IMG/VR virus record: IMGVR_UViG_3300017917_002644
Location: 1-64,000 of that record
Reading direction: 5' to 3' (one strand)
Length of the DNA: 64,000 bases
Source of the DNA: a virus
Part shown: in pieces, positions 1 through 64,000 of the stretch
How positions within the stretch are numbered: the stretch's first letter is position 1
Layout of the letters: the number at the start of each line of letters is the position of its first letter
Position numbers and translations under genes: made by a program
The notes under the pieces: model-generated
What the model saw: only the letters and a program-made list of their open reading frames with translations
Database searches by the model: none
What the model was told of the DNA's origin: nothing

Positions 1-405
1 TGCAACGATTAGTTGTTCTTTTTTCTTTGGTAAGTTATATCCTTTAATCTGGTCTACCAATTTACCTAAAAATCTGTCAACTTGTGGAGGTAGGGTTACA
101 TCCATATCTTCCAACTCTTCGTTTACATTTTCTTTAACAACTTTAGGTAAGTAAGTTGCACCACTATACCATTTTTTTTCAATTTTATGTTCTTTACCTT
201 TTTCATCTTTAACAGTAAAGGTAGAAGGGTTTACTTTAACTACTTTTCCTTTTTTTGGTTGAGCACTTCTTCCAATATTTTGCAATTCTTTTTCTGCATA
301 AAATTTTATAGTATCACCAACATTTGCGTCAAGTGTTACATACCCTTCGTTTACTTTTTTCAAAGAACCCATATTTACGGGAATAAATTGTGTTAATTTT
401 GCCAT
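1..405 (-). CDS. Unknown head-module protein, C-terminus beyond left edge
   Basis: An open frame of 135 codons starts at the ATG at 405-403 and runs off the left edge with no stop, so the C-terminus is missing. The first 90 residues are Lys-rich and look like a small beta-barrel (MAKLTQFIPVNMG, then VGDTIKFYAEKE and KGKVVKVNPSTFTVKD). An acidic linker and a segment beginning LPPQVDRFLGKLVDQI follow. It starts seven bases after the prohead protease gene ends. In T4 the next genes after gp21 are the scaffold gp22 and the capsid gp23, so a prohead core role is possible by position only. I do not recognise the sequence. Confidence 0.75.
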   Translation of the reverse strand, partial: MAKLTQFIPVNMGSLKKVNEGYVTLDANVGDTIKFYAEKELQNIGRSAQPKKGKVVKVNPSTFTVKDEKGKEHKIEKKWYSGATYLPKVVKENVNEELEDMDVTLPPQVDRFLGKLVDQIKGYNLPKKKEQLIVA

Positions 406-412
406 TTTTATT

Positions 413-1003
413 TTAGTTTAATTCAATTATAATTTCTCTCATTAAGTCTTGTGCTTTACAGAACTTACCACATTCTTCAGCAACTTTTTTCCATTGTTTA
501 GATTCGTTGATTGGTGCCATAAATGCTCCATGAGTTGATGGGTTTGATACAAAGTCCCAACCAACTAATTCAAAATCTTCCTGAACCATTACAGTACCAT
601 CTACCATCTCTTTTACTGAACCTAATCCTCTGGATGAAATACCTAAACGGATATTGTTTTTTAACAACTCTCTAAGAATGTTACCAGATGGAGTAGAAAG
701 GATTTCAACCGTTCCCATTACATCATCACCTTCCCACCAAATTTCTCTAATGTTGTGAGAAACGTTTTTAAGGTTGATAACCGGTGAATCCGGGTGGTCT
801 AATTCTCCCAATGCTCTTCTTTCTTTAATGAGTTGTTCGTATTTTTGGCACTCTCTCTCCAAAATATCTTTAGGGTATCTTCTATTATTTTGGTTTGGGG
901 CACCTGCTCTTTGTAGAACTCCCTTTACCAAATAAGTTCCATTAGATTCTTCTTGAAGTTTTGCTTCAAATAAGTGAGTTTCTATTAATAATCCTTTACT
1001 CAT
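413..1003 (-). CDS. gp21: Prohead core protease, T4 gp21-like
   Basis: This is the serine protease (196 residues) that matures the T4-type prohead by cutting scaffold, capsid and internal proteins after short L/I-x-E motifs. The visible signature is GELDHP (His70), then NIRLGISSRGLGSV with the nucleophile in GISSRG (Ser123 or Ser124), then VGWDFVSNPS (Asp150). The family uses a Ser-His-acid mechanism. Length is near that of T4 gp21. The ATG at 1003 overlaps the stop of the upstream frame (TAATG), indicating translational coupling. It acts in the assembling head; the L-N-E motifs in neighbouring head proteins are plausible substrates. Confidence 0.9.
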   Translation of the reverse strand: MSKGLLIETHLFEAKLQEESNGTYLVKGVLQRAGAPNQNNRRYPKDILERECQKYEQLIKERRALGELDHPDSPVINLKNVSHNIREIWWEGDDVMGTVEILSTPSGNILRELLKNNIRLGISSRGLGSVKEMVDGTVMVQEDFELVGWDFVSNPSTHGAFMAPINESKQWKKVAEECGKFCKAQDLMREIIIELN

Positions 1004-1419
1004 TATTTTATATCGTTTTTTGCTTTATATACTACTTTATCCATTATACTTTTGTCATTCCAAGATTTCAAAAGTATAGTTTTTAATTGGTTTGTCAATT
1101 CTGTTTTATCCAATTTACCATCGGAATTTCTAACTTCCTTTACTATATATATTTTAACATCGGTTAGATTTAATATTTTATCAACCGCATTGTTATCCAT
1201 TCCTTTATGCGTATCAACTATCTTTGATATCTTTTCAACAACCCCATCATCTTTGTATAGGTTTGTTATGATAGTTTTTACAGCACCTTTGTAATCACCC
1301 TTACCACTAAAATACTTAAATCCCTTCTCAATTAAATCTATTAAAAAATAATAGATAATATTACTAATAACTAAAGAACCAAATGCAGCAATTAAACCTA
1401 TTAGTAGGTTTTCATTTAC
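1003..1419 (-). CDS. Membrane-anchored extension read by -1 frameshifting
   Basis: This frame is open from the stop at 1003-1005 back past 1419 into the end of the upstream gene. It has no ATG, GTG or TTG until the ATG at 1200, yet the 72 codons before that ATG encode a convincing membrane helix (LIGLIAAFGSLVISNIIYYF) followed by a charged segment. An independent start at 1200 would discard the helix. The frame is joined to the 103-residue gene by an A AAA AAG slippery heptamer. I therefore read it as the second part of a fusion of about 241 residues. The alternative is an indel error in the ten-A run. Function unknown; position suggests a prohead core or vertex component. Confidence 0.65.
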   Translation of the reverse strand, partial: VNENLLIGLIAAFGSLVISNIIYYFLIDLIEKGFKYFSGKGDYKGAVKTIITNLYKDDGVVEKISKIVDTHKGMDNNAVDKILNLTDVKIYIVKEVRNSDGKLDKTELTNQLKTILLKSWNDKSIMDKVVYKAKNDIK

Positions 1420-1425
1420 TTTTTT
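1394..1425 (-). promoter_or_regulatory. Programmed -1 ribosomal frameshift signal
   Basis: On the minus strand the zero frame reads AAA AAG TAA, preceded by A, which gives the classic X XXY YYZ heptamer A AAA AAG (1425-1419). The zero-frame stop follows immediately. After a seven-base spacer (1418-1412) there is a perfect seven-base-pair hairpin: AAACCTA (1411-1405), loop CTAA, TAGGTTT (1400-1394). This is the arrangement known from dnaX and IS elements. Slipping back one base continues as GTA AAT GAA into the membrane-anchored frame. The slippery site, spacer and stem are all seen directly; use in vivo is inferred. Confidence 0.7.
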
Positions 1426-1727
1426 TTTTGAGCCTCGTTTTTACTTGCTCTTAATGCTGCTAAATCACTTGCCTCAATCTCACCATCTTTATCAACATCT
1501 ATTTTTTCTTGGTTTCCTGGTAGGTTTTCGTTATATCCTCTCAATCTACCTTCGGTTTTTGCTTTATATGCTTTATCAACTGCATTGAAAAATGCCTTTT
1601 TCTCATCATCACTCATAGAAGGTATAGATTTACCACTCTTATCCAACATAGTTTTGAATAATTGTTGGTAATCTTCTTCTTCTCTAACTACCTGTCTTAT
1701 AAGTTCTTTAAGTTGATTTACTTTCAT
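1416..1727 (-). CDS. Small head-module protein with EF-hand-like loop; frameshift donor
   Basis: This gene encodes 103 residues if terminated in the zero frame. It begins with an amphipathic, charged helix (MKVNQLKELIRQVVREEEDY), a start seen in several T4-type prohead proteins. Near the C-terminus, DVDKDGEIEASDLAALR matches the EF-hand or dockerin calcium loop pattern D-x-D-x-D-G-x-I-x-x-x-D-L. The product ends in KKK at the slippery A run. It lies where T4 carries the core genes 67 and 68, between portal and protease. Stop and start overlap the upstream gene by one base. A prohead core role is inferred from position. Confidence 0.75.
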   Translation of the reverse strand: MKVNQLKELIRQVVREEEDYQQLFKTMLDKSGKSIPSMSDDEKKAFFNAVDKAYKAKTEGRLRGYNENLPGNQEKIDVDKDGEIEASDLAALRASKNEAQKKK

Positions 1728-2734
1728 TATTGTGATATTTTACGAATTTGTTGTTCTAATCTAACCAATCTCTCTTTTATCTTATAAATATTACTATTAG
1801 TTCTTTTCCAGAAATTTTCGTTAGATACTCCATTTTCTTGCTTAATTCTACCATACCAATTTAGGAACTTTTCCATTTCGGCAAGTTGTTTATTGATGTT
1901 TGATATTCCCTTACCGATTTTAGTTGTAGCAGGTGCATCTTCTTTTTTAAGTTCAATCCAACGATTTTCTGTAACGATTACTTTATATTTAGAAGATTTG
2001 TTTTCGTTTACAACACTATATCCTGTCAAATCAGCTTGTCTTTTTCCCTTTTTCTTTTCGTTTTCAGGTTTTCCAAATGCATAAGGAGTATCATATGGTC
2101 CTGCTGCATCTGAAGTTGTCATCTCTTTAATAGATAATCCTAATTCTTCTTCAACCTCTTGGATTTCATCATAACCCATTGCGTGTAATTCTCTAACAAT
2201 ATCCAATCTACTTGCGTTTTTATCACCAGTTACTACGATTGCAACTTGTTTTCTTACAGAAGGAGTTCCGTTGTGATAATACTGCATCACTCTCTTAAAG
2301 TGTATATCACCACTACCCATTTCATCAATATCACCCTTTAGTTCGGCATCTTTATACAGACCACTAACTTTGGCATCTAATTCTGCTTGAAGTTTTTTCT
2401 TTAAGATTGTTAATTTTTTAAGAGCTTCGATGTGCTTTTTTTCTTCCGGAGTTCCTTTGGTTTTTTTGTATTGGTTTAAATGGTTTTCCATTGCATCCAA
2501 TACTTTAGAATACTCCGTATGGATTGTTTTAACTCCCCTTGCTTCTTTTACAATGATTTCTTTAATCTTATCAGGAAGTTCTTTATGTTTTGTTGATGCG
2601 AAATCTTTAGCAGATTTTTTATCCATATCTGCTGCTACTTTTGCAACTTCTGGAGATGGGGCTTCCATATCACCCTTTTGAGTAGCATGGACCATTCCCA
2701 TAAATTTCTGTTGTGCTTTACTTACCGCTGGCAT
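1727..2734 (-). CDS. DUF3008-like head-module protein with candidate protease sites
   Basis: The N-terminal 55 residues (MPAVSKAQQKFMGMVHATQK, then SAKDFASTKHKELP) match the small phage family known as DUF3008, whose function is unknown. That domain ends at IIVKE-A (residues 60-65), which resembles a gp21 cleavage site. A charged helical middle follows, then a GYDEIQEVEEELG segment, a linker containing VVNE and IVTE, and a C-terminal helical region. The gene overlaps its upstream neighbour by 17 bases. It could be an internal head protein that is cut during maturation; that is inference from position and motifs. Confidence 0.75.
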   Translation of the reverse strand: MPAVSKAQQKFMGMVHATQKGDMEAPSPEVAKVAADMDKKSAKDFASTKHKELPDKIKEIIVKEARGVKTIHTEYSKVLDAMENHLNQYKKTKGTPEEKKHIEALKKLTILKKKLQAELDAKVSGLYKDAELKGDIDEMGSGDIHFKRVMQYYHNGTPSVRKQVAIVVTGDKNASRLDIVRELHAMGYDEIQEVEEELGLSIKEMTTSDAAGPYDTPYAFGKPENEKKKGKRQADLTGYSVVNENKSSKYKVIVTENRWIELKKEDAPATTKIGKGISNINKQLAEMEKFLNWYGRIKQENGVSNENFWKRTNSNIYKIKERLVRLEQQIRKISQ

Positions 2735-3593
2735 CTTTCAATTCTTTTAGTAGTTCATAAGACATCATAAGAGCAGATAAGTGTTGTTCTTTAATCTTTT
2801 TAACAGATTTAACCTTTCTAATGTTTGAGATTGTTTCTGCTAATTTGATTTTTGTTACTTTATCTGTTAATTTGGAACCTACTTCTTTTAATTGAGTAAT
2901 AATATTGGTTACAGATTTAGAAACATATTCGTTCAATTTACCTGTATTGTTGATATTATTGATATATTCTCTCAATAAAGATTTTTGTTCTACGGTAAGG
3001 TTTTTGTATTTTGTGTTAAAGTTTTCTACTAAAAACTTATAAGAAATTGCTCTTAAGTCTTCATCTTGCTTTCTGTATTCCTCCATAACTGCATCTTTGA
3101 TTTTTGCATCTTTATTTTGGATAGATGAATTGATAATATTTTCCGTAATTGTGAAACGAGAACTCACAATATCTGTCGGGTCAAATTGTTCTTGAGATGT
3201 TGTTACTTCAAATATTTTGTAAATTGAAGCCAACGCCTTATAGTTAGAAATTGGTGATTTAATAAAATCATCAATGTTATATGTTTCTTTAATTTCTTTA
3301 ATTAGATTGTATTTTTCTTTGGTAAGTTTTTTCTCATCCAATCTTTTTCTTGCTTCACAGATGGTATCAATAAACTTTTCGGCTTTAGCTTCCGAATTAT
3401 ATTTTTCGTTTACCAAATACTGATATAATTTTAATTCTTTAGATAATTCTCTTTTAGAATTGAAATGTTCTTTCAAAATCTTTTCTGCAACTGATTTATT
3501 TGATGACATGATTTCTGCTGTAATTTGTCTTACAAGCAACTCAAATATAAATCCTGTGTTTTTAAACTTTGAATGTTTTATTTTTTTCATCAA
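2718..3593 (-). CDS. Conserved helical protein next to portal, unknown function
   Basis: This 291-residue protein is Lys-rich and predicted to be almost entirely alpha-helical. It starts MMKKIKHSKFKNTGFIFELL, and the pattern F-x-N-T-G-x-I-F-E-L-L-V-R-Q is its most distinctive part. No catalytic motif, signal peptide or membrane segment is visible. Proteins of this type sit directly after the portal in other marine T4-type phages, so a prohead core or portal-associated role is likely but unproven. The second Met is an equally good start. Confidence 0.75.
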   Translation of the reverse strand: MMKKIKHSKFKNTGFIFELLVRQITAEIMSSNKSVAEKILKEHFNSKRELSKELKLYQYLVNEKYNSEAKAEKFIDTICEARKRLDEKKLTKEKYNLIKEIKETYNIDDFIKSPISNYKALASIYKIFEVTTSQEQFDPTDIVSSRFTITENIINSSIQNKDAKIKDAVMEEYRKQDEDLRAISYKFLVENFNTKYKNLTVEQKSLLREYINNINNTGKLNEYVSKSVTNIITQLKEVGSKLTDKVTKIKLAETISNIRKVKSVKKIKEQHLSALMMSYELLKELKDASGK

Positions 3594-3612
3594 TTTGTGT
3601 AGTTTTGTTAGA

Positions 3613-3621
3613 TATAAATAT
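3613..3621 (-). promoter_or_regulatory. ATATTTATA box upstream of a head gene
   Basis: The coding strand carries ATATTTATA with 19 bases between it and the ATG at 3593. The same box recurs ahead of many virion genes in this window. It may be a core promoter element or an AU-rich leader. Chance occurrence is possible in DNA this AT-rich. Confidence 0.35.
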
Positions 3622-3638
3622 ATCTTTATATTACTTTA

Positions 3639-5384
3639 TTACTTTTTTGTTAAATCTTCGGTTAAAATAGTTTTTTTGTTACCATTCATATCCTTAAATA
3701 CCTCTAAATAAGTATTCATTCTTGGTTTGTATTTTACAGAACCTTCTCTTTGTTTTAAGGTTTTAATACCCAATGGGTCTCTACCTTCTGGATGGTCATC
3801 TTTACCGTATCTAACCGGGTCTTTAGGTCTACCAACTTTTCCTTCTTCTTCTAATTCGTTTTTAATTTTTTCGATTTCTTCTTCTACGTTAGTTGGTGCT
3901 TCTGTACCCGTTTCGTTTGCAGGGTCTATACCTTGCGTTTCAATTGATGTTAAACGGAACATTTGTTTAGTATCATCCAACACTTGCAATGTCATATCGT
4001 TTTGCTCATCTTCCGCCATTCCCATAATAGATTCGTACATCCATTCTTTAGAGAACATCTTTGTTTGTTGCATTTGTTGGATTAGTTGAACTTTTGAGTT
4101 ATACAATTCAACTTTTTCTTGTTCGTATATTTTTGATGGAATTGTTAATTCTAAACTGAAATCGGTTAAACGGTCATCATCAATACCTTGTGCATATAGG
4201 TGAACGATTGCAATTTTTGTTAATTCTGAAATTAATACTCTTTGTATTCTTTCGATTGTTTTTGCAAATCTAATATCCTGTGATGCTAAAGTTGCTTTAC
4301 CATTAACATCCTCTTCATATCCCATATATGCTTTTGGTATCTTTAATGATGCCATTAACTTACCTTTTAGATAGTTTAGGTCATCAATCATATTGTACTC
4401 CAATCCTTTTAGAGTATCAATTGATGTTCCGTTATCACTACCCCTTACTGGCATATAGTAATCCTCAATAAGGTTTTGTATATTATATTTTAAGTTATAT
4501 TCACCTGTTCTTTCATCAACAAATGGAACTTTTTTAGAGTTATTGATAATCTTTTGCATGTAGTTATCCACTTCGTTTGGTGGAATGTTACCCACATCTA
4601 CCTTAAATATCCTCTTTTCAGGTGCTCTCATCACTCTGTGAATTAACATTGCATCTTCCATCAACATTAATTGTTTCCAAACTCTTCTACCGCCTTCAAT
4701 CATAGATTTTCCGTAAGGTAGGAAGTTTGAGTCGGAGTTCAAACGGAAGTGTGCCATTTCATAGTTCTCAAACTCTTTCTTTGCAGATTGAGATGCCGCA
4801 CCGTATGGGTTTTGATAAGGAGCGTATAAGAACTTTACTCTTTGTGGGTTTTCTGGATCAAATTGTTCAACTCTACTCATCTCATAACAAGACATTGGCA
4901 TCACATTCACAATACCCAATTTGTCTGCTATTTCTAATTGTAAAAAGAAATCTCCGTATTTAACTAAGTTTCTTGTCCAAGGCCAAAGATTGAACTCTAA
5001 GTTTAGGATATCAAAGAAAAGGTTTTCTAAGATTTGTTTTACGTTATCGTCTGCATGATGGATTTTAAGAACACTACCCATTTCGTTTCTTGCAGTACAT
5101 TCATCTGCATATACATCTAATGCCGATGAAAGGATAGGGTCAGTATCCATTGAATCGTAATCTCTAAATAAGTCAATACGAACTTGTTGGTATGCCATAG
5201 AAGACTCTGCGGCTCCATTTCCATAGTTTGTAACTTTTAATTTCATAAACCTATCAACGAGGTTTGTAGTCATATTCTGATATTCATCAGTATCTACGAC
5301 CTTTACTCCGGTTGCGGTTTTACGAACTATGGTGTTTGTTGAAAATAATTTTTGTAACCTACCGAATATTGATTTATCTGCCAT
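3639..5384 (-). CDS. gp20: Portal vertex protein, T4 gp20-like
   Basis: The portal forms the dodecameric ring at the unique head vertex, where prohead assembly starts and through which DNA enters and leaves. The protein has 581 residues, a little longer than T4 gp20. Family hallmarks are MDTDPILSSALDVYADECT near residues 80-100, LWPWTRNLVKYGDFFLQLE, the RVMRAPEKRIFKVDVGN segment, and LNYLKGKLMASLKIPKAYMG. The acidic C-terminus ends in a Lys-rich tail. A Bacteroidetes-type promoter lies just ahead of the start, so the gene probably begins its own transcript leading into the prohead genes. Confidence 0.95.
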   Translation of the reverse strand: MADKSIFGRLQKLFSTNTIVRKTATGVKVVDTDEYQNMTTNLVDRFMKLKVTNYGNGAAESSMAYQQVRIDLFRDYDSMDTDPILSSALDVYADECTARNEMGSVLKIHHADDNVKQILENLFFDILNLEFNLWPWTRNLVKYGDFFLQLEIADKLGIVNVMPMSCYEMSRVEQFDPENPQRVKFLYAPYQNPYGAASQSAKKEFENYEMAHFRLNSDSNFLPYGKSMIEGGRRVWKQLMLMEDAMLIHRVMRAPEKRIFKVDVGNIPPNEVDNYMQKIINNSKKVPFVDERTGEYNLKYNIQNLIEDYYMPVRGSDNGTSIDTLKGLEYNMIDDLNYLKGKLMASLKIPKAYMGYEEDVNGKATLASQDIRFAKTIERIQRVLISELTKIAIVHLYAQGIDDDRLTDFSLELTIPSKIYEQEKVELYNSKVQLIQQMQQTKMFSKEWMYESIMGMAEDEQNDMTLQVLDDTKQMFRLTSIETQGIDPANETGTEAPTNVEEEIEKIKNELEEEGKVGRPKDPVRYGKDDHPEGRDPLGIKTLKQREGSVKYKPRMNTYLEVFKDMNGNKKTILTEDLTKK

Positions 5385-5406
5385 TTCTTATTTCTATATG
5401 TTTTAA

Positions 5407-5438
5407 CAAAGATACGAAAATTATTTGATTTTTCCAAA
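5407..5438 (-). promoter_or_regulatory. Bacteroidetes-type promoter ahead of portal gene
   Basis: On the minus strand a -33 element TTTG (5438-5435) is followed by exactly 20 bases and TATCTTTG (5414-5407), a perfect match to the -7 consensus TAnnTTTG. The spacer ends AAATAATTTTCG and is nearly identical to two other promoters in this window. The predicted start leaves a leader of roughly 15 to 20 bases before the portal ATG at 5384. Confidence 0.75.
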
Positions 5439-5465
5439 TAACTTACTCACTATCAATGAATTATA

Positions 5466-6515
5466 TTACCACTTTCTGCAAGACCAGTATCTTGCTTTCC
5501 ATCTTGGACCTGGATTATCACAATTGTGTCTTGCTCTGAAACTTCTTCTTCTATCTGGATTTGATTTTTTAATTTTAACACCTTTTTGTCCAAAATTTAC
5601 TTTAACAACATTACCTTTGTCGTTTTTAACATAAACTTTGAATTTTTTAACATCACCTGCCATTGGTTTTCCCAATTTCACTTTTCTACCCTGATACTCT
5701 GCTTCTAATAAACAAGGACAAGTTGCTTCGCTTAATTGTTTGTTGTATTCTTTCATAAAAATGATGAAATCTTTTACATCATCTTCGTTTTCTACATCGT
5801 ATTCTATTGGTTCAACATATCCGTATTCTACCTCATCATCTGCATCTCTCAAATTTGGATGATTTGGATATTCATCTTCTTCAGAAATTTGGTTTAATAG
5901 TTTTTCGTATTCTGATTTAGGTGCTGGGGTTCTTTTTTGTAATTGTTGAACAATTTCTTTCCATGCATCATCGTATCTTTTTTTATCAGTAGGTGGTAAT
6001 TGTCTTTTTAAGAAATATATGAAACTCATTATTTCCGATTTATCTTCTTTCCACCACTTAGACATATCTGGAAAGTTTTCATTTATATTTTCATTTACAG
6101 GAACACAATTTGGAACCATTTTATCTCCTTTTTCTTTCATTCCAACTTGTTTGTACCCATCCCAACAAGATTCACATAATCCGTTGGTATCTCCCTCATT
6201 ACAAGTTCTCCAACCACCACCCTTAGATTTGTAGTTTTTTGCTGCCCATCCGTTTGCGTATGCAGATGGATATACATCGAATTTTCTTTTAGCCGCTGCT
6301 TTAGAAGCAGACCATTTACCAGGGTCAGTTGGACAATTTTTTTCTAAGAATAAATTGATACGTTCTTCAATGTTGTTCAAAATTTTCATATTTTCGTTCT
6401 TTTTTCTACCTTGACAATGTGCTCTTTGTGAAAAACCTTTTGGATTGTTACAATTAATGGAGTTTTTATATTTTTGACTCCATTTTTCATTTATTGTATC
6501 AGATAGCTTTATCAT
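5466..6515 (-). CDS. Cys-rich head-module protein of two phage domain types
   Basis: This 349-residue protein is modular. Residues 1-45 contain GFSQRAHCQGRKK. Around residues 60-120 is a segment with KWSASKAAAKRKFDVYPSAY and paired cysteines (CNEGD...CESCWDGYK), possibly metal-binding. A variable acidic middle follows. The C-terminal 70 residues (GKPMAGDVKKFKVYVKND, then RRRSFRARHNCDNPG) form a very basic domain often seen alone or fused in marine T4-type phages. L/I-x-E motifs (INE, LSE-A, LLE-A) lie between the parts and could be protease sites. These segments resemble families filed under DUF names such as DUF5872 and DUF6321, an uncertain attribution. A role in binding packaged DNA is a guess. 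Confidence 0.75.
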   Translation of the reverse strand: MIKLSDTINEKWSQKYKNSINCNNPKGFSQRAHCQGRKKNENMKILNNIEERINLFLEKNCPTDPGKWSASKAAAKRKFDVYPSAYANGWAAKNYKSKGGGWRTCNEGDTNGLCESCWDGYKQVGMKEKGDKMVPNCVPVNENINENFPDMSKWWKEDKSEIMSFIYFLKRQLPPTDKKRYDDAWKEIVQQLQKRTPAPKSEYEKLLNQISEEDEYPNHPNLRDADDEVEYGYVEPIEYDVENEDDVKDFIIFMKEYNKQLSEATCPCLLEAEYQGRKVKLGKPMAGDVKKFKVYVKNDKGNVVKVNFGQKGVKIKKSNPDRRRSFRARHNCDNPGPRWKARYWSCRKW

Positions 6516-6814
6516 TACGCTCCTGTTTTTACAAATGTTGGTTTTTGTCCTTTTGATTTTTCTCCACCTTTTTTAGCATCTCCTGCTTTATTTTGTGCTG
6601 CTCTTTTTCTTTTTACAAATGCCGCTCTACCATCTTTTCCTAATTTTGCAGCTTTTGCGTTTGATAAACATGCTGCATAAGATGAACCTTTTTTAGAGTC
6701 TCCACACTTACCTACCTTTTCACCTTTGGAATTGTATCTATCCCAACCACCAGTTGGTCCACTACCGAACCACTTTCTAAGGTCTTCATCCAAAAGGTCA
6801 ATTAATCTTATCAT
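6515..6814 (-). CDS. Small basic Cys-containing head-module protein
   Basis: This 99-residue protein is strongly basic. It begins MIRLIDLLDEDLRKWFGSGP and continues GGWDRYNSKGEKVGKCGDSK and SYAACLSNAKAA, with two conserved-looking Cys. Its C-terminal half is Lys/Ala/Gly-rich. I chose the ATG at 6814 over 6865: the earlier one overlaps the terminase gene and adds an unlikely Tyr-rich leader, while an ATATTTATA box sits 19 bases before 6814. It ends where the next gene begins (one-base overlap). The sequence belongs with small phage proteins of unknown function; DNA binding in the head is possible. Confidence 0.75.
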   Translation of the reverse strand: MIRLIDLLDEDLRKWFGSGPTGGWDRYNSKGEKVGKCGDSKKGSSYAACLSNAKAAKLGKDGRAAFVKRKRAAQNKAGDAKKGGEKSKGQKPTFVKTGA

Positions 6815-6833
6815 TTGTAAATAATATCTATAA

Positions 6834-6842
6834 TATAAATAT
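6834..6842 (-). promoter_or_regulatory. ATATTTATA box upstream of the small basic head gene
   Basis: ATATTTATA occurs on the coding strand with 19 bases between it and the ATG at 6814. The spacing is the same as for the gene starting at 3593. Function inferred from recurrence only. Confidence 0.35.
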
Positions 6843-6849
6843 ACAATTT

Positions 6850-8457
6850 TTAACCAAGCAACCAAGTTAGATTTTCTTTTTCTCCTTTGCCCAAATCCAT
6901 CTCATATGGATTCTGACTCATATACCCAGTCGAAATCATTCCTTCGTATTTATTTATTTGAGATGCGTTCAACATACTCTTTGTTAAATCTATACCCTCT
7001 TGTCTTAAACGAAGTGCTGTATTTCTAACCCACAATCCAATTCCTAATGCCATCACCAAGTCATCATTATATCCCTTCATTGCTTCTGCTCTACCACCGT
7101 TCCAAACAAATGTAAATAATTCATCTATCAATCTTTGAGAACGAATGAGTATATCCTTATCGTTCATATAAGTATCTAATGTAGAAATAATTAGAGGACG
7201 GGTTTTTGATGTTGTTGAAAATCCTGCAACCATTTGTCTTTCTTCTCTGTAAAACTTATTGGTCATCTGTCTTTCAACATCAATATATTTTAGGTCATTA
7301 CTCATATAGAATAGGTTTTGGTATCCTCTATCTATTACCTGTTGAATACATGCCCAACCTACGTTTGAGTTTTCTACTACCAATAATGCATTGTTATATT
7401 CGGTTGCTAATGCTGTTAAGAAGTTTCCAAAATCTTTTGTATCAATTTTACCTCTATATTCTGCAACTTGCGAACTATCTTCTATATCAATAACTTGTGC
7501 AGTTGAATAATCGGCTCCATCTCCCCTCGCCACATCGGCTACAACCATATATTGTCTGTTGTAGTTTGGGTGTTCCCATACCCATAGGTTACTATCAAAT
7601 CCTCTCTTTTCAACCGGCTCCATTACATAAGTTTCTTTATACCATGTCAATAGTGCAGGGTCTATCACTGTATCACCGGAACCAACAAAGTCACAATCAC
7701 ATTCTTGTGCCGCACCTTTAATTCCCAAAATACGGGTCTGTTCATCTCTCCATGCCTGATTTCTTTCTGGATGAACTGTCCAATGTAGGTTGATACAATT
7801 GAAACCGTTTGTTCCACTTTCTCCCTCTACCCACATTTTGTGGAACCAGTTACCAATACCGTTTGGAGTTGATAATACAATTGCCGAACCACCTGTTGAT
7901 AGGGTTGATTGTGCCGATAACCAAATCTCATCAATATCTCTAATAAATGCCGCCTCATCCACAACCAATAAGGATAGTGCTTCAGAACGACCTGCATCTG
8001 GAGATGATGCGATTGCTTTTACTTGTGAACCATTCTTTAATTTAAGTGATAATTTGTTATCCTCTACCGATGATTGTCCACCATCTCTCAACCAAACAGG
8101 TAATAAATCGTGCATAACCCTTACTTTCTCTACCAAGTTTTTTGCAACCGTTACTTTAGTTGCAATAACCAATGCATTGAAATCCTGATTAAACAACATT
8201 TTCCACAGAATAAATCCTGCAGAAAGTGTAGATAAACCTAATTGTCGTGATTTTAGAATAATGTTAAAACGATTCTCTTTGAAATCCGTTAAACACTCCT
8301 CCTGAAAAGGATAAAGGTGAAAGGGTATTTTTCCTCTCACCGGATGTTGAATAACGCAGTATTTTTTCATAAAGTAAATGGGGTCTCCCGCACACTTACG
8401 ATATTCTTCTGCTATAATTTGTTTTAGGCTCTTTTGAGGTTGCCCTTGAACTGCCAT
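6850..8457 (-). CDS. gp17: Terminase large subunit, T4 gp17-like
   Basis: This is the DNA-packaging motor: an N-terminal ATPase that translocates DNA into the prohead and a C-terminal RNase H-fold nuclease that cuts it. Length (535) is somewhat shorter than T4 gp17. The Walker A-type loop is SRQLGLST (residues 70-77) and Walker B with catalytic Glu is LLVVDEAAF (163-171). The motif LSTPNG (195-200) follows. The nuclease acid cluster includes VVADVARGDGADYS (Asp308, Asp313) and VVENS (Glu362). The start overlaps the end of the upstream gene by one base. Confidence 0.96.
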   Translation of the reverse strand: MAVQGQPQKSLKQIIAEEYRKCAGDPIYFMKKYCVIQHPVRGKIPFHLYPFQEECLTDFKENRFNIILKSRQLGLSTLSAGFILWKMLFNQDFNALVIATKVTVAKNLVEKVRVMHDLLPVWLRDGGQSSVEDNKLSLKLKNGSQVKAIASSPDAGRSEALSLLVVDEAAFIRDIDEIWLSAQSTLSTGGSAIVLSTPNGIGNWFHKMWVEGESGTNGFNCINLHWTVHPERNQAWRDEQTRILGIKGAAQECDCDFVGSGDTVIDPALLTWYKETYVMEPVEKRGFDSNLWVWEHPNYNRQYMVVADVARGDGADYSTAQVIDIEDSSQVAEYRGKIDTKDFGNFLTALATEYNNALLVVENSNVGWACIQQVIDRGYQNLFYMSNDLKYIDVERQMTNKFYREERQMVAGFSTTSKTRPLIISTLDTYMNDKDILIRSQRLIDELFTFVWNGGRAEAMKGYNDDLVMALGIGLWVRNTALRLRQEGIDLTKSMLNASQINKYEGMISTGYMSQNPYEMDLGKGEKENLTWLLG

Positions 8458-9098
8458 TACTTTCCTAATTTAATTTTCCAATATGCACCCACACCAATAT
8501 AAGGAGTAAATGCACCGTTTGTACCATCAGTAGTTGTGTTTAATACGCCACCACCAATTTGATACAATTTATCTTTTTTGGTTTTTAAGATAAATCCACC
8601 ACCAATTGTACTAACTAAATCTTTTTTGTTTAAGTTAGAATTAAAACCAAAATATAATTGGTTTTTTGGTAATTCTTTTACAATAGTTGTTTCTTTGATA
8701 GTTCTTTGTTTTACACTCGCATTGAAAGTTCTACCTAAGATTTTGTTTTGTGTAATTGTATCTGTTACCGCAACTGTTCCTAATGAGTCAGGTAAAGTTA
8801 ATACATCTTTATACACATTTTTTGCATAGTAGTTTTGTAAAAGTGCTTGAGTATCAACAACTGCAGGGATTTGAACTTCTTTAATTGTTTCGTGGTAAAT
8901 ATCTTCACCTCTTTTTGTAACAACTTTTGTTTTAACCACATCTACTGTGTCAATAATTCTTTTAATCACTTCGTATTTTTTACCATCTACTTTGATGATT
9001 TCTCCTGTGATTTTTGATGCAATACCGAAATATTCTATTCCTACAAAGATTAATAATACTACGATTGCAATGTTTTTTACTGATAAATACTTTTTCAT
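8457..9098 (-). CDS. Membrane-anchored beta-rich protein, unknown
   Basis: This 213-residue protein has one N-terminal hydrophobic helix (residues 10-28, IAIVVLLIFVGIEYFGIA). A Val/Thr/Lys-rich periplasmic-type region follows, and then a C-terminal half rich in alternating hydrophobic residues (LYFGFNSNLNKKDL, GGGVLNTTTDG, YIGVGAYWKIKLGK) that resembles short outer-membrane beta-strands. No lipobox is visible. Similar anchored proteins occur in Bacteroidetes phages. Candidate roles are an envelope or spanin-like lysis function or superinfection exclusion, but nothing in the sequence decides between them. Confidence 0.7.
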   Translation of the reverse strand: MKKYLSVKNIAIVVLLIFVGIEYFGIASKITGEIIKVDGKKYEVIKRIIDTVDVVKTKVVTKRGEDIYHETIKEVQIPAVVDTQALLQNYYAKNVYKDVLTLPDSLGTVAVTDTITQNKILGRTFNASVKQRTIKETTIVKELPKNQLYFGFNSNLNKKDLVSTIGGGFILKTKKDKLYQIGGGVLNTTTDGTNGAFTPYIGVGAYWKIKLGK

Positions 9099-9103
9099 AA
9101 TTT

Positions 9104-9772
9104 TTACTTTTTAATAAGTTCTGGATGATTTAATTCAAGTAACTTTTCTTCTAATGCCGCTTTCCTTTCCAATAGGGCTTCTATTGCATCGTATGCACCA
9201 TCAATATCGTTTTTTAAATTTTGTTTTACTTCTTCTATATCTACTTCCCATGTCCAATTTTGTAAAGAACCATCTTCATTTACAATTTGGAATTGAGATG
9301 TTACACCTTCTAATGCTTCTTCAAATCTTTGTTTTAACTCCCTTACATATGCAAGTTTGTTTCTTGTTATTTTGTAATCTTCGTAATAAGGATATGTTCC
9401 ATCTGCTTTTAAGTTTGTTTCATACTTTGCTAAACAAGTTGCACAATATCCTGTTTTACGAATTAGTTTCTTATCCGCATTACTATATTGTATAGTTTCA
9501 CAATCCTCACCTGAACAATTGCTCATTTGGTCAAGAAATTTCCTAACCTCATCCATTTTGGTTACGGATATTTTGTATCCATCTTTTTGTTCCCATTGGT
9601 GACCATCTTTATCTGTCCAAATCTCACCAATCTCTCTATCTTTTTCTACCTCCCCATCATATCCATGCACTCTTTGAGTATTATCTTCTCTACCAAAAAC
9701 CGTATCAATTATCTTTTTACGGGTTGGGTGAATGTAATTGTTTTTTTCTTCGAAACTTTTTCTTTTTGCCAT
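9104..9772 (-). CDS. Zinc-ribbon-like conserved protein, unknown
   Basis: This 222-residue protein has an N-terminal segment IHPTRKKIIDTVFGR and a charged domain containing GEIWTDKDGHQWEQKDGYK. Two Cys pairs (NCSGEDC and YCATC, about residues 86-120) could bind one zinc. The C-terminal half is helical and probably coiled-coil (DAIEALLERKAALEEKLLEL). It lies between the terminase-side genes and the giant head-module protein. No small terminase subunit was otherwise recognised in this window; this gene or a neighbour could take that place, but the evidence is only positional. Confidence 0.7.
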   Translation of the reverse strand: MAKRKSFEEKNNYIHPTRKKIIDTVFGREDNTQRVHGYDGEVEKDREIGEIWTDKDGHQWEQKDGYKISVTKMDEVRKFLDQMSNCSGEDCETIQYSNADKKLIRKTGYCATCLAKYETNLKADGTYPYYEDYKITRNKLAYVRELKQRFEEALEGVTSQFQIVNEDGSLQNWTWEVDIEEVKQNLKNDIDGAYDAIEALLERKAALEEKLLELNHPELIKK

Positions 9773-9808
9773 ATTTGTAACTGTTTATATATGTATATAT
9801 ATTATATT

Positions 9809-12800
9809 TTAATAAAAAAGACCCAATATTTGATTTAGTGGTGCAAAGGTACCTGTAAGTTTATAAGTGTTTCCTTTATAAACAAATACAATACCTTCAT
9901 TTGGAACTATCCTATCTTTACCACCTAAACTATTTAATCTTTCTAATTCTTGTTTTAATTTTGCAATTAAAGATTTATCACCACTTTGCCTAACTCTTTC
10001 TGCGGTTGATTTTAATCTATCTTTCATTGAACGAATTGCAGCATTAGGATTTGCTGTAAGAACTGAACTCATAAAGGATAATACATCTGCTCCAACTCCT
10101 AAAAATATTTCCTCAAAAGGTTTAATATTTGTTTTTTGTTGTTTCATTACATCAACTTTATCGGTTTCAATTGCCCACTTTTTAATATCCTCATCACTTA
10201 TACTTGCTAATCTAAAAGATTTCTCACCAAATGCCCATCTTCTTACCAATGCTTCTTTTGTAAGTTTATCTACTACCTTTGGAGATTTTTTATCTACAAA
10301 ATCTTCCCACCATTTTTGATGATATAATGCAACTGTATCTCCATCACTCAAACGAAATTCATTTTGTAATTTTGATAATTTAGATAAGTATTTGCTCTGT
10401 TTAGAACCCAATTCTTCATTCTTTGGTAATTCGGTTACAGGAGGTCCTTGTATTGTGTATTTAGATTGAACATCTGCATTTACCTGCTTTATCATTCCTG
10501 CTAATACTCTTGCTGCTGATTGGTCAGAACCTACTGCATTTCCTTTTTCATCATAACAAGTTGTATTGTGAAATACTAATAGTGCTTGTCCATAAGGAAT
10601 AACGTTTACAGATGTTGGCCAGATAACCTCCAAATTCATAAAACATTGTCCTTCGTTGAATATTTTTTGTCTTTGTTTTTCTGAAAGTGATTGGATTGCT
10701 GCCGATAGGTCTTTCATTGCAAAATTGTATGCATCGGTTAAACCACCTCTACCCCCAAACTTTGATGCAACACCTTCAATTCCCATTGCGTTTGCTCCCG
10801 CATTTGCAAGGTGTCCTTTGTTTCTTGCCGCAATCAATCTACCATTTTTCCAACTGATTGCCAATGCCTGTCCATCTGTTTTTTCTCTTGTCAATTCCAA
10901 CTCACCATTTAATGCTCCTGTGATAATGTTTTTCAGGTCACCAAATGTTAAATCCATATCATCAAATGGGTGTGCCATATGTCCATATGCACCACCTTCG
11001 TTTAATATTCCTTCTTTAAGACTTCTTTTTTGTAGAACTAATTTGTTTATGTCTGAAAATAAATCAGCAATTTCTTTATCCAATTTCTTTTCATCCGCAC
11101 TCATTGGTGATTCTATATCCACATTGGAGTATAGTTTTTTCTTTTTTGCCACCAATACATCTACCCTTTTAAGTAAATCGTTTTTTACTTTATCTAAATC
11201 TTTTATAATTTCTTCTTTAGATGTTTCGTTTAAGTTTTTATTTGCAGGTTGATTATCATATCCACAAACGTGACAGATATACATCGCGTTTCCACCTTCT
11301 GCTTTATACCATTCATGTCCACAATTATCACAAATTATCATCCCACCCTCATCTGCTGAATTGGATTTTACTTCTGCTTCGTTAAATGCAGATGGAACTT
11401 TTATTTTTGTCCAACCTCCCCAACGAAATATTCTTGATGGTATTGGTAAGGTAGAACCAATTGGTAATTTATGTTGATATTTTTTATCTATACCAACTAC
11501 TTTGGTAACATAGTTTCTGTTTTTATTATCTGCACCAATCAATTCAACTTCAACCTCAACTTCGTTTCCACCGATTTTCATTTTACCCTTAAAGAAACCT
11601 TTGTTAATTTCTTCAATTTTTCTAAATGTAGTTGCTTGTTTTCCGTTGATTGTTGGCATCCCATGCTGGTCTTTACCAATATCTTTTACGGTAGTTTTTT
11701 TGTTCTTAAACTTACCCATAAGGATTTCATCACCCCTATCTATATCCAAAGTAATATCCTCTTTGTTTATTTCAATTGCTGCTAACTGTCTTTTTGCAGA
11801 TGCTAACGATGAATGTGTTCCTAATCTCTTACCACCATTTTTTGGATAAACTACATAATCATCACCAACTTTTTTAATAGTTTCTGTGTAGATTTGTTTG
11901 TTTAATTTTCCGTAATCTCTTAAAAGAATACCTGCTAATGCATTTGCCTGATTTTCAACAGGTGAACCAGTCTTACCCGCTTCTTCCTCATTTCTAATTA
12001 ACTTCATCTCATCCTGCTTTCTGTGAACCATTTCGTGTGCAATAGTTCTTAGGATATCTGCCGTTAATCTTCCACTCGTTACTACAAAAATCTCTTTAGT
12101 TAGTGGAGAATATCCACCCAACGATGGTTGTTCTCTATCTAACTCATTATCCTTTAATAAAACTACTTTTGGTTTTTCGTTTAGTTTTAATCTTTTTGTA
12201 GCGTATTCTATAAAGTGTTGTATATTTTGTGCTTTTGACGGAGAAAGGTTTTCATTTAGAGAACCAAATAGAGAACTCAATTCTCCTTTATCTTTTTCTT
12301 TTTTGTAATCAACAACTGCTTTTTTCAATTGTTCATCACTCAACTCATAGGTTTCCATTTTTTCGGCAACCTTTTTAAGAACATTATTTACAAAATCAGT
12401 TCCACCCGCAATCTCCAATAATCCCATAGATGCAGTTGCCAAACCTGCCCCACCAATCGCAGCCTGTTTAGCTCCCAATCCTAATGTTTCTAATGTTGCG
12501 TGTTTTGCTATATCTTTTGCAAGGTGTGCACTGAACCCACCAACTCCATGTGTAAATACACCTGCTGCACCACTACCTGCTGCCGCAAATGTTCCACCCA
12601 AACTCGCACCCGCATTTACTGCTTTAATAGCAGCTGCTCCCGCACCACCCAATGCCATAGAACCCATTATTAATGCAGTATCAACAGCAAAATGTTTTAA
12701 ATGATGTATTTGTTCTTTTCTTTTTTCTTCTGAATATTCCCACTTACCCGTTTCTTTGTTTTTAGTAGAACCGATTTTTTGTCCGTTTGCTAATGCCCAA

Positions 12801-14293
12801 ACCGCTTCACCGGAACCTTTAACCATTTCCTTTTTATTATCTGCCCACTGTTTAATACCTTTACCGAATTTTTCTAATCCGGATTTGATATTATCCACCA
12901 TTCCTTTTCTTGCTTTTGAACCTGGTTTGTGTTCTCCGTTTGATATAAATTCTCTATCTTCTTTATCTAATGTTTTTACAACATTCATCAAACTTTCTTT
13001 TGCCTTTTCTTTTTCTTTTGCATGTTCTGCTGATGATTTTAACTCCGCACCTTTTAGGGTTTGTGGTTGGGGTTGTCCTTCTCCACCTTTATCACTACCA
13101 CCATCTTTTGGAGTTTTATCAACTTTACCTTGTTGAGTTTGTCCTTTTTGCACAGGTTGTCCCTTTTGTGGTGGTTCAGGTTTCTTTTCAGGTGCAGGTT
13201 TTATTGGTTGTGCAACATTTTGTGTAAGTTTCTTTGCCTGAATATGTGCCTCGTGGTCAGCAGGTAATCTCAATGCACCTCTTACAGTGATTTTCTTTTT
13301 TTGACCATCTTTTGCAGTATATGTAAGTTCCTTATCGTAAATAGGATTCTGTGGTGCATTTTCCGGTTGTTCGTTTAAGTAATTTGCTATAAAATGATTA
13401 AAATCATTTTCCGTAATTGCATTTGCTATAATTTCCGCAATTGGGTCATACGGTGCCATATTACCATCAAATGCATCTTCTTCTTCTGCAGGGTGTTCTA
13501 TTTGATGACGGGTTGGGTGTGGTTCTGGTCTCAATTTTGATGGTGGGTTTGTATTTACACTTTCGTTTGCCGAACCAGTTGGTGCACCATTGATATATCC
13601 ACCAGGTAGAACTAACCCAGTTCCAATTCCACCAGGAAATCCTTCTGTGTTTAAGTCCTCATCATCAATTACATTTATCTTATCAAAACTTCCTGCCATT
13701 CCTGTTGGAAAACCTGTTCCGGCTTCGTTTAATTTATTTTTAATCATTTGGTAAATTTCATCATCAAACTTTGGATATATTTTCTTAAAGAAATCTTTCG
13801 CTTTCTTTTCATCCGCACCCTTAAAGTTTGTTCTAACATCTGTTCCACTTATTGGGTTAGGTTCTGCAGGAACTGCGTAAACATATCCAATCTCATCATA
13901 TCCATACCCAGCTTTACCTTTATATGGTTTAAAGTATTTACCGGTCAATCTACTCGCATCTTTTTCACCAACGGCTGCTACATATTGTGTAGTTTTACCA
14001 TCGTATTTATCCAATATTTCTTTTGGTGCGTATGGATTTTTGATTTGAACAAATTTATCAGCAGGAACTCCAAATATTTTTGTTGCTATTTTTTTCTTTT
14101 CTTCGAAATTAAATGGTGATTTTCCACCATCGGTAACATTGGATGTTCCAATATAAACATTATCTCTACCAAATTTGGAAACCAATTTTTGATATGAAAT
14201 AAAATGCCCCTTATGAAAAGGTTGAAAACGACCTGAATATACTACAATCGTTTTTTTAACTTCCGGCTTATCTACTTCTAATTTTAATTTCAT
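9809..14293 (-). CDS. Giant multidomain head-module protein: nucleotidyltransferase, zincin, zinc ribbon, ligase
   Basis: The protein has 1494 residues in one frame. Residues 14-180 are a HIGH-superfamily nucleotidyltransferase (YSGRFQPFHKGH, then ISGTDVR at 149-154), like NMN adenylyltransferases. Residues 360-430 are a Pro/Gln/Lys-rich linker. Residues 535-635 are Gly/Ala-rich and hydrophobic. Residues 690-800 are a zincin (HEMVH at 753-757, possible third ligand in VENQANALAG). A GKRLGTHSSLASAKRQLAAI repeat and a beta-rich domain follow. Residues 988-1010 are a zinc ribbon (CDNC...CHVC). Residues 1100-1494 look like a covalent ligase with KTDG (Lys1138), EGIVFVY (1466-1472) and KLTG. L/F-N-E tripeptides fall at domain borders, suggesting processing by gp21. 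It fits the idea of an injected polyvalent protein. Confidence 0.85.
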   Translation of the reverse strand: MKLKLEVDKPEVKKTIVVYSGRFQPFHKGHFISYQKLVSKFGRDNVYIGTSNVTDGGKSPFNFEEKKKIATKIFGVPADKFVQIKNPYAPKEILDKYDGKTTQYVAAVGEKDASRLTGKYFKPYKGKAGYGYDEIGYVYAVPAEPNPISGTDVRTNFKGADEKKAKDFFKKIYPKFDDEIYQMIKNKLNEAGTGFPTGMAGSFDKINVIDDEDLNTEGFPGGIGTGLVLPGGYINGAPTGSANESVNTNPPSKLRPEPHPTRHQIEHPAEEEDAFDGNMAPYDPIAEIIANAITENDFNHFIANYLNEQPENAPQNPIYDKELTYTAKDGQKKKITVRGALRLPADHEAHIQAKKLTQNVAQPIKPAPEKKPEPPQKGQPVQKGQTQQGKVDKTPKDGGSDKGGEGQPQPQTLKGAELKSSAEHAKEKEKAKESLMNVVKTLDKEDREFISNGEHKPGSKARKGMVDNIKSGLEKFGKGIKQWADNKKEMVKGSGEAVWALANGQKIGSTKNKETGKWEYSEEKRKEQIHHLKHFAVDTALIMGSMALGGAGAAAIKAVNAGASLGGTFAAAGSGAAGVFTHGVGGFSAHLAKDIAKHATLETLGLGAKQAAIGGAGLATASMGLLEIAGGTDFVNNVLKKVAEKMETYELSDEQLKKAVVDYKKEKDKGELSSLFGSLNENLSPSKAQNIQHFIEYATKRLKLNEKPKVVLLKDNELDREQPSLGGYSPLTKEIFVVTSGRLTADILRTIAHEMVHRKQDEMKLIRNEEEAGKTGSPVENQANALAGILLRDYGKLNKQIYTETIKKVGDDYVVYPKNGGKRLGTHSSLASAKRQLAAIEINKEDITLDIDRGDEILMGKFKNKKTTVKDIGKDQHGMPTINGKQATTFRKIEEINKGFFKGKMKIGGNEVEVEVELIGADNKNRNYVTKVVGIDKKYQHKLPIGSTLPIPSRIFRWGGWTKIKVPSAFNEAEVKSNSADEGGMIICDNCGHEWYKAEGGNAMYICHVCGYDNQPANKNLNETSKEEIIKDLDKVKNDLLKRVDVLVAKKKKLYSNVDIESPMSADEKKLDKEIADLFSDINKLVLQKRSLKEGILNEGGAYGHMAHPFDDMDLTFGDLKNIITGALNGELELTREKTDGQALAISWKNGRLIAARNKGHLANAGANAMGIEGVASKFGGRGGLTDAYNFAMKDLSAAIQSLSEKQRQKIFNEGQCFMNLEVIWPTSVNVIPYGQALLVFHNTTCYDEKGNAVGSDQSAARVLAGMIKQVNADVQSKYTIQGPPVTELPKNEELGSKQSKYLSKLSKLQNEFRLSDGDTVALYHQKWWEDFVDKKSPKVVDKLTKEALVRRWAFGEKSFRLASISDEDIKKWAIETDKVDVMKQQKTNIKPFEEIFLGVGADVLSFMSSVLTANPNAAIRSMKDRLKSTAERVRQSGDKSLIAKLKQELERLNSLGGKDRIVPNEGIVFVYKGNTYKLTGTFAPLNQILGLFY

Positions 14294-14319
14294 AAGTATA
14301 AATATCTTATTTTGTAAGA

Positions 14320-14445
14320 TTAGAAACTTTTATAGATAAATGGGTCTCTTTTTTTAAGTTCTTCTAATTTTTTCTTAAATCTTTTTTTTCTTTTATGTTC
14401 TTCCCAAATTTTTACAAAGAAAGAAATTACTGGCCAATTTTTCAT
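14320..14445 (-). CDS. Small basic protein, 41 residues
   Basis: A short frame starts at the ATG at 14445-14443 and ends with TAA at 14322-14320. It overlaps the stop of the upstream HAD gene in an ATGA arrangement, which supports translational coupling. The product begins MKNWPVISFFVKIWEE and continues as a Lys/Arg-rich helix, ending KRDPFIYKSF. It fills the gap between the glycan cluster and the giant head gene. Function unknown; its size makes it a candidate only. Confidence 0.5.
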   Translation of the reverse strand: MKNWPVISFFVKIWEEHKRKKRFKKKLEELKKRDPFIYKSF

Positions 14446-14807
14446 AATTGTTTTAGTTTAATTTTTGCTTCTTCTAATGAAACTGCTTTATCATCTATAA
14501 GTAAATCGTAATGTAACTTACCCATAAATAATCCATGATGTTTTACTCCCCACTTTTCTAAACATTCTAATGTTAAAGGATATAATTCATCATATATCCT
14601 ATTTACATCTCCGTTTAGAGTTTTCATACCTCTTGCTGTATAAATATAAATAGTATGTCCTTTATCATACATTTTATTACACAAATCTATCATTTCTAAA
14701 ATAGGTTGACATTGGTGATACTTATCAATTCCCAAATCTTCTATTCCTTCTGGTCTAAAACATAGGGTATCATCTAAATCAAAAACTAATATTTTTTTAT
14801 CACTCAT
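14442..14807 (-). CDS. HAD-superfamily phosphatase, capsule-type
   Basis: This 121-residue minimal HAD fold carries the nucleophile motif DLDDTLC (Asp10, Asp12), TARG (motif II) and DLLIDDKA (motif IV acids). It lacks a large cap domain. Proteins of this size are common in capsule and LPS loci, where they dephosphorylate sugar phosphates. It overlaps the GatZ-like gene upstream by four bases, so it is probably in the same transcript. I infer that it removes a phosphate from an intermediate of the sugar pathway encoded next to it. Confidence 0.82.
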   Translation of the reverse strand: MSDKKILVFDLDDTLCFRPEGIEDLGIDKYHQCQPILEMIDLCNKMYDKGHTIYIYTARGMKTLNGDVNRIYDELYPLTLECLEKWGVKHHGLFMGKLHYDLLIDDKAVSLEEAKIKLKQL

Positions 14808-15751
14808 TGTGGTAAACTTTTTAATTTATTTTGTATTTTTTCTTTTATAATATCATCAATTTGTGGCAATTCATACATATCGTAACAGTAATGTCCACAA
14901 ACCTGTATTAGTTTTTTCTTATCTTTTTTATCAAAATCTTTACTTACCCACTTTTCCCATTTTTTAGATTTTAAACATATTTTGTAAAATTCATCAATCT
15001 GTGTATCACTCATATGTTCTAAATAAGTCAGTGTTTGTATTTGTGCAATTTCTGGTCCAATATTAATACTATCTACACCATTATTAAAACGAATTAGATA
15101 TTCTTCGTTAGTTAAGTAATCTCCGTTATGTTCTTTGGTTTTTTTTCCAAATTGTTTACAAACCGAAACCATTGATTTTAATCTTTCTAAATCAAAATTG
15201 CCAGTATTTTTCATATTTACCAAATCCAACCCTACTCCGGATTGTATTACTACATATTCTATATTATCAAATATTTGAGATGATAATTGTTTTTGTAAGA
15301 ACTGTAATATTTCAAATACTTCCAAAACTTCAAATCTAACAATTGCTTCTTCCGTTAATATTTCGTATTTTACGTTAGGGTTTAAATGATATAATAAAGT
15401 AATTGAATCGTGTGTTTGAGTTACTCCCAATACTTTTGTATCAATTATTGCTTTCCAAGGGTCAATGTGAATTATATCAAAATATTGTGTATCATTTTTG
15501 TAAGAAATATGTCCATCATCTTCGGTTTTTCCTTGATTAGGACCAGCATGGTCTCTTTCTAAGATAATTTTTTTGTTTTTCTTTTTAACGTATTTGTAAA
15601 AATTTTTAGTATCCCACCCATTGACATATCCACCATCGTAATCTATTTGTCTTCGTGTTGGTAGTAATCCAAAATTATCAGATTTTAATTCAATAACAGC
15701 ATCCACTATCTGTTTAGACATTGGACAAATATAGTATTTAGGCATCTTCAT
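14804..15751 (-). CDS. GatZ/KbaZ-like TIM-barrel aldolase protein
   Basis: This 315-residue protein resembles the GatZ/KbaZ family (tagatose-bisphosphate aldolase, so-called non-catalytic subunit). The N-terminal blocks LLPTRRQIDYDGGYVNGW and KKIILERDHAGPNQG correspond to the family pattern in which a Gln-rich strand is followed by GGYTG and GGDHLGPN. His and Asp in ERDHAGP would be active-site residues. No GatY-type catalytic partner is seen in the window. It overlaps the AroE-like gene by 14 bases. An aldol step that builds or splits a phosphosugar is inferred; the substrate is unknown. Confidence 0.68.
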   Translation of the reverse strand: MKMPKYYICPMSKQIVDAVIELKSDNFGLLPTRRQIDYDGGYVNGWDTKNFYKYVKKKNKKIILERDHAGPNQGKTEDDGHISYKNDTQYFDIIHIDPWKAIIDTKVLGVTQTHDSITLLYHLNPNVKYEILTEEAIVRFEVLEVFEILQFLQKQLSSQIFDNIEYVVIQSGVGLDLVNMKNTGNFDLERLKSMVSVCKQFGKKTKEHNGDYLTNEEYLIRFNNGVDSINIGPEIAQIQTLTYLEHMSDTQIDEFYKICLKSKKWEKWVSKDFDKKDKKKLIQVCGHYCYDMYELPQIDDIIKEKIQNKLKSLPQ

Positions 15752-16379
15752 AATCTATTTCTGTGTATAATTTGAACTGATGTATTGCTTGAAACTTAGA
15801 AACCATTCTACCATATTCCGTATGAGGTCTTAAATCAATTATTTTATTATTTTTGGATAATATCTCTATTGGAGTTGCATTTATAAATATTTCATTGTTT
15901 TTATCATCTATATTTGTAATATTTGTTCTATCAAAAATTGAGTATGATAACCCCATTCGTTTACATCCAAACTGAATTGCTTTACTAAATCCGCCGTTTC
16001 CAATAATGTTTACAGTATCGGTTATACTAATATACGAAAAAAAATCCATAATACCAACATAATCAGTATTATATCCAACTAATTTTTTATTTTTTATTAA
16101 AACGGTGTTTACTGCTCCAATTTCTTTTGCGGCAGTATCCAATTCATCTAATAAAGGTAATACCGAAATTTTATGTGGCATACTTAATGCAAATCCACTA
16201 AACCCCAAATGTTTAACTGATTGAATTGTTTGATGGATATTATCCGAATAGAATGATTTGTATATTGCATTTATACCGTATCTTTGAAATGCGTTATTGA
16301 AAAATATACATCCATTGTTTCCAGGATTTTCCGAAAAAGAACCGTATAATTTTGTATCTTTATTTATTTGTAAATTCAT
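15738..16379 (-). CDS. Shikimate dehydrogenase-like protein (AroE family)
   Basis: At 213 residues this is shorter than typical AroE (about 270). The core is clear: GFSGFALSMPHKISVLPLLD is the substrate domain with the catalytic Lys of the S-x-P-x-K motif (MPHK). IGAVNTVLIKNKKLVGYNTD carries the conserved Asn and the Asn-Thr-Asp. IGNGGFSKAI is a nucleotide-binding loop close to GxGGxxxA. The C-terminal part is abbreviated. Placed among capsule-type enzymes, it may act on a cyclitol or keto-sugar rather than on shikimate. It overlaps both neighbours (20 and 14 bases), as if translationally coupled. Confidence 0.8.
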   Translation of the reverse strand: MNLQINKDTKLYGSFSENPGNNGCIFFNNAFQRYGINAIYKSFYSDNIHQTIQSVKHLGFSGFALSMPHKISVLPLLDELDTAAKEIGAVNTVLIKNKKLVGYNTDYVGIMDFFSYISITDTVNIIGNGGFSKAIQFGCKRMGLSYSIFDRTNITNIDDKNNEIFINATPIEILSKNNKIIDLRPHTEYGRMVSKFQAIHQFKLYTEIDYEDA

Positions 16380-18273
16380 TTAACATTTCTGTTGATTTGA
16401 ACCATAACATTTTTGAAAATTTCTCATCATGCAATGGTGACATATTTAAGAATATTAATGCGGTTATTAGTTTAACTTTATCCAAATCGTATCCTTTTTC
16501 TACAATCCAATTTTCATAATAACTTTTAAACAATGTAAGGTTTTCTGAAATAGGGTATGTGTAATTTACAGAATAACTACCTTCTATAAAAGAAATGTTA
16601 TTTTCATCTTTCATTAAATCATAAGGTATTAGACACCCACCATACAGTTTAGCTAAATCATAATACACATCTCCACCCTCCGTATATCCACCAAATGACT
16701 CCCTCCAATCAATATATGTAAACTGTTTTATTTTATCGTTATATATTATATTATCAAATTGTAAATCACCATGAAACAATTCATAAAAAGGATTTTCATT
16801 GAATTTTGAATAATCTACTTTAGACAATAATTCTTTTATAGATGGATATTCTTTTCCTCTTATATTATGACCATTTTCATAATAATCTTTTCCATTTTTA
16901 TTAATAAATAATTCCAATCTTTCATTGGTTTTATCAATATAAAACTTTTTAATATGCTCTAATGAATTATTTTTTACAGTTGATAGGTTGTTTGATAGAT
17001 TGGATAAAAATTGTTTATATACATCCAAATTATCAATTGAATACAATGTATCACCATCACTCCAATTGTAATAAATAAAATCTTCAGTATTACCAAAGTT
17101 TGATGGAATTTGTTTTTTTAATATATTTGCTCTTTTTACTCTATTTTCTAATACAGTTTTATTAGGAACAAATTTTAAAAAATTATTATTTTCTTTATAA
17201 GTTATTTCACCATTGTATTTTTGCAGTGATAATGGTTTATCTTTAAAATATTTTTTTGCGTTTTTTAAATCATCAAAATTACCGGTATCTAACCAATTTA
17301 ATTTTTTAGATTTAAAAGTTGGATAATTTGCTGGATTAATAAACGCAGATACAACTTCTCCGTTTTGTATATTTGTTTCTAATTCTTTCCAAAAAATATC
17401 ATAATCCCAAACACCCGCTAAACCAATAAATGCCAAATTGAACCCATTTACATCTTTATTTCTGTATTCTAATATGTTATCGTTATTGTCAGTTTTTAGA
17501 GTTGAATATTTTTCAGGATAAGATGTTTCCGTTACACCTAACCAATTACCATCCAAGTGTGGGATTTTTGATGTTATTAAACAATCGCAGGTGGTTAAAT
17601 AAAACGGTCGTTGTAAATGTTCTTTACACTTTAAAGTTGAATAACCTGGACCAGAACCTTCACCATCTATGTTATCAACATCTACGAAAGTAAATTTATG
17701 ATTAGGATAGGAAATTTTACAATAATCTTTTAGGGATTGTCCTTTATATCCAGTTGCAATTATAAACTCATAATCCGTTGGGAATTTTTCAATAATATGT
17801 GAAATTATTGCACGATTGTTTATTGGTAATAGGGCTTTGTTTATTTGGGTGGTTAATGGTTCTAATCTACTTCCAAATCCTGCCGCTAATATTAATACTG
17901 CGGGAGTTTTATGTTCACCATCAATCTTACCATCGTTTCTTCCAAACTCATCATCTATTCTAAATACATCATCTACTTCGGGTGTAGAAACTTCTTGTAA
18001 GATAATATCTGTTAGAGCGATTACTCTGTGTTTTTTAGGAGGTGTTACATTAAAGTATTCACCGGCTTTCATAATTCTTTTTTCAACTACTCCTTCATCA
18101 TTTTCTAACCAAACTTCTGCTTCACCTGAAATTATGTAATTTGTTTCTTTTTTAAATTGGTGATACTGATAAGATGTTTTATAACCTGCATTAATGTATA
18201 TTCGTTTATAGCAATATTTATCATTTAATTCTAACCACTCTTCTTTCCCCCAAGGCTTTATAACTGTTTTCAT
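16360..18273 (-). CDS. Cupin, sugar nucleotidyltransferase and kinase fusion
   Basis: Three domains occupy 637 residues. Residues 1-105 are a cupin like that at the end of type II mannose-6-phosphate isomerases (IKPWGKEEWL, YQYHQFKKET, GEAEVWLEN). Residues 124-345 are a Rossmann-type nucleotidyltransferase (LILAAGFGSRLEPLT, Lys146; TTCDCL as the metal site). Residues 360-637 are an aminoglycoside/choline kinase-like domain (HGDLQFDN at 501-508, IDWRE at 521-525). Together these could phosphorylate a sugar or alcohol, activate it as an NDP derivative and isomerise or bind it, in one polypeptide. The start overlaps the SGNH gene by four bases. Confidence 0.85.
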   Translation of the reverse strand: MKTVIKPWGKEEWLELNDKYCYKRIYINAGYKTSYQYHQFKKETNYIISGEAEVWLENDEGVVEKRIMKAGEYFNVTPPKKHRVIALTDIILQEVSTPEVDDVFRIDDEFGRNDGKIDGEHKTPAVLILAAGFGSRLEPLTTQINKALLPINNRAIISHIIEKFPTDYEFIIATGYKGQSLKDYCKISYPNHKFTFVDVDNIDGEGSGPGYSTLKCKEHLQRPFYLTTCDCLITSKIPHLDGNWLGVTETSYPEKYSTLKTDNNDNILEYRNKDVNGFNLAFIGLAGVWDYDIFWKELETNIQNGEVVSAFINPANYPTFKSKKLNWLDTGNFDDLKNAKKYFKDKPLSLQKYNGEITYKENNNFLKFVPNKTVLENRVKRANILKKQIPSNFGNTEDFIYYNWSDGDTLYSIDNLDVYKQFLSNLSNNLSTVKNNSLEHIKKFYIDKTNERLELFINKNGKDYYENGHNIRGKEYPSIKELLSKVDYSKFNENPFYELFHGDLQFDNIIYNDKIKQFTYIDWRESFGGYTEGGDVYYDLAKLYGGCLIPYDLMKDENNISFIEGSYSVNYTYPISENLTLFKSYYENWIVEKGYDLDKVKLITALIFLNMSPLHDEKFSKMLWFKSTEMLNEFTNK

Positions 18274-19061
18274 ATTGTTTTTGTATTATTAATTTTTTCA
18301 ATAATTGTTTCAAATACTAATTTATGTCCAATTTCGGAAGTATGGTATGACCCCATTTCATCTGGATATTTTTTTGATAATTCTCCCCAATCTACCCAAA
18401 TTAAATTTTCTCTTGGTATATAACGTTTAAATTCTGTATCCCACGTTAAAATATAATGTTTAATTCCTGCATTTTTTAATAAAGTATGTGCAAGTGTTAT
18501 CATTCCAATATCATATTGTCTTTGTATGCTTTCATCAAATATTTCTAAAAAATAATTTTTTAATAATCGCATACGTTCCGGTCTTTCATTTTTAAATTTA
18601 GTAAAATAATTTAAATCTAAACCTTTATCTAATACATTATCCACATAATCTACTATTCCTAAATAATTTTCAGTAAACATTTTTCCATTATATGATTTAT
18701 CGGATTGTAATGGATTCCTCAATATCATTGGATATGTATCTCTACCGTATGGTGGATATTGGTGATAATTTACATCCGTATTATTTAATTCCCAATGTTT
18801 ACTATGATGTTCATTTTCTGGAAACCATTCTGTTCTATTGTATGAAGTTATTGCAACACATACAAAATCTATATCCTTAATATTTTGAACCGCATATTTT
18901 GCTTGTAAAAATATTGAAAAATTTGAACTTGAACCTTTAGCAAGATTTATTAGATTTTTATCAAAATGATTTGCCAATAATGAACCATATGGTTCGGTTT
19001 TAAGATTGTAACATCCAATCCCAACACTAAATGAATCACCACAAACAACTATGTTTTTCAT
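18270..19061 (-). CDS. SGNH-type hydrolase or acyltransferase
   Basis: This 263-residue protein carries the SGNH blocks: CGDSFSVGIGC (Ser nucleophile in GDSF, residues 8-11), LAKGSSSNFS (Gly and Asn blocks) and, near the C-terminus, GSYHTSEIGHK with the catalytic His. No signal peptide is seen, so it acts in the cytoplasm or on an intracellular intermediate. In glycan clusters such enzymes add or remove acetyl groups on sugars. It overlaps genes on both sides by four bases. Substrate unknown. Confidence 0.75.
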   Translation of the reverse strand: MKNIVVCGDSFSVGIGCYNLKTEPYGSLLANHFDKNLINLAKGSSSNFSIFLQAKYAVQNIKDIDFVCVAITSYNRTEWFPENEHHSKHWELNNTDVNYHQYPPYGRDTYPMILRNPLQSDKSYNGKMFTENYLGIVDYVDNVLDKGLDLNYFTKFKNERPERMRLLKNYFLEIFDESIQRQYDIGMITLAHTLLKNAGIKHYILTWDTEFKRYIPRENLIWVDWGELSKKYPDEMGSYHTSEIGHKLVFETIIEKINNTKTI

Positions 19062-19771
19062 AAACCTTTATTATAATTCCACCAATCTTCACTTATTTTA
19101 TGAAGTTCTTCAAACGATTTATCTAAATTATTTCTATGAGAACTTCTCATTATAGAATACTTTAAAACTTCATTTGGAATTTTCTCTACATAAATATCGT
19201 TTAAAACAAAATGTCTGGCTAAATGGTAATGTATATCTTTATAACTCAAATCACACATTGGAAATGTTAATATTGCATTTTTAACAGTTTCAAATTTTCC
19301 TAAAAACAACATGTCCTGTATAAACAATAATCCAGGTGGTGGAGAAAAACATATAGGTCCTAATGCATACAAATATTCGGTAGTTATATTTTCAATAAAT
19401 TTGTTTAGTGTATTTTCTTTGTTAAAAAATATATCAGGTCTGATTAATATAACATTTTCGTATTGAAAATCAGTAGTGTTTACCATATTAAATAGTTTTC
19501 TCCAATGATATACCATTTTATTACTATTAAAACTTATATATGGATTATCTTTTTCTATGCTTATTATAGCGTTTGGAAGTATTTTTAATATGCGTTCTTT
19601 AGTTACTGTTTCTATAATATCAATGTTTAACGCAGAATTTCTTTCATATGTTGTATCCCAAGTGCTAAAAAACACATCAGTTTCATCGTTATTTAAAAAA
19701 TTCCAAGATTTGTGAGAATTATCAAATTCTCTGTACATCCCACCTATTAGTACTGCTAATTTCTTTTTCAT
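19058..19771 (-). CDS. Divergent member of the SG-Q-x-R-T glycosyltransferase-like family
   Basis: This 237-residue protein is a distant relative of the six genes between 21.2 and 26.4 kb. The start LAVLIGGMYREFD replaces the usual SGQ-R-T block. TDVFFSTWDT matches the family's FFIHTWD, and VILIRPDIFF keeps the R-x-D block. DMLFLGKFETVKNA aligns with the later block (DDVFFSNS-type). The conserved acids suggest a metal-dependent GT-A-like transferase, but the family is not one I can name with certainty. Four-base overlaps link it to the genes before and after. Confidence 0.6.
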   Translation of the reverse strand: MKKKLAVLIGGMYREFDNSHKSWNFLNNDETDVFFSTWDTTYERNSALNIDIIETVTKERILKILPNAIISIEKDNPYISFNSNKMVYHWRKLFNMVNTTDFQYENVILIRPDIFFNKENTLNKFIENITTEYLYALGPICFSPPPGLLFIQDMLFLGKFETVKNAILTFPMCDLSYKDIHYHLARHFVLNDIYVEKIPNEVLKYSIMRSSHRNNLDKSFEELHKISEDWWNYNKGL

Positions 19772-20643
19772 ATCAAATTATTGAGTTTTATATAATTACT
19801 CAATTCTTCTGCCCATAGACGGTGTGAATCCGGAGAAGGGTGCCATCCATTGTATTTTTTTGTTAAAGTGGAATTATCTATAAAATTTTTAAATGTACTA
19901 ATTGGTAAATCTTTTTTGTAAAATCGAATTGGATTTATAGTTTCCCATAAAGAAGTATATTCAAACATATAAGTTTGTCTTGCATTATGGTTTGATTTTC
20001 TGTAAGAACATCCGTTTAATTTCAAATCTTTTAATTCATTTTTAACGTCCAAATCATTCCATTCACTTATATCTTTAGTAGGGGTTTGATAAAATGAATT
20101 AAAACATAACCATTTTATACCATTTGAATCACAAAAATTTTGAAGTTGTAATACATTCATAACATATCTTGTCATATATTCTTCAGAATTCCAAAAATAT
20201 GAAACATATAGTTCCCAAAATTTTTTCTGTTGTTCGGTTTCAAATATTGGAACTTGTGGCCATAACCTAAATCTGTAAGAAGTTTTTTCATCTTTGTACC
20301 AAAAAGAATTTCTTTCAGGAGAAGACCACCCAACTATTACTAACAAATTATCAGTTGATATATTTTTTGCTAAATAGTTTGATGAAATATATGTTATAGT
20401 TCTATTAAGTATTGTAGAATTATCATCGGCAGGCCATGCTAAATTTGTAACTTCTGCATCCATTAATTCTGCAAGGTGTGTTGGAAATATTTTAGGAATT
20501 CTGTAATTATCATTTTCTTCTAAAAAATCATATTCACCAACATAAGTTGTAGATGGATATCTTGCAACAATTGCAGGGTCTGCTATTTCGCATCCAAACA
20601 CCCAACTATCTCCATCGCATATTATTTTTAATCTATTATCCAT
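19768..20643 (-). CDS. SGNH-like protein
   Basis: This 291-residue protein begins with ICDGDSWVFGCE (Ser in GDSW) and ends with the block GWHPSPDSHRLWAEEL, which fits the D-x-x-H pattern of SGNH hydrolases. TNLAWPADDNSTI would supply the Asn block. The middle is Trp- and Tyr-rich. No signal peptide is present. It probably modifies a glycan or a tail-fibre sugar by deacylation or acylation. It abuts the next gene (one-base overlap) and is one of three SGNH-type genes in this cluster that are not close copies of one another. Confidence 0.68.
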   Translation of the reverse strand: MDNRLKIICDGDSWVFGCEIADPAIVARYPSTTYVGEYDFLEENDNYRIPKIFPTHLAELMDAEVTNLAWPADDNSTILNRTITYISSNYLAKNISTDNLLVIVGWSSPERNSFWYKDEKTSYRFRLWPQVPIFETEQQKKFWELYVSYFWNSEEYMTRYVMNVLQLQNFCDSNGIKWLCFNSFYQTPTKDISEWNDLDVKNELKDLKLNGCSYRKSNHNARQTYMFEYTSLWETINPIRFYKKDLPISTFKNFIDNSTLTKKYNGWHPSPDSHRLWAEELSNYIKLNNLI

Positions 20644-21266
20644 TATACTAATTTACGATAAAAATTTGTATTTAACAAATGTTTTGCAAAACTTCTATGA
20701 CCTTCATAAGACCAGTGGTGGTCATTTATTTCTCCATTTGTTACATCTACTATTTTTTCAAAATTATTTATATTTTCTTCAACATCCCATATTAAACAAT
20801 TTTTAACTTTTTTTGTATTTAATAACAATTTTTGTAAAAAATTAAACCTATTTATATTTCTTTTTTTAAAAAGATTACTCTGCATTAAAGTTGAAACATA
20901 CGTTATGTGTTCTATTTCATTTTTAGAATATTCATTTACTAATAAATTTGATGGATTTGGTGCAATGGTTAGTAGTGATTCATCTTTACTGTTAGGTATA
21001 TCATATCTGTGGTGAAAACTCATTTCAATAATAACATAATCGTTTTCGTTTATTTTATCATACACATTCAAAATTGTATCAAATATTTTATCATTAGAAT
21101 ATCCACCCATTCCATAATTTATCAACTCATAACCAATTTGATTTGATATTATTTCAGGCCATATTAAATCATATTCATTGGATTTATATTTTTCTGTATA
21201 TTCTTCACCTACTAAACAACCATTTCCGGCTGTAAATGAACAACCAAATGCAAATAATTTATTCAT
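20643..21266 (-). CDS. SGNH-like protein, short
   Basis: At 207 residues this is the shortest of the three SGNH-like proteins. LFAFGCSFTAGNGC gives block I with Ser in GCSF, NYGMGGYSNDKI gives the Gly/Asn blocks, and DHHWSYEGHRSFAKH gives the C-terminal His block. The SGNH order of motifs is intact although overall similarity to its neighbours is low. It begins directly after the seven-gene family block and is probably co-transcribed. Substrate unknown. Confidence 0.66.
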   Translation of the reverse strand: MNKLFAFGCSFTAGNGCLVGEEYTEKYKSNEYDLIWPEIISNQIGYELINYGMGGYSNDKIFDTILNVYDKINENDYVIIEMSFHHRYDIPNSKDESLLTIAPNPSNLLVNEYSKNEIEHITYVSTLMQSNLFKKRNINRFNFLQKLLLNTKKVKNCLIWDVEENINNFEKIVDVTNGEINDHHWSYEGHRSFAKHLLNTNFYRKLV

Positions 21267-22121
21267 CTATATAATTTTTTTTCTATTTTCTTCCGCAATT
21301 GTTATATTATTATAATAATCTCTGGATATTTTATAAATTTTATGCCAATCATTTAATCCATTTAACCCCAAATCTTCTGCTTCTTTTCTAACTACATAAT
21401 ATGGAATTGGTATTTCGCAATGTGGGTGTATGTTCCAAAGTTTTAAGTATCTATAAAGTAAAACGCCAGGACCACAAAAATTTTCAACATCTTCAATAAA
21501 ATGCCCATATTTTCTTTTTTCATCTGCTCTTTCTATAATATCTTTGTTCCATCTATACAAATTTGATATTATATCCATTGTTGGTGAATCCGAATAAAAA
21601 AACACATCATCAAATGATGGATAATTAAATTCGGTTGGAAATCTACCAAATGTGTTATTAACAGTATATGCCGTTAATGGATTTATTTTATGTAAATAAA
21701 ATTTTTTAAACGGTATCATTGGTTTTGCAAATCCATCCTGATAGTAGTTTATATCAAATCTGGTTTTTATTACCATATCGTAAACAAAATCGTTTTGTAT
21801 TTCGTATTGTTTTTTTAACCAAACACTTCTCATAAATGAATAAAAAAGTGCTTGCCAATTTCTACCATATTTTTCAAACGAATATTCATCATAATCCATT
21901 AATAACGGATTAAATGCTGCTTTTATTTCTTCTCTTTCATTTCCAATTATTTTATAATCTTTTTTTTGAGTTACAACTTCATTACTGTTTCTGTAAGTGT
22001 TTGTGTCCCACGTATGTATAAAATAATCAACATGAGCACCTATATTAAAATAACTTTTAATATTATCAATTGAGGTTCTCCATGTTCTCGGTTGTCCGCT
22101 TATACAAACTGCTATTCTCAT
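21267..22121 (-). CDS. SG-Q-x-R-T family protein, copy 1
   Basis: This 284-residue protein starts MRIAVCISGQPRTWRTS. I chose the ATG at 22121 because all paralogues begin at this block; the ATG at 22142 would only add a short leader overlapping the upstream gene. Family blocks are VDYFIHTWDT, the central SFMRSVWLKKQYE helix, MVIKTRFDINY (R-x-D) and SFDDVFFYSDSPTM. The fold is probably GT-A-like, with the acids holding a metal and a sugar nucleotide. The later FCGPGVLLYRYL and the pair of His differ from other copies, suggesting a different acceptor. Function as a glycosyltransferase is inferred. Confidence 0.65.
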   Translation of the reverse strand: MRIAVCISGQPRTWRTSIDNIKSYFNIGAHVDYFIHTWDTNTYRNSNEVVTQKKDYKIIGNEREEIKAAFNPLLMDYDEYSFEKYGRNWQALFYSFMRSVWLKKQYEIQNDFVYDMVIKTRFDINYYQDGFAKPMIPFKKFYLHKINPLTAYTVNNTFGRFPTEFNYPSFDDVFFYSDSPTMDIISNLYRWNKDIIERADEKRKYGHFIEDVENFCGPGVLLYRYLKLWNIHPHCEIPIPYYVVRKEAEDLGLNGLNDWHKIYKISRDYYNNITIAEENRKKII

Positions 22122-22122
22122 A

Positions 22123-23061
22123 TTATTTTTTAATAAGTTCATCTACATACGTTGTATTTAGAACTGTTCTATCAAATATATTTTCTTTAATTTCGTATTT
22201 TTCTTTTAATTCAGTTACAAACAATTTTTCATCGGTAGTTTTTGCATCTTTATAATAATACGCATCACATTCAAAGCATTTCATATACTCATCTATTGGA
22301 GAATATTTTAAACATTCTTTTCTATAAATTGTATAACTAGTTTCTCCAGCATGAAATTTTGTTCTACCTACCATGTCTAATACTTTTATAGAATTATCAT
22401 ATAAATGTCTTACAAATCCATATTTTGGTAATTCTCTATTTAATCTATATTCTTGCAAATATTTTTGATTGTATTCTAAAAAATACTTCGAAGCAACATT
22501 CATTACATCTGAATTTGAAAAGAATAAAACATCATCTACAAATTCACTATTTATATCAACATCAGATTCTGTGTTTTCTATAAAAATTCCATCATTATTT
22601 TCATCAAATAATTCTAATAAGTATTTTAATTTTCTTTGGTTCGGAAATATAATATCAGGTCTTAATTTTAATACATAATCATATTGAAAATTGTGTTTTA
22701 ATTCATAATCCGTTTTATATTCAACACTTTTCATAAATGAATACCAAAATGGTTGTATTGGACCAAATAATTCGTAATTATTTGTTTCAACAACTGCCTC
22801 TTTTTTTATGGTTTCATTATAATTTTCTATTTTAAATACTTTTGGATTATATATTTCTTTTATTTTTTCTATTGTTAAATCATCTAAATAACTTTCTCTA
22901 CTACCTATTATAGAACCATTGTAATTTCTATCTTTATTTCTATCCCAAGTGTGTATAAAAAAATCACAGTTTGAATACAAATCTCCTAAAAAAGATTTAA
23001 TATTTTCATGCGTATATAATCCGGTTCTAAATTGCCCACTAAAACAAACTGCTATTTTCAT
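22123..23061 (-). CDS. SG-Q-x-R-T family protein, copy 2
   Basis: This 312-residue protein shows MKIAVCFSGQFRTG, CDFFIHTWDR, YVLKLRPDIIF and FVDDVLFFSNSDVM in family order. It is closest to the copy at 24666-25622: both have an extended C-terminus with YRKECLKYSPIDEYMKCFEC or its equivalent and a Tyr-rich Asp segment. This shared extension marks a two-member subfamily and probably a recent duplication. It overlaps the next upstream gene by four bases. Confidence 0.66.
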   Translation of the reverse strand: MKIAVCFSGQFRTGLYTHENIKSFLGDLYSNCDFFIHTWDRNKDRNYNGSIIGSRESYLDDLTIEKIKEIYNPKVFKIENYNETIKKEAVVETNNYELFGPIQPFWYSFMKSVEYKTDYELKHNFQYDYVLKLRPDIIFPNQRKLKYLLELFDENNDGIFIENTESDVDINSEFVDDVLFFSNSDVMNVASKYFLEYNQKYLQEYRLNRELPKYGFVRHLYDNSIKVLDMVGRTKFHAGETSYTIYRKECLKYSPIDEYMKCFECDAYYYKDAKTTDEKLFVTELKEKYEIKENIFDRTVLNTTYVDELIKK

Positions 23062-23873
23062 AAATCGAAATAAAGTAAATTATTATTTTTTCTGTAAATA
23101 ATTTCATCCAATGATAATGGAACGTCATTCATAAAATATCTGTAAACTATAAAATCATTTTTTATTAATGAATTTATTATTATGTTATTCTTCATAACGT
23201 AATTAAAATGTAGTATTTGTCTATCTATTTGGTTATAAAAATTTTCAATATCCCAATCTACAAATCCTGTAGCCACATCCATAACTTTTGAATTTCCTAA
23301 AAAATGAACATCTTCTATTTTTATATCTGCTTCAGGAACATTTTTTGTATCCCATCTATAAACAGTTAATATATTAGATTCTAAATCAATATTTTTAATA
23401 TCCTTTTTTAATTTTCTATTAGAATCAAATGCAATATCCGGTCTTAAATGTATAACTAAATCATAAACAAAATTATTTTTTAACTCATAATTTTGTTTTA
23501 ACTTATTAACTTCATACCAACTCCAATATATTGGTGGTATTCCACATAGTTCTGCTTTTTTATTTTTTTGAAAATACTCATTTTGATTATCAATCGTAAA
23601 AATTTTAGGATTGTATATTTTTAAAAAATTATCTATTTTTGATTTTTCTAAAATTTTAAAAGGTATTTTTTCAATTTCTTCTCTTAAAGGTCTATCTGCA
23701 GTTGTTGCATATTTTGGATGTTCAACTACTTCACAAAATGCAACCGTTTCTATATCCCATGTATGAATAAAAAAATCAGTATTGGGTAATAATTCATCTA
23801 TGTAGTTTAGTAAACTATCTGAACATTCTATTCCCGTTCTAATTTGTCCACTAAAGCAAACTGCTATCTTCAT
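23058..23873 (-). CDS. SG-Q-x-R-T family protein, copy 3
   Basis: This 271-residue protein has MKIAVCFSGQIRTGIECS, TDFFIHTWDIE, LVIHLRPDIAF and IEDVHFLGNSKVMD. The C-terminal region is shorter than in copies 2 and 5 and lacks their Cys-containing extension. Its first 23 bases overlap the end of the upstream gene, an unusually long overlap for this block. A transferase role is inferred from the conserved acids and the neighbourhood. Confidence 0.65.
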   Translation of the reverse strand: MKIAVCFSGQIRTGIECSDSLLNYIDELLPNTDFFIHTWDIETVAFCEVVEHPKYATTADRPLREEIEKIPFKILEKSKIDNFLKIYNPKIFTIDNQNEYFQKNKKAELCGIPPIYWSWYEVNKLKQNYELKNNFVYDLVIHLRPDIAFDSNRKLKKDIKNIDLESNILTVYRWDTKNVPEADIKIEDVHFLGNSKVMDVATGFVDWDIENFYNQIDRQILHFNYVMKNNIIINSLIKNDFIVYRYFMNDVPLSLDEIIYRKNNNLLYFDL

Positions 23874-24669
23874 ATAAATTTTCTTCTCTTATTATCTCCA
23901 CATTCATATCTGAACGAATATTTTTAATATCAAACATTCTAATAAAATATCCAAAAACTTCCTCTATTTTAACACCTTTATCAAATACAGATTCAGGTAA
24001 AATTGGTAACCAATTATAAAATGAAGTTAGTATATCATATGTTTGAGAATCTGCATAAAAAAATATATCACCAACTAAATCATGAGGGAATGTATGAATA
24101 TTTGCACTATGCATACTATATATAGTTTTTTTCTTTAATGGTAATTCTAATTCATTTATAACAATATTTCTATCTTGGGGATTTAGTTTTCCATCAAATC
24201 TAAATTTTATACACATATCATACTCAAATTCATTTTCAATTTCATGCTGCCTTTTTAAATGTGCACATTTCATAAAACTATATAGTTGAGGTGCAGACCA
24301 ACTAACAACTGCCCCATTTGTGTTTTTATATTTAATTGCAGCTGTATCTATAAAATCTTTTCTACCATCACATATTGTATAATCTTCAATAAGATATTTT
24401 ACAGGATTTAATTTATAAATTAAATCATTAATTTCATTATCTTCTATTTTATAGTATTTTCTTGCCCAATTTATTTGAGGAAATCCCAAATCATGCCATT
24501 TGTGAGGTGGTATAGTGTTAAAATTCCAAGTGTGAATAAAATAATCAACTTGTATATTTTTACCATCAAATTTGGGATGTTTTTTAATTCCTTCAAATAA
24601 TAACTCCCAAGACTGATAACATTCTTTCCAAGTTCTAATCTGTCCACTTATACAAAATGCAATTTTCAT
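23851..24669 (-). CDS. SG-Q-x-R-T family protein, copy 4
   Basis: This 272-residue protein has MKIAFCISGQIRTWKECY, VDYFIHTWNFN, MCIKFRFDGKL (R-x-D kept) and VGDIFFYADSQTYD. It resembles copy 1 (R-T-W after SGQ, and R-F-D) more than the R-T-G copies. The cluster therefore contains at least two sublineages, R-T-W and R-T-G, interleaved along the DNA. Confidence 0.65.
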   Translation of the reverse strand: MKIAFCISGQIRTWKECYQSWELLFEGIKKHPKFDGKNIQVDYFIHTWNFNTIPPHKWHDLGFPQINWARKYYKIEDNEINDLIYKLNPVKYLIEDYTICDGRKDFIDTAAIKYKNTNGAVVSWSAPQLYSFMKCAHLKRQHEIENEFEYDMCIKFRFDGKLNPQDRNIVINELELPLKKKTIYSMHSANIHTFPHDLVGDIFFYADSQTYDILTSFYNWLPILPESVFDKGVKIEEVFGYFIRMFDIKNIRSDMNVEIIREENLYEDSSLL

Positions 24670-25622
24670 ATTAAATTTTTATTTTTAGGTATTTCATCAA
24701 TATAATAAAAATCACCACCAAATATATCTTCTATATTATCTTCAACTTGATGTGTAAGTTTTAAATCTTGTACAAAAAATTTACCTGAATGTGGTTTGTT
24801 TCCACTCGCACCAAAATAGTAATCATCACATAACCAACATTTTTCAAATTCTTCTAACGGAGATAAATGTAAACATTCGTTTCTGTATATTGAATATTTG
24901 TAATCAATTCCAGCATATTCTGCATATAAATTATTTTCTATTATATTAATATTGTTTTCTATTAAATAACGAGGAAGCCCATATCCAAACGGCCATCCTT
25001 TGGAAAAATTATTTATATTTATGTTATTTCTTAAATTATAATAATAATCACCTACAATATTCATATTTTTGGAATTTGATATAAAATATACATCATCTAT
25101 AAAATGAACATCTGTGTTAATAATTTGTTGTCTATTTTCTATGTATAGATTGGGTGTATTTTTAAAATTTCCTAATTCTATTTCTGTTTTTAAATTTCTA
25201 ATTGGTGGAAAAATAATATCAGTTCTTAATTTAATAACATAATCATATTCAAAATTATTTTGAATTTCATATTCTTTTTTATATTCCATACTTTTTGATA
25301 ATGAGTACCACATTGGTGGTATTAATTGTTTTAAAGTAAATCCTGCAATTGATTCATTATCTATTTTGGAAACCGTATTCCAATTTTCAACTACTATTTT
25401 TTTGGGATTATATACTTTTATTATATCATCAATAGTAGATTGTTTTAATTCTGTTGGTTTACTTATAATTCTAGTTGCATTATAGTTTTTTTTAGTTTCT
25501 ACATCCCATGTATGAATAAAAAAATCAGTATATGGAAATAAATCACCTATAAATCTTAATAAATTTTCCGATGCTTCTACGCCTGTTCTAATTTGTCCAC
25601 TAAAGCAAACTGCTATTCTCAT
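24666..25622 (-). CDS. SG-Q-x-R-T family protein, copy 5
   Basis: This 318-residue protein has MRIAVCFSGQIRTGVEAS, TDFFIHTWDVE, YVIKLRTDIIF and FIDDVYFISNSKNM. The C-terminal extension YRNECLHLSPLEEFEKCWLC parallels that of copy 2 and ends in a Gly/Phe-rich tail. Four-base overlaps on both sides support a single transcript. Likely a glycosyltransferase acting on a surface or fibre glycan; not demonstrated. Confidence 0.66.
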   Translation of the reverse strand: MRIAVCFSGQIRTGVEASENLLRFIGDLFPYTDFFIHTWDVETKKNYNATRIISKPTELKQSTIDDIIKVYNPKKIVVENWNTVSKIDNESIAGFTLKQLIPPMWYSLSKSMEYKKEYEIQNNFEYDYVIKLRTDIIFPPIRNLKTEIELGNFKNTPNLYIENRQQIINTDVHFIDDVYFISNSKNMNIVGDYYYNLRNNININNFSKGWPFGYGLPRYLIENNINIIENNLYAEYAGIDYKYSIYRNECLHLSPLEEFEKCWLCDDYYFGASGNKPHSGKFFVQDLKLTHQVEDNIEDIFGGDFYYIDEIPKNKNLI

Positions 25623-26380
25623 AATAAATGTGTATCAAATGGTGAAATATTTTGTTCTAAATGATAATCTCTATATATGTAAAGTTTATTTTTTTCAAAC
25701 CCACTTACTCTTATATTAAATTTATCTAAATATTCTTTAGAATGAATTTGCCAATCAACCGCTATTTTTTGAATATTTGTTTCCCTTTCTAATAAAAAAT
25801 CACACATTATATCCATAATTTTTGATGAAGAAATCCAACATATGTCTTCTATTTGTGTTGGTAATTTATTCCAATAATCACAAGTATAAAACAACATTTT
25901 ATCTTTCATACAGTGTTCTATTTCAGATAACAAAGTATGTCCGTTCTCATATACAACATCAAATCTCATCCTAATTACAAAATCATATTCAATTTTATTT
26001 TGTTTTTCATAATTAATTTTTAATTGATTACATTCGTAAATACTATGAAACATTGGTATTAAACCGGCTATAAGTCCATTGTTTTCTTTTATTATTTTTT
26101 TTTCTCTATATTTTTTATATTCTTCTACACTATCAATTCTAATATTTTTTGGTTTATATATTTTTTTTATTTTTTCAATTTTGTAAGGATTTACAACAAA
26201 TATATCGTTGATAACGGATTTATCTCTCCCATTTAATGCGTGTAAAGATATAGTTTCTGTATTCCAAGTGTGAATAAAAAAATCAGTATATGGTAATAAC
26301 TCACCTATAAATCTTAATATGTTTGGAGAAACTTCTATACCTGTTCTAATTTGACCACTTAAACAAACGGCAATTCTCAT
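25619..26380 (-). CDS. SG-Q-x-R-T family protein, copy 6
   Basis: This 253-residue protein has MRIAVCLSGQIRTGIEVS, TDFFIHTWNTE, FVIRMRFDVVY and IEDICWISSSKIMD. It is the first gene of the tandem block in transcription order and the shortest of the six close copies. It begins two bases after the LamG-like gene upstream. The N-terminal 50 residues are nearly identical in pattern to copies 3 and 5, consistent with recent local duplication. Confidence 0.65.
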   Translation of the reverse strand: MRIAVCLSGQIRTGIEVSPNILRFIGELLPYTDFFIHTWNTETISLHALNGRDKSVINDIFVVNPYKIEKIKKIYKPKNIRIDSVEEYKKYREKKIIKENNGLIAGLIPMFHSIYECNQLKINYEKQNKIEYDFVIRMRFDVVYENGHTLLSEIEHCMKDKMLFYTCDYWNKLPTQIEDICWISSSKIMDIMCDFLLERETNIQKIAVDWQIHSKEYLDKFNIRVSGFEKNKLYIYRDYHLEQNISPFDTHLL

Positions 26381-26381
26381 G

Positions 26382-27137
26382 TTAAAAATGTATATTATTT
26401 TCTATGTAAAGTTGAGGATAATTACCGTTTCCAGTCATATCCCATAATTTATATCTGTTGTAATTATTAAAATCACAAAATACTTTATAATTTTCTTTAT
26501 TTGGAATTAATTTATTTAATATTGGCAACCCTTTAAATGTATCAATTTCTATATAATCTTTTTCATATTTATCTATTACTTCTGTTATTTCTTTGATAGT
26601 TAAACATTTATCCAAACATATTAATAACTCATATTCGAAATCACCAACACTTTTATAAAACGGGTCATCACTCATCATACTACCACACCCTAACCATATT
26701 AATGCTTCTGTAAAGGTATCTTTTTCTAAAGATGAATATTCAATTTTACACTTTTCTTCTTCATTAATGTACAATTTTATCATTTTAGAATTGGTATCGC
26801 ATATCATTGTATATCTATTAACAGTATCTTCAACATCCAAAGGTAATATAGATGTTTCCTCTCTCATAATACCATTTTTGTTTTCATCTAAAAACCAATA
26901 CGTTAAATTAACTGCTATTTCGTTTTTTTCAGTTAAAATAGCGGATAATCCAACATGTCTACCATTTCTACAAAAGAAAAAAGATGGATATTCTTTTTTT
27001 AATGCTTCTTTGTATATTTTTGTTTCTACAACAATTGTAAAATCTTCCTCCATAAATCCACCAATATCTTCCGATAATTCGTATTTTGATTTTGGAGTTA
27101 TACAAAAAATATTATTTTCATTTATTCTTAAACTCAT
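26382..27137 (-). CDS. Stand-alone LamG/concanavalin-like domain protein
   Basis: This 251-residue beta-rich protein looks like a concanavalin A-type lectin fold: EDFTIVVETKIY, KEYPSFFFCRNGRHVG, YTMICDTNSKMIKLYINEEE and ALIWLGCGS form the strand order of LamG domains. Its end, YKLWDMTGNGNYPQLYIEN, matches the closing D-x-S/T-G-N-G-N motif of the LamG part of the GT7-like fusion at 29977-31407. It appears to be a detached version of that domain and probably binds glycans. It overlaps the radical SAM gene by four bases. Confidence 0.62.
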   Translation of the reverse strand: MSLRINENNIFCITPKSKYELSEDIGGFMEEDFTIVVETKIYKEALKKEYPSFFFCRNGRHVGLSAILTEKNEIAVNLTYWFLDENKNGIMREETSILPLDVEDTVNRYTMICDTNSKMIKLYINEEEKCKIEYSSLEKDTFTEALIWLGCGSMMSDDPFYKSVGDFEYELLICLDKCLTIKEITEVIDKYEKDYIEIDTFKGLPILNKLIPNKENYKVFCDFNNYNRYKLWDMTGNGNYPQLYIENNIHF

Positions 27138-28546
27138 AGTTGTATTGTTTTACAAAAATTATAAAATTCTTCTAATTCTGGAAAAGTTTTTACAAAATCA
27201 GTTCCTCTCCTAACATCGTGTTCTGAAAAGAACTTATAAAAACTGTATCTGTTTTTCATTTGTTGAATCGGGTCTTGTGGTGCAACCATCCAATCATATA
27301 TTCTTTTTACCTTTTGAACTTCAACATCACTATACCCAATATGTCTTGCATCAAATGATGGTGTTGCATAATATGAAATTAATTTACTTTGTTCAATTAT
27401 GTATTTAGAAAAATCATGAGGTAATACCTGAACTGTTTGGTGTAATGGATATCTTAAATAAGATGAATCTAAAAATGTTGCAGAATTCCAATATCTATCA
27501 GCACTTGCATATTCATCTTTTAATTTATAAACTTCGGTAATTAATTTATTATAGTTAAACAAACTCAATGCATTGTAGGTAGACATAAATGTTAAATTTG
27601 TTCTGTTTAATGATTTTAGAATTTTATTTACATTATCCCAAAATCTATTAAATTCCAATCCACTTCTAATGTATTCCGCCTGCTCTCCCCACGTATCTAC
27701 TGATGTAAAAATTACAACCTCTTTAACTCTACCCTCATCTTCAATTCGTTTTATCTTTTCAATTAGTTTATCTACTAATTTATCTGGAACTCCCAAATTA
27801 GAATTTATTGCCAGTTTTAGTTCTCTATTTGGATTTGGTTCATTTATGATATGGTCTAAAATTCCCCAAGTGTCTTTACTCATTAGTGGTTCTCCACCCG
27901 TTATTCTAAATGTATGTAAATCTCTATATAGTTCAGGCCACCATTTCCAAAATGCTTCTACATATGGGTTATATTCGGAATGTTTGATTGGCATTTTATT
28001 TTCCCTAATCATCCATTCAGTTTCATTAAAATTATCTAAAGTTGGATACCCTCCATATTTTTCAATTTCTTCTACCCATTTAGAACTATATGCAGGTCCA
28101 CAATAAGAACATTTAAAATTACAAGCATTTGAAAATGCAACCTCAACATATTTTGGATTATAATCTGCTCTCCAATCAGAATTTATAATTTCATCTTTAA
28201 ATGGTAATGACCAACTTTCTCCGGATTTAAAAATTCTATCCGAAAAACGGTCTGAATTATCTTCCACATTCCAACAATAATCACATTCTGTTGGTCTTGC
28301 ACCACTCAACATTTCTTTTCTTTTTAATTTTTTAAATTTAGTGTTGTGAAGTGCTGATGGATTTCTTGCTATTTCTGTTTGTGAAATTTTATGAGTCGCG
28401 GGGTGGTGGCAAGAATGGTTATGCCCACTTTGTAGTTGTAAAGTTACCTGTGTCCATTTTGCTAAACACATACCCGGTCCTACTGAATCTAACTCACTTT
28501 TTAATTTAACATAAAAAGGATTATCAAAACTATTACTCTCTCCCAT
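27134..28546 (-). CDS. Radical SAM enzyme with N-terminal twitch-type Cys cluster
   Basis: This 470-residue protein has the radical SAM cluster CNFKCSYC (Cys142, Cys146, Cys149), the SAM-binding RITGGEPLM (214-222) and AINSNLG. Upstream, CHHP and CDYC (residues 46-91) suggest a second cluster or zinc site, as in phage twitch-domain radical SAM proteins. Such enzymes carry out difficult radical chemistry on sugars or peptides. Its place between the lectin-like gene and the GT7-like fusions suggests a sugar or glycoprotein substrate, by inference. Its start precedes the GT7-like gene's stop by only a few bases. Confidence 0.85.
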   Translation of the reverse strand: MGESNSFDNPFYVKLKSELDSVGPGMCLAKWTQVTLQLQSGHNHSCHHPATHKISQTEIARNPSALHNTKFKKLKRKEMLSGARPTECDYCWNVEDNSDRFSDRIFKSGESWSLPFKDEIINSDWRADYNPKYVEVAFSNACNFKCSYCGPAYSSKWVEEIEKYGGYPTLDNFNETEWMIRENKMPIKHSEYNPYVEAFWKWWPELYRDLHTFRITGGEPLMSKDTWGILDHIINEPNPNRELKLAINSNLGVPDKLVDKLIEKIKRIEDEGRVKEVVIFTSVDTWGEQAEYIRSGLEFNRFWDNVNKILKSLNRTNLTFMSTYNALSLFNYNKLITEVYKLKDEYASADRYWNSATFLDSSYLRYPLHQTVQVLPHDFSKYIIEQSKLISYYATPSFDARHIGYSDVEVQKVKRIYDWMVAPQDPIQQMKNRYSFYKFFSEHDVRRGTDFVKTFPELEEFYNFCKTIQL

Positions 28547-28549
28547 AAC

Positions 28550-29980
28550 TTACGCTTTTACATTTATCATTTTGTGTTTACCAAATATTATATCTACTGA
28601 TAATAACTCATATTTCATAGAGTTTATTCCATCAGATTTGTAATCTAATTTACCTTGCTGCATTTGTAGAATATATCTTTCTTCGTTTTTTGCAGTAGTT
28701 TCTCCTTTTGCCCATTTATCAACCCCTCCCACATTTATTAATCCTTCTGTTTGGTGTGGTAAACACTCAAACTTACCGTTTCTTCTGTGTGGTAATATTG
28801 TATTTGGTATAATTATTTCATCCTCCACTATTTCTACATTTTCAATATTCAATTCTGTGTTGGATTTTATTTTGTTATTCAAAACCGATAAATCAAAAAT
28901 TAATCCATCTTCGTTTTTTGTAGTATGTAGTTTACTTATTTCTTCCGAAGTTAAACATCTATCCCACATTTGTATTTTAGCAATGCTACCTTTAAAATGA
29001 TTTGGTTCTCCATTTACAATTGTATTAGAATATCCAATAGTGAAAGGTTCTAATCCATATCGTTTAAGTGGTTGTGTGTATTTTTGTGGAGATACCGTAC
29101 CCGTTCCCAACCTTGCATCACTCTCTGTTCCGTTTAGGTAAAAGTGTATCTGTTTCTTTTCATCATCAACAGAAAGTGTAACCCAACTCCACTGATTTTC
29201 GTATCTTTTAATCCATTGATATAAATGCGTTCTGGTTCTATCCCATAACATTGCAGTGTATGCTCTACTGTTATTAAAAGATAATCCCCAATCGTAACCA
29301 GGTTTTCTAAATATTGGATATTCTACAAATCTTCTTTCTCTATCACCTATTAGATAAATTGGTACTTTTTCTATCTGTTGGTCTGCTTTTACTAATATGG
29401 AAACGGTGTGTGATTTTGATATTACATTTCTCAAATCTCTATCACCCACAAATGATATCTTACTATCAATCCCATTGAAATATCCAACAGAATGTGTACC
29501 ATTATAATCCAACCTGGTCGATTTTGCGTACCCTTCCTGAATACATCTCCAAAATAGGTCATCATCCTCCATACCCCAATCCCAATACTCATTAGAGTAC
29601 CCATTTGTTCTCTCCACCTGTTCTTTAGAGAATACAACTGCTCCTCCAAAATATTCTTCGTATTTTAGTTGATAATCTGATTGTGAAATACGAACTGCAA
29701 TGTGTTGTGGGTTATCTTTTGGAAACGAATAATCACAACTATCATCTACCGGAACCATATCAATATCATGCCAAACAATATAATCACACCCATCATCAAA
29801 TGCGTGTTTTGCAGCAATGTTTTTCATCAATCCTCTGTTGAATAGTTTATCATCACATTGGTGTGCAAGATATATTGTATGTTCTATTCCCCTTTCGGTT
29901 AAAAACTTTTCAATATGTGGAACAAATGTATTCATATGTTCCTCTCTATTTCTATATGGTACACATACTCCTAATTTCAT
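28550..29980 (-). CDS. Beta-4-galactosyltransferase-like (GT7) and LamG fusion, copy A
   Basis: The protein has 476 residues. The N-terminal 180 match animal-type beta-1,4-galactosyltransferases: VPYRNREEHM, FNRGLMKNIA (47-56), HDIDMVP (71-77, the DxD metal motif), EYFGGAVVFSK and GYSNEYWDWGMEDDDLFWR (127-145, catalytic acids). Residues 190-355 are a LamG-type beta-sandwich (WSWVTLSVDDEKKQIHFYLN, IAKIQMWDRCLTSEEI). The rest includes LPHRRNGKFECLPHQ, shared with copy B. It overlaps copy B by four bases. It probably transfers a hexose, with the lectin-like part holding the acceptor. Confidence 0.82.
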   Translation of the reverse strand: MKLGVCVPYRNREEHMNTFVPHIEKFLTERGIEHTIYLAHQCDDKLFNRGLMKNIAAKHAFDDGCDYIVWHDIDMVPVDDSCDYSFPKDNPQHIAVRISQSDYQLKYEEYFGGAVVFSKEQVERTNGYSNEYWDWGMEDDDLFWRCIQEGYAKSTRLDYNGTHSVGYFNGIDSKISFVGDRDLRNVISKSHTVSILVKADQQIEKVPIYLIGDRERRFVEYPIFRKPGYDWGLSFNNSRAYTAMLWDRTRTHLYQWIKRYENQWSWVTLSVDDEKKQIHFYLNGTESDARLGTGTVSPQKYTQPLKRYGLEPFTIGYSNTIVNGEPNHFKGSIAKIQMWDRCLTSEEISKLHTTKNEDGLIFDLSVLNNKIKSNTELNIENVEIVEDEIIIPNTILPHRRNGKFECLPHQTEGLINVGGVDKWAKGETTAKNEERYILQMQQGKLDYKSDGINSMKYELLSVDIIFGKHKMINVKA

Positions 29981-31407
29981 ATTCCAACAACTAAATGTGT
30001 TAAGTTTTCAACTTTTGATTTACTATGTTGTTTATACTGTAAGTTTGATAAACCATCTTCTTTAGTATTTCTATATCCTTTTTCAACTTCGTTATGAAAC
30101 TTTAGTTGATTGTATCGTGTTGTTATGTTTTTCCAAGCACCATTCACATATCCGTTTTCATCATGTTCCAATAATTCAAACTTACCATCTCTTCTATGAG
30201 GAATGTTTACTACTTTTATATCATCGTATGTATATCCAACTATTTCACAACCATTTATTTTTCCATCATTGCCGTTTCCACTTAAATCCATTAATTTATA
30301 ATCTTTTACAAATTTGGCATCATAGTATGTTACTAAGTTTTCTGATGATTTATAGTTTCCAAAATTCGAAGTTAAACCAAAGTGTTTATTAGTAGAAATC
30401 TCTAATATTTCAGAACTACTCAATGATTTGTTAAATATTGCAAATGAATTTATTAATCCTCTAAAATATGTTTTATCTTCGTGAGTTTTAACATATGGAT
30501 TTGCACATCCTAAATAAAAGTTTTTTTCTTTTTTATAATCGTATAATGAGTTTTCAAAATAATCTGTTCCTATAATTTCTCCGTCTTGGAACATCTTTAC
30601 CATTTTCAATGTTGGATTTACAGTTGCTACTATTGTAGTTTTGTAATTTGGTTTTAGGTCTGAATTAATATAACATACATTTCCTTTATCATCAAATAAT
30701 TCTAAACAGTATCTTCGGTAACCATTGTAAGTTATTCTGAAATCATATCCTGGAATAGAAAATACTGTGAATATATCGTTTATTTTTTGATGGTCACAAA
30801 TCAAATCATCTGGATAAAAAGATGTAAATATAGTAAATTTTTTTGTAAAATCAATTACATTTTTACCAATAACATATGCATCGTTTCCGCTAAACTTTAA
30901 TGCTGCCGTATTTACTCCTGATGTTTGAATTTCTTTTGAGTTTAAAGGTATGTTGTTTTGTGAACATCTATACAATAAATCATCATCTTCAAATCCCCAA
31001 CCCCAATAATCATTAGAATATCCGTTTATTTTTTCAAAAACATCTATTGGAAATATAGTTACCCCACCAAAGTATTCATCAAATGTGATTCTTTTGAAAT
31101 CAGAATTTCTTGATTTTAGATTACTTGCCAAATGGATAGGAATATCGGAATATGAATAATCCACATCAATTGGAAGCATATCTACATCGTGAAATACTAC
31201 ATAATCACATTTAATTCTTTTTGCTTCTTTAAATCCAATGTTTAATAACTTGCCTCTATTGAATTCTGTTGCATCATCTTGCTCTACAATAATCAATTCA
31301 AAATCAATTCCTTTTGATTTTAAATATTTTGTGATAGAACTCTTAAATGTTTGTAATTGTTCGTAACGATTTCTGTAAGGAACTATAACCCCTAATTTTT
31401 TACTCAT
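29977..31407 (-). CDS. Beta-4-galactosyltransferase-like (GT7) and LamG fusion, copy B
   Basis: At 476 residues this has the same architecture and length as copy A but is clearly diverged. The GT7-like signatures are clearer here: VPYRNRYEQL, EFNRGKLLNIGFKEA (48-62), HDVDMLPID (73-81), EYFGGVTIFP and GYSNDYWGWGFEDDDLLYR (129-147). The LamG part (190-340) has MVKMFQDGEIIGTD and FRGLINSFAIFNKSL, and DLSGNGNDGKING follows. The shared tail is IPHRRDGKFELLEHDENGY. The two copies are adjacent and in tandem, so they arose by duplication, perhaps with different donors or acceptors. Confidence 0.83.
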   Translation of the reverse strand: MSKKLGVIVPYRNRYEQLQTFKSSITKYLKSKGIDFELIIVEQDDATEFNRGKLLNIGFKEAKRIKCDYVVFHDVDMLPIDVDYSYSDIPIHLASNLKSRNSDFKRITFDEYFGGVTIFPIDVFEKINGYSNDYWGWGFEDDDLLYRCSQNNIPLNSKEIQTSGVNTAALKFSGNDAYVIGKNVIDFTKKFTIFTSFYPDDLICDHQKINDIFTVFSIPGYDFRITYNGYRRYCLELFDDKGNVCYINSDLKPNYKTTIVATVNPTLKMVKMFQDGEIIGTDYFENSLYDYKKEKNFYLGCANPYVKTHEDKTYFRGLINSFAIFNKSLSSSEILEISTNKHFGLTSNFGNYKSSENLVTYYDAKFVKDYKLMDLSGNGNDGKINGCEIVGYTYDDIKVVNIPHRRDGKFELLEHDENGYVNGAWKNITTRYNQLKFHNEVEKGYRNTKEDGLSNLQYKQHSKSKVENLTHLVVGI

Positions 31408-31594
31408 TATCTTTTACGGAATTTTTGTGCCATTCTGCAAGATAGTATTGTATTCTATCACTCCACTCATCTTTATCCACTTCTTCAAACCAAACGGTAA
31501 GTGCATCTACTGTACTTGCAATCTTTTCTAATGCTTTTACTTTTCTTTGTTCCAAAAGTAATTGTTCTTTCTGAAATTCTGTTAATTCACTCAT
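31400..31594 (-). CDS. Small helical protein, 64 residues
   Basis: The protein is Glu/Lys-rich and predicted to be fully helical, with a short coiled-coil start (SELTEFQKEQLLLEQRKVKA) and an aromatic C-terminal half (WFEEVDKDEWSDRIQYY). It overlaps the GT7-like gene by eight bases and the upstream transferase by four, so it is embedded in the operon. No known domain. It could be a small partner of one of the transferases. Confidence 0.6.
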   Translation of the reverse strand: MSELTEFQKEQLLLEQRKVKALEKIASTVDALTVWFEEVDKDEWSDRIQYYLAEWHKNSVKDNE

Positions 31595-32448
31595 ATTGAT
31601 ACTATTTTATTTAATAACTTTTTCCAATTTTTGTAGTATGTATAGTTTTTTTGTTCAACCTTGCTGAACATATATTTTGGGTTTTCTAAATCAATCTTAA
31701 ATCCGTTTCTTCTTAATCCTTTATACATTTTTTCATATTCATCAGAATAAGAATAATCTTTTTTCTCATCTGCAACTGCTTTTATTCTTTCTATACAGGT
31801 TTTATCCCACTTAAAATGATGAACTTGCACATTGTATTTTTCTATTGGTGCAATTAGTGGGTGATTCCAACCTTGCCATTTCCAAGTTGTGTGTCCATCT
31901 ATTTTTGCATAGTGTTGTCCATTAGTTATTTCAATATCACCCTTTACTATACAAATCTTATTCGGACAAGCTCCACTCATTGGATATCTAAAAAATCCTG
32001 CATATGGAAACTGTTTGAATATATCCTCACCATCTACTATTTCCGCAAACTCTCCATCTAATCCAATTCTATCTATAAATCCACCTCTAACAATATCCCA
32101 ACCATTGGTTTCACAATCTTTTATTATAGTTTCTAATGGTAGTGAATATAAATGGAACTCATCATCATCTGAAACTACCCACCAATCATTTGGGTGTAAC
32201 CCCTTTACTCTATTATATAATTTTGTAACGGTTTCCCAATTGTATTTTTCATGCACCTCCCTCAATACTATTCTTGCATTTGAGAATTGTTTAACTATAT
32301 CATTTACAGAATCGTAAGTTGTAGTTTTTTCCCATTCATAAACTACTACATACATCTCATCTACCAAATCTTTGTAATGGTTTAACATATGCCAAAGAGT
32401 GTTAGTTCTTGAGCCAGTAACAGTAACCAATCTTATTTTGGTATTCAT
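31591..32448 (-). CDS. Family 2/GT92-like glycosyltransferase
   Basis: This 285-residue protein begins with a short GT-A-like core: IRLVTVTGSRTNTLWHMLNH, EMYVVVYEW and DWWVVSDDDEFHL, where the D-D-D-E at 94-97 is a metal-binding motif. Later WKWQGWNHPL and VQVHHFKWDKTC resemble the His block of DUF23/GT92-type enzymes. A promoter lies within the upstream gene just ahead of this start, so the downstream glycan genes can be transcribed from here. Sugar and acceptor unknown. Confidence 0.75.
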   Translation of the reverse strand: MNTKIRLVTVTGSRTNTLWHMLNHYKDLVDEMYVVVYEWEKTTTYDSVNDIVKQFSNARIVLREVHEKYNWETVTKLYNRVKGLHPNDWWVVSDDDEFHLYSLPLETIIKDCETNGWDIVRGGFIDRIGLDGEFAEIVDGEDIFKQFPYAGFFRYPMSGACPNKICIVKGDIEITNGQHYAKIDGHTTWKWQGWNHPLIAPIEKYNVQVHHFKWDKTCIERIKAVADEKKDYSYSDEYEKMYKGLRRNGFKIDLENPKYMFSKVEQKNYTYYKNWKKLLNKIVSI

Positions 32449-33203
32449 TTTTTTGTTAGTAATGTTATGCCAGTGCTAGATGTATTCTTATCAAATATAC
32501 GAAAATTATTTAACTTTACCAAATTCCATTCAGAATTATTTTCCAATTCTTTTACAAATTTTGCAGGTCCATCGAATGGTTGAAAATCTTTTTTAGCATC
32601 TTCTGTAACAATCATAGTATCGTGATATTGTTGGTCTGTATCGTGGATTGTGATTATTCCGTTTTCGTTCATTATAGTAGAATATAATTCAAAATCTTTT
32701 TTTACTCCTTCGTAAGAATGGTCACCATCAATATGTAAGTAGTCAATCTTAATATCTTGTCGGATAAAATAATCATAGAATGCTTTTTCTGATGTTTCTA
32801 AAATAACCTGCGGTTGAAAGTGTGTTCTTAAAAAACTATTTTCTTCTGTCCAATCAGTAAATCCACCAATTCCGTTTGCAGCATCAATAATGATTGTAGT
32901 TCCAATATCCCCCCACTCTGTTGAATTATTACCTTTAAATACCCCCTGCTCCCAAAGGTCTTTTCTTGCCTGTGTCATTATTCGTGGTATAAACCCACCA
33001 CCACTACCAATACACACACATACTTTTGCTCTAATGAATTGTATAAAAGAATATATTAATAACCCATCACCTAAATGTAAATCCGTTGCACCATGTGACC
33101 AACGATATTTTACTGGTTCTAAAATCATTTGACCAGTCTCTCCATCTATAATATGGTTGTTTGTTAAGAATTGTTTTATTAGTGTTTCGTTAAGTAACTG
33201 CAT
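32445..33203 (-). CDS. SAM-dependent methyltransferase, Methyltransf_24-like
   Basis: This 252-residue protein has a Rossmann-type core: VCVCIGSGGGFIPRI (61-75) as the SAM-binding loop, TTIIIDAANGIGG, and YLHIDGDHSYEGVKKDFELY (155-174), the hallmark of the methyltransferase 24 group often found in glycan loci. HDTD follows. It may methylate a sugar hydroxyl, for example as a chain terminator. It overlaps the next gene by four bases and the upstream glycosyltransferase by 25. Confidence 0.8.
   Translation of the reverse strand: MQLLNETLIKQFLTNNHIIDGETGQMILEPVKYRWSHGATDLHLGDGLLIYSFIQFIRAKVCVCIGSGGGFIPRIMTQARKDLWEQGVFKGNNSTEWGDIGTTIIIDAANGIGGFTDWTEENSFLRTHFQPQVILETSEKAFYDYFIRQDIKIDYLHIDGDHSYEGVKKDFELYSTIMNENGIITIHDTDQQYHDTMIVTEDAKKDFQPFDGPAKFVKELENNSEWNLVKLNNFRIFDKNTSSTGITLLTKK
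32492..32523 (-). promoter_or_regulatory. Bacteroidetes-type promoter inside the methyltransferase gene
   Basis: The minus strand has TTTG at 32523-32520, a 20-base spacer ending AAATAATTTTCG, and TATATTTG at 32499-32492. It differs from the portal promoter at very few positions. It lies about 45 bases upstream of the glycosyltransferase ATG at 32448 and is embedded in the 3' end of the methyltransferase reading frame. Confidence 0.65.
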
Positions 33204-34165
33204 ATTTGTTTAATCCATTCCGATTTATTATCGTATTTTTTTAATCCGTTTTTTAGTTTATTAAATTGTTCTGTATTTTCATCAATTGATGTACCTAATA
33301 TATCATTATAAACTGAAACGAATTCTTCTTTACTTCTTGCTCTCCATTTGTAATCAATATCTTTCATCCAATCTGTATGTATTATTGGTAATTTTCCATT
33401 ATCAACCGCATCAAATCCTGCGTACCCAAATGGTTCCTTTGTATAACAAGCGTGAAATATTTGAAAATTCTTTTGAAAAAACTTGTTATGAAATTTGTAA
33501 TTGAATTCTATGTATTGATGCTTTGAATTATCTATTTTAGAACCTTCTAACATTCTTAAATAATCATATTTGTTTGAGAATACATATGCAGGTAGGTTAT
33601 CTAAATAGTGTGGGTTCTTTCTTGTTTCACATCTTGCCGCATATCCAATCCTATCACTTAATACTCCTAAAAATGGTCGGTTTTCCTTAAATTCGTAATA
33701 GTTTGTTACCGTTTTTGTTTTTGGATATTGTGAATGTATTGTATCATTTTCGTAACCAATCCAAACTATGTTTTCCGAATTATCTAATATTTTTTGTTGC
33801 CATTCCCAATCTAATTTTGTCATTATGTTTTCATAATCATTATTTAAACCAATCAGGTCTGGAATATATGCGTGAACAAATGTTATGTAAGTTTTGTGTA
33901 AGTATTTATCAATTATTTTGTTCCAACGATATGAATGGTGTAGGAATACTATTTTATCACATTTATCTAAAACCTGATTTATTTCGGTTTCGTTACCAAA
34001 TGTATAAAGTGCGTTTTTATCAGTATCATTATAAGGTCTACCATCAATCACAATTTTGTATTCCTCATCTATTAAGTTTAGAATGTTTTTGACAAAATTA
34101 TTACACCAGATGTCAGAACCACCTATAACATTTTTTCCGTAACCAGTTGTTATGAATACTATCAT
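33179..34165 (-). CDS. GT-B-type glycosyltransferase, family 4-like
   Basis: This 328-residue protein begins MIVFITTGYGKNVIGGSDIW, matching the GGxE-like donor or acceptor loop of GT4 enzymes. GYAARCETRKNPHYLDNL marks the second Rossmann domain, and FGYAGFDAVDNGKLPII fits the E-x7-E region (with EPFG). No membrane segment. It is the first glycan gene after the tail fibre gene, overlapping it by four bases. Coupled translation suggests that the fibre or its receptor is linked to this pathway. Confidence 0.72.
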   Translation of the reverse strand: MIVFITTGYGKNVIGGSDIWCNNFVKNILNLIDEEYKIVIDGRPYNDTDKNALYTFGNETEINQVLDKCDKIVFLHHSYRWNKIIDKYLHKTYITFVHAYIPDLIGLNNDYENIMTKLDWEWQQKILDNSENIVWIGYENDTIHSQYPKTKTVTNYYEFKENRPFLGVLSDRIGYAARCETRKNPHYLDNLPAYVFSNKYDYLRMLEGSKIDNSKHQYIEFNYKFHNKFFQKNFQIFHACYTKEPFGYAGFDAVDNGKLPIIHTDWMKDIDYKWRARSKEEFVSVYNDILGTSIDENTEQFNKLKNGLKKYDNKSEWIKQICSYLTKH

Positions 34166-37100
34166 ACACTTCCACTTATTATTTCTTCTAATTGGTTTAC
34201 TTTATTAGATAATTCTTGTATTGCTTTTATCATTGGTGCAATAAATTCATCATATCTCAATCCAAGTTCAGTATTTTCTTCTAAATTTCCAATAATATAT
34301 CCTGCAAAATCATCAGTACTAATTCCACTATCTTCAATTGCTTCTTTAACTTCTTGAGCAATTAAACCATAATGGGTTCTTTTACCAGGAATAATTTCTT
34401 TTACTTCTCTATTAAATTCAGGACCATCTTCATATACTACACTTCCTGTTATAAATTTATAAGATACAGGATTTAATTTATTTATAAAATCTAAACCAAG
34501 ATTAGATGAAACTATTTCTGTTTTTTTGTTTATATCCGATGTTTGTATAGCACCATTAGTTGCCCATATATCTTTCCACTTATATACAGAAGAACCTAAA
34601 TTAAAAGTACCACTTGCACCAGGATATACGTTAGTACCAAAAGAAGATGTTTCATTTGTGTTATTTCCACCTACTTGTAATATTATTTTATTATTCAATG
34701 AATAACCATAACTACCAATAGTTGCGTTGCCATAAATATATCCTTTTCCTTGTGCAATTATTGCTTCGTTATTTATTTGTTCAGTATAATCAGCACCATA
34801 TGCTTCAAAATATGCAATTGAACCAACATTTTCAAATAATTGCGTTCCATCATCTATATTTGAACTATCTCTTCTTGTTATTCTTGTATATGCGGTTTGT
34901 GATGATGCTACTTGAATTCCTTTACCAGTTATTTCCGTTTTGTTTATATCTTGAGATATTGTAAAATCATCTATCGGAATTGCGTAAGAATTTCCATGAT
35001 ATGAAGTTGCAGTATTATCATAATATGTTTCGGTATTTGTAACATAATTTACAATTTTTCCAGAACCTGCAATAACTTCTAATCTCAATCTTGCTTTATA
35101 TTTTGCCTCCGTTGTTATAGGTATATTTTTTATAGCAACTCCACCAACATCTCCCTCATATGTTGCTGAAAAACTTTGAGTATATGGACCTAACCAATAT
35201 CTCATACCTCTACTATCTGTTGTTCCAACGTAGTAAGTATATGAATATGCACCAACTCTAACCGTTTGTGCTATGTAATGAGTATCTATTAAAGTAGTAC
35301 CCGCTTCATCGTAAACATCTAATATCCAATATAATCTTGAAGTTCTAGGTGTTGCAAATTGTGAATAATAAACTTGTCCAGGAACAGCAGTATATGGGGG
35401 TGGTGATGAAACTGCACTTATTGTACCTGCAGTTTGAGTTAAAGATGTTGTTGGTACTATTACTCTAAATGCATTTATACCGACTTTAACATTTGTTGGA
35501 GTTCCTGGTGCAACTGATTCACTTACAGAAATACCAAAAGACCCACTATACATAACTGAAACACTTGATGATTCTTGAGTTAGTCCTGCATATGCAGTTC
35601 GGTTTCCATCGGTTCCAATATATGATGCTCCACTGATGTATAATTGTTGTGTTGTAAAATCCGTAAATGCGTCAAGTGAATTTAACACAATTTTAGCAGA
35701 TGCATTTGATGCTGTATAAAATTCTATTTGTGGTAAGGATGCATCTAAAATTAACAAAGAACCAGACCCAATCATTTGAGTTGATGTTAATACAAATCCC
35801 CCAACCGTACCATTGTCTGCAGTGATAGTTCCATTTATATCTGCACCTGTCGCAGTTAAGTGACCTTGTTCATTTACAGTAAATCCATCTCCAATAGATA
35901 TTGCACCACCGACTATATTATTACCAAATAAAGTTCCACCTATTATATTAGAACCAGATATTGTTCCGGATACATTTAATGTAGCTCCATCAAAATATAA
36001 TTTATCTTTTAAAGAAAATTTACCGTCACCATCTAAATAAACTGCCGTATCTGAATTATTGTAATTTCCACTTCCAACATATATTCTTCTTGTTGAGGTT
36101 GTAGCATCTAATGTTATAGGGTTAGTGTTTCCAACTGTTACTTTGCCAGAAAAATATCCCAAATTACCCGCAATAATAGGTGAAATAACACTGTTATTAC
36201 TTATTAACGTACCACCACTATATGTTCCATTTGCAATTGAATCTGCAATTGCTTTTGAACTACTAAAAGCTGCTGATGCAGAAAGTGATGCGGATGCTGC
36301 GGCATTACTACCAACTGTATTTACAAACGTTTGAGTTGCCGCATTTCCTCCGGTAACATTTATTGTTCCGTTTACTGTAAGGGTTGTTCCATCCCAAGAA
36401 AGTTTATCAGCAAGTGAAAATATGTTCGATGAACCTGATTTGAAATAGAATGGAGTATTTGAGTTGTTATACATTCCGGTTCCAACGTACATTGCTCTAT
36501 TTGGCCCATCCAAAGTTATACCATCTTGTCCAACTTTGAATACTCCCGAAATGTAACCGTTCTGTCCACCTATTGCAGGAGAATAAATTGTAGTTTCACC
36601 TATGAACGAACCACTATAATTACCATCTGCTAATTTTTGAAGTTCATCGGTTGCTAAATTAAAAGTGTAGTTGGATTGTGAAAGTGCGAAGTATGTAGAT
36701 GCACTAAATGATGTACTTATGGATGAACTTAATGATGTTATACTACCACTAACCGAACCACTAAGAGTATATAATGAACCACTAACTACTCCAATACTTC
36801 CACTTACAGAACTACTCAATGATGTTATAGAACCACTTACAGATGAACTATTGGTAGTTATAGTTCCACTTATTGATGCCGAAACCGCATATAGGGCATC
36901 AAAGGAAGCAGATGAAGATGCACTAATAAATGCAATTGCACCCGCAATATTATCATTACCACCTGTAAATGTTGCACTTGCTGTTACTGCAACTGGAACA
37001 TAGTTATTGTTTATATCGTAAAATTCAAATTTAAAATTATAAGTTTCATTACCAATCACCGTTGGCATTGCCGTTATAAATGAAATTGAATCGGGTGAAA

Positions 37101-38301
37101 ATGCTGTATCTTGAGATAATTTTAATGAAAGGTTACCAATATGCCATTGTTGAAAAGATGATGTTAAATATCCATCAAATCCTAAATATAAACTTGCAGT
37201 TGGTTCTGGATTTGTTAATTGAAACTGAAATATTGTATCTTCTAAATTTTTAGTTGGTGTAACTCCATTTAATGTACCCACTAATACTTCACCATTGTTA
37301 GAACCACTTACATACACATTCATATCCATAGGGTCTGAACCTGAAAAGAATGCGTCAATTCCAAATTCGTAAACACTATTTTGAGATAAATTTAATGAAG
37401 ATGTAAAGGTAAAATTACCCATATTTAAACCTAATGGAGATAATTTAACACCATTATCAATACGGGTCGAATCTAATGTAGCAGTTAGTTGTGGATAATT
37501 CCAAAGTTTATTTAAAACCTCCGAAGTCATAAATCCCGCATTTCCAATCACACTACCACTCAATTCATAAGAGGTCAATAATTCTTTAGACTCTACTAAA
37601 ATATCTTGAATTAAATCATAATCGGAAATATTTCCTTGCGAAGTTCTGTAAACTTTAACTCTTTTAACATCACCCGCAAACGTGTCAATATTTGAAACAT
37701 TAACATTTGCAAATGATTGACTAATTCCAGAATTTACTTTTACACCATCTTCAATTCTATAAATTGGTTCTAATTCTTCAGTTATACTAACCGTCGGTCT
37801 TTTGTAAAAACGAATTTTGGTAGTATTTGCTAATGTAGGATTTACATTGATTTGTTTTTCCCACTTTACGTTATATGTATCTTTCCAATTTTCAGGAACA
37901 GGAACTCTAACACCATTTGTTTCGTATTCACTTAACTCTCCTAAAATTGTAATTGTAGCAGGACCGTATGCGGTATCAGGATATATGTAAACAGCAACTA
38001 CCTTTGATGTTCCTTCATAATATTCACCTATAAAACTTTCACCATTTAGTGAAGATGAAACACTACCCTCACCTGGCTCATAATAAATTGTATCACCTTT
38101 GGCATCCTTTATTTGAATCTTTATAATGGTATCAGGTACCAATTCAGTAGAACCTTGAATAAGGAAAGCATTTTTTCCACCTGTAAATGTATCTGGTAAT
38201 TCGGTAATCTTAAAATACCTACTATTTGGGTCGGTGTCGTTTACTAATACATTTATGGTTTCTAACTTTTCATCAAATAATGTCTTTTTTAATATAGCCA
38301 T
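34162..38301 (-). CDS. Large tail fibre with C-terminal S74 self-cleaving chaperone
   Basis: This 1379-residue protein has an N-terminal beta-rich attachment region (to about residue 400), a Ser-rich repeat stretch (about 477-533), then fibre segments with GTISGSNIIGGTLFGNNIVG-like beta-helix repeats. A distal domain follows that could bind the receptor. The last 125 residues are an intramolecular chaperone: TSDINKKTEI (Ser1255, Asp1256), NPVSYKFITG, YGLIAQEVKEAIED, and a coiled-coil tail. This domain trimerises fibres and cuts itself off before the Ser. The gene leads directly into the glycan cluster. Confidence 0.88.
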   Translation of the reverse strand: MAILKKTLFDEKLETINVLVNDTDPNSRYFKITELPDTFTGGKNAFLIQGSTELVPDTIIKIQIKDAKGDTIYYEPGEGSVSSSLNGESFIGEYYEGTSKVVAVYIYPDTAYGPATITILGELSEYETNGVRVPVPENWKDTYNVKWEKQINVNPTLANTTKIRFYKRPTVSITEELEPIYRIEDGVKVNSGISQSFANVNVSNIDTFAGDVKRVKVYRTSQGNISDYDLIQDILVESKELLTSYELSGSVIGNAGFMTSEVLNKLWNYPQLTATLDSTRIDNGVKLSPLGLNMGNFTFTSSLNLSQNSVYEFGIDAFFSGSDPMDMNVYVSGSNNGEVLVGTLNGVTPTKNLEDTIFQFQLTNPEPTASLYLGFDGYLTSSFQQWHIGNLSLKLSQDTAFSPDSISFITAMPTVIGNETYNFKFEFYDINNNYVPVAVTASATFTGGNDNIAGAIAFISASSSASFDALYAVSASISGTITTNSSSVSGSITSLSSSVSGSIGVVSGSLYTLSGSVSGSITSLSSSISTSFSASTYFALSQSNYTFNLATDELQKLADGNYSGSFIGETTIYSPAIGGQNGYISGVFKVGQDGITLDGPNRAMYVGTGMYNNSNTPFYFKSGSSNIFSLADKLSWDGTTLTVNGTINVTGGNAATQTFVNTVGSNAAASASLSASAAFSSSKAIADSIANGTYSGGTLISNNSVISPIIAGNLGYFSGKVTVGNTNPITLDATTSTRRIYVGSGNYNNSDTAVYLDGDGKFSLKDKLYFDGATLNVSGTISGSNIIGGTLFGNNIVGGAISIGDGFTVNEQGHLTATGADINGTITADNGTVGGFVLTSTQMIGSGSLLILDASLPQIEFYTASNASAKIVLNSLDAFTDFTTQQLYISGASYIGTDGNRTAYAGLTQESSSVSVMYSGSFGISVSESVAPGTPTNVKVGINAFRVIVPTTSLTQTAGTISAVSSPPPYTAVPGQVYYSQFATPRTSRLYWILDVYDEAGTTLIDTHYIAQTVRVGAYSYTYYVGTTDSRGMRYWLGPYTQSFSATYEGDVGGVAIKNIPITTEAKYKARLRLEVIAGSGKIVNYVTNTETYYDNTATSYHGNSYAIPIDDFTISQDINKTEITGKGIQVASSQTAYTRITRRDSSNIDDGTQLFENVGSIAYFEAYGADYTEQINNEAIIAQGKGYIYGNATIGSYGYSLNNKIILQVGGNNTNETSSFGTNVYPGASGTFNLGSSVYKWKDIWATNGAIQTSDINKKTEIVSSNLGLDFINKLNPVSYKFITGSVVYEDGPEFNREVKEIIPGKRTHYGLIAQEVKEAIEDSGISTDDFAGYIIGNLEENTELGLRYDEFIAPMIKAIQELSNKVNQLEEIISGSV
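36700..36870 (-). repeat. Imperfect Ser-rich repeats in the fibre gene
   Basis: This stretch encodes several units of the form S-V-S-G-S-I-T-S-L-S-S, and at DNA level the block AATGATGTTATA followed by ACCACT recurs about 90 bases apart (36731 and 36820). The repeats probably form a beta or triple-stranded stalk. Their length can change by slippage or recombination, so the number of units may vary between relatives. Confidence 0.65.
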
Positions 38302-38304
38302 TTG

Positions 38305-39108
38305 TTAGATTTTATTTATTTGGATTTTAATTTTTGGATTGTAACCTTTTGGTAATTCGTTTACAATTCCTTTAAACTCCTGCACTTTATCCTCAAAATA
38401 TGTAAGTTCGAATATTTTATCCGTTAGATTCATAACTGTCTGTGATGATGTCCACATTGAATCCGTTTGTCTTCTCATATTCAATTGTGAATCGGTTGGA
38501 AAATAATCTTTTCTCATCGCAGGTGCAATTTCTCTCCAATCTTTAACTTTATCAACTGCTTTTTCTGCTGATAATTTTCTCATTTTGGAAGAAAGATATT
38601 TTATACCATTTGTATATCCCGCATCTGTAAAAACGTGCCCATGATTAGTTCTCACTATTGGAGATTTTACGTTTTGTGTTTTGATTTCTGGTTTATGTTT
38701 AGATGTAGTTTCAATACTAACCATATAACCAGGAGATGATATAAATGTATGTCCTTTTAATGATAATTTACTTTTACCTTTATATGTTACTGCCGCTGTT
38801 ACAGCATCTTTAATATCTTTTTGTTTGATGATGTTTCTCATCTTATCACCATCAGGTCCTGGTTTACCTTTCTTTTTAACAATCTTTTTCTCCGCTTCAT
38901 CGGCACCTACCATTAATGCAGAGTTTACAACACCCACTCCGTATTCATTCATACCCTCACTCCAATCGGTAGTTACGTCATGCAAATAGACAACTTCAAC
39001 TCCATCCATAATTGTATGAACTATTTCCAAAACAGGTTTATACGCCCTATCTCTGTTTTTTGCTAAAATAAATTTGTCGTTTACCTCCTTAGATACGATT
39101 ATACACAT
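38305..39108 (-). CDS. Ntn-hydrolase, acyltransferase or amidase-like
   Basis: This 267-residue protein begins MCIIVSKEVNDKFILAKNRDR. Removal of Met1 would expose Cys2 as an N-terminal nucleophile. The later AKNRDR, ...EYGVGVVNSALM and IVRTNHGHVF match choloylglycine hydrolase, AAT and C45-type enzymes, where R, D, N and R line the active site. It lacks a signal peptide. Reported activities in the superfamily include bile-salt or N-acyl amide hydrolysis and transfer. It lies between the fibre and the single plus-strand gene, with its own leader of about 110 bases. Confidence 0.75.
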   Translation of the reverse strand: MCIIVSKEVNDKFILAKNRDRAYKPVLEIVHTIMDGVEVVYLHDVTTDWSEGMNEYGVGVVNSALMVGADEAEKKIVKKKGKPGPDGDKMRNIIKQKDIKDAVTAAVTYKGKSKLSLKGHTFISSPGYMVSIETTSKHKPEIKTQNVKSPIVRTNHGHVFTDAGYTNGIKYLSSKMRKLSAEKAVDKVKDWREIAPAMRKDYFPTDSQLNMRRQTDSMWTSSQTVMNLTDKIFELTYFEDKVQEFKGIVNELPKGYNPKIKIQINKI

Positions 39109-39178
39109 TGTTTGATAAAAAATAATTGTTCGGTAATAAATATCTACAAAAAAATAAAACCTACATATTTATCTTTAG

Positions 39179-39218
39179 AAAACTAATGTTTACTATAAAA
39201 AACTAAAGAAAACTAAAG
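39179..39218 (+). promoter_or_regulatory. Three phased AAAACTAA(A/T)G repeats, probable operator
   Basis: The decamer AAAACTAATG or AAAACTAAAG occurs at 39179, 39199 and 39209, spaced 20 and 10 bases apart, so all lie on nearly the same face of the helix. The last copy ends two bases before the ATG of the ribbon-helix-helix-like gene. Such short tandem sites are typical targets of ribbon-helix-helix repressors. Autoregulation is inferred. Confidence 0.55.
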
Positions 39219-39220
39219 TT

Positions 39221-39403
39221 ATGAAATATGCAATGTTACAAATAAAAAAAGAAACCCACGAACTTCTCAAAGGATATTGTGAAGAACATGGGTTTAAGAT
39301 GGGTAGTTTGGTTGAGAATTTAATTAAAAAACATATAGGTGTTTCTAATTCTAAATCCGCATCTGTGTTAAAAGCTGATAAGGTTAAAAGTCAATCTTAC
39401 TAA
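39221..39403 (+). CDS. Small ribbon-helix-helix-like DNA-binding protein
   Basis: This 60-residue product is the only convincing plus-strand gene in the window. MKYAMLQIKKETHELLKGYC fits the short strand and first helix, and GFKMGSLVENLIKKHI fits the second helix of Arc/CopG-type regulators (strand residues M-L-Q-I-K contacting DNA, hydrophobic pattern in the helices). A Lys/Ser tail follows. Its 3' end overlaps the end of the SbcDC gene by 20 bases in a convergent arrangement. Three phased repeats precede it. It probably represses its own promoter and possibly the divergent Ntn-hydrolase gene. Confidence 0.7.
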   Translation: MKYAMLQIKKETHELLKGYCEEHGFKMGSLVENLIKKHIGVSNSKSASVLKADKVKSQSY

Positions 39404-42400
39404 ATCCATCTACTTTCTTTATTTCAATTAATCCATCCACAATATCTCTCATTTGTTCTAAGTGAGAAATCATCCAAATGAAATCGAATTGAGTTTTTAA
39501 ATACTGCATCATCATAAATAGAGATGAAAGATTATCACTATCTAATGTTCCAAATCCCTCATCAATTACTAAAAAGTTTGGACGAGGTAGATTACAGATG
39601 TTGATAAGTGCAACTCTAATTGCCAATCCACTTACAAATTTCTCCATACCGGAACACATTTCTAATGGCCATTCTTGGTCTTCGTAAACTATTTTTGCAT
39701 TAATTGATTTACCATCCACTTCCATCATTACACTGAAATCTACAACCTGTGCAAGGATATTATTGATTTCGTTTTCAATTACAGGCAATGCTTTAGAAAT
39801 CAATTCGTATGGAATACCATCTCTTTTAACTGCATCTAAATAGTAAGTGTATAATCGGTTCTTTTCTTCTAACTCCTTAACTTCATCCATTCTGGTTTTT
39901 ATACCATCTATGAATGTATTTATAGAAGTAATTGCTCCATTTAGGGAGTTGATATTATTTGTAATTGTTTTTATTTCGGCTTCTATTTCGTTTTTAGTTC
40001 GGTTTAACCCATCAATAAGAGTTTCAATTTGCTTATTTCTTTTAATTGTGGTTTCGTTATTGTGATAGGTTTGGATTTCTGTTGCAACGGTTTCCAATTG
40101 GTGATTTAACAATTCCTCTTTTGTATCTAATCCTTTTAACTCCGCTTCTGTTTTTTCTTTGATTACAATTACTTTTTGGTATTTCGCTTTTAATTCAACC
40201 AACTCATCCCATTGTTCTTCAACATCTGAAATGTAAGATGCCTGTTGGATTAGTGATTGGTGTTTGTTACCCAATACCGTTAGGGTTTCTTCTTGTTCCT
40301 CTACCTTTTCTTTTGTTTGTATTGCATCTTTTACGAAAACATTATTCATACAGAACTTACAATTTGGGTCATATTCATGTGTTTCCAAATGTGAAAGTTT
40401 TTCTCTATTAGATTTAATTGATTGTTCTAATAATTCAATTTGATGTTCTGTTTCATTGATTTGTGATTTATATTCATCCCACTCTCCTTTTGCTTCTTCA
40501 ATAGGTTTTCCATTTATGATTTTTAGTTCTTCTATTGATTGAGAAATTTGAGATTGTAATTGAATATATTCTTGGATTTTAGATTGTTTAGATAATCTAT
40601 CGGTTTCTAAACTTTTTATTTCCCCTTTTATATTTTCTTTTCTTACTTCCAATTTATCTATATCCAAATTACCATCTATTGGAGTAAGTTCTTTATTTAG
40701 AGAAACAATTTTGTTTATCAAATCATCTTTATCTAACGTTCTATTTTCCAAAGTTTTTTCTAAACTTCTTAATTCTGCGTTTTTAGTTTGTTTTTCTAAA
40801 CTTTTATCTGCTAATTCAGTTGTAAAATCTGTTTTCTTAAAGTTTTTGATAAGAACTGATACTTCTTTAATATCTTCACTTGCAGTTTCGTAAAGTTTAT
40901 CAAACACATTTAATCCCATAAACTGTGCCAATAAATCTTTTCTTTCACTTTGTGATTTATCAATGAATAAGGCATTGTTTCCTTGCAAAGATAATGCTGT
41001 TAAAACAAAATCCTCATATCTACCAACATATTGCTCAATAACTTGATTAGTATCTCTTCTTTCAGTTCCGTTTAGTGAAATTGCCTGGTCACCATCCATT
41101 CTCCAAAACTGAACATCAACTTTTACATTCTTTCCTTTATTAATTGTTCTTGCAGTTCTTTGGATATGAAAATCCACACCATTAACTTGAAAGTGCAAGT
41201 GACACTCAAAATCTTTCTTACGATTGTTTAGTATGTTTGCCGCTTTAAATGCTCTACTACATTTATCGTATAAACAGAAAGATACTGCATCAAATAGAGA
41301 TGATTTACCACTTGCATTTGGTGCAAACAATCCAACCAATCCTCCCAATTTGGTAAAATCAATTTTATTATCCTCTCCATATGAAAACATATTTGAGAAT
41401 GTAAACTTAATAGGTTTCCAATGAATGTTTCTATGAACTTCATCTTGCGTAATTCTACTGTTTATATCCCTATTAATCCTCTCTAATCCATCCAAATCAC
41501 TTTGGGTGGTAAATGGCATCATTCGTTGAACATAATCGTTTATAAGGGAGTTTTGGTAGTTTATATCAGATACATCTTCAAAGTCTAATTTGTTTAATCT
41601 GTTACCCGTCTTTTGTTTGTTGAATGAATCGGTTCTGATAATTGTAAAATCATCAACACCGTATTTCATTTTAATCTCCGTAATTACTTTTTTAGTATCG
41701 GCAGTATCGGTATTAGATAAACGAACTCTTAAACGAGGGTGTTTTGGAATATCAGTTACATTTGGAACAATACCATTATCAACATCCAATGTATAATATC
41801 CATAATCGTTTGGAATATCAATTTCCTCATAACTCATAGTATCTAAATCCCATGCTAAGAAACCATGCTTTTCCAAAGATTCTCCGAAGTTCTGCTGAAC
41901 TAATGAACCGGCATATACAACCTTACATCCAGATGGAGATATTAGTTCCTGGCGTTTGTGGATATCTCCTAAGAGTGCTAAATCATATCCATCAAATATA
42001 TCTGTTGTAAAATGTCTGCTACTTACAACATAACCAACATCCGTTGTAGAATTATCAATAGGTCCGTGAAATAGGGCAATCTTTTTATTACCACTTAAAG
42101 TTTCGGCTTTTGGCCAGTTTTCTTTGTTATCAAAAATACTGAATACACCAAAATCAACTCCACCAATGGAATGGACTTGAGTATCTCTTAGGTATGTAAA
42201 GTTTGGCAAGTTTAATGCTTCAACAATTGGTGTAAGAACATCTAATCTATCGGAGTTGTTCATATTACAATCGTGATTACCTGTAATAAGGATAGTTTCA
42301 CAATGTTTAGAACATTCCGTAAATAACCAACTTATCTCTCTAACTAATTCAGGAGATAATTCTAATTTAGCATGTGCAATATCACCCGCTAAATAAATGA

Positions 42401-42527
42401 TTGCATCATCCGTTCCTCTTTTACGGATTTCCTCAAACATCTTTTCAAATACCAATCTATATTCTTTATGTCTTTTAACATTTCGAATATGCACGTCTGC
42501 AATGTGGTAAATTGTTTTTAACCTCAT
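39384..42527 (-). CDS. gp47/gp46: SbcD-SbcC (T4 gp47-gp46) fusion nuclease-ATPase
   Basis: One polypeptide of 1047 residues combines the Mre11-type nuclease and the Rad50-type ATPase, which are separate genes in T4. The nuclease (1-260) has IADVHI, LAGDIAHAK, ITGNHDC, LFHGPID and LLGDIHKRQ. The ATPase has Walker A APNASGKSS (402-410), long coiled coils with a zinc hook CKFC (723-726), signature CSGMEKFVSGLA, Walker B FLVIDEGFGTLD (985-996) and the H-loop MISHLEQ. The complex resects DNA ends for recombination-dependent replication. It is preceded by the primase gene, which it overlaps by four bases. Confidence 0.93.
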   Translation of the reverse strand: MRLKTIYHIADVHIRNVKRHKEYRLVFEKMFEEIRKRGTDDAIIYLAGDIAHAKLELSPELVREISWLFTECSKHCETILITGNHDCNMNNSDRLDVLTPIVEALNLPNFTYLRDTQVHSIGGVDFGVFSIFDNKENWPKAETLSGNKKIALFHGPIDNSTTDVGYVVSSRHFTTDIFDGYDLALLGDIHKRQELISPSGCKVVYAGSLVQQNFGESLEKHGFLAWDLDTMSYEEIDIPNDYGYYTLDVDNGIVPNVTDIPKHPRLRVRLSNTDTADTKKVITEIKMKYGVDDFTIIRTDSFNKQKTGNRLNKLDFEDVSDINYQNSLINDYVQRMMPFTTQSDLDGLERINRDINSRITQDEVHRNIHWKPIKFTFSNMFSYGEDNKIDFTKLGGLVGLFAPNASGKSSLFDAVSFCLYDKCSRAFKAANILNNRKKDFECHLHFQVNGVDFHIQRTARTINKGKNVKVDVQFWRMDGDQAISLNGTERRDTNQVIEQYVGRYEDFVLTALSLQGNNALFIDKSQSERKDLLAQFMGLNVFDKLYETASEDIKEVSVLIKNFKKTDFTTELADKSLEKQTKNAELRSLEKTLENRTLDKDDLINKIVSLNKELTPIDGNLDIDKLEVRKENIKGEIKSLETDRLSKQSKIQEYIQLQSQISQSIEELKIINGKPIEEAKGEWDEYKSQINETEHQIELLEQSIKSNREKLSHLETHEYDPNCKFCMNNVFVKDAIQTKEKVEEQEETLTVLGNKHQSLIQQASYISDVEEQWDELVELKAKYQKVIVIKEKTEAELKGLDTKEELLNHQLETVATEIQTYHNNETTIKRNKQIETLIDGLNRTKNEIEAEIKTITNNINSLNGAITSINTFIDGIKTRMDEVKELEEKNRLYTYYLDAVKRDGIPYELISKALPVIENEINNILAQVVDFSVMMEVDGKSINAKIVYEDQEWPLEMCSGMEKFVSGLAIRVALINICNLPRPNFLVIDEGFGTLDSDNLSSLFMMMQYLKTQFDFIWMISHLEQMRDIVDGLIEIKKVDGFSKIDF

Positions 42528-43465
42528 ATATTATTTATTTTATTTAATAACAATTCTTCTGTTGAAAATTGTTTTGATTTATTCAATTGTTCGTAAAACT
42601 TTGTGTATCCAATTTCTGATGCATCTTTATCTTTTAGTTGCATTAGTTTCACATTTATACCCTGCTTTCTAAAATACTCCGATGCCCTCAATGCTTCATT
42701 CATTGCATCACTATCTAATGAAATAACAATATCAGTAACTCCACTCATAAAGATTTTCTCAACCAATTGTTTAGAAGGGAACTTACCTAATAGTGGGATT
42801 GCATTTCTTTTAATTGTAATCGCATCAAATACTCCTTCACATAATATAATCGGTTCGTTCCAATTTATTTGTGATTCAAATCCAATTATATTTTTACTGA
42901 TTGGTGGGTTTTTGTACTTCATTTTTTCATCAGGATAGTAAGACCTGGATACAAAATAGTTTAATTGTCCATTTGTATCATATGATGGGATAATTACTCT
43001 TCTACCATATAATCCATCTTTGCAATAACCTATGTTATATTTAACTATCTCTTTCATACCTATACCTCTTTGGGTAAGGTAGAACATTGCATGTTTATAT
43101 TCTGGATTAAATCCTTTTGGTTCTTCTGCTAAACTAATAAATTCTTTTGGAAGTGAAATGAATACCTTTGTTTCCGCATCTTCTTGTTGTGGTGTCCAAT
43201 TACTATCTCCATATATTTCTCTAATAACCGATATAGTTTTTCTATCTACATCTAATTTACGAAGAAGGGATGTTAATTTTTTACCACCACTATTACAAGT
43301 CCAACAATGCCATTTTTGAGTTTCAGTATTTACTTGCAGTTTTTGTTTGTGGTGATTACAGAATGGACAATAAAATGCCAACTCATTTCCTCTTAGATTT
43401 GAATAACTTCCTAACGCATTAGAAAGAGTAAGTATTACTTTGTTCTTATCGGCAGTATTTAACAC
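42524..43465 (-). CDS. gp61: DNA primase, DnaG/T4 gp61-like
   Basis: This 313-residue protein has an N-terminal zinc finger with CPFC (33-36) and CWTC (54-57), a small connecting region, and a TOPRIM domain with the catalytic Glu in ILCEGVFDA (Glu210) and the metal acids in SLDSDAM (Asp251, Asp253). It lacks a DnaB-like helicase part, so the helicase must be elsewhere. It makes RNA primers for lagging-strand synthesis. A strong Bacteroidetes-type promoter lies immediately upstream, leaving almost no leader, so early expression is likely. Confidence 0.9.
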   Translation of the reverse strand: MLNTADKNKVILTLSNALGSYSNLRGNELAFYCPFCNHHKQKLQVNTETQKWHCWTCNSGGKKLTSLLRKLDVDRKTISVIREIYGDSNWTPQQEDAETKVFISLPKEFISLAEEPKGFNPEYKHAMFYLTQRGIGMKEIVKYNIGYCKDGLYGRRVIIPSYDTNGQLNYFVSRSYYPDEKMKYKNPPISKNIIGFESQINWNEPIILCEGVFDAITIKRNAIPLLGKFPSKQLVEKIFMSGVTDIVISLDSDAMNEALRASEYFRKQGINVKLMQLKDKDASEIGYTKFYEQLNKSKQFSTEELLLNKINNI

Positions 43466-43469
43466 ATCT

Positions 43470-43501
43470 CAAATATACGAATAATATTTGATATATCCAA
43501 A
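43470..43501 (-). promoter_or_regulatory. Bacteroidetes-type promoter ahead of primase
   Basis: The minus strand carries TTTG at 43501-43498, a 20-base spacer with AAATATTATTCG, and TATATTTG at 43477-43470. Only four bases separate it from the primase ATG at 43465, so the transcript would be leaderless or nearly so. It drives primase and, by four-base overlap, the SbcDC fusion. Confidence 0.75.
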
Positions 43502-43504
43502 TTT

Positions 43505-43918
43505 TTATTCAGAAAACCAACTTTCAGGTATTACTTTATCTGCGTATTGGTATCCGTTCTTTACACACCAATCCCCATAAGTTGTTTTAGAATTTTTACT
43601 TATTTTGTTTTTTGAATTTGAGAATACGAAACGAATATCTAATTCAGGATGTTGTTGTTTTACTAATAAATGTTTTTTTCTATCTGCTGCAACAAACCTA
43701 CCTTTTGTTTCTACAATTATCCCATTAGGTAAACGAAAGTCAGGACTGTAAGTATGTTTAGAAGCAGGTACAATATAATCCACTTTTTGGGATTCATACT
43801 GAACCTCAATTCCTTTACTTTCGATTTGTTGTGAAATGTTTTCTTCAAGACCAGACTTAAATCCATACTTTCTCGCAACCCACTTTGAGTTGGATGATTT
43901 TGTAACTTTTTTAGCCAT
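43505..43918 (-). CDS. Endonuclease I, T7 gp3-type junction resolvase
   Basis: This 137-residue protein is close in size to T7 endonuclease I (149). The four active-site residues fall in the same spacing as T7 E20, D55, E65 and K67: here Glu25 in SGLEEN, Asp60 in YSPDFRLP, and Glu70 and Lys72 in IIVETKGRF. The enzyme resolves Holliday junctions and branched DNA before packaging. T4 itself uses the unrelated gp49 for this job, so this looks like a functional replacement. It starts nine bases after the upstream small gene. Confidence 0.9.
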   Translation of the reverse strand: MAKKVTKSSNSKWVARKYGFKSGLEENISQQIESKGIEVQYESQKVDYIVPASKHTYSPDFRLPNGIIVETKGRFVAADRKKHLLVKQQHPELDIRFVFSNSKNKISKNSKTTYGDWCVKNGYQYADKVIPESWFSE

Positions 43919-43927
43919 ATAGAAGGT

Positions 43928-44137
43928 TTATTTTTGTATAGTATCAGAATACTTTACGTTGTTTAACTCACCTCTTCTACCAACTTTGAAACGTTCTGCA
44001 GTTAATACCTGCTCATCAACGTTTTTCAAATCGTTTGTAGTGTATGGAGTTTTTAAAGCATCTGCCGCATCTTTACTGATTTTATCAGTTCCTAATTGTT
44101 TTTGTGATGCGTTGTATAATTCTAATATCTTTGACAT
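43928..44137 (-). CDS. Small conserved protein, 69 residues
   Basis: This polar protein begins MSKILELYNASQKQLGTDKI and continues DAADALKTPYTTNDLKNVDE, with a basic FKVGRRGELNN segment. No known domain, signal or membrane helix. It lies at the junction of the baseplate and recombination blocks, with an AT-rich ATTTATA-type box 16 bases upstream. It could be a minor virion protein or belong with endonuclease I. Confidence 0.65.
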   Translation of the reverse strand: MSKILELYNASQKQLGTDKISKDAADALKTPYTTNDLKNVDEQVLTAERFKVGRRGELNNVKYSDTIQK

Positions 44138-44153
44138 AATGTTTAATGTTTAA

Positions 44154-44161
44154 TATAAATA
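44154..44161 (-). promoter_or_regulatory. TATTTATA box upstream of a 69-residue gene
   Basis: TATTTATA on the coding strand, 16 bases before the ATG at 44137. One of the recurring boxes in intergenic gaps; function inferred from recurrence. Confidence 0.3.
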
Positions 44162-44165
44162 TAAG

Positions 44166-45374
44166 TTATGTATCAAAACGAACAATAAAGTTTATAGGAA
44201 TATCCTGGTCGGTTTTGATAGGTTGTGGTAATTTTGCTACTGCCACTAAATCCATATCATCATCGTATAATCCAATTGTTGTAACAAATGGTGCTAAGAA
44301 TGAACCAGTTGTATCTATCGAACCACTTAAATCAATATGTTCAAACCCTGCAAATACAGTTGAGTTTACAGATGATGTATATCTATAATCAATAACATCT
44401 CCATTTTCTAAAGTTGATATTTTACGAATATATTTTACACCCGGATTTGTTGTTATTTTTCTAACTACCCCATCACTATCTACCGATGAAGTAGTTTCCA
44501 TCCCAACCGTTACAACTGCCGATGGATTTTGTGAAATATTAAACTCATCTGGATTTGCAATCAATAAGAATTCGTTTTCATAAATAGTTTGTGTAGATTT
44601 ATATGATAATTGCCAATTATTTGTTAATACTCTATCTGTATCTCTTGTCATTACTATCAATCCTTGTGAATAAAATACATTACCAATCTTATTAACACCC
44701 GCTGCTCCTTCCAAAAACGGTATGTTTTCTACAACACAAACGGATGATTCTACATCAAAAGAAGTTATTGATAAATTATATACAATGGATTGATATACTA
44801 TTGTTAAAATATTATTTTCCAAATCAACTGCAATAGTTGGTGAAGATACTAAAGATGCGGAATATGCGGTAAGTTCAACATCCAAAAAATTAAAAACTCT
44901 AGTTTCATTATCAATTCTAGAAACGTATATAGTATCTCCAGTTGCACTAAATAAATTACCGTTTCCATCATCTACAAATTGACTACTATCTTCTGTAAAA
45001 ACTACTGAATTTTTCTTTATACCTTCACCATAATATTTTTGAGGAATTGATATAACTTTAGCAGAACCACTTAAAAATCTATCTCGTGTTGATTCTTCTA
45101 TGTTATATTCTAAATTAGTACTTCCAAAACTTAAAAATGGATTATATTCGGTATCATTATAAAACATTGTTCTTAATTGACCATAAAGAGAATGTTTATT
45201 ATATGATGAACCAGATAATATACCACCACTTATTTCATTTACAGCTGCGGAAGTATAATCTCCTTCTACTGCTTCTAAAACAGCAATTTCCGTAGAATTA
45301 TTATCAAAACTCCATTCTTTATAAGCCTTAAATGGTCTTATACTAATGTCCGATTTAGGTATTCTTTTTAACAT
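44166..45374 (-). CDS. Baseplate-proximal virion protein, paralogue 1
   Basis: The product has 402 residues from the ATG at 45374 (MLKRIPKSDISIRPFKAYKE). I rejected the ATG at 45425 because it would place a transcription terminator inside the gene. The body is beta-rich with many Ser/Thr/Asp residues. It closes with TIGLYDDDMDLVAVAKLPQP, almost the same as the end of the neighbouring 407-residue protein (TVGLYDDGNELLAVAKVSKP), so both share a C-terminal domain. Likely a tail or baseplate surface protein; not identified by homology to T4. Confidence 0.75.
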   Translation of the reverse strand: MLKRIPKSDISIRPFKAYKEWSFDNNSTEIAVLEAVEGDYTSAAVNEISGGILSGSSYNKHSLYGQLRTMFYNDTEYNPFLSFGSTNLEYNIEESTRDRFLSGSAKVISIPQKYYGEGIKKNSVVFTEDSSQFVDDGNGNLFSATGDTIYVSRIDNETRVFNFLDVELTAYSASLVSSPTIAVDLENNILTIVYQSIVYNLSITSFDVESSVCVVENIPFLEGAAGVNKIGNVFYSQGLIVMTRDTDRVLTNNWQLSYKSTQTIYENEFLLIANPDEFNISQNPSAVVTVGMETTSSVDSDGVVRKITTNPGVKYIRKISTLENGDVIDYRYTSSVNSTVFAGFEHIDLSGSIDTTGSFLAPFVTTIGLYDDDMDLVAVAKLPQPIKTDQDIPINFIVRFDT

Positions 45375-45399
45375 ATCGTATATAAATATCCTATAAACT

Positions 45400-45421
45400 A
45401 AAAACCCACCAAAAAGGTGGG
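45400..45421 (-). terminator. Intrinsic terminator
   Basis: On the minus strand CCCACC, loop TTTTT and GGTGGG form a six-base-pair GC-rich hairpin (45421-45405) followed by TTTTT (45404-45400). It stands out in this AT-rich DNA. It follows the gene ending at 45448 and would end the transcript of the 207- and 407-residue virion proteins. Confidence 0.85.
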
Positions 45422-45447
45422 TCAATTAGTTATATGGTTATTCTTTA

Positions 45448-46671
45448 TTAGAAATCTAATTTAACTTTGATTGCAACTTCTTTATCAAATGATTTCTCAA
45501 TTGGTTTAGAAACTTTTGCAACTGCCAATAATTCATTTCCATCATCGTATAAACCAACTGTTGTAATGTAAACTTTAGGATTGGTTTCAAATGTAGGTTG
45601 AACAAATTGACCTGTCGAACCTGTTACGAATGTTGGGTTGTTTGAGAAGTTAAATTCTCTATTGTTTGCTCTTACAAAGTAGTGAGATGTAGAAACGTTT
45701 TCAGTTCTTCTCATTTGGAAATCACCACCCAATTTAATTGATTTAAATAATGCCAATGAACCAGAATTATCTGTATAGTTGTTATGATATACATTTGGAA
45801 CAGATGCTCCTGCTGGTGCTAAATTTACATCAACGGATGATGATAATGCGTTTGGATTTAATAGGATAATTCCCATATCAGGATAGAATAATCCCCATCC
45901 TTCTCCATTTGATGCAGTTGGTGATTGAATTGTTCCCTCGTTTTGAGTTCCTATGTTTAACGCTCCACTAACAACGTTAAATACTCTACCACTTGCACCA
46001 ACTGTTTCTGTTTGAGCAGAATCATCAATAAGGGTAATAGTTCCTAATGAACCTGAAAGAGTAAGTTGGAAATTACCTGGGTCTAATTGTTCTTTATATC
46101 TTGCTCTATCAATAGATAATGCGTAGAATGAAGTTAAATCATATCCGTTTGCAGTTGTTCCATTGTAAACACTAAAATTTGCATCTGCAGAATCTAACAA
46201 TACGTTCTTAAACTGATTATAAACTGCTAATGATTGTCTGTAAGAATCATCTGATTGGTTAAATGTAGGTGAACCATATCCGTTTACATCACCGTAAGTT
46301 ATAGAAAATTCTTTGTTTAATAATGATGCATCACTATAAACATCAATATAATATTTACCGCTTACATCTGCTTTTTGTACAGAAGATGTGAAGAATGTTT
46401 CTAATGAACCAGTATCACCACTCCAAATACCTGATGTTACAATTTCGGTTCTGTTGGTTACTTTATCAATTGAACCAAATCTTTTATAAATACCATTCGT
46501 AATAGTAGTTATATCAGAACTAATTTGTTCACCTTCACCTAAAAATTGGTTTAATATATTTACCAATTCTGTTGTATCAACTGGTGTTCCTGCTGTGTTT
46601 GCAGCTGCAGCCAAATAACTTGATAAGTTACTTGCTAAAAGTTGTCCTCTATTATCTCTAATTATTGCCAT
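45448..46671 (-). CDS. Baseplate-proximal virion protein, paralogue 2
   Basis: This 407-residue protein begins with a short helical segment (MAIIRDNRGQLLASNLSSYL) and is then beta-rich. It contains YYIDVYSDASLLNKEFSITY and a C-terminal half with FNFSNNPTFVTGSTGQF and TVGLYDDGNELLAVAKVSKP. The last domain is shared with the gene at 44166-45374. A terminator follows it directly, which suggests high expression as expected of a structural protein. No match to a named T4 protein is recognised. Confidence 0.78.
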   Translation of the reverse strand: MAIIRDNRGQLLASNLSSYLAAAANTAGTPVDTTELVNILNQFLGEGEQISSDITTITNGIYKRFGSIDKVTNRTEIVTSGIWSGDTGSLETFFTSSVQKADVSGKYYIDVYSDASLLNKEFSITYGDVNGYGSPTFNQSDDSYRQSLAVYNQFKNVLLDSADANFSVYNGTTANGYDLTSFYALSIDRARYKEQLDPGNFQLTLSGSLGTITLIDDSAQTETVGASGRVFNVVSGALNIGTQNEGTIQSPTASNGEGWGLFYPDMGIILLNPNALSSSVDVNLAPAGASVPNVYHNNYTDNSGSLALFKSIKLGGDFQMRRTENVSTSHYFVRANNREFNFSNNPTFVTGSTGQFVQPTFETNPKVYITTVGLYDDGNELLAVAKVSKPIEKSFDKEVAIKVKLDF

Positions 46672-46679
46672 TTTCTATA

Positions 46680-47303
46680 TTATTGAACGTATGTTACGGT
46701 TACTGGAATAGTTTGTGAACCACCTGTTTCGTTACCATAAACTGTAATAGTTGTTTTGATAGTCGAAGTTAGAGATGGGTTAGGAATGAATTTAAATGTC
46801 AATCCTTTCGCAATTGCTGCGGTTGCTGAAACATCATCACCGATAAAAATTGGAACTGAACCAACATCTGATGTTACTCCCTCACCAATAATATCACCTG
46901 CATTTTTGTTAGATAATACAATAGTATATCCTAATCTTCTATTTCCTGCTGGAGATGTAGTTGGAGAAAGTGCAACTTCACCACTTTTTTGATTTACTGA
47001 AATGTTTGGAATACCAAATTCTACAACCGGAATACGGGTTGTATTTTTAGGTAAAGTTACCAATTTATATTTCATAACTTGCGTTTCATCAGGAGATGCT
47101 TCTAAGATTGGCATGTTTTTAATTGCCGCATCATAATAAGCAGAACCAAGTGGATGTGCAGGTTCGTATAATGTGTAATCAATTTCATCATCTGCTAATG
47201 CAAATTGAGTGATGTTTAAACCTTGTCCAGCTGCTAATTTCTCTCTTCCTTTTTTAGTAAGGATAGCATCTACTGTAAGTTCGGTATTACTTAAATATCC
47301 CAT
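46680..47303 (-). CDS. Conserved virion protein with N-terminal VDAILTKKGRE motif
   Basis: This 207-residue protein begins MGYLSNTELTVDAILTKKGR and continues ITQFALADDEIDYTLYEPAH. That start is typical of a structural protein family in marine T4-type phages. The C-terminal half is an Ig-like beta-sandwich ending STIKTTITVYGNETGG and VTVTYVQ. It precedes the 407-residue protein by eight bases and probably shares its transcript and terminator. A role in the baseplate or tail is inferred from the position. Confidence 0.8.
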   Translation of the reverse strand: MGYLSNTELTVDAILTKKGREKLAAGQGLNITQFALADDEIDYTLYEPAHPLGSAYYDAAIKNMPILEASPDETQVMKYKLVTLPKNTTRIPVVEFGIPNISVNQKSGEVALSPTTSPAGNRRLGYTIVLSNKNAGDIIGEGVTSDVGSVPIFIGDDVSATAAIAKGLTFKFIPNPSLTSTIKTTITVYGNETGGSQTIPVTVTYVQ

Positions 47304-47322
47304 AGTGTTTTGTTTCGTTTAG

Positions 47323-47332
47323 TAATAAATAT
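47323..47332 (-). promoter_or_regulatory. ATATTTATTA box upstream of a virion gene
   Basis: ATATTTATTA on the coding strand, 19 bases before the ATG at 47303. Same position as at 3613 and 6834. With the terminator at 45400 it would bracket a two-gene late transcript. Confidence 0.35.
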
Positions 47333-47350
47333 AATTATTTTTAATTTCCG

Positions 47351-50300
47351 TTATTCTACTTCTAATATTGGTTCCGATGAATCTCTACCCGCTTTGCTAA
47401 CTCTTAATGTATTTGGATTAGTTAAGAATGTTTCAACAGGAGAAGAACCATCTAATGTTGTTGCCGCTGTATTTTTTGAACCATTGTAGAAACTATTTTG
47501 TAATCCTCTTGTCAAATCGGAAGTGTTTCTATAATGAGATTTCAAATATCCATTTAATGGTATTACTTCAACTATTTTACCACCAACTGTTGGTATTGTA
47601 GAACCACTGAATGGTTGTATGTTTATTTTAGTTTCGTAATATGTTTCGGTTCCAATTTCCGTATATAATCTATTAGAAATACTTCCAGTTAAGTAGGTAA
47701 ACGTTCTTGTATTTTCTTCTTTAATTACAGATACTCTAACTCTTTCTTTAATACGATTTCCCCTTGCATCATAATAAGTTCGTATAGCAGAACCACTTTG
47801 TGCATATATTCCAAAACCTAAAACTTCGTAATCATTTTGTCCAACTATAATGTTTGAATTTACTAATTCTATTTCACTAATTTTAGTTGAATCACTTAGT
47901 TCTGTGTTTACAACACTATCATAAGTATTAAATTCTGATATAATTGTTATATCATCTTCAGTATTTATGTTTGATTCATATTGATAATTTTCTGAAGTTA
48001 TATTTTCAACTATGTTAGTTGATATATCCGCATTATATTGGTTATTTTCACCAAATAATTCGTAAGTATCCAATGTATTAATTAAAGTTTCATTTTCACT
48101 AACTTCGCCAATAATTTCAGTTGTTTTATCAATTGTTACTTCCCAATCATTTAATTCTCCGGTTGGTTTTTTGTGTTGAATTTTACTTCTTTCTAAAAAG
48201 TGAGGTTCAATCAATAAACCGGTTGTTGCTTTTACTCTCGCAGGCAACATTTGTTTAATATCCTCAAACATTGATTTCTCATATAGTTTGATTAGATTAA
48301 TGTATTGGTAAATATCTCTACCATCAAATCTTTGGAAATAATAATTTCTTAAAGAATCTAATTCGGAATAATTTGGTTTATAAACATTAGATGGGTCACC
48401 AATATAGTTATCCAAATTAAATCCACCTAATGATTTTGCAATATCTAAATTTAATTCTTTTGTTGGTGAAAAGAATAATCCAACTCTATTAGAATCTACT
48501 GGTGATTGGTCAAATGATTTTTTAGTTGCTCTACTTTTTACAGAAAGGTCTGATACTAATGTTTGTTCTTCAAATCTAACTTTGTTTGTAGAGTATCTCG
48601 ATGAACCAATAGATGGTATTTCTAATACTACACTTCTATCAACTGCTTCAAATTGGTATGGATAAGTTGTTATAGAATCAAATCCAATTGCAGATGCGGC
48701 AAATGATGCCGATGGGTTTAGTGAGTAAATTGGTGCAGTTGAACCTTCTTCATAATCGTTTCTTACTAAAGAACCACTAAAGTAGATATTAGTATCAACG
48801 TTTATAAATGAAGAAGTTAATGCTAAGTTTTTAGGATATTCAAAATCTAAACGGAAATACAAATCCTCCGTTGAAGAAGAATATGAATTACCATTTATCA
48901 TTTCAGGAAATGCCACATGCTCAAAGAATCTATCTTTATTCAATGGTGTAGACCACAAACGGAACTCATCAACCGTTCCTACAAAATCATTTCCTAAACG
49001 AATTGTAGAACCATTTTCCCAATTTGATTGATTTAATTCTAATGTATCATCAAAACTAAATATAGTTCTTTCTCCATCTACTTGTTTTAAGAATAGAGAC
49101 ATTGTTACATCCGATGCACTACCAGTTGTTCTACTAACTTCAATACCAAAATACCTACTATTAAATAATGGTAAAGTATTTGATTGTAAAGTTTGTAAAT
49201 TTGTTGATTCTGAAACATTTAATGATACAGTTCCATATTTACTATTTAAAGAACCACTAATTGTTACGTCCCAACCACTTCCTGAAATTATGGTGTAAGT
49301 TCCTGAAGTTTGTGGTTTTAGAAATACTTCAATTGTGTCTGGTTTTCTATTTTTATTGGTATTTTTCCATTCAAATTCAACAGATGAACCACTTATCATA
49401 TTCAATACAGTGGTTATATTATCCATTAAAAGTTTTGATTTTCCAGTATCGGTAACCTCTGGTCCACCGAATTCTAAAATTGAAAGGTTAGATGATGGAA
49501 TACCATAACAACTCAAAAGAGCGTATATACCTTTTCTTGTTCCTCTATTTTTTAGAAGATATGGTAAGTTGTTTACAATTCTTCTCCATACTTCGTTTGT
49601 TCTTTGTTTTGCAGGATTTGTTTCTTTTATATTTCCTTCTGAATCTAATCCAAACGTATAGTTCCAAAGTTTAGAATCTGATGATAAGTTTTTAGCATCC
49701 CAACTTAAAGATTTAAGAGTATCAAATAATAATTTATCAGAAATACCATTTTTAGATTTATATCCTAATCCTCTACTTTTTTCAATTGCTTTTGTGTGAT
49801 AGTAAATATTATCAAAATGTTGACCTATCATTGATAAGAATAACAATAAACTTGCGTTTTCTTCGTTATTTACAATATATTGAGGAATATTATTTTGAAC
49901 CCAATTGTAATTATTTACATCGTAATTTTCAGCTAATGTAATTATATTTTCATACCAATTTGCAACTTCAGTAGATGTACTATCGTATCTATTATTCAAA
50001 TCAATGTGTGGCCAAGATAAAGAAGATGATGTAAATAATACTTTTTCAAATCCATCAAATCCATTTATTAGTTGGTTCTTTTTTAAAGTTTGTCTTTCAA
50101 CCTCTTGTTGTGATGAAATTGATGAAGTAAATGCCGCATTTCCGATTGAATACACATCGGTAGATGCACTTAGAATAAGATTATCATATAATTCTATTAG
50201 TTGAACTTTATAAACAAAATTATCAACTCTTTCTTTTGCCGAACTAAAGTGAACAAAGTTACTCCACAAATAATTTGTTCCATCTGTATATTGAATATTT

Positions 50301-52504
50301 AAATCATCTGTATTTACTAAAGATGAACTTAAATAAGTTGATACTAAATTTGCCGATGAAGTTACTTCAGTAGAAAATATAAGATTATCTAATGATTCAA
50401 AATTAGTAGATTGTCCTTTTACAAAATCAACATCTATATTAAAGTTTGGTCCTTTTAGTGGAGGGCATTTAATATCATCTTGTTCTGTAAGAACAACCGT
50501 TTCAATTAAAGGATTACTCATTAATTTAGTAATCCAAAAAGTTGAGTTTTCAACTACATTTGCAGGAAGTGGTGTATATAGTTTTAATATTATTGAATTT
50601 ACAACTTCAGTAACTATTATATTACCAATTTCATCTTCTTCTTTTTTAGATAATGTAAAATCATCTGTTTCCCAAGATGAAATTAAAATCTGTTCGTTAT
50701 TTCCAAAATTAGCTAAATGTGTTAAATACTTACTATCTTTTTCAGGTTCAATTACAGTTAAAGTTTCTGCAAATGCATCGTAAATAGATTTTTCTAAGAT
50801 AGTTTCATCTATTTCAAAAGATGGAAAAACTAATTGTGTAGATATTTCATAATCATTACCAATTAATTCTTCTGCACCACTTCTATTGTATGGTTTTAAT
50901 ACTAATGTTATTTTATCAGAACCAACCCAATTTGCGTAACTTTCTCTTAGTTTTTTAAGATTAATTACCACATCTCCGTTTTGTGGTTGATTTTGGAATA
51001 AAGGAGTTAGAGTATTATCTTTTAACTTTAAGAAAATATCTACACTCGTTGCCGCAAATGTTGAATATGATAAATTGTAATCTATGTTAAAATCTGAAAA
51101 AGATGGAATATCTATATTATCAACATATATAACCTCTGTGATAGATGGGAAATCGTTTATTGCAGTATAAGTAATAATCGTTTCTGCTTTACCACCTGTT
51201 CCAAAGTTTTCACTATACGCTACAAATATAACTCTCTTAGAACCATATACTTCATTAAAATCTTTTTGAAAGAATAATGATACTTGTTTATCTGATGCAG
51301 GTACTCTTAGTACTTTTTCAGAAGATAAATAAACTAATACATAATCCGCATTTTCAGTTGTAAATGGAATTATGATTTCTTTTTCAGTATCGGATTCTTT
51401 TACCCTAACATCAAATTGAGTTTGAGATAAAGTAATTGTTGGTTCTTCAAATTTTACTTCTTTTTCTAATATTACTGCAACTGCAATACCACCAGATGTT
51501 AATATGTTAGCAGGAACTTTAAATGAACTAACCGTAGGTGTCCATTTACTGTAATCACCTCCATCCGAATTAACTGCATTTGTTTTTGTAGTATAATAGT
51601 AATTTGTTACAGCATATCCAATTGGAATATCAGTTTGAATATTTACTGCTATTTCCGCATCTTTTATTACAGAGTTTTGTAATTGTTTATTATCTGTGTT
51701 ACCATCTTGTAATGTTATAACATCTTCATCAACCAAACCATCTTTGTAGAAAATTTGATAATTCATTTTTACCAAATCTCCTAATTCATTTGTAAAGTTT
51801 GATGTAAACGCGATTTCGTAATTTATTATAGTATCATCAGAAATTACATCTCTACTATCAGTTGATGTTTGTGTTTTAAAATTTAATGTATATGTACCGT
51901 ATGTGCTATCATATGGTGTTGTACTTTCTTGCACATAATCAGAACCATTCCAAGTATATTTTTTAACTACCAATTGTTCAGCATATTGATAATCAATAAG
52001 AGTTATTGGTTCTTTTATATTGTAATAATAATCAAAATTATAAAAAGTACCAAATGTATTAAATTGAGATGAAATTACAGTAGGTTCTAATATTGGAACT
52101 ATTGGTTCTGCAATTACAGTTGTGTCTTGATATTTTTTTACAATCTCAACTTCATAATAAAATAATGATTTAAGATTTAATGATTCAAAAGTGTAAGTTC
52201 TTTTTGAACCAAATGTAGTTGATGGTGAATATACAATACTAACCGATGGTCCAATTCCTTTCGATACCCCATCCTCAAAAAACTCACCAGGTATTGTTGC
52301 ATCTTCTGAAATTAAGTTTATAGTAAGTGGTTTTTCTGTATCACCTACATATGAAGGTGGAACAAATACCGGATTTATTTCAGTTGGTGGTGTGTATGTG
52401 CCACCACCTCCACCACCACTATCGTATTGGAAAGCAGTATATTCACCAGTACCATTATATACTGATTGAATTCCGTCTTCGTATGCTTCTTTATATATTG
52501 ACAT
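47351..52504 (-). CDS. Giant baseplate or tail protein with LamG-like domain
   Basis: This 1717-residue protein has a Gly-run near the N-terminus (DSGGGGGGTYTPP, residues 28-41), then many Ig-like beta-domains rich in Val, Ile and Thr. About residues 977-1003 read RRIVNNLPYLLKNRGTRKGI and LLSCYGIPS, a block seen in large tail proteins and similar to the P2 gpI-type baseplate segment. Around 1120-1280 a LamG-like domain contains DEFRLWSTPLNKDRF. A Glu/Asn-rich stretch and a final beta-domain follow. It may combine attachment to the baseplate with a carbohydrate-binding function. Confidence 0.82.
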   Translation of the reverse strand: MSIYKEAYEDGIQSVYNGTGEYTAFQYDSGGGGGGTYTPPTEINPVFVPPSYVGDTEKPLTINLISEDATIPGEFFEDGVSKGIGPSVSIVYSPSTTFGSKRTYTFESLNLKSLFYYEVEIVKKYQDTTVIAEPIVPILEPTVISSQFNTFGTFYNFDYYYNIKEPITLIDYQYAEQLVVKKYTWNGSDYVQESTTPYDSTYGTYTLNFKTQTSTDSRDVISDDTIINYEIAFTSNFTNELGDLVKMNYQIFYKDGLVDEDVITLQDGNTDNKQLQNSVIKDAEIAVNIQTDIPIGYAVTNYYYTTKTNAVNSDGGDYSKWTPTVSSFKVPANILTSGGIAVAVILEKEVKFEEPTITLSQTQFDVRVKESDTEKEIIIPFTTENADYVLVYLSSEKVLRVPASDKQVSLFFQKDFNEVYGSKRVIFVAYSENFGTGGKAETIITYTAINDFPSITEVIYVDNIDIPSFSDFNIDYNLSYSTFAATSVDIFLKLKDNTLTPLFQNQPQNGDVVINLKKLRESYANWVGSDKITLVLKPYNRSGAEELIGNDYEISTQLVFPSFEIDETILEKSIYDAFAETLTVIEPEKDSKYLTHLANFGNNEQILISSWETDDFTLSKKEEDEIGNIIVTEVVNSIILKLYTPLPANVVENSTFWITKLMSNPLIETVVLTEQDDIKCPPLKGPNFNIDVDFVKGQSTNFESLDNLIFSTEVTSSANLVSTYLSSSLVNTDDLNIQYTDGTNYLWSNFVHFSSAKERVDNFVYKVQLIELYDNLILSASTDVYSIGNAAFTSSISSQQEVERQTLKKNQLINGFDGFEKVLFTSSSLSWPHIDLNNRYDSTSTEVANWYENIITLAENYDVNNYNWVQNNIPQYIVNNEENASLLLFLSMIGQHFDNIYYHTKAIEKSRGLGYKSKNGISDKLLFDTLKSLSWDAKNLSSDSKLWNYTFGLDSEGNIKETNPAKQRTNEVWRRIVNNLPYLLKNRGTRKGIYALLSCYGIPSSNLSILEFGGPEVTDTGKSKLLMDNITTVLNMISGSSVEFEWKNTNKNRKPDTIEVFLKPQTSGTYTIISGSGWDVTISGSLNSKYGTVSLNVSESTNLQTLQSNTLPLFNSRYFGIEVSRTTGSASDVTMSLFLKQVDGERTIFSFDDTLELNQSNWENGSTIRLGNDFVGTVDEFRLWSTPLNKDRFFEHVAFPEMINGNSYSSSTEDLYFRLDFEYPKNLALTSSFINVDTNIYFSGSLVRNDYEEGSTAPIYSLNPSASFAASAIGFDSITTYPYQFEAVDRSVVLEIPSIGSSRYSTNKVRFEEQTLVSDLSVKSRATKKSFDQSPVDSNRVGLFFSPTKELNLDIAKSLGGFNLDNYIGDPSNVYKPNYSELDSLRNYYFQRFDGRDIYQYINLIKLYEKSMFEDIKQMLPARVKATTGLLIEPHFLERSKIQHKKPTGELNDWEVTIDKTTEIIGEVSENETLINTLDTYELFGENNQYNADISTNIVENITSENYQYESNINTEDDITIISEFNTYDSVVNTELSDSTKISEIELVNSNIIVGQNDYEVLGFGIYAQSGSAIRTYYDARGNRIKERVRVSVIKEENTRTFTYLTGSISNRLYTEIGTETYYETKINIQPFSGSTIPTVGGKIVEVIPLNGYLKSHYRNTSDLTRGLQNSFYNGSKNTAATTLDGSSPVETFLTNPNTLRVSKAGRDSSEPILEVE

Positions 52505-52523
52505 TTAGTTTACTATAAATATA

Positions 52524-53831
52524 TTATTGTACCATTTCTTTTGTTCTATCTTCATAGATGTACCTTTCTTCAAAAAATTGGCCATTATCATAGAAGTATC
52601 CTCCTCCACCTCCACCTACACTAACAATTGGTTGTGGTTCTAAAATGGGTTGAGGTTCAATTACCAATGGTGGTTCTATTACAGGTGTAGGTTCATATAT
52701 TGGTTGTATTGGTGCAACTGGAGTAGGTTCTGGTTGAAGAACCGGTGTATCAGTTGGTGGTACTTCTGTTACAGGATATGTTACAATCGGTGGTTGTTGT
52801 GATGTATCATCAAATGTAACTGATACTTTATCGGGTGAATAAACATTTCTTTTAATGTCAACCGGTGTTTGAAATTTATCAACTGTATCTTTTATTTCTT
52901 TTCTTAATTCTACAACAGAAAACTCTTTAGGTATTGATTTAAGAGTAATATCCCTTCTTTTAATTGTTTTTATGTTGTTATTTATAGAAGTGTATAAAAT
53001 CTTTTGAGTTTCTGCCAATAATTGTTCAAAATCATATTGTTCACAATCTTCAAATCTTTTTGGTAAAGCAGGTTTTCCGTAATTTGATTGAGTTATATCA
53101 TAATGCTTATTTTCCAACCAATATGTAACACTTTCTTTAAAATTTAAAAATATACGATTTCTAAATCCTTCAAAATTAGAAATTCCAAAATCTTTTTTAA
53201 GAACAGATAAAAAATCATTACCAAATTTTGAAATAAGAACATCGTTTATTTTTGAAATACTATTTAGTTCAAAAGAATCCAAAGTGTCTAATATTCTTTT
53301 TTTATAATATTTGAAATCCTGATTTAAGTTATTTATATTAAAAAAATCTTTTCTGTTTTTTTGAGTTATAACTTCATCACTAACTTTTAATGGTAAGATA
53401 CGAACTTCTTCTCTCGATGGAGAGATTTCTTGCACCCACACTCTGGTCAATTCATTATCTGAACCCACTCTGTTACGAACAAAGTTTATGTTTACTTTAA
53501 GAATACCGTTTGTAAATCCTAAATTGTTTAATAATTTTTCTACATCAATAGCAAATTCTTTTTTACCAGATGTGGTGGTAACATTATACATATAATTTTT
53601 AATATCACCTGTTTTTATGTAGGCAACATTATTACCTGATTTTTGTGGAAGTAAATTATTATTTACATCGTAAACAGATACTTCCATTACATCGTATTTA
53701 CATTCACCAAAATCAGTATCTTGGATTTCTTTTTTTGTGACAATAAAGAAATCTTCATATTGAAGGAATTTACCCTCATTATCAACATTTCTATTTATAT
53801 CATCAATATTTGTATATTTTGTAATACTCAT
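52524..53831 (-). CDS. Virion protein with Pro-rich repeats and Gly-run tail
   Basis: This 435-residue protein has an N-terminal 150 residues that form a beta-domain (MSITKYTNIDDINRNVDNEG, YDVMEVSVYDVNNNLLP), then a helical region (DFFNINNLNQDFKYYKKRIL). The last 90 residues are a Pro/Glu repeat (EPTPVAPIQP, EPQPILEPQP) ending in VGGGGGGYFYDNGQFF. The next gene also starts with a Gly-run next to Tyr and Pro. The two tails may interact or be leftovers of a shared linker. It probably spans between baseplate parts. Confidence 0.75.
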   Translation of the reverse strand: MSITKYTNIDDINRNVDNEGKFLQYEDFFIVTKKEIQDTDFGECKYDVMEVSVYDVNNNLLPQKSGNNVAYIKTGDIKNYMYNVTTTSGKKEFAIDVEKLLNNLGFTNGILKVNINFVRNRVGSDNELTRVWVQEISPSREEVRILPLKVSDEVITQKNRKDFFNINNLNQDFKYYKKRILDTLDSFELNSISKINDVLISKFGNDFLSVLKKDFGISNFEGFRNRIFLNFKESVTYWLENKHYDITQSNYGKPALPKRFEDCEQYDFEQLLAETQKILYTSINNNIKTIKRRDITLKSIPKEFSVVELRKEIKDTVDKFQTPVDIKRNVYSPDKVSVTFDDTSQQPPIVTYPVTEVPPTDTPVLQPEPTPVAPIQPIYEPTPVIEPPLVIEPQPILEPQPIVSVGGGGGGYFYDNGQFFEERYIYEDRTKEMVQ

Positions 53832-53837
53832 AATCTA

Positions 53838-54953
53838 TTAATAAGATTTAGGATGTGCTATTCTTAAATTGGTTTTATATTGTTTTCCTTTTTCAGTACC
53901 ATCACTTCTTTTAACGTTTATATCGAATGTACCAGTGTATTCTTTGGTACTACCTCTTTTACTCCAGCTTCCCATTCCGGATGGTATCCATTTTAATGTT
54001 ATTTTATCTGTTCCACCCGCAGGAATTGTAAATGATGTTTTTGGAATTGAAAACCAATCTCTTCCGGTTGGGAAATTGTGTTTCAATGTTACTGTTACAT
54101 CGGAATTATCGTTGTTTGTGAATTCCATAGTTTCACCCGCAACCCAAGCATGCGCATTATCTCTTGCGTTTTTGAATTTAAGTTTAATATCACCATCTTC
54201 TACTGGAGAAGGTGTAAACTTAACAATCACAACATCATTTATAACATCACCACCAATTGCTGCTGCTAAATTAGAAGCAGATTGTTGAATTGCTTGTTGA
54301 TTTTGCACTGCTCCTAATTGAGATTGTAAACCTTCAATAATTGCGTTTAATGAATCTACTAATTTAATAAGTGCTTCAATCTGTGCTTTGAATCCTGTAT
54401 TTTGAGATTGTAGTGATGCTCTCAATATTGATTCCTCTACCGATTTTTGTACTGCGTTTTGTATTTGGTTTGCAAAATCTTGTATAGTTGCAGATAGGGT
54501 ATCTAACTGATTTGCCAATGCATCATTAGATTGTTCAATTGCCAATCTGTTATTTATTTCAGTTTGTATTTGTCCTTCTAAATCTGCAATAGTTGTGTTT
54601 AGGTTTGTAACTTCAGTAGTTAAATCCGCAACTTGCTGTCTTAAATCTTCATTTTCCGCAACTTGCTCATCGTAGATAGGTCTTGGAACTAAATCTCTTC
54701 TTGTAGCAGGTATGTTGGGTTTTAATTCTTTAACCTCAACATCAATTGCTTTTACCAACTCCTCATTATCGTATTTATCTTTATGTAATGGTTTAAATAC
54801 TAAAGAAGTTGCTACATCGGTTTCATCAACCACAGTTATTCCATAATCATTTTTAGAAATAGCAGCAGAACCCGATACCTTTAGAATATCTTCCAAAAGT
54901 TCTTTTCTTTTTTCTTCTAATTTCTCAGCAATTGCTTCTAAAGATGTTGCCAT
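53838..54953 (-). CDS. Coiled-coil virion protein with Ig-like head domain
   Basis: In this 371-residue protein residues 95-235 are a clear heptad coiled coil (DLTTEVTNLNTTIADLEGQI and following), probably a trimeric stalk. Residues 245-371 are a beta-sandwich (VVIVKFTPSPVEDGDIKLKF, FTIPAGGTDKITLKWIPSG). This layout is like that of whisker or short-fibre proteins such as T4 fibritin, but no sequence match is claimed. It lies between the DNRLRE-like gene and the Pro-rich gene. Confidence 0.78.
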   Translation of the reverse strand: MATSLEAIAEKLEEKRKELLEDILKVSGSAAISKNDYGITVVDETDVATSLVFKPLHKDKYDNEELVKAIDVEVKELKPNIPATRRDLVPRPIYDEQVAENEDLRQQVADLTTEVTNLNTTIADLEGQIQTEINNRLAIEQSNDALANQLDTLSATIQDFANQIQNAVQKSVEESILRASLQSQNTGFKAQIEALIKLVDSLNAIIEGLQSQLGAVQNQQAIQQSASNLAAAIGGDVINDVVIVKFTPSPVEDGDIKLKFKNARDNAHAWVAGETMEFTNNDNSDVTVTLKHNFPTGRDWFSIPKTSFTIPAGGTDKITLKWIPSGMGSWSKRGSTKEYTGTFDINVKRSDGTEKGKQYKTNLRIAHPKSY

Positions 54954-54954
54954 T

Positions 54955-56022
54955 TTATACTATTTCAAATGTAGATTTATCATCTATAATGTATTCAATT
55001 CCACTTTGAATTACTTTAGTTTTTAACAAATAAGTTCTATTTTCTGGCAATGTATTCAAATCCATTATGAAATAACTACCTCTTTCATCACAACTTAATT
55101 GTGTATATTCACCAAATGGAAATATTACCTCTTGAGTAACGTAATCCTCTAACTGATAATAAGATGATGTTGGTAAATGACTCGTATTATCGTAATCAAA
55201 AAATCCGCTAAAAGTTCTTAAAGGATATAACTCTCTACCTTTTACTCTAACTTTTACTTTACCATCTTTTGGATATCTTGCTTTTAAATTTGAATAAACA
55301 ACTTTAAAGTTTTCTTCAGGTATTTCATTAAGTGAACCTGTTGTAAATGAAAAATCATTCCAAACTAATTCCAATTTAGGTTCGTATATAGTATGAGTTT
55401 CTTTTGAGAAAAATTTTAATACACCATAATCTAATGTATCGTTTTCATTATTTAAACCATGATGAACTATAAATCCATTATTAGGTAATGAACCACTAAC
55501 CCATAAAGATACTATACCACTAACATCCATTCTAACATCATCCGGCTCATAGTTGTATGATTGAGATGATTGAGATGCGGTGTACCAAGTTCCACCCTCT
55601 GCGTTTGCAGACCCAGTTGTCCCTGCAGTAAACACTGCCGTTCCTGCTACAACATTATCTTGCCAAGTATCGGTTCCATTTCTATATTTCCAACTTACAC
55701 CATCTGATGTTATATTATCAAATTTAGTACCAGTTCCCATAGTCCAACTTTGAGAAACTGCATTAGCGTAAATTGTATATTCTAATGGGATTTCTTCTGA
55801 ATTTGCAGATTTTAAATTTAAGTATGCTTTCCAACTTCCACTTATTTCTGAAATTGAAGATGATATTTCTGTTAAATTAAATTTAATTAAAGCTCTTGCT
55901 ATATCTTTAGATGAACCATAATATAATTTACCTACTTCTAACACCTCATCTCTTCCTGCATTTTGGTCTGGTTGTTGTAAGTAAATACTTGCATCGTACT
56001 GTGATGTGAATAATTTATGCAT
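54955..56022 (-). CDS. DNRLRE-like beta-sandwich virion protein
   Basis: This 355-residue protein has an N-terminal domain with the pattern of DNRLRE/CBM96 domains (YDASIYLQQPDQNAGRDEVL, then RALIKFNL). These domains are disulfide-free carbohydrate-type sandwiches found in cell-surface proteins. WYTASQSSQSYNYEPDDVRM and SLWVSGSLPNNGFIVHH follow, then a C-terminal Ig-like domain. It directly follows the gp6 gene (one-base overlap), where T4 carries other wedge genes, so a wedge-attached protein that may touch surface glycans is likely. Confidence 0.75.
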   Translation of the reverse strand: MHKLFTSQYDASIYLQQPDQNAGRDEVLEVGKLYYGSSKDIARALIKFNLTEISSSISEISGSWKAYLNLKSANSEEIPLEYTIYANAVSQSWTMGTGTKFDNITSDGVSWKYRNGTDTWQDNVVAGTAVFTAGTTGSANAEGGTWYTASQSSQSYNYEPDDVRMDVSGIVSLWVSGSLPNNGFIVHHGLNNENDTLDYGVLKFFSKETHTIYEPKLELVWNDFSFTTGSLNEIPEENFKVVYSNLKARYPKDGKVKVRVKGRELYPLRTFSGFFDYDNTSHLPTSSYYQLEDYVTQEVIFPFGEYTQLSCDERGSYFIMDLNTLPENRTYLLKTKVIQSGIEYIIDDKSTFEIV

Positions 56023-58049
56023 TATAGAGCCCTCCCTTTTATATCTTTATTTGGATATTTAACTTCAAAAACGCAAGGGTCTAAAGATGGATATACCATT
56101 TTACCAACCGTTGCTTCATCTATGTTGTAACGATTTTCAGAATAGTTTTCACCATTATCCGATTTACATATATTATAAACTTTAACAGATGGAACACTCA
56201 TTACACCTTCAATATTTGCAAGTAATAATTCTATCTCTGAAATGTTTATTGGTTTGTTGAAAGTCCATTTATCTATATTAAAGTAATCTTGCATTTCAGT
56301 TAAACACGCTGCCAAAACTTCTCTTTTATTATAATTTGAATAAGTAATAATTTCAAAATCAACACCTATATTTACAATAAATCCATCTATAATATTTACA
56401 CCATCTGTCAACATTCTGTATTCACTTAAATATGTTTTTAAGTTTTGTTTAACTGCAGAGTTTAATTGTGTTAGTTTTTTATTTGCATCATATCCTAAAA
56501 CGTACATATTGATTGCAAATGGATTATTCACTTCTGAAATTGCCGTTTTCTTTTGAGAAAGATATTTAACTAATTCTTTTTGTATTTCGGATGTTGATTT
56601 ATCTTTCAACCCCTCTACTACACCAACAAACTCTGCTATATTTTTAGGGGAAGCTAATATAGATGATGGTGAATTATTATCAATCTCTCCATCAGGAGAA
56701 ACGTAAACTTTTGAAACACTACCATATCTTTCAGGCATTGATAATGCTCTAACTACATAATCTTGTCTTGTTACTGCTCGGTTTTGTGAACCAAATGCAG
56801 CTAATGCATTTTGTCTAATTTCTTCAATACTCTCACTACCTCTTCCACCAACCGCGGCTTCTAAATTTTCAACCGCAACCGATTGTTTTATTGTTAAATA
56901 TAATGATTGATTTTCAACCGATAGTAAATCTTCTTCAAATTCTATTCTTCTTATTGTTGTTAAATCACCAACATTTACGTTTGATTCAACTCCACCTCCA
57001 ACTAAATATTTTACAGTTAAGGTTTTATTTACAGGTGTTATTCCGAATGTATTTGTTTTTAAGAAATTTGATGGGTCAATACCATCATTTAATCTTTTTA
57101 TAGAATTTGCCAATCCTAATCCAATATTCTTAGTGTTTGGTAAAATAGTTTCATCGGCAAGATTTACATCACCACTACCAAATTGTAAATCAACAGTATT
57201 ATCAGTATTTACTTTTACTGAATATCTGTATGGTACTTTTTGAACTTCTAAAATATATGGTACTGCTGTGTTTTGTGTACTTAACTGCCCATTTTCTTCA
57301 GTATTTGGTTTTTCAACAAATATACTTTCTTGTGCCAAATAAGGGACCTCATACCATTTAGTTGCTCCATCATCCGATGTTACAGATGATACTTCTATTA
57401 CGTTTGTATCGGTTATTGTTACCGATGGATATTCTGTATAATCACCAAAAGTAAATTGAGTTTCTCTTTCAGTTGCAGATATTGCTTTTACTTTTTTAGT
57501 TACCAAATAAAATGTTGGTTCTCCTGTTGTAACATCTCTTTCATAAACATCAATTTCTCTTTCTGTTTCATTTGCAAAATCTATACTATCAACTGTTCTA
57601 AAAATTATATTTGAATTAGTTGTTGCTGTTACTTCTAATCCATCTTTAATTTTAATATAGTATGCCGAATCTGGTCTATTGTTTTGACCAGTTCCTACCG
57701 ATGGTACTAATTGATATACAGTTAAAGTAGTTACTGCAGGAGTTGTTACTTTTGGTTTATATCCCATAGTTTGAGCCAATGCAATAACATTTTTTCTCTC
57801 CGTTGCATGAGATAACATTGATTCTTTAAGTTGTGTATCCTGATAGAATGAAAGAATATCTCCTATCGCAGCTGCCTGTTCAATGAACACCATACCAGGA
57901 GATGCTTCATTGAAATCGGAGTAAGTATTTGGATAGTAAGTTTTTGTAAAATCAATAAGAGTTTGTTTTAATGCTACAAAATCTTTACCAACATAATTTA
58001 TATTCTTATTGTTACTACCAAAACTTTTATTTATAGGTTTTATTGCCAT
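56022..58049 (-). CDS. gp6: Baseplate wedge protein, T4 gp6-like (Baseplate_J)
   Basis: This 675-residue protein is close in length to T4 gp6 (660). The N-terminal block INYVGKDFVALKQTLIDFTK, YSDFNEASPGMVFIEQAA and DILSFYQDTQLKESMLSHAT are diagnostic of the gp6/J family. GGRGSESIEEIRQNALAAF and AVTRQDYVVRALSMPERYG are the J-domain hallmark. It forms the ring that binds gp25 and gp53-type proteins and transmits the contraction signal. It sits right after gp25, as in many T4-type phages. Confidence 0.93.
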   Translation of the reverse strand: MAIKPINKSFGSNNKNINYVGKDFVALKQTLIDFTKTYYPNTYSDFNEASPGMVFIEQAAAIGDILSFYQDTQLKESMLSHATERKNVIALAQTMGYKPKVTTPAVTTLTVYQLVPSVGTGQNNRPDSAYYIKIKDGLEVTATTNSNIIFRTVDSIDFANETEREIDVYERDVTTGEPTFYLVTKKVKAISATERETQFTFGDYTEYPSVTITDTNVIEVSSVTSDDGATKWYEVPYLAQESIFVEKPNTEENGQLSTQNTAVPYILEVQKVPYRYSVKVNTDNTVDLQFGSGDVNLADETILPNTKNIGLGLANSIKRLNDGIDPSNFLKTNTFGITPVNKTLTVKYLVGGGVESNVNVGDLTTIRRIEFEEDLLSVENQSLYLTIKQSVAVENLEAAVGGRGSESIEEIRQNALAAFGSQNRAVTRQDYVVRALSMPERYGSVSKVYVSPDGEIDNNSPSSILASPKNIAEFVGVVEGLKDKSTSEIQKELVKYLSQKKTAISEVNNPFAINMYVLGYDANKKLTQLNSAVKQNLKTYLSEYRMLTDGVNIIDGFIVNIGVDFEIITYSNYNKREVLAACLTEMQDYFNIDKWTFNKPINISEIELLLANIEGVMSVPSVKVYNICKSDNGENYSENRYNIDEATVGKMVYPSLDPCVFEVKYPNKDIKGRAL

Positions 58050-58053
58050 TTAA

Positions 58054-58491
58054 TTAATTATTTATGGTTATATTTACTGTTTCTGACAAATTAGGATTAG
58101 AAGTAAGAGAAAACTTAACCTCTAAATTTACTCTATTTGTATCTATATCGTTTTCATCGTAATCAAATACGATTTCATCTATGTTTAAATAAGGTAACCA
58201 TTTACTAACTGCATCTATAATAGTATTTTCTATTTGAGTTTCAATTTGTCCTTCAACAATTGGTTCAAATAATATTCTCCAAACATCACATCCAAAATCA
58301 GGATTCATTAACCTTTCACCTTTTTTTGTTAAGATTAAATTTGTTAAATTATCTTTTGCTTGAGTTAGTGTAGTATAATTCACAGGAAAAATACCTCCTT
58401 TATCGGAAGTTCTGTTTAATCCTATACCTAATACTTTGTATTCGTTTTCTGTTAAATCGGTTACGTTTACCTTACCTAACTCTATTGCCAT
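58054..58491 (-). CDS. gp25: Baseplate wedge protein, T4 gp25-like
   Basis: The 145 residues are typical of the family (T4 gp25: 132). LTQAKDNLTNLILTKKGERLMNPDFGCDVWRILFE carries the E-R-x-M-x-P-x-F-G-x-x-x-W pattern of GPW/gp25 proteins, which nucleate sheath assembly. The C-terminus (VNLEVKFSLTSNP) ends the small fold. It is five bases from the gp6-like gene and in the same transcript. Confidence 0.93.
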   Translation of the reverse strand: MAIELGKVNVTDLTENEYKVLGIGLNRTSDKGGIFPVNYTTLTQAKDNLTNLILTKKGERLMNPDFGCDVWRILFEPIVEGQIETQIENTIIDAVSKWLPYLNIDEIVFDYDENDIDTNRVNLEVKFSLTSNPNLSETVNITINN

Positions 58492-58497
58492 AATTTA

Positions 58498-58989
58498 TTA
58501 AAATCTTTTAACCAATTCAGTATAATCTCTGGTTAATGCCTTTGTTATCGCATCTGTTTCTGTATTCATAGGAATATTTCCACCATGCAAATCTGCTCCT
58601 CTGAAATCCATAGTTTCCCACTCATCATCCATACCCATTTCCGGTTGTAGTGAATCTAATACACTCGGTGCCGCACCCTCTGCTCTTTGTGCAGAAGTAA
58701 ATGGTGTGGTTTGATTTAATATCTCATTTAAAACCGGGTCTTTAGTAAATTCTCTTTGTTGTACTGGTCTTTGTTGTGTTGGAATAACACTCTGTCTTTT
58801 TATAGGAGCAGTAGCGGTTACTTCCGTTAATTCCATCAACGAAGTAGATTGTTTCTTTTGTGAGTTTAGAGTAACTGCACCAGATTTAATAAGTTTACCC
58901 AATTGTTCTTTAAGTTGTTCTTTAACTTGTGCTTTCACTTCGTTTTTTACAACTTCTTTAATAAGGGTCAATAAAACGTCTGATTTCAT
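58498..58989 (-). CDS. Helical, disordered baseplate-module protein, unknown
   Basis: In this 163-residue protein the first 40 residues are a Lys/Glu-rich amphipathic helix (KNEVKAQVKEQLKEQLGKLI). The remainder is Gln/Pro/Thr-rich and probably disordered, with KDPVLNEILNQTTPF and DDEWETMDFRGADLHG. Proteins ending in DFRGADLHG-like motifs are found near gp25 in marine T4-type phages. An ATATTTATA box lies 21 bases upstream. It could be an assembly factor or a minor virion protein. Confidence 0.7.
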   Translation of the reverse strand: MKSDVLLTLIKEVVKNEVKAQVKEQLKEQLGKLIKSGAVTLNSQKKQSTSLMELTEVTATAPIKRQSVIPTQQRPVQQREFTKDPVLNEILNQTTPFTSAQRAEGAAPSVLDSLQPEMGMDDEWETMDFRGADLHGGNIPMNTETDAITKALTRDYTELVKRF

Positions 58990-59010
58990 AAAAATTGTTG
59001 TTTTGTTAGT

Positions 59011-59019
59011 TATAAATAT
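59011..59019 (-). promoter_or_regulatory. ATATTTATA box upstream of gp25-side gene
   Basis: ATATTTATA on the coding strand 21 bases before the ATG at 58989. It fits the 19 to 21 base spacing seen for other virion genes. Confidence 0.35.
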
Positions 59020-59032
59020 AATAAGTTAAAAT

Positions 59033-59581
59033 TTAATCAGGTATTTGATATCCTTTCCATTTCACTATTCCTGGTGCAGGTGGTGCAGGTGGTGGATATT
59101 GTGCTATAACACTGTAAGTTCCGGATACGGTAGTTAAATGTAATTTAGCTGAATTTATAAATGCGTTTAAGAATTGTTCGGGATTATTATTTGGTGGAAC
59201 TTTAATTGATGTCCATTTTCCAGGATTTATAACAATTCCCGCAGTTGTAGATATATTTTTAATTGAACCCGGAGCGGGTATTTTTGGTGGTGGAAATTTT
59301 GACATTTTACCACCAATCCAATAAATAATAACAGCAGGACCAACTACTTCTAAAAATGTTACAACTTTTGCTTTTTGAGTTTGTTCTAAAAATCTTATAA
59401 TAGATTCTTGCATCAATATAGGATTACCCTTTGCTAAAGGAACACCGTTTGCAGGGTCTTTGCCTGATTTAACTGCGGTATCATATGCAAATGTAAATGC
59501 TTTAGCAAAATCACTAATACTTTTGTAAGAGTTATTCTGCATCTGTGGCAATAATGTTTTTTTGAATGTACCCCAAGACAT
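59033..59581 (-). CDS. Baseplate-module protein with Pro-rich linkers, unknown
   Basis: In this 182-residue protein the N-terminal half is helical (FKKTLLPQMQNNSYKSISDF). A hydrophobic stretch VVTFLEVVGPAVIIYWIGG and a Pro-rich linker (KFPPPKIPAPGS) follow. The C-terminal half has KWTSIKVPPNNNPEQFLNAF and a terminal YPPPAPPAPGIVKWKGY. The hydrophobic piece could be a membrane segment or a core helix. It lies right after the hub-like gene, so a hub partner or tape-associated protein is possible. I do not recognise it. Confidence 0.68.
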   Translation of the reverse strand: MSWGTFKKTLLPQMQNNSYKSISDFAKAFTFAYDTAVKSGKDPANGVPLAKGNPILMQESIIRFLEQTQKAKVVTFLEVVGPAVIIYWIGGKMSKFPPPKIPAPGSIKNISTTAGIVINPGKWTSIKVPPNNNPEQFLNAFINSAKLHLTTVSGTYSVIAQYPPPAPPAPGIVKWKGYQIPD

Positions 59582-59584
59582 AGT

Positions 59585-60799
59585 TTATTTACTTAAAAAA
59601 TTTCTTGCAGATAGTAAAGTTTTTAACTTAGATTTAATTGAATTAAATTGAGCAGAATTTGTTGGTGCAACGGATGATGGACCGGATGGTGTCAAATATT
59701 GTTGTTTATTTATTGCATCAATTAATTCTCCTAATATTTTTACTAACTCTCCACCTAATACCATTTTTTGAACATCTGCCCCAGCATCACCTTCACCTGT
59801 ATTTTTTCCTAAAAATATTTTACCATTTTCTGAATTTAAAAATATTTGGTTTGCTCCTGCTGAATGGATTGTTACTTTGTTGTTTGAGTGTAGGTAAATT
59901 TCCTTTTCTGCATCTATTGAATAATTACCATCTGTTACTACACCCGTATTACCTCTACCAAAAATAATAAATTCGTATGCTTTTGATGAAAGTACAACTC
60001 TATCAGAATTTATAAAAACTTGGTCACCACTTAAATCTTTTGAGTTTGGAAAATCTTTAAATCCTACTCTTGTTTTTTTTACAGTTTCTACAAATGGAAC
60101 TTTAACTTTATTTGATGTTATGTAAATAGATGAACCATCTTTGTTTATATCTTCATCAACCAATTCTCCAATTTTTTTAGAATCTAACTCTGGATTTTGT
60201 TTGTTACGAATGAATATTGATGGAGATGATGTTTTACCATCTTCGGTTAAATGGAATTCACTAAAACGAATTGTGTTACCAACTCTACCACTTATAATAG
60301 TATCACCTTCTTTTGGGTTTAAGAATTTTATTTTTTCTTTTACCTGATATTGTTTTTCCTGTGATTTAGTTTGAGTTGGTGTCTGGTTTGGTGTTCCTGT
60401 ATTTTTAGTTTCTTTATATTCTTTACTTTTATCATCACCACTAACCTTTTCAACTTTCTTTTCTTTTGTTGCTTCAGAAGTTTTGTAATCTTCTCTATAA
60501 TTTGGATAATGTGTTATTGAATATGGCATCCAATAATAATCGTTTCCTATTTCTATTATTAAAACAGTTTCACCAACTATTGGAAATGTTATATTATTTT
60601 TATCAAATGGAAAAGCGTATCCTTCTAATTTAATAGAGTATTCTCTACTAAACTCAACTACTCCTAAAAAACGAACATCATTATCATCAAAATTGGAGTT
60701 ATTATTATATTTTTTAATAAAATCTCCAGTTTTATCTAATTTCTTATCCGATTTAAGATATACTTTTGTTACAGATGCTAAAAATGTTTCTTTTATCAT
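59585..60799 (-). CDS. gp5: Baseplate hub protein, gp5-like, without lysozyme
   Basis: In this 404-residue protein residues 1-115 form an OB-fold-like domain (VRFLGVVEFSREYSIKLEGY, FPIVGETVLIIEIGNDYYWM) as in T4 gp5. A polar Lys/Thr/Gln linker (about 115-155) follows where T4 has its lysozyme domain. The C-terminal part has repeated short strands (DRVVLSSKAYEFIIFGRGNT, EIYLHSNNKVTIHSAGANQI, FLNSENGKIFLGKNT), like the gp5 beta-helix spike. The hub therefore probably pierces the membrane mechanically, and peptidoglycan cleavage would need another protein. Confidence 0.82.
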   Translation of the reverse strand: MIKETFLASVTKVYLKSDKKLDKTGDFIKKYNNNSNFDDNDVRFLGVVEFSREYSIKLEGYAFPFDKNNITFPIVGETVLIIEIGNDYYWMPYSITHYPNYREDYKTSEATKEKKVEKVSGDDKSKEYKETKNTGTPNQTPTQTKSQEKQYQVKEKIKFLNPKEGDTIISGRVGNTIRFSEFHLTEDGKTSSPSIFIRNKQNPELDSKKIGELVDEDINKDGSSIYITSNKVKVPFVETVKKTRVGFKDFPNSKDLSGDQVFINSDRVVLSSKAYEFIIFGRGNTGVVTDGNYSIDAEKEIYLHSNNKVTIHSAGANQIFLNSENGKIFLGKNTGEGDAGADVQKMVLGGELVKILGELIDAINKQQYLTPSGPSSVAPTNSAQFNSIKSKLKTLLSARNFLSK

Positions 60800-60800
60800 T

Positions 60801-61205
60801 TTATAGTTTAGTTTTTATTTCCTCTATCTCAATTTGGATATCGTTTAATTTTTCTTTCTGCTCTTCTTCTACTTTGGATATTGTATCCTCCATCTCACTT
60901 AGTAATTGTTCTTTTTCTGCATCACTTAACCAACCATCTTCACCAATGCCCTTTGCTTCAGCTGCCGCTAATCTCTGTGCAATAGTTGCTAATTTAATTA
61001 AATGGTCATCGTTCTTTATTGATGCATCTATTAAATCTTTTATAATTGGTGCGATAACTGTTGCTTCTCCAACATTTTTAATCAACTTTCTTAAAGATTC
61101 AATCATATCAGATATGTTTTTCTTTTTGTTTTGTTGATTTTCGTAAATATCTTTAAATAATGATGATAAATTCTTACCATCAAATAATTGAAATTCCGTT
61201 GACAT
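60801..61205 (-). CDS. Helical protein paired with the hub gene
   Basis: This 134-residue, entirely helical, Glu/Lys-rich protein begins FQLFDGKNLSSLFKDIYENQ. Similar starts occur in T4-type marine phages immediately ahead of the gp5-like gene. The C-terminal 45 residues form a coiled coil (EQLLSEMEDTISKVEEEQKE). It is one base from the hub start, so the two are translated together. A hub assembly or chaperone role is inferred. Confidence 0.72.
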   Translation of the reverse strand: MSTEFQLFDGKNLSSLFKDIYENQQNKKKNISDMIESLRKLIKNVGEATVIAPIIKDLIDASIKNDDHLIKLATIAQRLAAAEAKGIGEDGWLSDAEKEQLLSEMEDTISKVEEEQKEKLNDIQIEIEEIKTKL

Positions 61206-61228
61206 AATTGTTTATTTTATACTAATAA

Positions 61229-62920
61229 TTATTTACTTATCAAATAATTCCCCATAACGAGATAATCCATATCGGAATTTAAGAATGTCCAAATTGCATC
61301 GTATGGAGAATTTGCCATAGTTTTACCTCTTAAATTGAATGATGTATTTAATAGAATTGGAGTTCCACTAACCTTTTCAAACTCTTTTAATAAATCGTAA
61401 TAGAGTGGGTTTTGTTCTCTTCTAACGGTTTGTATTCTTGCTGAACCATCAACGTGGGTTACCGATGGAATTGGTTTGTAATCAGTTACTTTAACCACCT
61501 GATTCATATAAGGAACTTCTTCTTCCGAAATAAAATACTTTTCAAAATCTTCAATAGTTACCGATGGTGCAAATGGTCGGAACATTTCCCTTTTTTTGAC
61601 AACCTTATTAATTCTATCTCTAATATCTTTAATATGTGGGTTACCCAATATAGAACGATTACCCAATGCTCTTGCACCAAATTCAGTTCTATTTTGAAAC
61701 CATCCTATAATATTACCTTCATTTATCAGTTTAGAAACTTTTTTAAGTAATGGTTTATCACCTAAAAATTCCCATCTATCTTTTCCAAAGTTTTCGGTTA
61801 TCCACATTTCAATAACTTCGTTATCATATTTAGGTCCTAAGTAAGGTGTTTGATTATCACCTCCTTCTACTTTTGGATTTCCTAATATATTGTGCCAATG
61901 ATATAAACAAGCTCCAATAGAAGAACCCGCATCAGATGGCGCGTATGGTATCCATACCGAATTGATTGCTGCGTGCTTTTTTATTTTACCGTTTGCAGTT
62001 CCGTTGTATGCACATCCTCCACCTAACACTAAGTTTTTGGAATCAACTTTGGATGCCAATCGGTTTAGAATAAAATAGAACTTTTTCTCATACCATTTTT
62101 GGAGTGATGCTGCCAAATCCATATGGTGTTGTTCTATCTTTTCTTCTGGTAATCTTGGTTCAAATCCTATTAGTTTATTTAATTCGTAAGTAAACATTTC
62201 TGTATTTGAATATTCCCAAGTGAAGTATTTTTTAACAACCTGAAAAAGATGTTTACTATTTCTTTCTATTTTATCAAAAACATACTCATATACTTTTGGG
62301 TCACCGTATGGTGCCAATCCCATAACTTTATATTCCCCACTATTTGGTTTGAATCCTAAGTAGGAGGTTATTGTGGAATAAACTAATCCCAAAGAATGTG
62401 GAAACTTTATATTATCTATTTCTTGGAACCCATTTTCATTACATACAGCAAATAATGCAGTATCCCACTCACCCACACCATCAATTGAAACCCCCAATGC
62501 TTCTTTGTATGGAGATGTGTAGTATGAAAAAGCAAGATGTGAATAATGGTGTTTTACATATACAATTTTACCATCATATCCAATTGTTTCTTTTAAATAG
62601 TTTTTTAAATCACCCTCTGTTTTAGAAAATGTTTCCTTGAAATCATTCCAAGTTTTGTTTTTAGAAATCCATCTTTTTCCTAATGTTTTAGAAACTCTAT
62701 CGTATTTTAATTCGGGTTCTTCATACCAACAAACTACATCTACATCACTAATTTTAACTTTTGCATAATCTAAACAGAATTGAATAGCCTGTAAAGGAAA
62801 AGAGTTATCGTGCTTAATGCCAGATAACTTCTCTTCTTCAATAGCTGCTATTACTTTTCCATCAATAACTATAACTGCTGATGAATCGTGATAAAATGCG
62901 GATAATCCTAATTGTATCAT
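61229..62920 (-). CDS. O-carbamoyltransferase, NodU/CmcH/TobZ family
   Basis: This 563-residue protein has an N-terminal Kae1-like fold with LGLSAFYHDSSAVIVIDG, YVKHHYSHLAFSY (metal His), ALGVSIDGVGEWDTA and LVLGGGCAYNGTANG, and a YrdC-like C-terminal part (GWFQNRTEFGARALGNRSIL, LLNTSFN). The family makes carbamoyl-adenylate from carbamoyl phosphate and ATP, then transfers the carbamoyl to a hydroxyl of a sugar. In T4-type phages it may modify a nucleotide sugar, hydroxymethyl base or fibre glycan. It sits next to the late sigma gene, 24 bases from the hub block. Confidence 0.93.
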   Translation of the reverse strand: MIQLGLSAFYHDSSAVIVIDGKVIAAIEEEKLSGIKHDNSFPLQAIQFCLDYAKVKISDVDVVCWYEEPELKYDRVSKTLGKRWISKNKTWNDFKETFSKTEGDLKNYLKETIGYDGKIVYVKHHYSHLAFSYYTSPYKEALGVSIDGVGEWDTALFAVCNENGFQEIDNIKFPHSLGLVYSTITSYLGFKPNSGEYKVMGLAPYGDPKVYEYVFDKIERNSKHLFQVVKKYFTWEYSNTEMFTYELNKLIGFEPRLPEEKIEQHHMDLAASLQKWYEKKFYFILNRLASKVDSKNLVLGGGCAYNGTANGKIKKHAAINSVWIPYAPSDAGSSIGACLYHWHNILGNPKVEGGDNQTPYLGPKYDNEVIEMWITENFGKDRWEFLGDKPLLKKVSKLINEGNIIGWFQNRTEFGARALGNRSILGNPHIKDIRDRINKVVKKREMFRPFAPSVTIEDFEKYFISEEEVPYMNQVVKVTDYKPIPSVTHVDGSARIQTVRREQNPLYYDLLKEFEKVSGTPILLNTSFNLRGKTMANSPYDAIWTFLNSDMDYLVMGNYLISK

Positions 62921-62923
62921 ATA

Positions 62924-63613
62924 CTAAATGTTTATATCACCATCATCCATAAATTGGTTAAACAACTCAATTTGTTTTTCTTTCATTTTATTTACAACCT
63001 TTGTTATGTAATGAGTTGGGTGACCTGTCATTTCCCTAATAAGTAGATATAAAGATTTTTTATTGAAATTTTCTATGTATTCTGCTCTTCTGAATAATTC
63101 TAAAACAGCATCTGCGATTTGCATATCTCTCTTTTTTGGGAAATGATTTTCTAAATGTTCATCCCAATATTCCAACATTCGTTTGTTGAATGTTTTGAAC
63201 TCATCGTTTTGCGTTTCTTCTTTCCAATTGTTTTCCGTATCCCAACCTTGTGGCATTTGAGACATGATATCGGTATCTTTGTATCGTTTGTAATTGGAAT
63301 TATTTGTGAGGATAAGATAGTTTCTTGCAACAATAGTAAAGTAAGAGAATGCTTTACCTTTACCTGCTTGATACATATGAATCTTTTCAATCATAAAGGC
63401 AACAACCTCACACATTACATCTTGAGGGTCATCATCAAAATAACTGAACTTCCATTTGTTGTAAACTATTTCTGCAAGTTTATCAAATGCAGGTTTAATC
63501 CTATCTTTATAGATTTTATCTTTTTCTAATTGGTTTTCGGAATTATTATACTCTATGATAGCATCTTCCGTATCTTTTGTAAAATATTGTTTATTTCTCG
63601 GTTTTCTCGGCAT
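62924..63613 (-). CDS. gp55: Late transcription sigma factor, T4 gp55-like
   Basis: In this 229-residue protein the central block GKAFSYFTIVARNYLILTN is the sigma region 2-like core seen in T4 gp55 (A-Y-I-T-Q-A-C-F-N-A-F). WKFSYFDDDPQDVMCEVVAF and FMIEKIHMYQAG precede it. The C-terminal helices (YLLIREMTGHPTHYITKVVN) may bind the promoter or coactivator; no separate gp33-like gene was recognised. This factor should direct host RNA polymerase to late promoters, perhaps the ATATTTATA boxes. It overlaps the upstream membrane gene by 23 bases. Confidence 0.85.
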   Translation of the reverse strand: MPRKPRNKQYFTKDTEDAIIEYNNSENQLEKDKIYKDRIKPAFDKLAEIVYNKWKFSYFDDDPQDVMCEVVAFMIEKIHMYQAGKGKAFSYFTIVARNYLILTNNSNYKRYKDTDIMSQMPQGWDTENNWKEETQNDEFKTFNKRMLEYWDEHLENHFPKKRDMQIADAVLELFRRAEYIENFNKKSLYLLIREMTGHPTHYITKVVNKMKEKQIELFNQFMDDGDINI

Positions 63614-63878
63614 CGTTCTGTTTGATTTTGAATTTTTCGATAGTTTCTTTTATTTGATAAAATATAGAACCTACTTCATCATCCTTCTCAAACATTTGAC
63701 GATTATCAATCTGTCTTAATGCCTCCAGTAATGCTTCGTTTCTTGTTAATTCAGTATCTATGAATTGGTTGTATTCTTCAACAACATCTTCATATTTTTC
63801 TAATTTCTTTAAAAGATTAATTGTAGCAAAAAATAATGCAACAATTAAAACTGATAATATTCCTATTGTTAATTCCAT
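63591..63878 (-). CDS. Small membrane-anchored coiled-coil protein
   Basis: In this 95-residue protein residues 4-24 are a membrane helix (TIGILSVLIVALFFATINLL). A coiled coil (YEDVVEEYNQFIDTELTRNE and onwards) and a Lys/Glu-rich tail follow. No signal peptidase site. It overlaps the sigma gene by 23 bases and is therefore translated with it. Similar short anchored proteins occur in other T4-type phages. Function unknown. Confidence 0.75.
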   Translation of the reverse strand: MELTIGILSVLIVALFFATINLLKKLEKYEDVVEEYNQFIDTELTRNEALLEALRQIDNRQMFEKDDEVGSIFYQIKETIEKFKIKQNDAEKTEK

Positions 63879-63879
63879 A

Positions 63880-64000
63880 TTATACTACCTCATATCCTTT
63901 TAAAAAATAATCATTTGCTTTTTTATATTTAACCTCAACCATTTCTCCTTGTGGTGATTTCATTACAATCCTATCGTTTCTACCAAAGTTGTTTTTTTTG
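63880..64000 (-). CDS. 3' end of an unknown gene, continues past right edge
   Basis: A frame of about 40 codons comes in from the right edge and ends with TAA at 63882-63880, one base before the ATG of the membrane gene. The visible C-terminus reads NNFGRNDRIVMKSPQGEMVE, then VKYKKANDYFLKGYEVV, a short basic beta-domain. The start is outside the window. Too little is visible for identification, but the close spacing shows it is part of the same transcript as the sigma factor. Confidence 0.6.
   Translation of the reverse strand, partial: KKNNFGRNDRIVMKSPQGEMVEVKYKKANDYFLKGYEVV

Follow-up and report, generated by a model that had tools for sequence, protein, structure and literature searches.

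How one phage protein comes to hold several unrelated enzymes, and whether it acts as a single chain or as several proteins, is the question raised by a long open reading frame in the head module of a T4-like phage. The window comprised 64,000 nucleotides of the IMG/VR virus record IMGVR_UViG_3300017917_002644. A preliminary description had located the frame at 9809-14293; it reads from 14293 to 9809 on the minus strand, an assignment added here, and codes for 1494 aa. The head-module setting was confirmed, with a gp20-like portal (PF07230, 5e-70), a terminase and a gp21-like protease encoded in the same gene run. IMG/VR contained 439 relatives, hundreds of them from freshwater and marine metagenomes. 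Among relatives, with lengths of 639-2026 aa, unrelated effector domains were shuffled within one chain. The isolated Microcystis phage Mel-JY01 carried a short version of 639 aa, likewise near the terminase, with L/I-x-E sites close to its N-terminus (LLSE↓LRLHIFSE↓DD; arrows mark predicted cuts) and ahead of its ligase (IIAE↓GG). The protein is likely a head-packaged polyprotein of T4-like phages that would be cut by the prohead protease. The preliminary description had proposed this, and the proposal gained support from a motif-specific enrichment at module junctions, from the presence of a gp21-like protease and of gp23 sites in carrier genomes and from leaders on separately encoded modules, while its site list and domain assignments needed correction.

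The domain types named earlier, an HxGH nucleotidyltransferase, a Gly/Ala-rich helical part, an HExxH zincin, a CxxC zinc ribbon and a KxDG ligase, were all recovered; the zincin piece and the type of ligase were revised. All features are on the minus strand. The first predicted mature fragment, aa 1-190 (13724..14293), is an NMN-adenylyltransferase-like nucleotidyltransferase with the motif GRFQPFHKGH (PF01467, 6e-5; phrog_395, 7e-11) that matched NMNAT in the PDB at 2.4e-5. The MKLKLE at its N-terminus may act as a short leader. It is followed by a disordered linker, aa 191-308 (13370..13723, pLDDT ~30), ending in the leader-like helix NDFNHFIANYLNE. Sequence and structure model indicated a basic, partly disordered piece at aa 309-681 (12251..13369), with Gly/Ala-rich hydrophobic helices at ~530-630. 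The zincin piece, aa 682-972 (11378..12250), began with the zincin itself (HEMVH...E; H753, E754 and H757 invariant) and additionally held small beta domains, one matching phrog_3684 (5.5e-10) and one with the motif GDxxLMGKFKNK. The CxxC...CxxC zinc ribbon occupied aa 973-1023 (11225..11377) and was assigned by sequence; the same module stands behind MTKLKDILNE↓K in a separate L074/L075 protein. Comparison with relatives defined a helical spacer, aa 1024-1099 (10997..11224), with the tandem sites SLKE1094↓ and ILNE1099↓; in one relative, L004, the same spacer lay between ESVNE sites.

The C-terminal module, aa 1100-1494 (9809..10996), was identified from alignments as a KxDG nucleotidyltransferase, RNA-ligase-like, with a helical insert (AF2 pLDDT 89). 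Residues E38, K39, D41, G42, E123, E367, G368 and K379 of the ligase were invariant in 22 sequences, giving the signature of RNA ligases of the nucleotidyltransferase superfamily: KxDG, motif III Glu, EGxVF and motif V Lys. A sequence search against the PDB found no ligase, whereas fold comparison did. With VIA-align, the top rows were all RNA or tRNA ligases, with Z up to 8.9 over ~190 residues, and DNA ligases ranked lower; the best Foldseek E-value was 2e-3. The ligase named earlier was thus retained as ligase-like, resembling RNA ligases more than DNA ligases by fold.

T4 gp21 cuts after L/I-x-E. The six tripeptides listed previously were all present with the next residue as given. The best supported is ILNE1099↓GGAYGHM directly before the ligase (10997..10999), with L/I-x-E in 23/23 aligned relatives. 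It is followed in strength by KLNE190↓A (13724..13726), with L/I-x-E within ~8 residues in 23/23 relatives and pLDDT <50 just downstream, and by SLNE681↓N (12251..12253) in the low-confidence segment 669-683, with Glu in 23/23 and L/I-x-E in 15/23 relatives, P3 otherwise being V or M. At YLNE308↓Q (13370..13372), E308 was kept in 23/23 relatives and P3 was L/I in 10 and mostly F in the others, so that about half depart from the rule. NLNE1023↓T (11225..11227) is the last of the predicted sites; it lies in the low-confidence segment 952-1026, where only three or four relatives align, two of them with Glu. AFNE972↓A (11378..11380) is doubtful as a cut site: with Phe at P3 it fails L/I-x-E, and F/Y/M-x-E was only 1.4-fold enriched at junctions. 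Many conserved junction sites among the relatives deviated from the T4 rule by having V, F, Y or M at P3, and the N-terminal site of this copy, K-L-E, also departs from it. An upstream start giving this copy a longer leader was not evident, the ATG at 14293 being preceded by a short AT-rich sequence. In the predicted structure, every listed site lay in or beside a low-pLDDT linker. Two further x-N-E sites absent from the earlier list, E706 in the zincin fold and E1214 in the ligase fold, were rejected as cut sites, being conserved yet inside folds; E706 also lay away from low-pLDDT linkers.

Within the 1494-aa protein, L/F-N-E occurred eight times against 0.70 expected, a count reached by 0/1000 same-composition shuffles. 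Plain L/I-x-E was not enriched (12 vs 14.9 in shuffles), nor was L/I-x-E followed by A, G or S (3 vs 3.5). The signal in the single protein is therefore Asn at P2 together with site position, not L/I-x-E as such, and for this reason the statistics were shifted to junctions across relatives. The sample consisted of 61 non-redundant relatives from freshwater, marine and jumbo phages. At homology breaks between swapped modules, L/I-x-E was 5.4-fold enriched (95% CI 4.7-6.3), and 3.8-fold (3.1-4.5) when the ligase junction and the N-termini were omitted; these intervals are approximate because the relatives are not independent. L/I-N-E reached 9.6-fold. The control motifs L/I-x-D (0.82), L/I-x-K (1.10) and A/G/S/T-x-E (0.87) were not enriched at module junctions. 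L/I stood at P3 of the junction Glu in 38% of cases vs 11% elsewhere, and P3 was where the L/I preference was strongest. Tail-fibre relatives as a negative control yielded just seven loci, too few alone, so all other ORFs were pooled; junctions of these other mosaic phage ORFs showed no enrichment of L/I-x-E (1.12-fold, 0.78-1.53). An alignment-end artefact was rejected, as L/I-x-D and L/I-x-K gave no peak and the other mosaic ORFs gave none either. The placement of L/I-x-E at module borders thus held as a motif-specific property, and the motif preference read from these sequences is that known for gp21.

Four modules, the nucleotidyltransferase, zincin, ligase and zinc ribbon, were also found as separate proteins behind a predicted cleavable leader. 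Separate ligases began with MALLSYTQFLNE↓K, MKFLKSYEEFLNE↓N or MKSLIQYISE↓T, nucleotidyltransferases with MKNFHQFITE↓A or MKYVNSFLEFLAE↓S and the zincin with MNYKQFLRE↓S. The first leader of each of these three groups resembles MKTYQEFIAE↓A, the capsid-targeting sequence of T4 IPII/IPIII, and the IPIII-type pattern was found in only 2/1435 other ORFs. Among complete relatives, 44/49 carried L/I-x-E in the N-terminal 26 aa, against a background of 17%. Leaders were not universal on the nucleotidyltransferase fold, since in neither Stenotrophomonas phage Moby nor Xanthomonas phage X1 does the protein begin with one.

The proposed processing enzyme is the gp21-like prohead protease encoded at 413..1003 on the minus strand (phrog_207, 3e-56). 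Such a protease was detected in 15/18 carrier records, including all carriers with a gp23 gene. The maturation position of gp23 was L/I-x-E↓A/S in 12/12 gp23 proteins from 12 relatives, for example QLLDE↓A, QLISE↓A and QLIDE↓S, the same rule as FLTE↓A of T4 gp23. In the part of this phage's own record that the analysis covered, no gp23 was seen.

These data fit a scheme in which the chain would be built into the prohead core, probably via a short N-terminal leader and leader-like internal segments. The gp21-like protease would then cut after L/I-x-E at the linkers and free the nucleotidyltransferase, hydrophobic helical piece, zincin, zinc ribbon and RNA-ligase-like enzyme inside the capsid. 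Injected with the DNA, the freed enzymes would most likely replenish nucleotide or NAD pools and mend RNA that host defences have cut. Somewhat less firmly, we favour the generalisation that T4-like phages package a constant set of enzymes for the start of infection (NAD/RNA repair, a protease, binding of nucleic acid) within a single polyprotein, with the capsid maturation protease doubling as the releasing enzyme. This would be a widespread strategy not yet described, with modules passing back and forth between genes of their own, each with one capsid-targeting leader, and a shared chain with many internal sites. If so, the job of the prohead protease extends from trimming and scaffold clearance to release of cargo enzymes, L/I-x-E at linkers offers a simple rule for listing head-carried proteins of uncultured phages, and the chain is a naturally occurring design for loading several proteins at a fixed ratio. 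Given Mel-JY01 as an isolate with the short version and hundreds of metagenomic relatives, a direct test is feasible.

A packaged polyvalent protein might instead stay in one piece, its L/I-x-E linkers being leader remnants from fused cargo genes that are no longer cut. Separate cargo genes with leaders exist and gene fusion would therefore leave such scars; a passage of PMC5512222 also describes the packaged N4 virion RNA polymerase as unprocessed. Scars should decay, yet every aligned relative keeps the P1 Glu and P3 Leu/Ile of the E1099 site, despite variation at P2 and exchange of the modules upstream. Before the ligase, L/I-x-E was found in all distinct freshwater contexts and in 45/50 marine or jumbo contexts, with varied and in many cases unrelated upstream sequences. 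The remaining 5/50 distant contexts read LLLM↓GG or LLLC↓GG, so LLLE may be partly kept by the fold. Moreover, gp21 would be active where the chain is packed, and the motif known for it spans just three residues; an uncut chain appears rather unlikely.

Self-processing was also considered, as zincin-like metallopeptidase cleavage is proposed for polyvalent proteins generally in part of PMC5512222 and the chain has an HExxH zincin. L/I-x-E junctions are retained in relatives without a zincin, namely those of the L020 type and Mel-JY01, and the motif agrees with that of gp21 and with the gp23 site in the same phages, making cleavage by the zincin very improbable. Hardly more credible is a multi-enzyme that is produced in the infected cell, remains soluble and never enters the head, with the sites as flexible linkers. 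Virion detections are confined to remote nucleotidyltransferase homologues, but the polyprotein gene sits with the portal, terminase and protease genes, separate module proteins bear capsid-targeting-like leaders, and linkers alone leave L/I-x-E without L/I-x-D unexplained.

The packaged polyprotein proposed here has counterparts in known systems. The cyanophage cytidyltransferase T4-GC190 (phrog_395) and its neighbour T4-GC71 (phrog_455) likewise pair a related nucleotidyltransferase with an adjoining KxDG protein, but P-HM2 and Syn1 encode the two as small genes of their own; profile comparison of T4-GC71 with the ligase gave no significant homology. Distant nucleotidyltransferases were among the proteins found in virions of cyanophages (PMC3037559, PMC10665884), where the S-CREM2 authors allow for carry-over; they are remote, with ~25% identity to the Mel-JY01 enzyme (E 4e-3). 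Polyvalent proteins (Iyer et al. 2017, PMC5512222) share the giant chain, unrelated effector domains including a zincin, late-gene setting and domain shuffling, but in the part of that account considered here processing was ascribed to zincin domains or absent, and prohead-protease sites between modules were not found. T4 IPI-III and Alt, whose capsid-targeting sequences are cut by gp21, share a gp21-type protease and head-gene context with the polyprotein, and a short N-terminal leader ending in L/I-x-E with most of its complete relatives, this copy having K-L-E; leaders of the module homologues are of the kind MxxYxxFIxE. In T4 a separate gene encodes each cargo protein and processing is terminal, in contrast to fused enzymes with internal sites. 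Several prohead-protease cuts per chain also occur in the T4 core proteins gp22, gp67 and gp68 and in head propeptides of phiKZ and SPN3US (PMC9026906, PMC10052503). In those cases cleavage dismantles scaffold or strips off propeptides, whereas here it would free folded enzymes.

The polyprotein ORF of 1494 aa (14293..9809, minus strand) was located on a 74.6-kb virus record. Also encoded in this gene run were a portal resembling gp20, a terminase of the T4 type and a head protease resembling gp21, confirming the head-module setting of the preliminary description. The six cut sites proposed there for the prohead protease (E190, E308, E681, E972, E1023 and E1099) were all found. [LF]NE occurred eight times versus 0.7 expected, but L/I-x-E as a class was not enriched within this single chain, so that one sequence alone was insufficient to decide.

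Polyprotein relatives were obtained from an IMG/VR scan (439, of which 80 were kept), from searches with the ligase of Microcystis phage Mel-JY01 (304 more matches, 80 kept) and with a jumbo-phage ligase (5 further relatives), and from bacterial and archaeal genome bins (7 further). Complete non-redundant relatives comprised 639-2026 aa. They were mosaics of a C-terminal KxDG ligase, usually an N-terminal HxGH nucleotidyltransferase and variable modules in the middle. Module junctions were defined as BLAST homology breaks among 61 non-redundant polyproteins, with unaligned sequence on both sides. L/I-x-E was 5.4-fold denser at junctions than elsewhere (bootstrap 95% CI 4.7-6.3) and L/I-N-E 9.6-fold; after exclusion of residues 1-40 and the ligase junction, values were 3.8-fold (3.1-4.5) and 7.6-fold. 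No junction rise was observed for L/I-x-D (0.82), L/I-x-K (1.10), L/I-x-Q (1.14) or [AGST]-x-E (0.87), and 57 other mosaic ORFs on the same contigs showed only 1.12-fold junction L/I-x-E (0.78-1.53). L/I occupied P3 of 38% of junction Glu residues versus 11% elsewhere; the rise was smaller at P4 and absent at P2. Other P3 residues were less enriched (V 2.1-fold, F/Y/M 1.4-fold). The junctions thus define a specificity of L/I at P3 with E at P1, which is that published for T4 gp21 (PMC9026906).

A gp21-like protease was present in 15 of 18 carrier records and the major capsid protein gp23 in 13, all 13 of which also held the protease. Where either was missing, the record was a fragment or distant. 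Each of the 12 gp23 proteins read carried L/I-x-E↓A or ↓S (arrow, predicted cut) at the position of the T4 maturation cut, the same type as FLTE↓A of T4 gp23.

Just upstream of the ligase motif GGxxGHM, [LI]xE was present in all distinct freshwater contexts, with P2 unconstrained (N, L, S, T, M, A, Q) and upstream sequences often unrelated. Marine and jumbo phages showed it in 45/50 contexts; the other five read LLLM or LLLC, so part of this strand's conservation may have other reasons. The AF2 ligase model was disordered in residues 1-5.

In the window copy, E1099 ranked first (23/23 relatives), followed by E190 (site nearby in 23/23), E681 and E308 (Glu in 23/23 each; L/I at P3 in 15/23 and 10/23) and E1023, with few relatives to compare. 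E972, with Phe at P3, ranked last and is a doubtful predicted site. An AF2 model of residues 1-1110, built from 30 sequences, had low overall confidence (54.7). Segments with pLDDT <50 contained E308, E681, E972, E1023 and E1099, with E190 at the edge of one, which is support rather than proof because such segments and their close surroundings hold about half of all residues. The extra tripeptide at E706 was located within the zincin fold.

Modules encoded separately carried leaders of their own. In jumbo phages L096 and L097, ligase and nucleotidyltransferase were separate genes, starting with MALLSYTQFLNE↓K (ligase, both) and MKYVNSFLEFLAE↓S (L097 nucleotidyltransferase), and additional ORFs around them had similar leader-type starts. 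Other separate ligases began with MKFLKSYEEFLNE↓N (L093) and MKSLIQYISE↓T (L092). Isolated cyanophages encoded a zincin starting MNYKQFLRE↓S (B23 gp332) and a nucleotidyltransferase starting MKNFHQFITE↓A (S-SRM01), and another head-region protein had MTKLKDILNE↓K followed by a zinc ribbon. T4 IPII/IPIII start with MKTYQEFIAE↓A; in IPIII, residues 4 and 7 are important in targeting, residues 8 and 10 in processing (PMC9026906), positions with which the leader pattern aromatic-x-x-aromatic-[LI]-x-E agrees. Among ORFs of the other contigs, 2/1435 had this pattern. Most fused relatives had a short leader, MNLNE↓VDKP or MNLINE↓VDKP, comparable to MELITE↓ of T4 Alt, or MNKLTEWLVKPFLTE↓A-type or MGELLNFLVESILLE↓A-type starts. 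L/I-x-E lay within the first 26 residues of 44/49 complete relatives (background 17%); the window copy (MKLKLE) was among the five without it. Leaders that target the capsid, cutting by gp21 and polyvalent proteins are all established. A packaged chain of folded enzymes freed by the capsid protease, with modules elsewhere targeted separately, was not found in the portion of the open-access literature searched; with coverage limited to open access, an earlier report elsewhere is possible.

Leader-type starts were also observed in other ORFs. Two neighbouring minus-strand head-region ORFs (window 5466-6515 and 6515-6865; MIKLSDTINE↓K..., QLSE↓ATCPCLLE↓AEYQG) look like a second, shorter polyprotein. 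Their homologues in L074 and L075 were fused in one chain after MTKLKDILNE↓ and a zinc ribbon. On L092, a 410-kb contig binned as Firmicutes, a run of about 14 small ORFs (1438-9565; MKSINQYISE↓S, MKSIREYINE↓A, MKDIKQYITE↓G and similar) adjoined gp21-like and gp23-like genes and resembles a battery of head-targeted proteins. In L096 and L097 (3776-13205), MKHIKTFEGFLNE↓A-type leaders were common to many ORFs, including small function-unassigned proteins and a kinase-like protein (phrog_5268), all candidate injected proteins.

The N-terminal domain matched NMN adenylyltransferases most closely. In structure, the ligase model was best matched by RNA ligases (Z 8.9 for the Naegleria ligase, 8.8 for T4 Rnl1, about 8 for Rnl2 and Trl1), with DNA ligases at about 6-7. 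Among relatives, L087 had an extra poly(A)-polymerase/CCA-type head domain (PF01743, 1.5e-29) and L004 a weak RegB-like match under its cut-off. Together, these matches and extra modules suggest RNA repair and NAD/nucleotide supply at infection start as the likeliest cargo theme. A remote nucleotidyltransferase of this kind, T4-GC190, was detected in cyanophage virions (PMC3037559), as was another, S-CREM2 ORF154, whose authors caution about carry-over (PMC10665884). The cyanophage core protein T4-GC71 (phrog_455; L220:2796-3992, L214:4781-6001) adjoins T4-GC190, one PHROG profile covering both. It has KWDG and EGYV motifs and is possibly an unrecognised ligase partner.

A long minus-strand ORF run (window 14442-34165) separates the polyprotein gene from the tail genes. 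It includes matches to the phosphoheptose isomerase and cysteine dioxygenase (cupin) families and resembles an island of sugar or surface-glycan genes. In two relatives (L015:10200-11440 and L016), the ligase domain was interrupted exactly in the active site by a split-intein-like pair, with the N-intein at EK^C... and a C-intein of 35 residues ending VHN^TDGQ. The two ligase halves had between them a distinct ORF of 244 aa that may encode a homing endonuclease.
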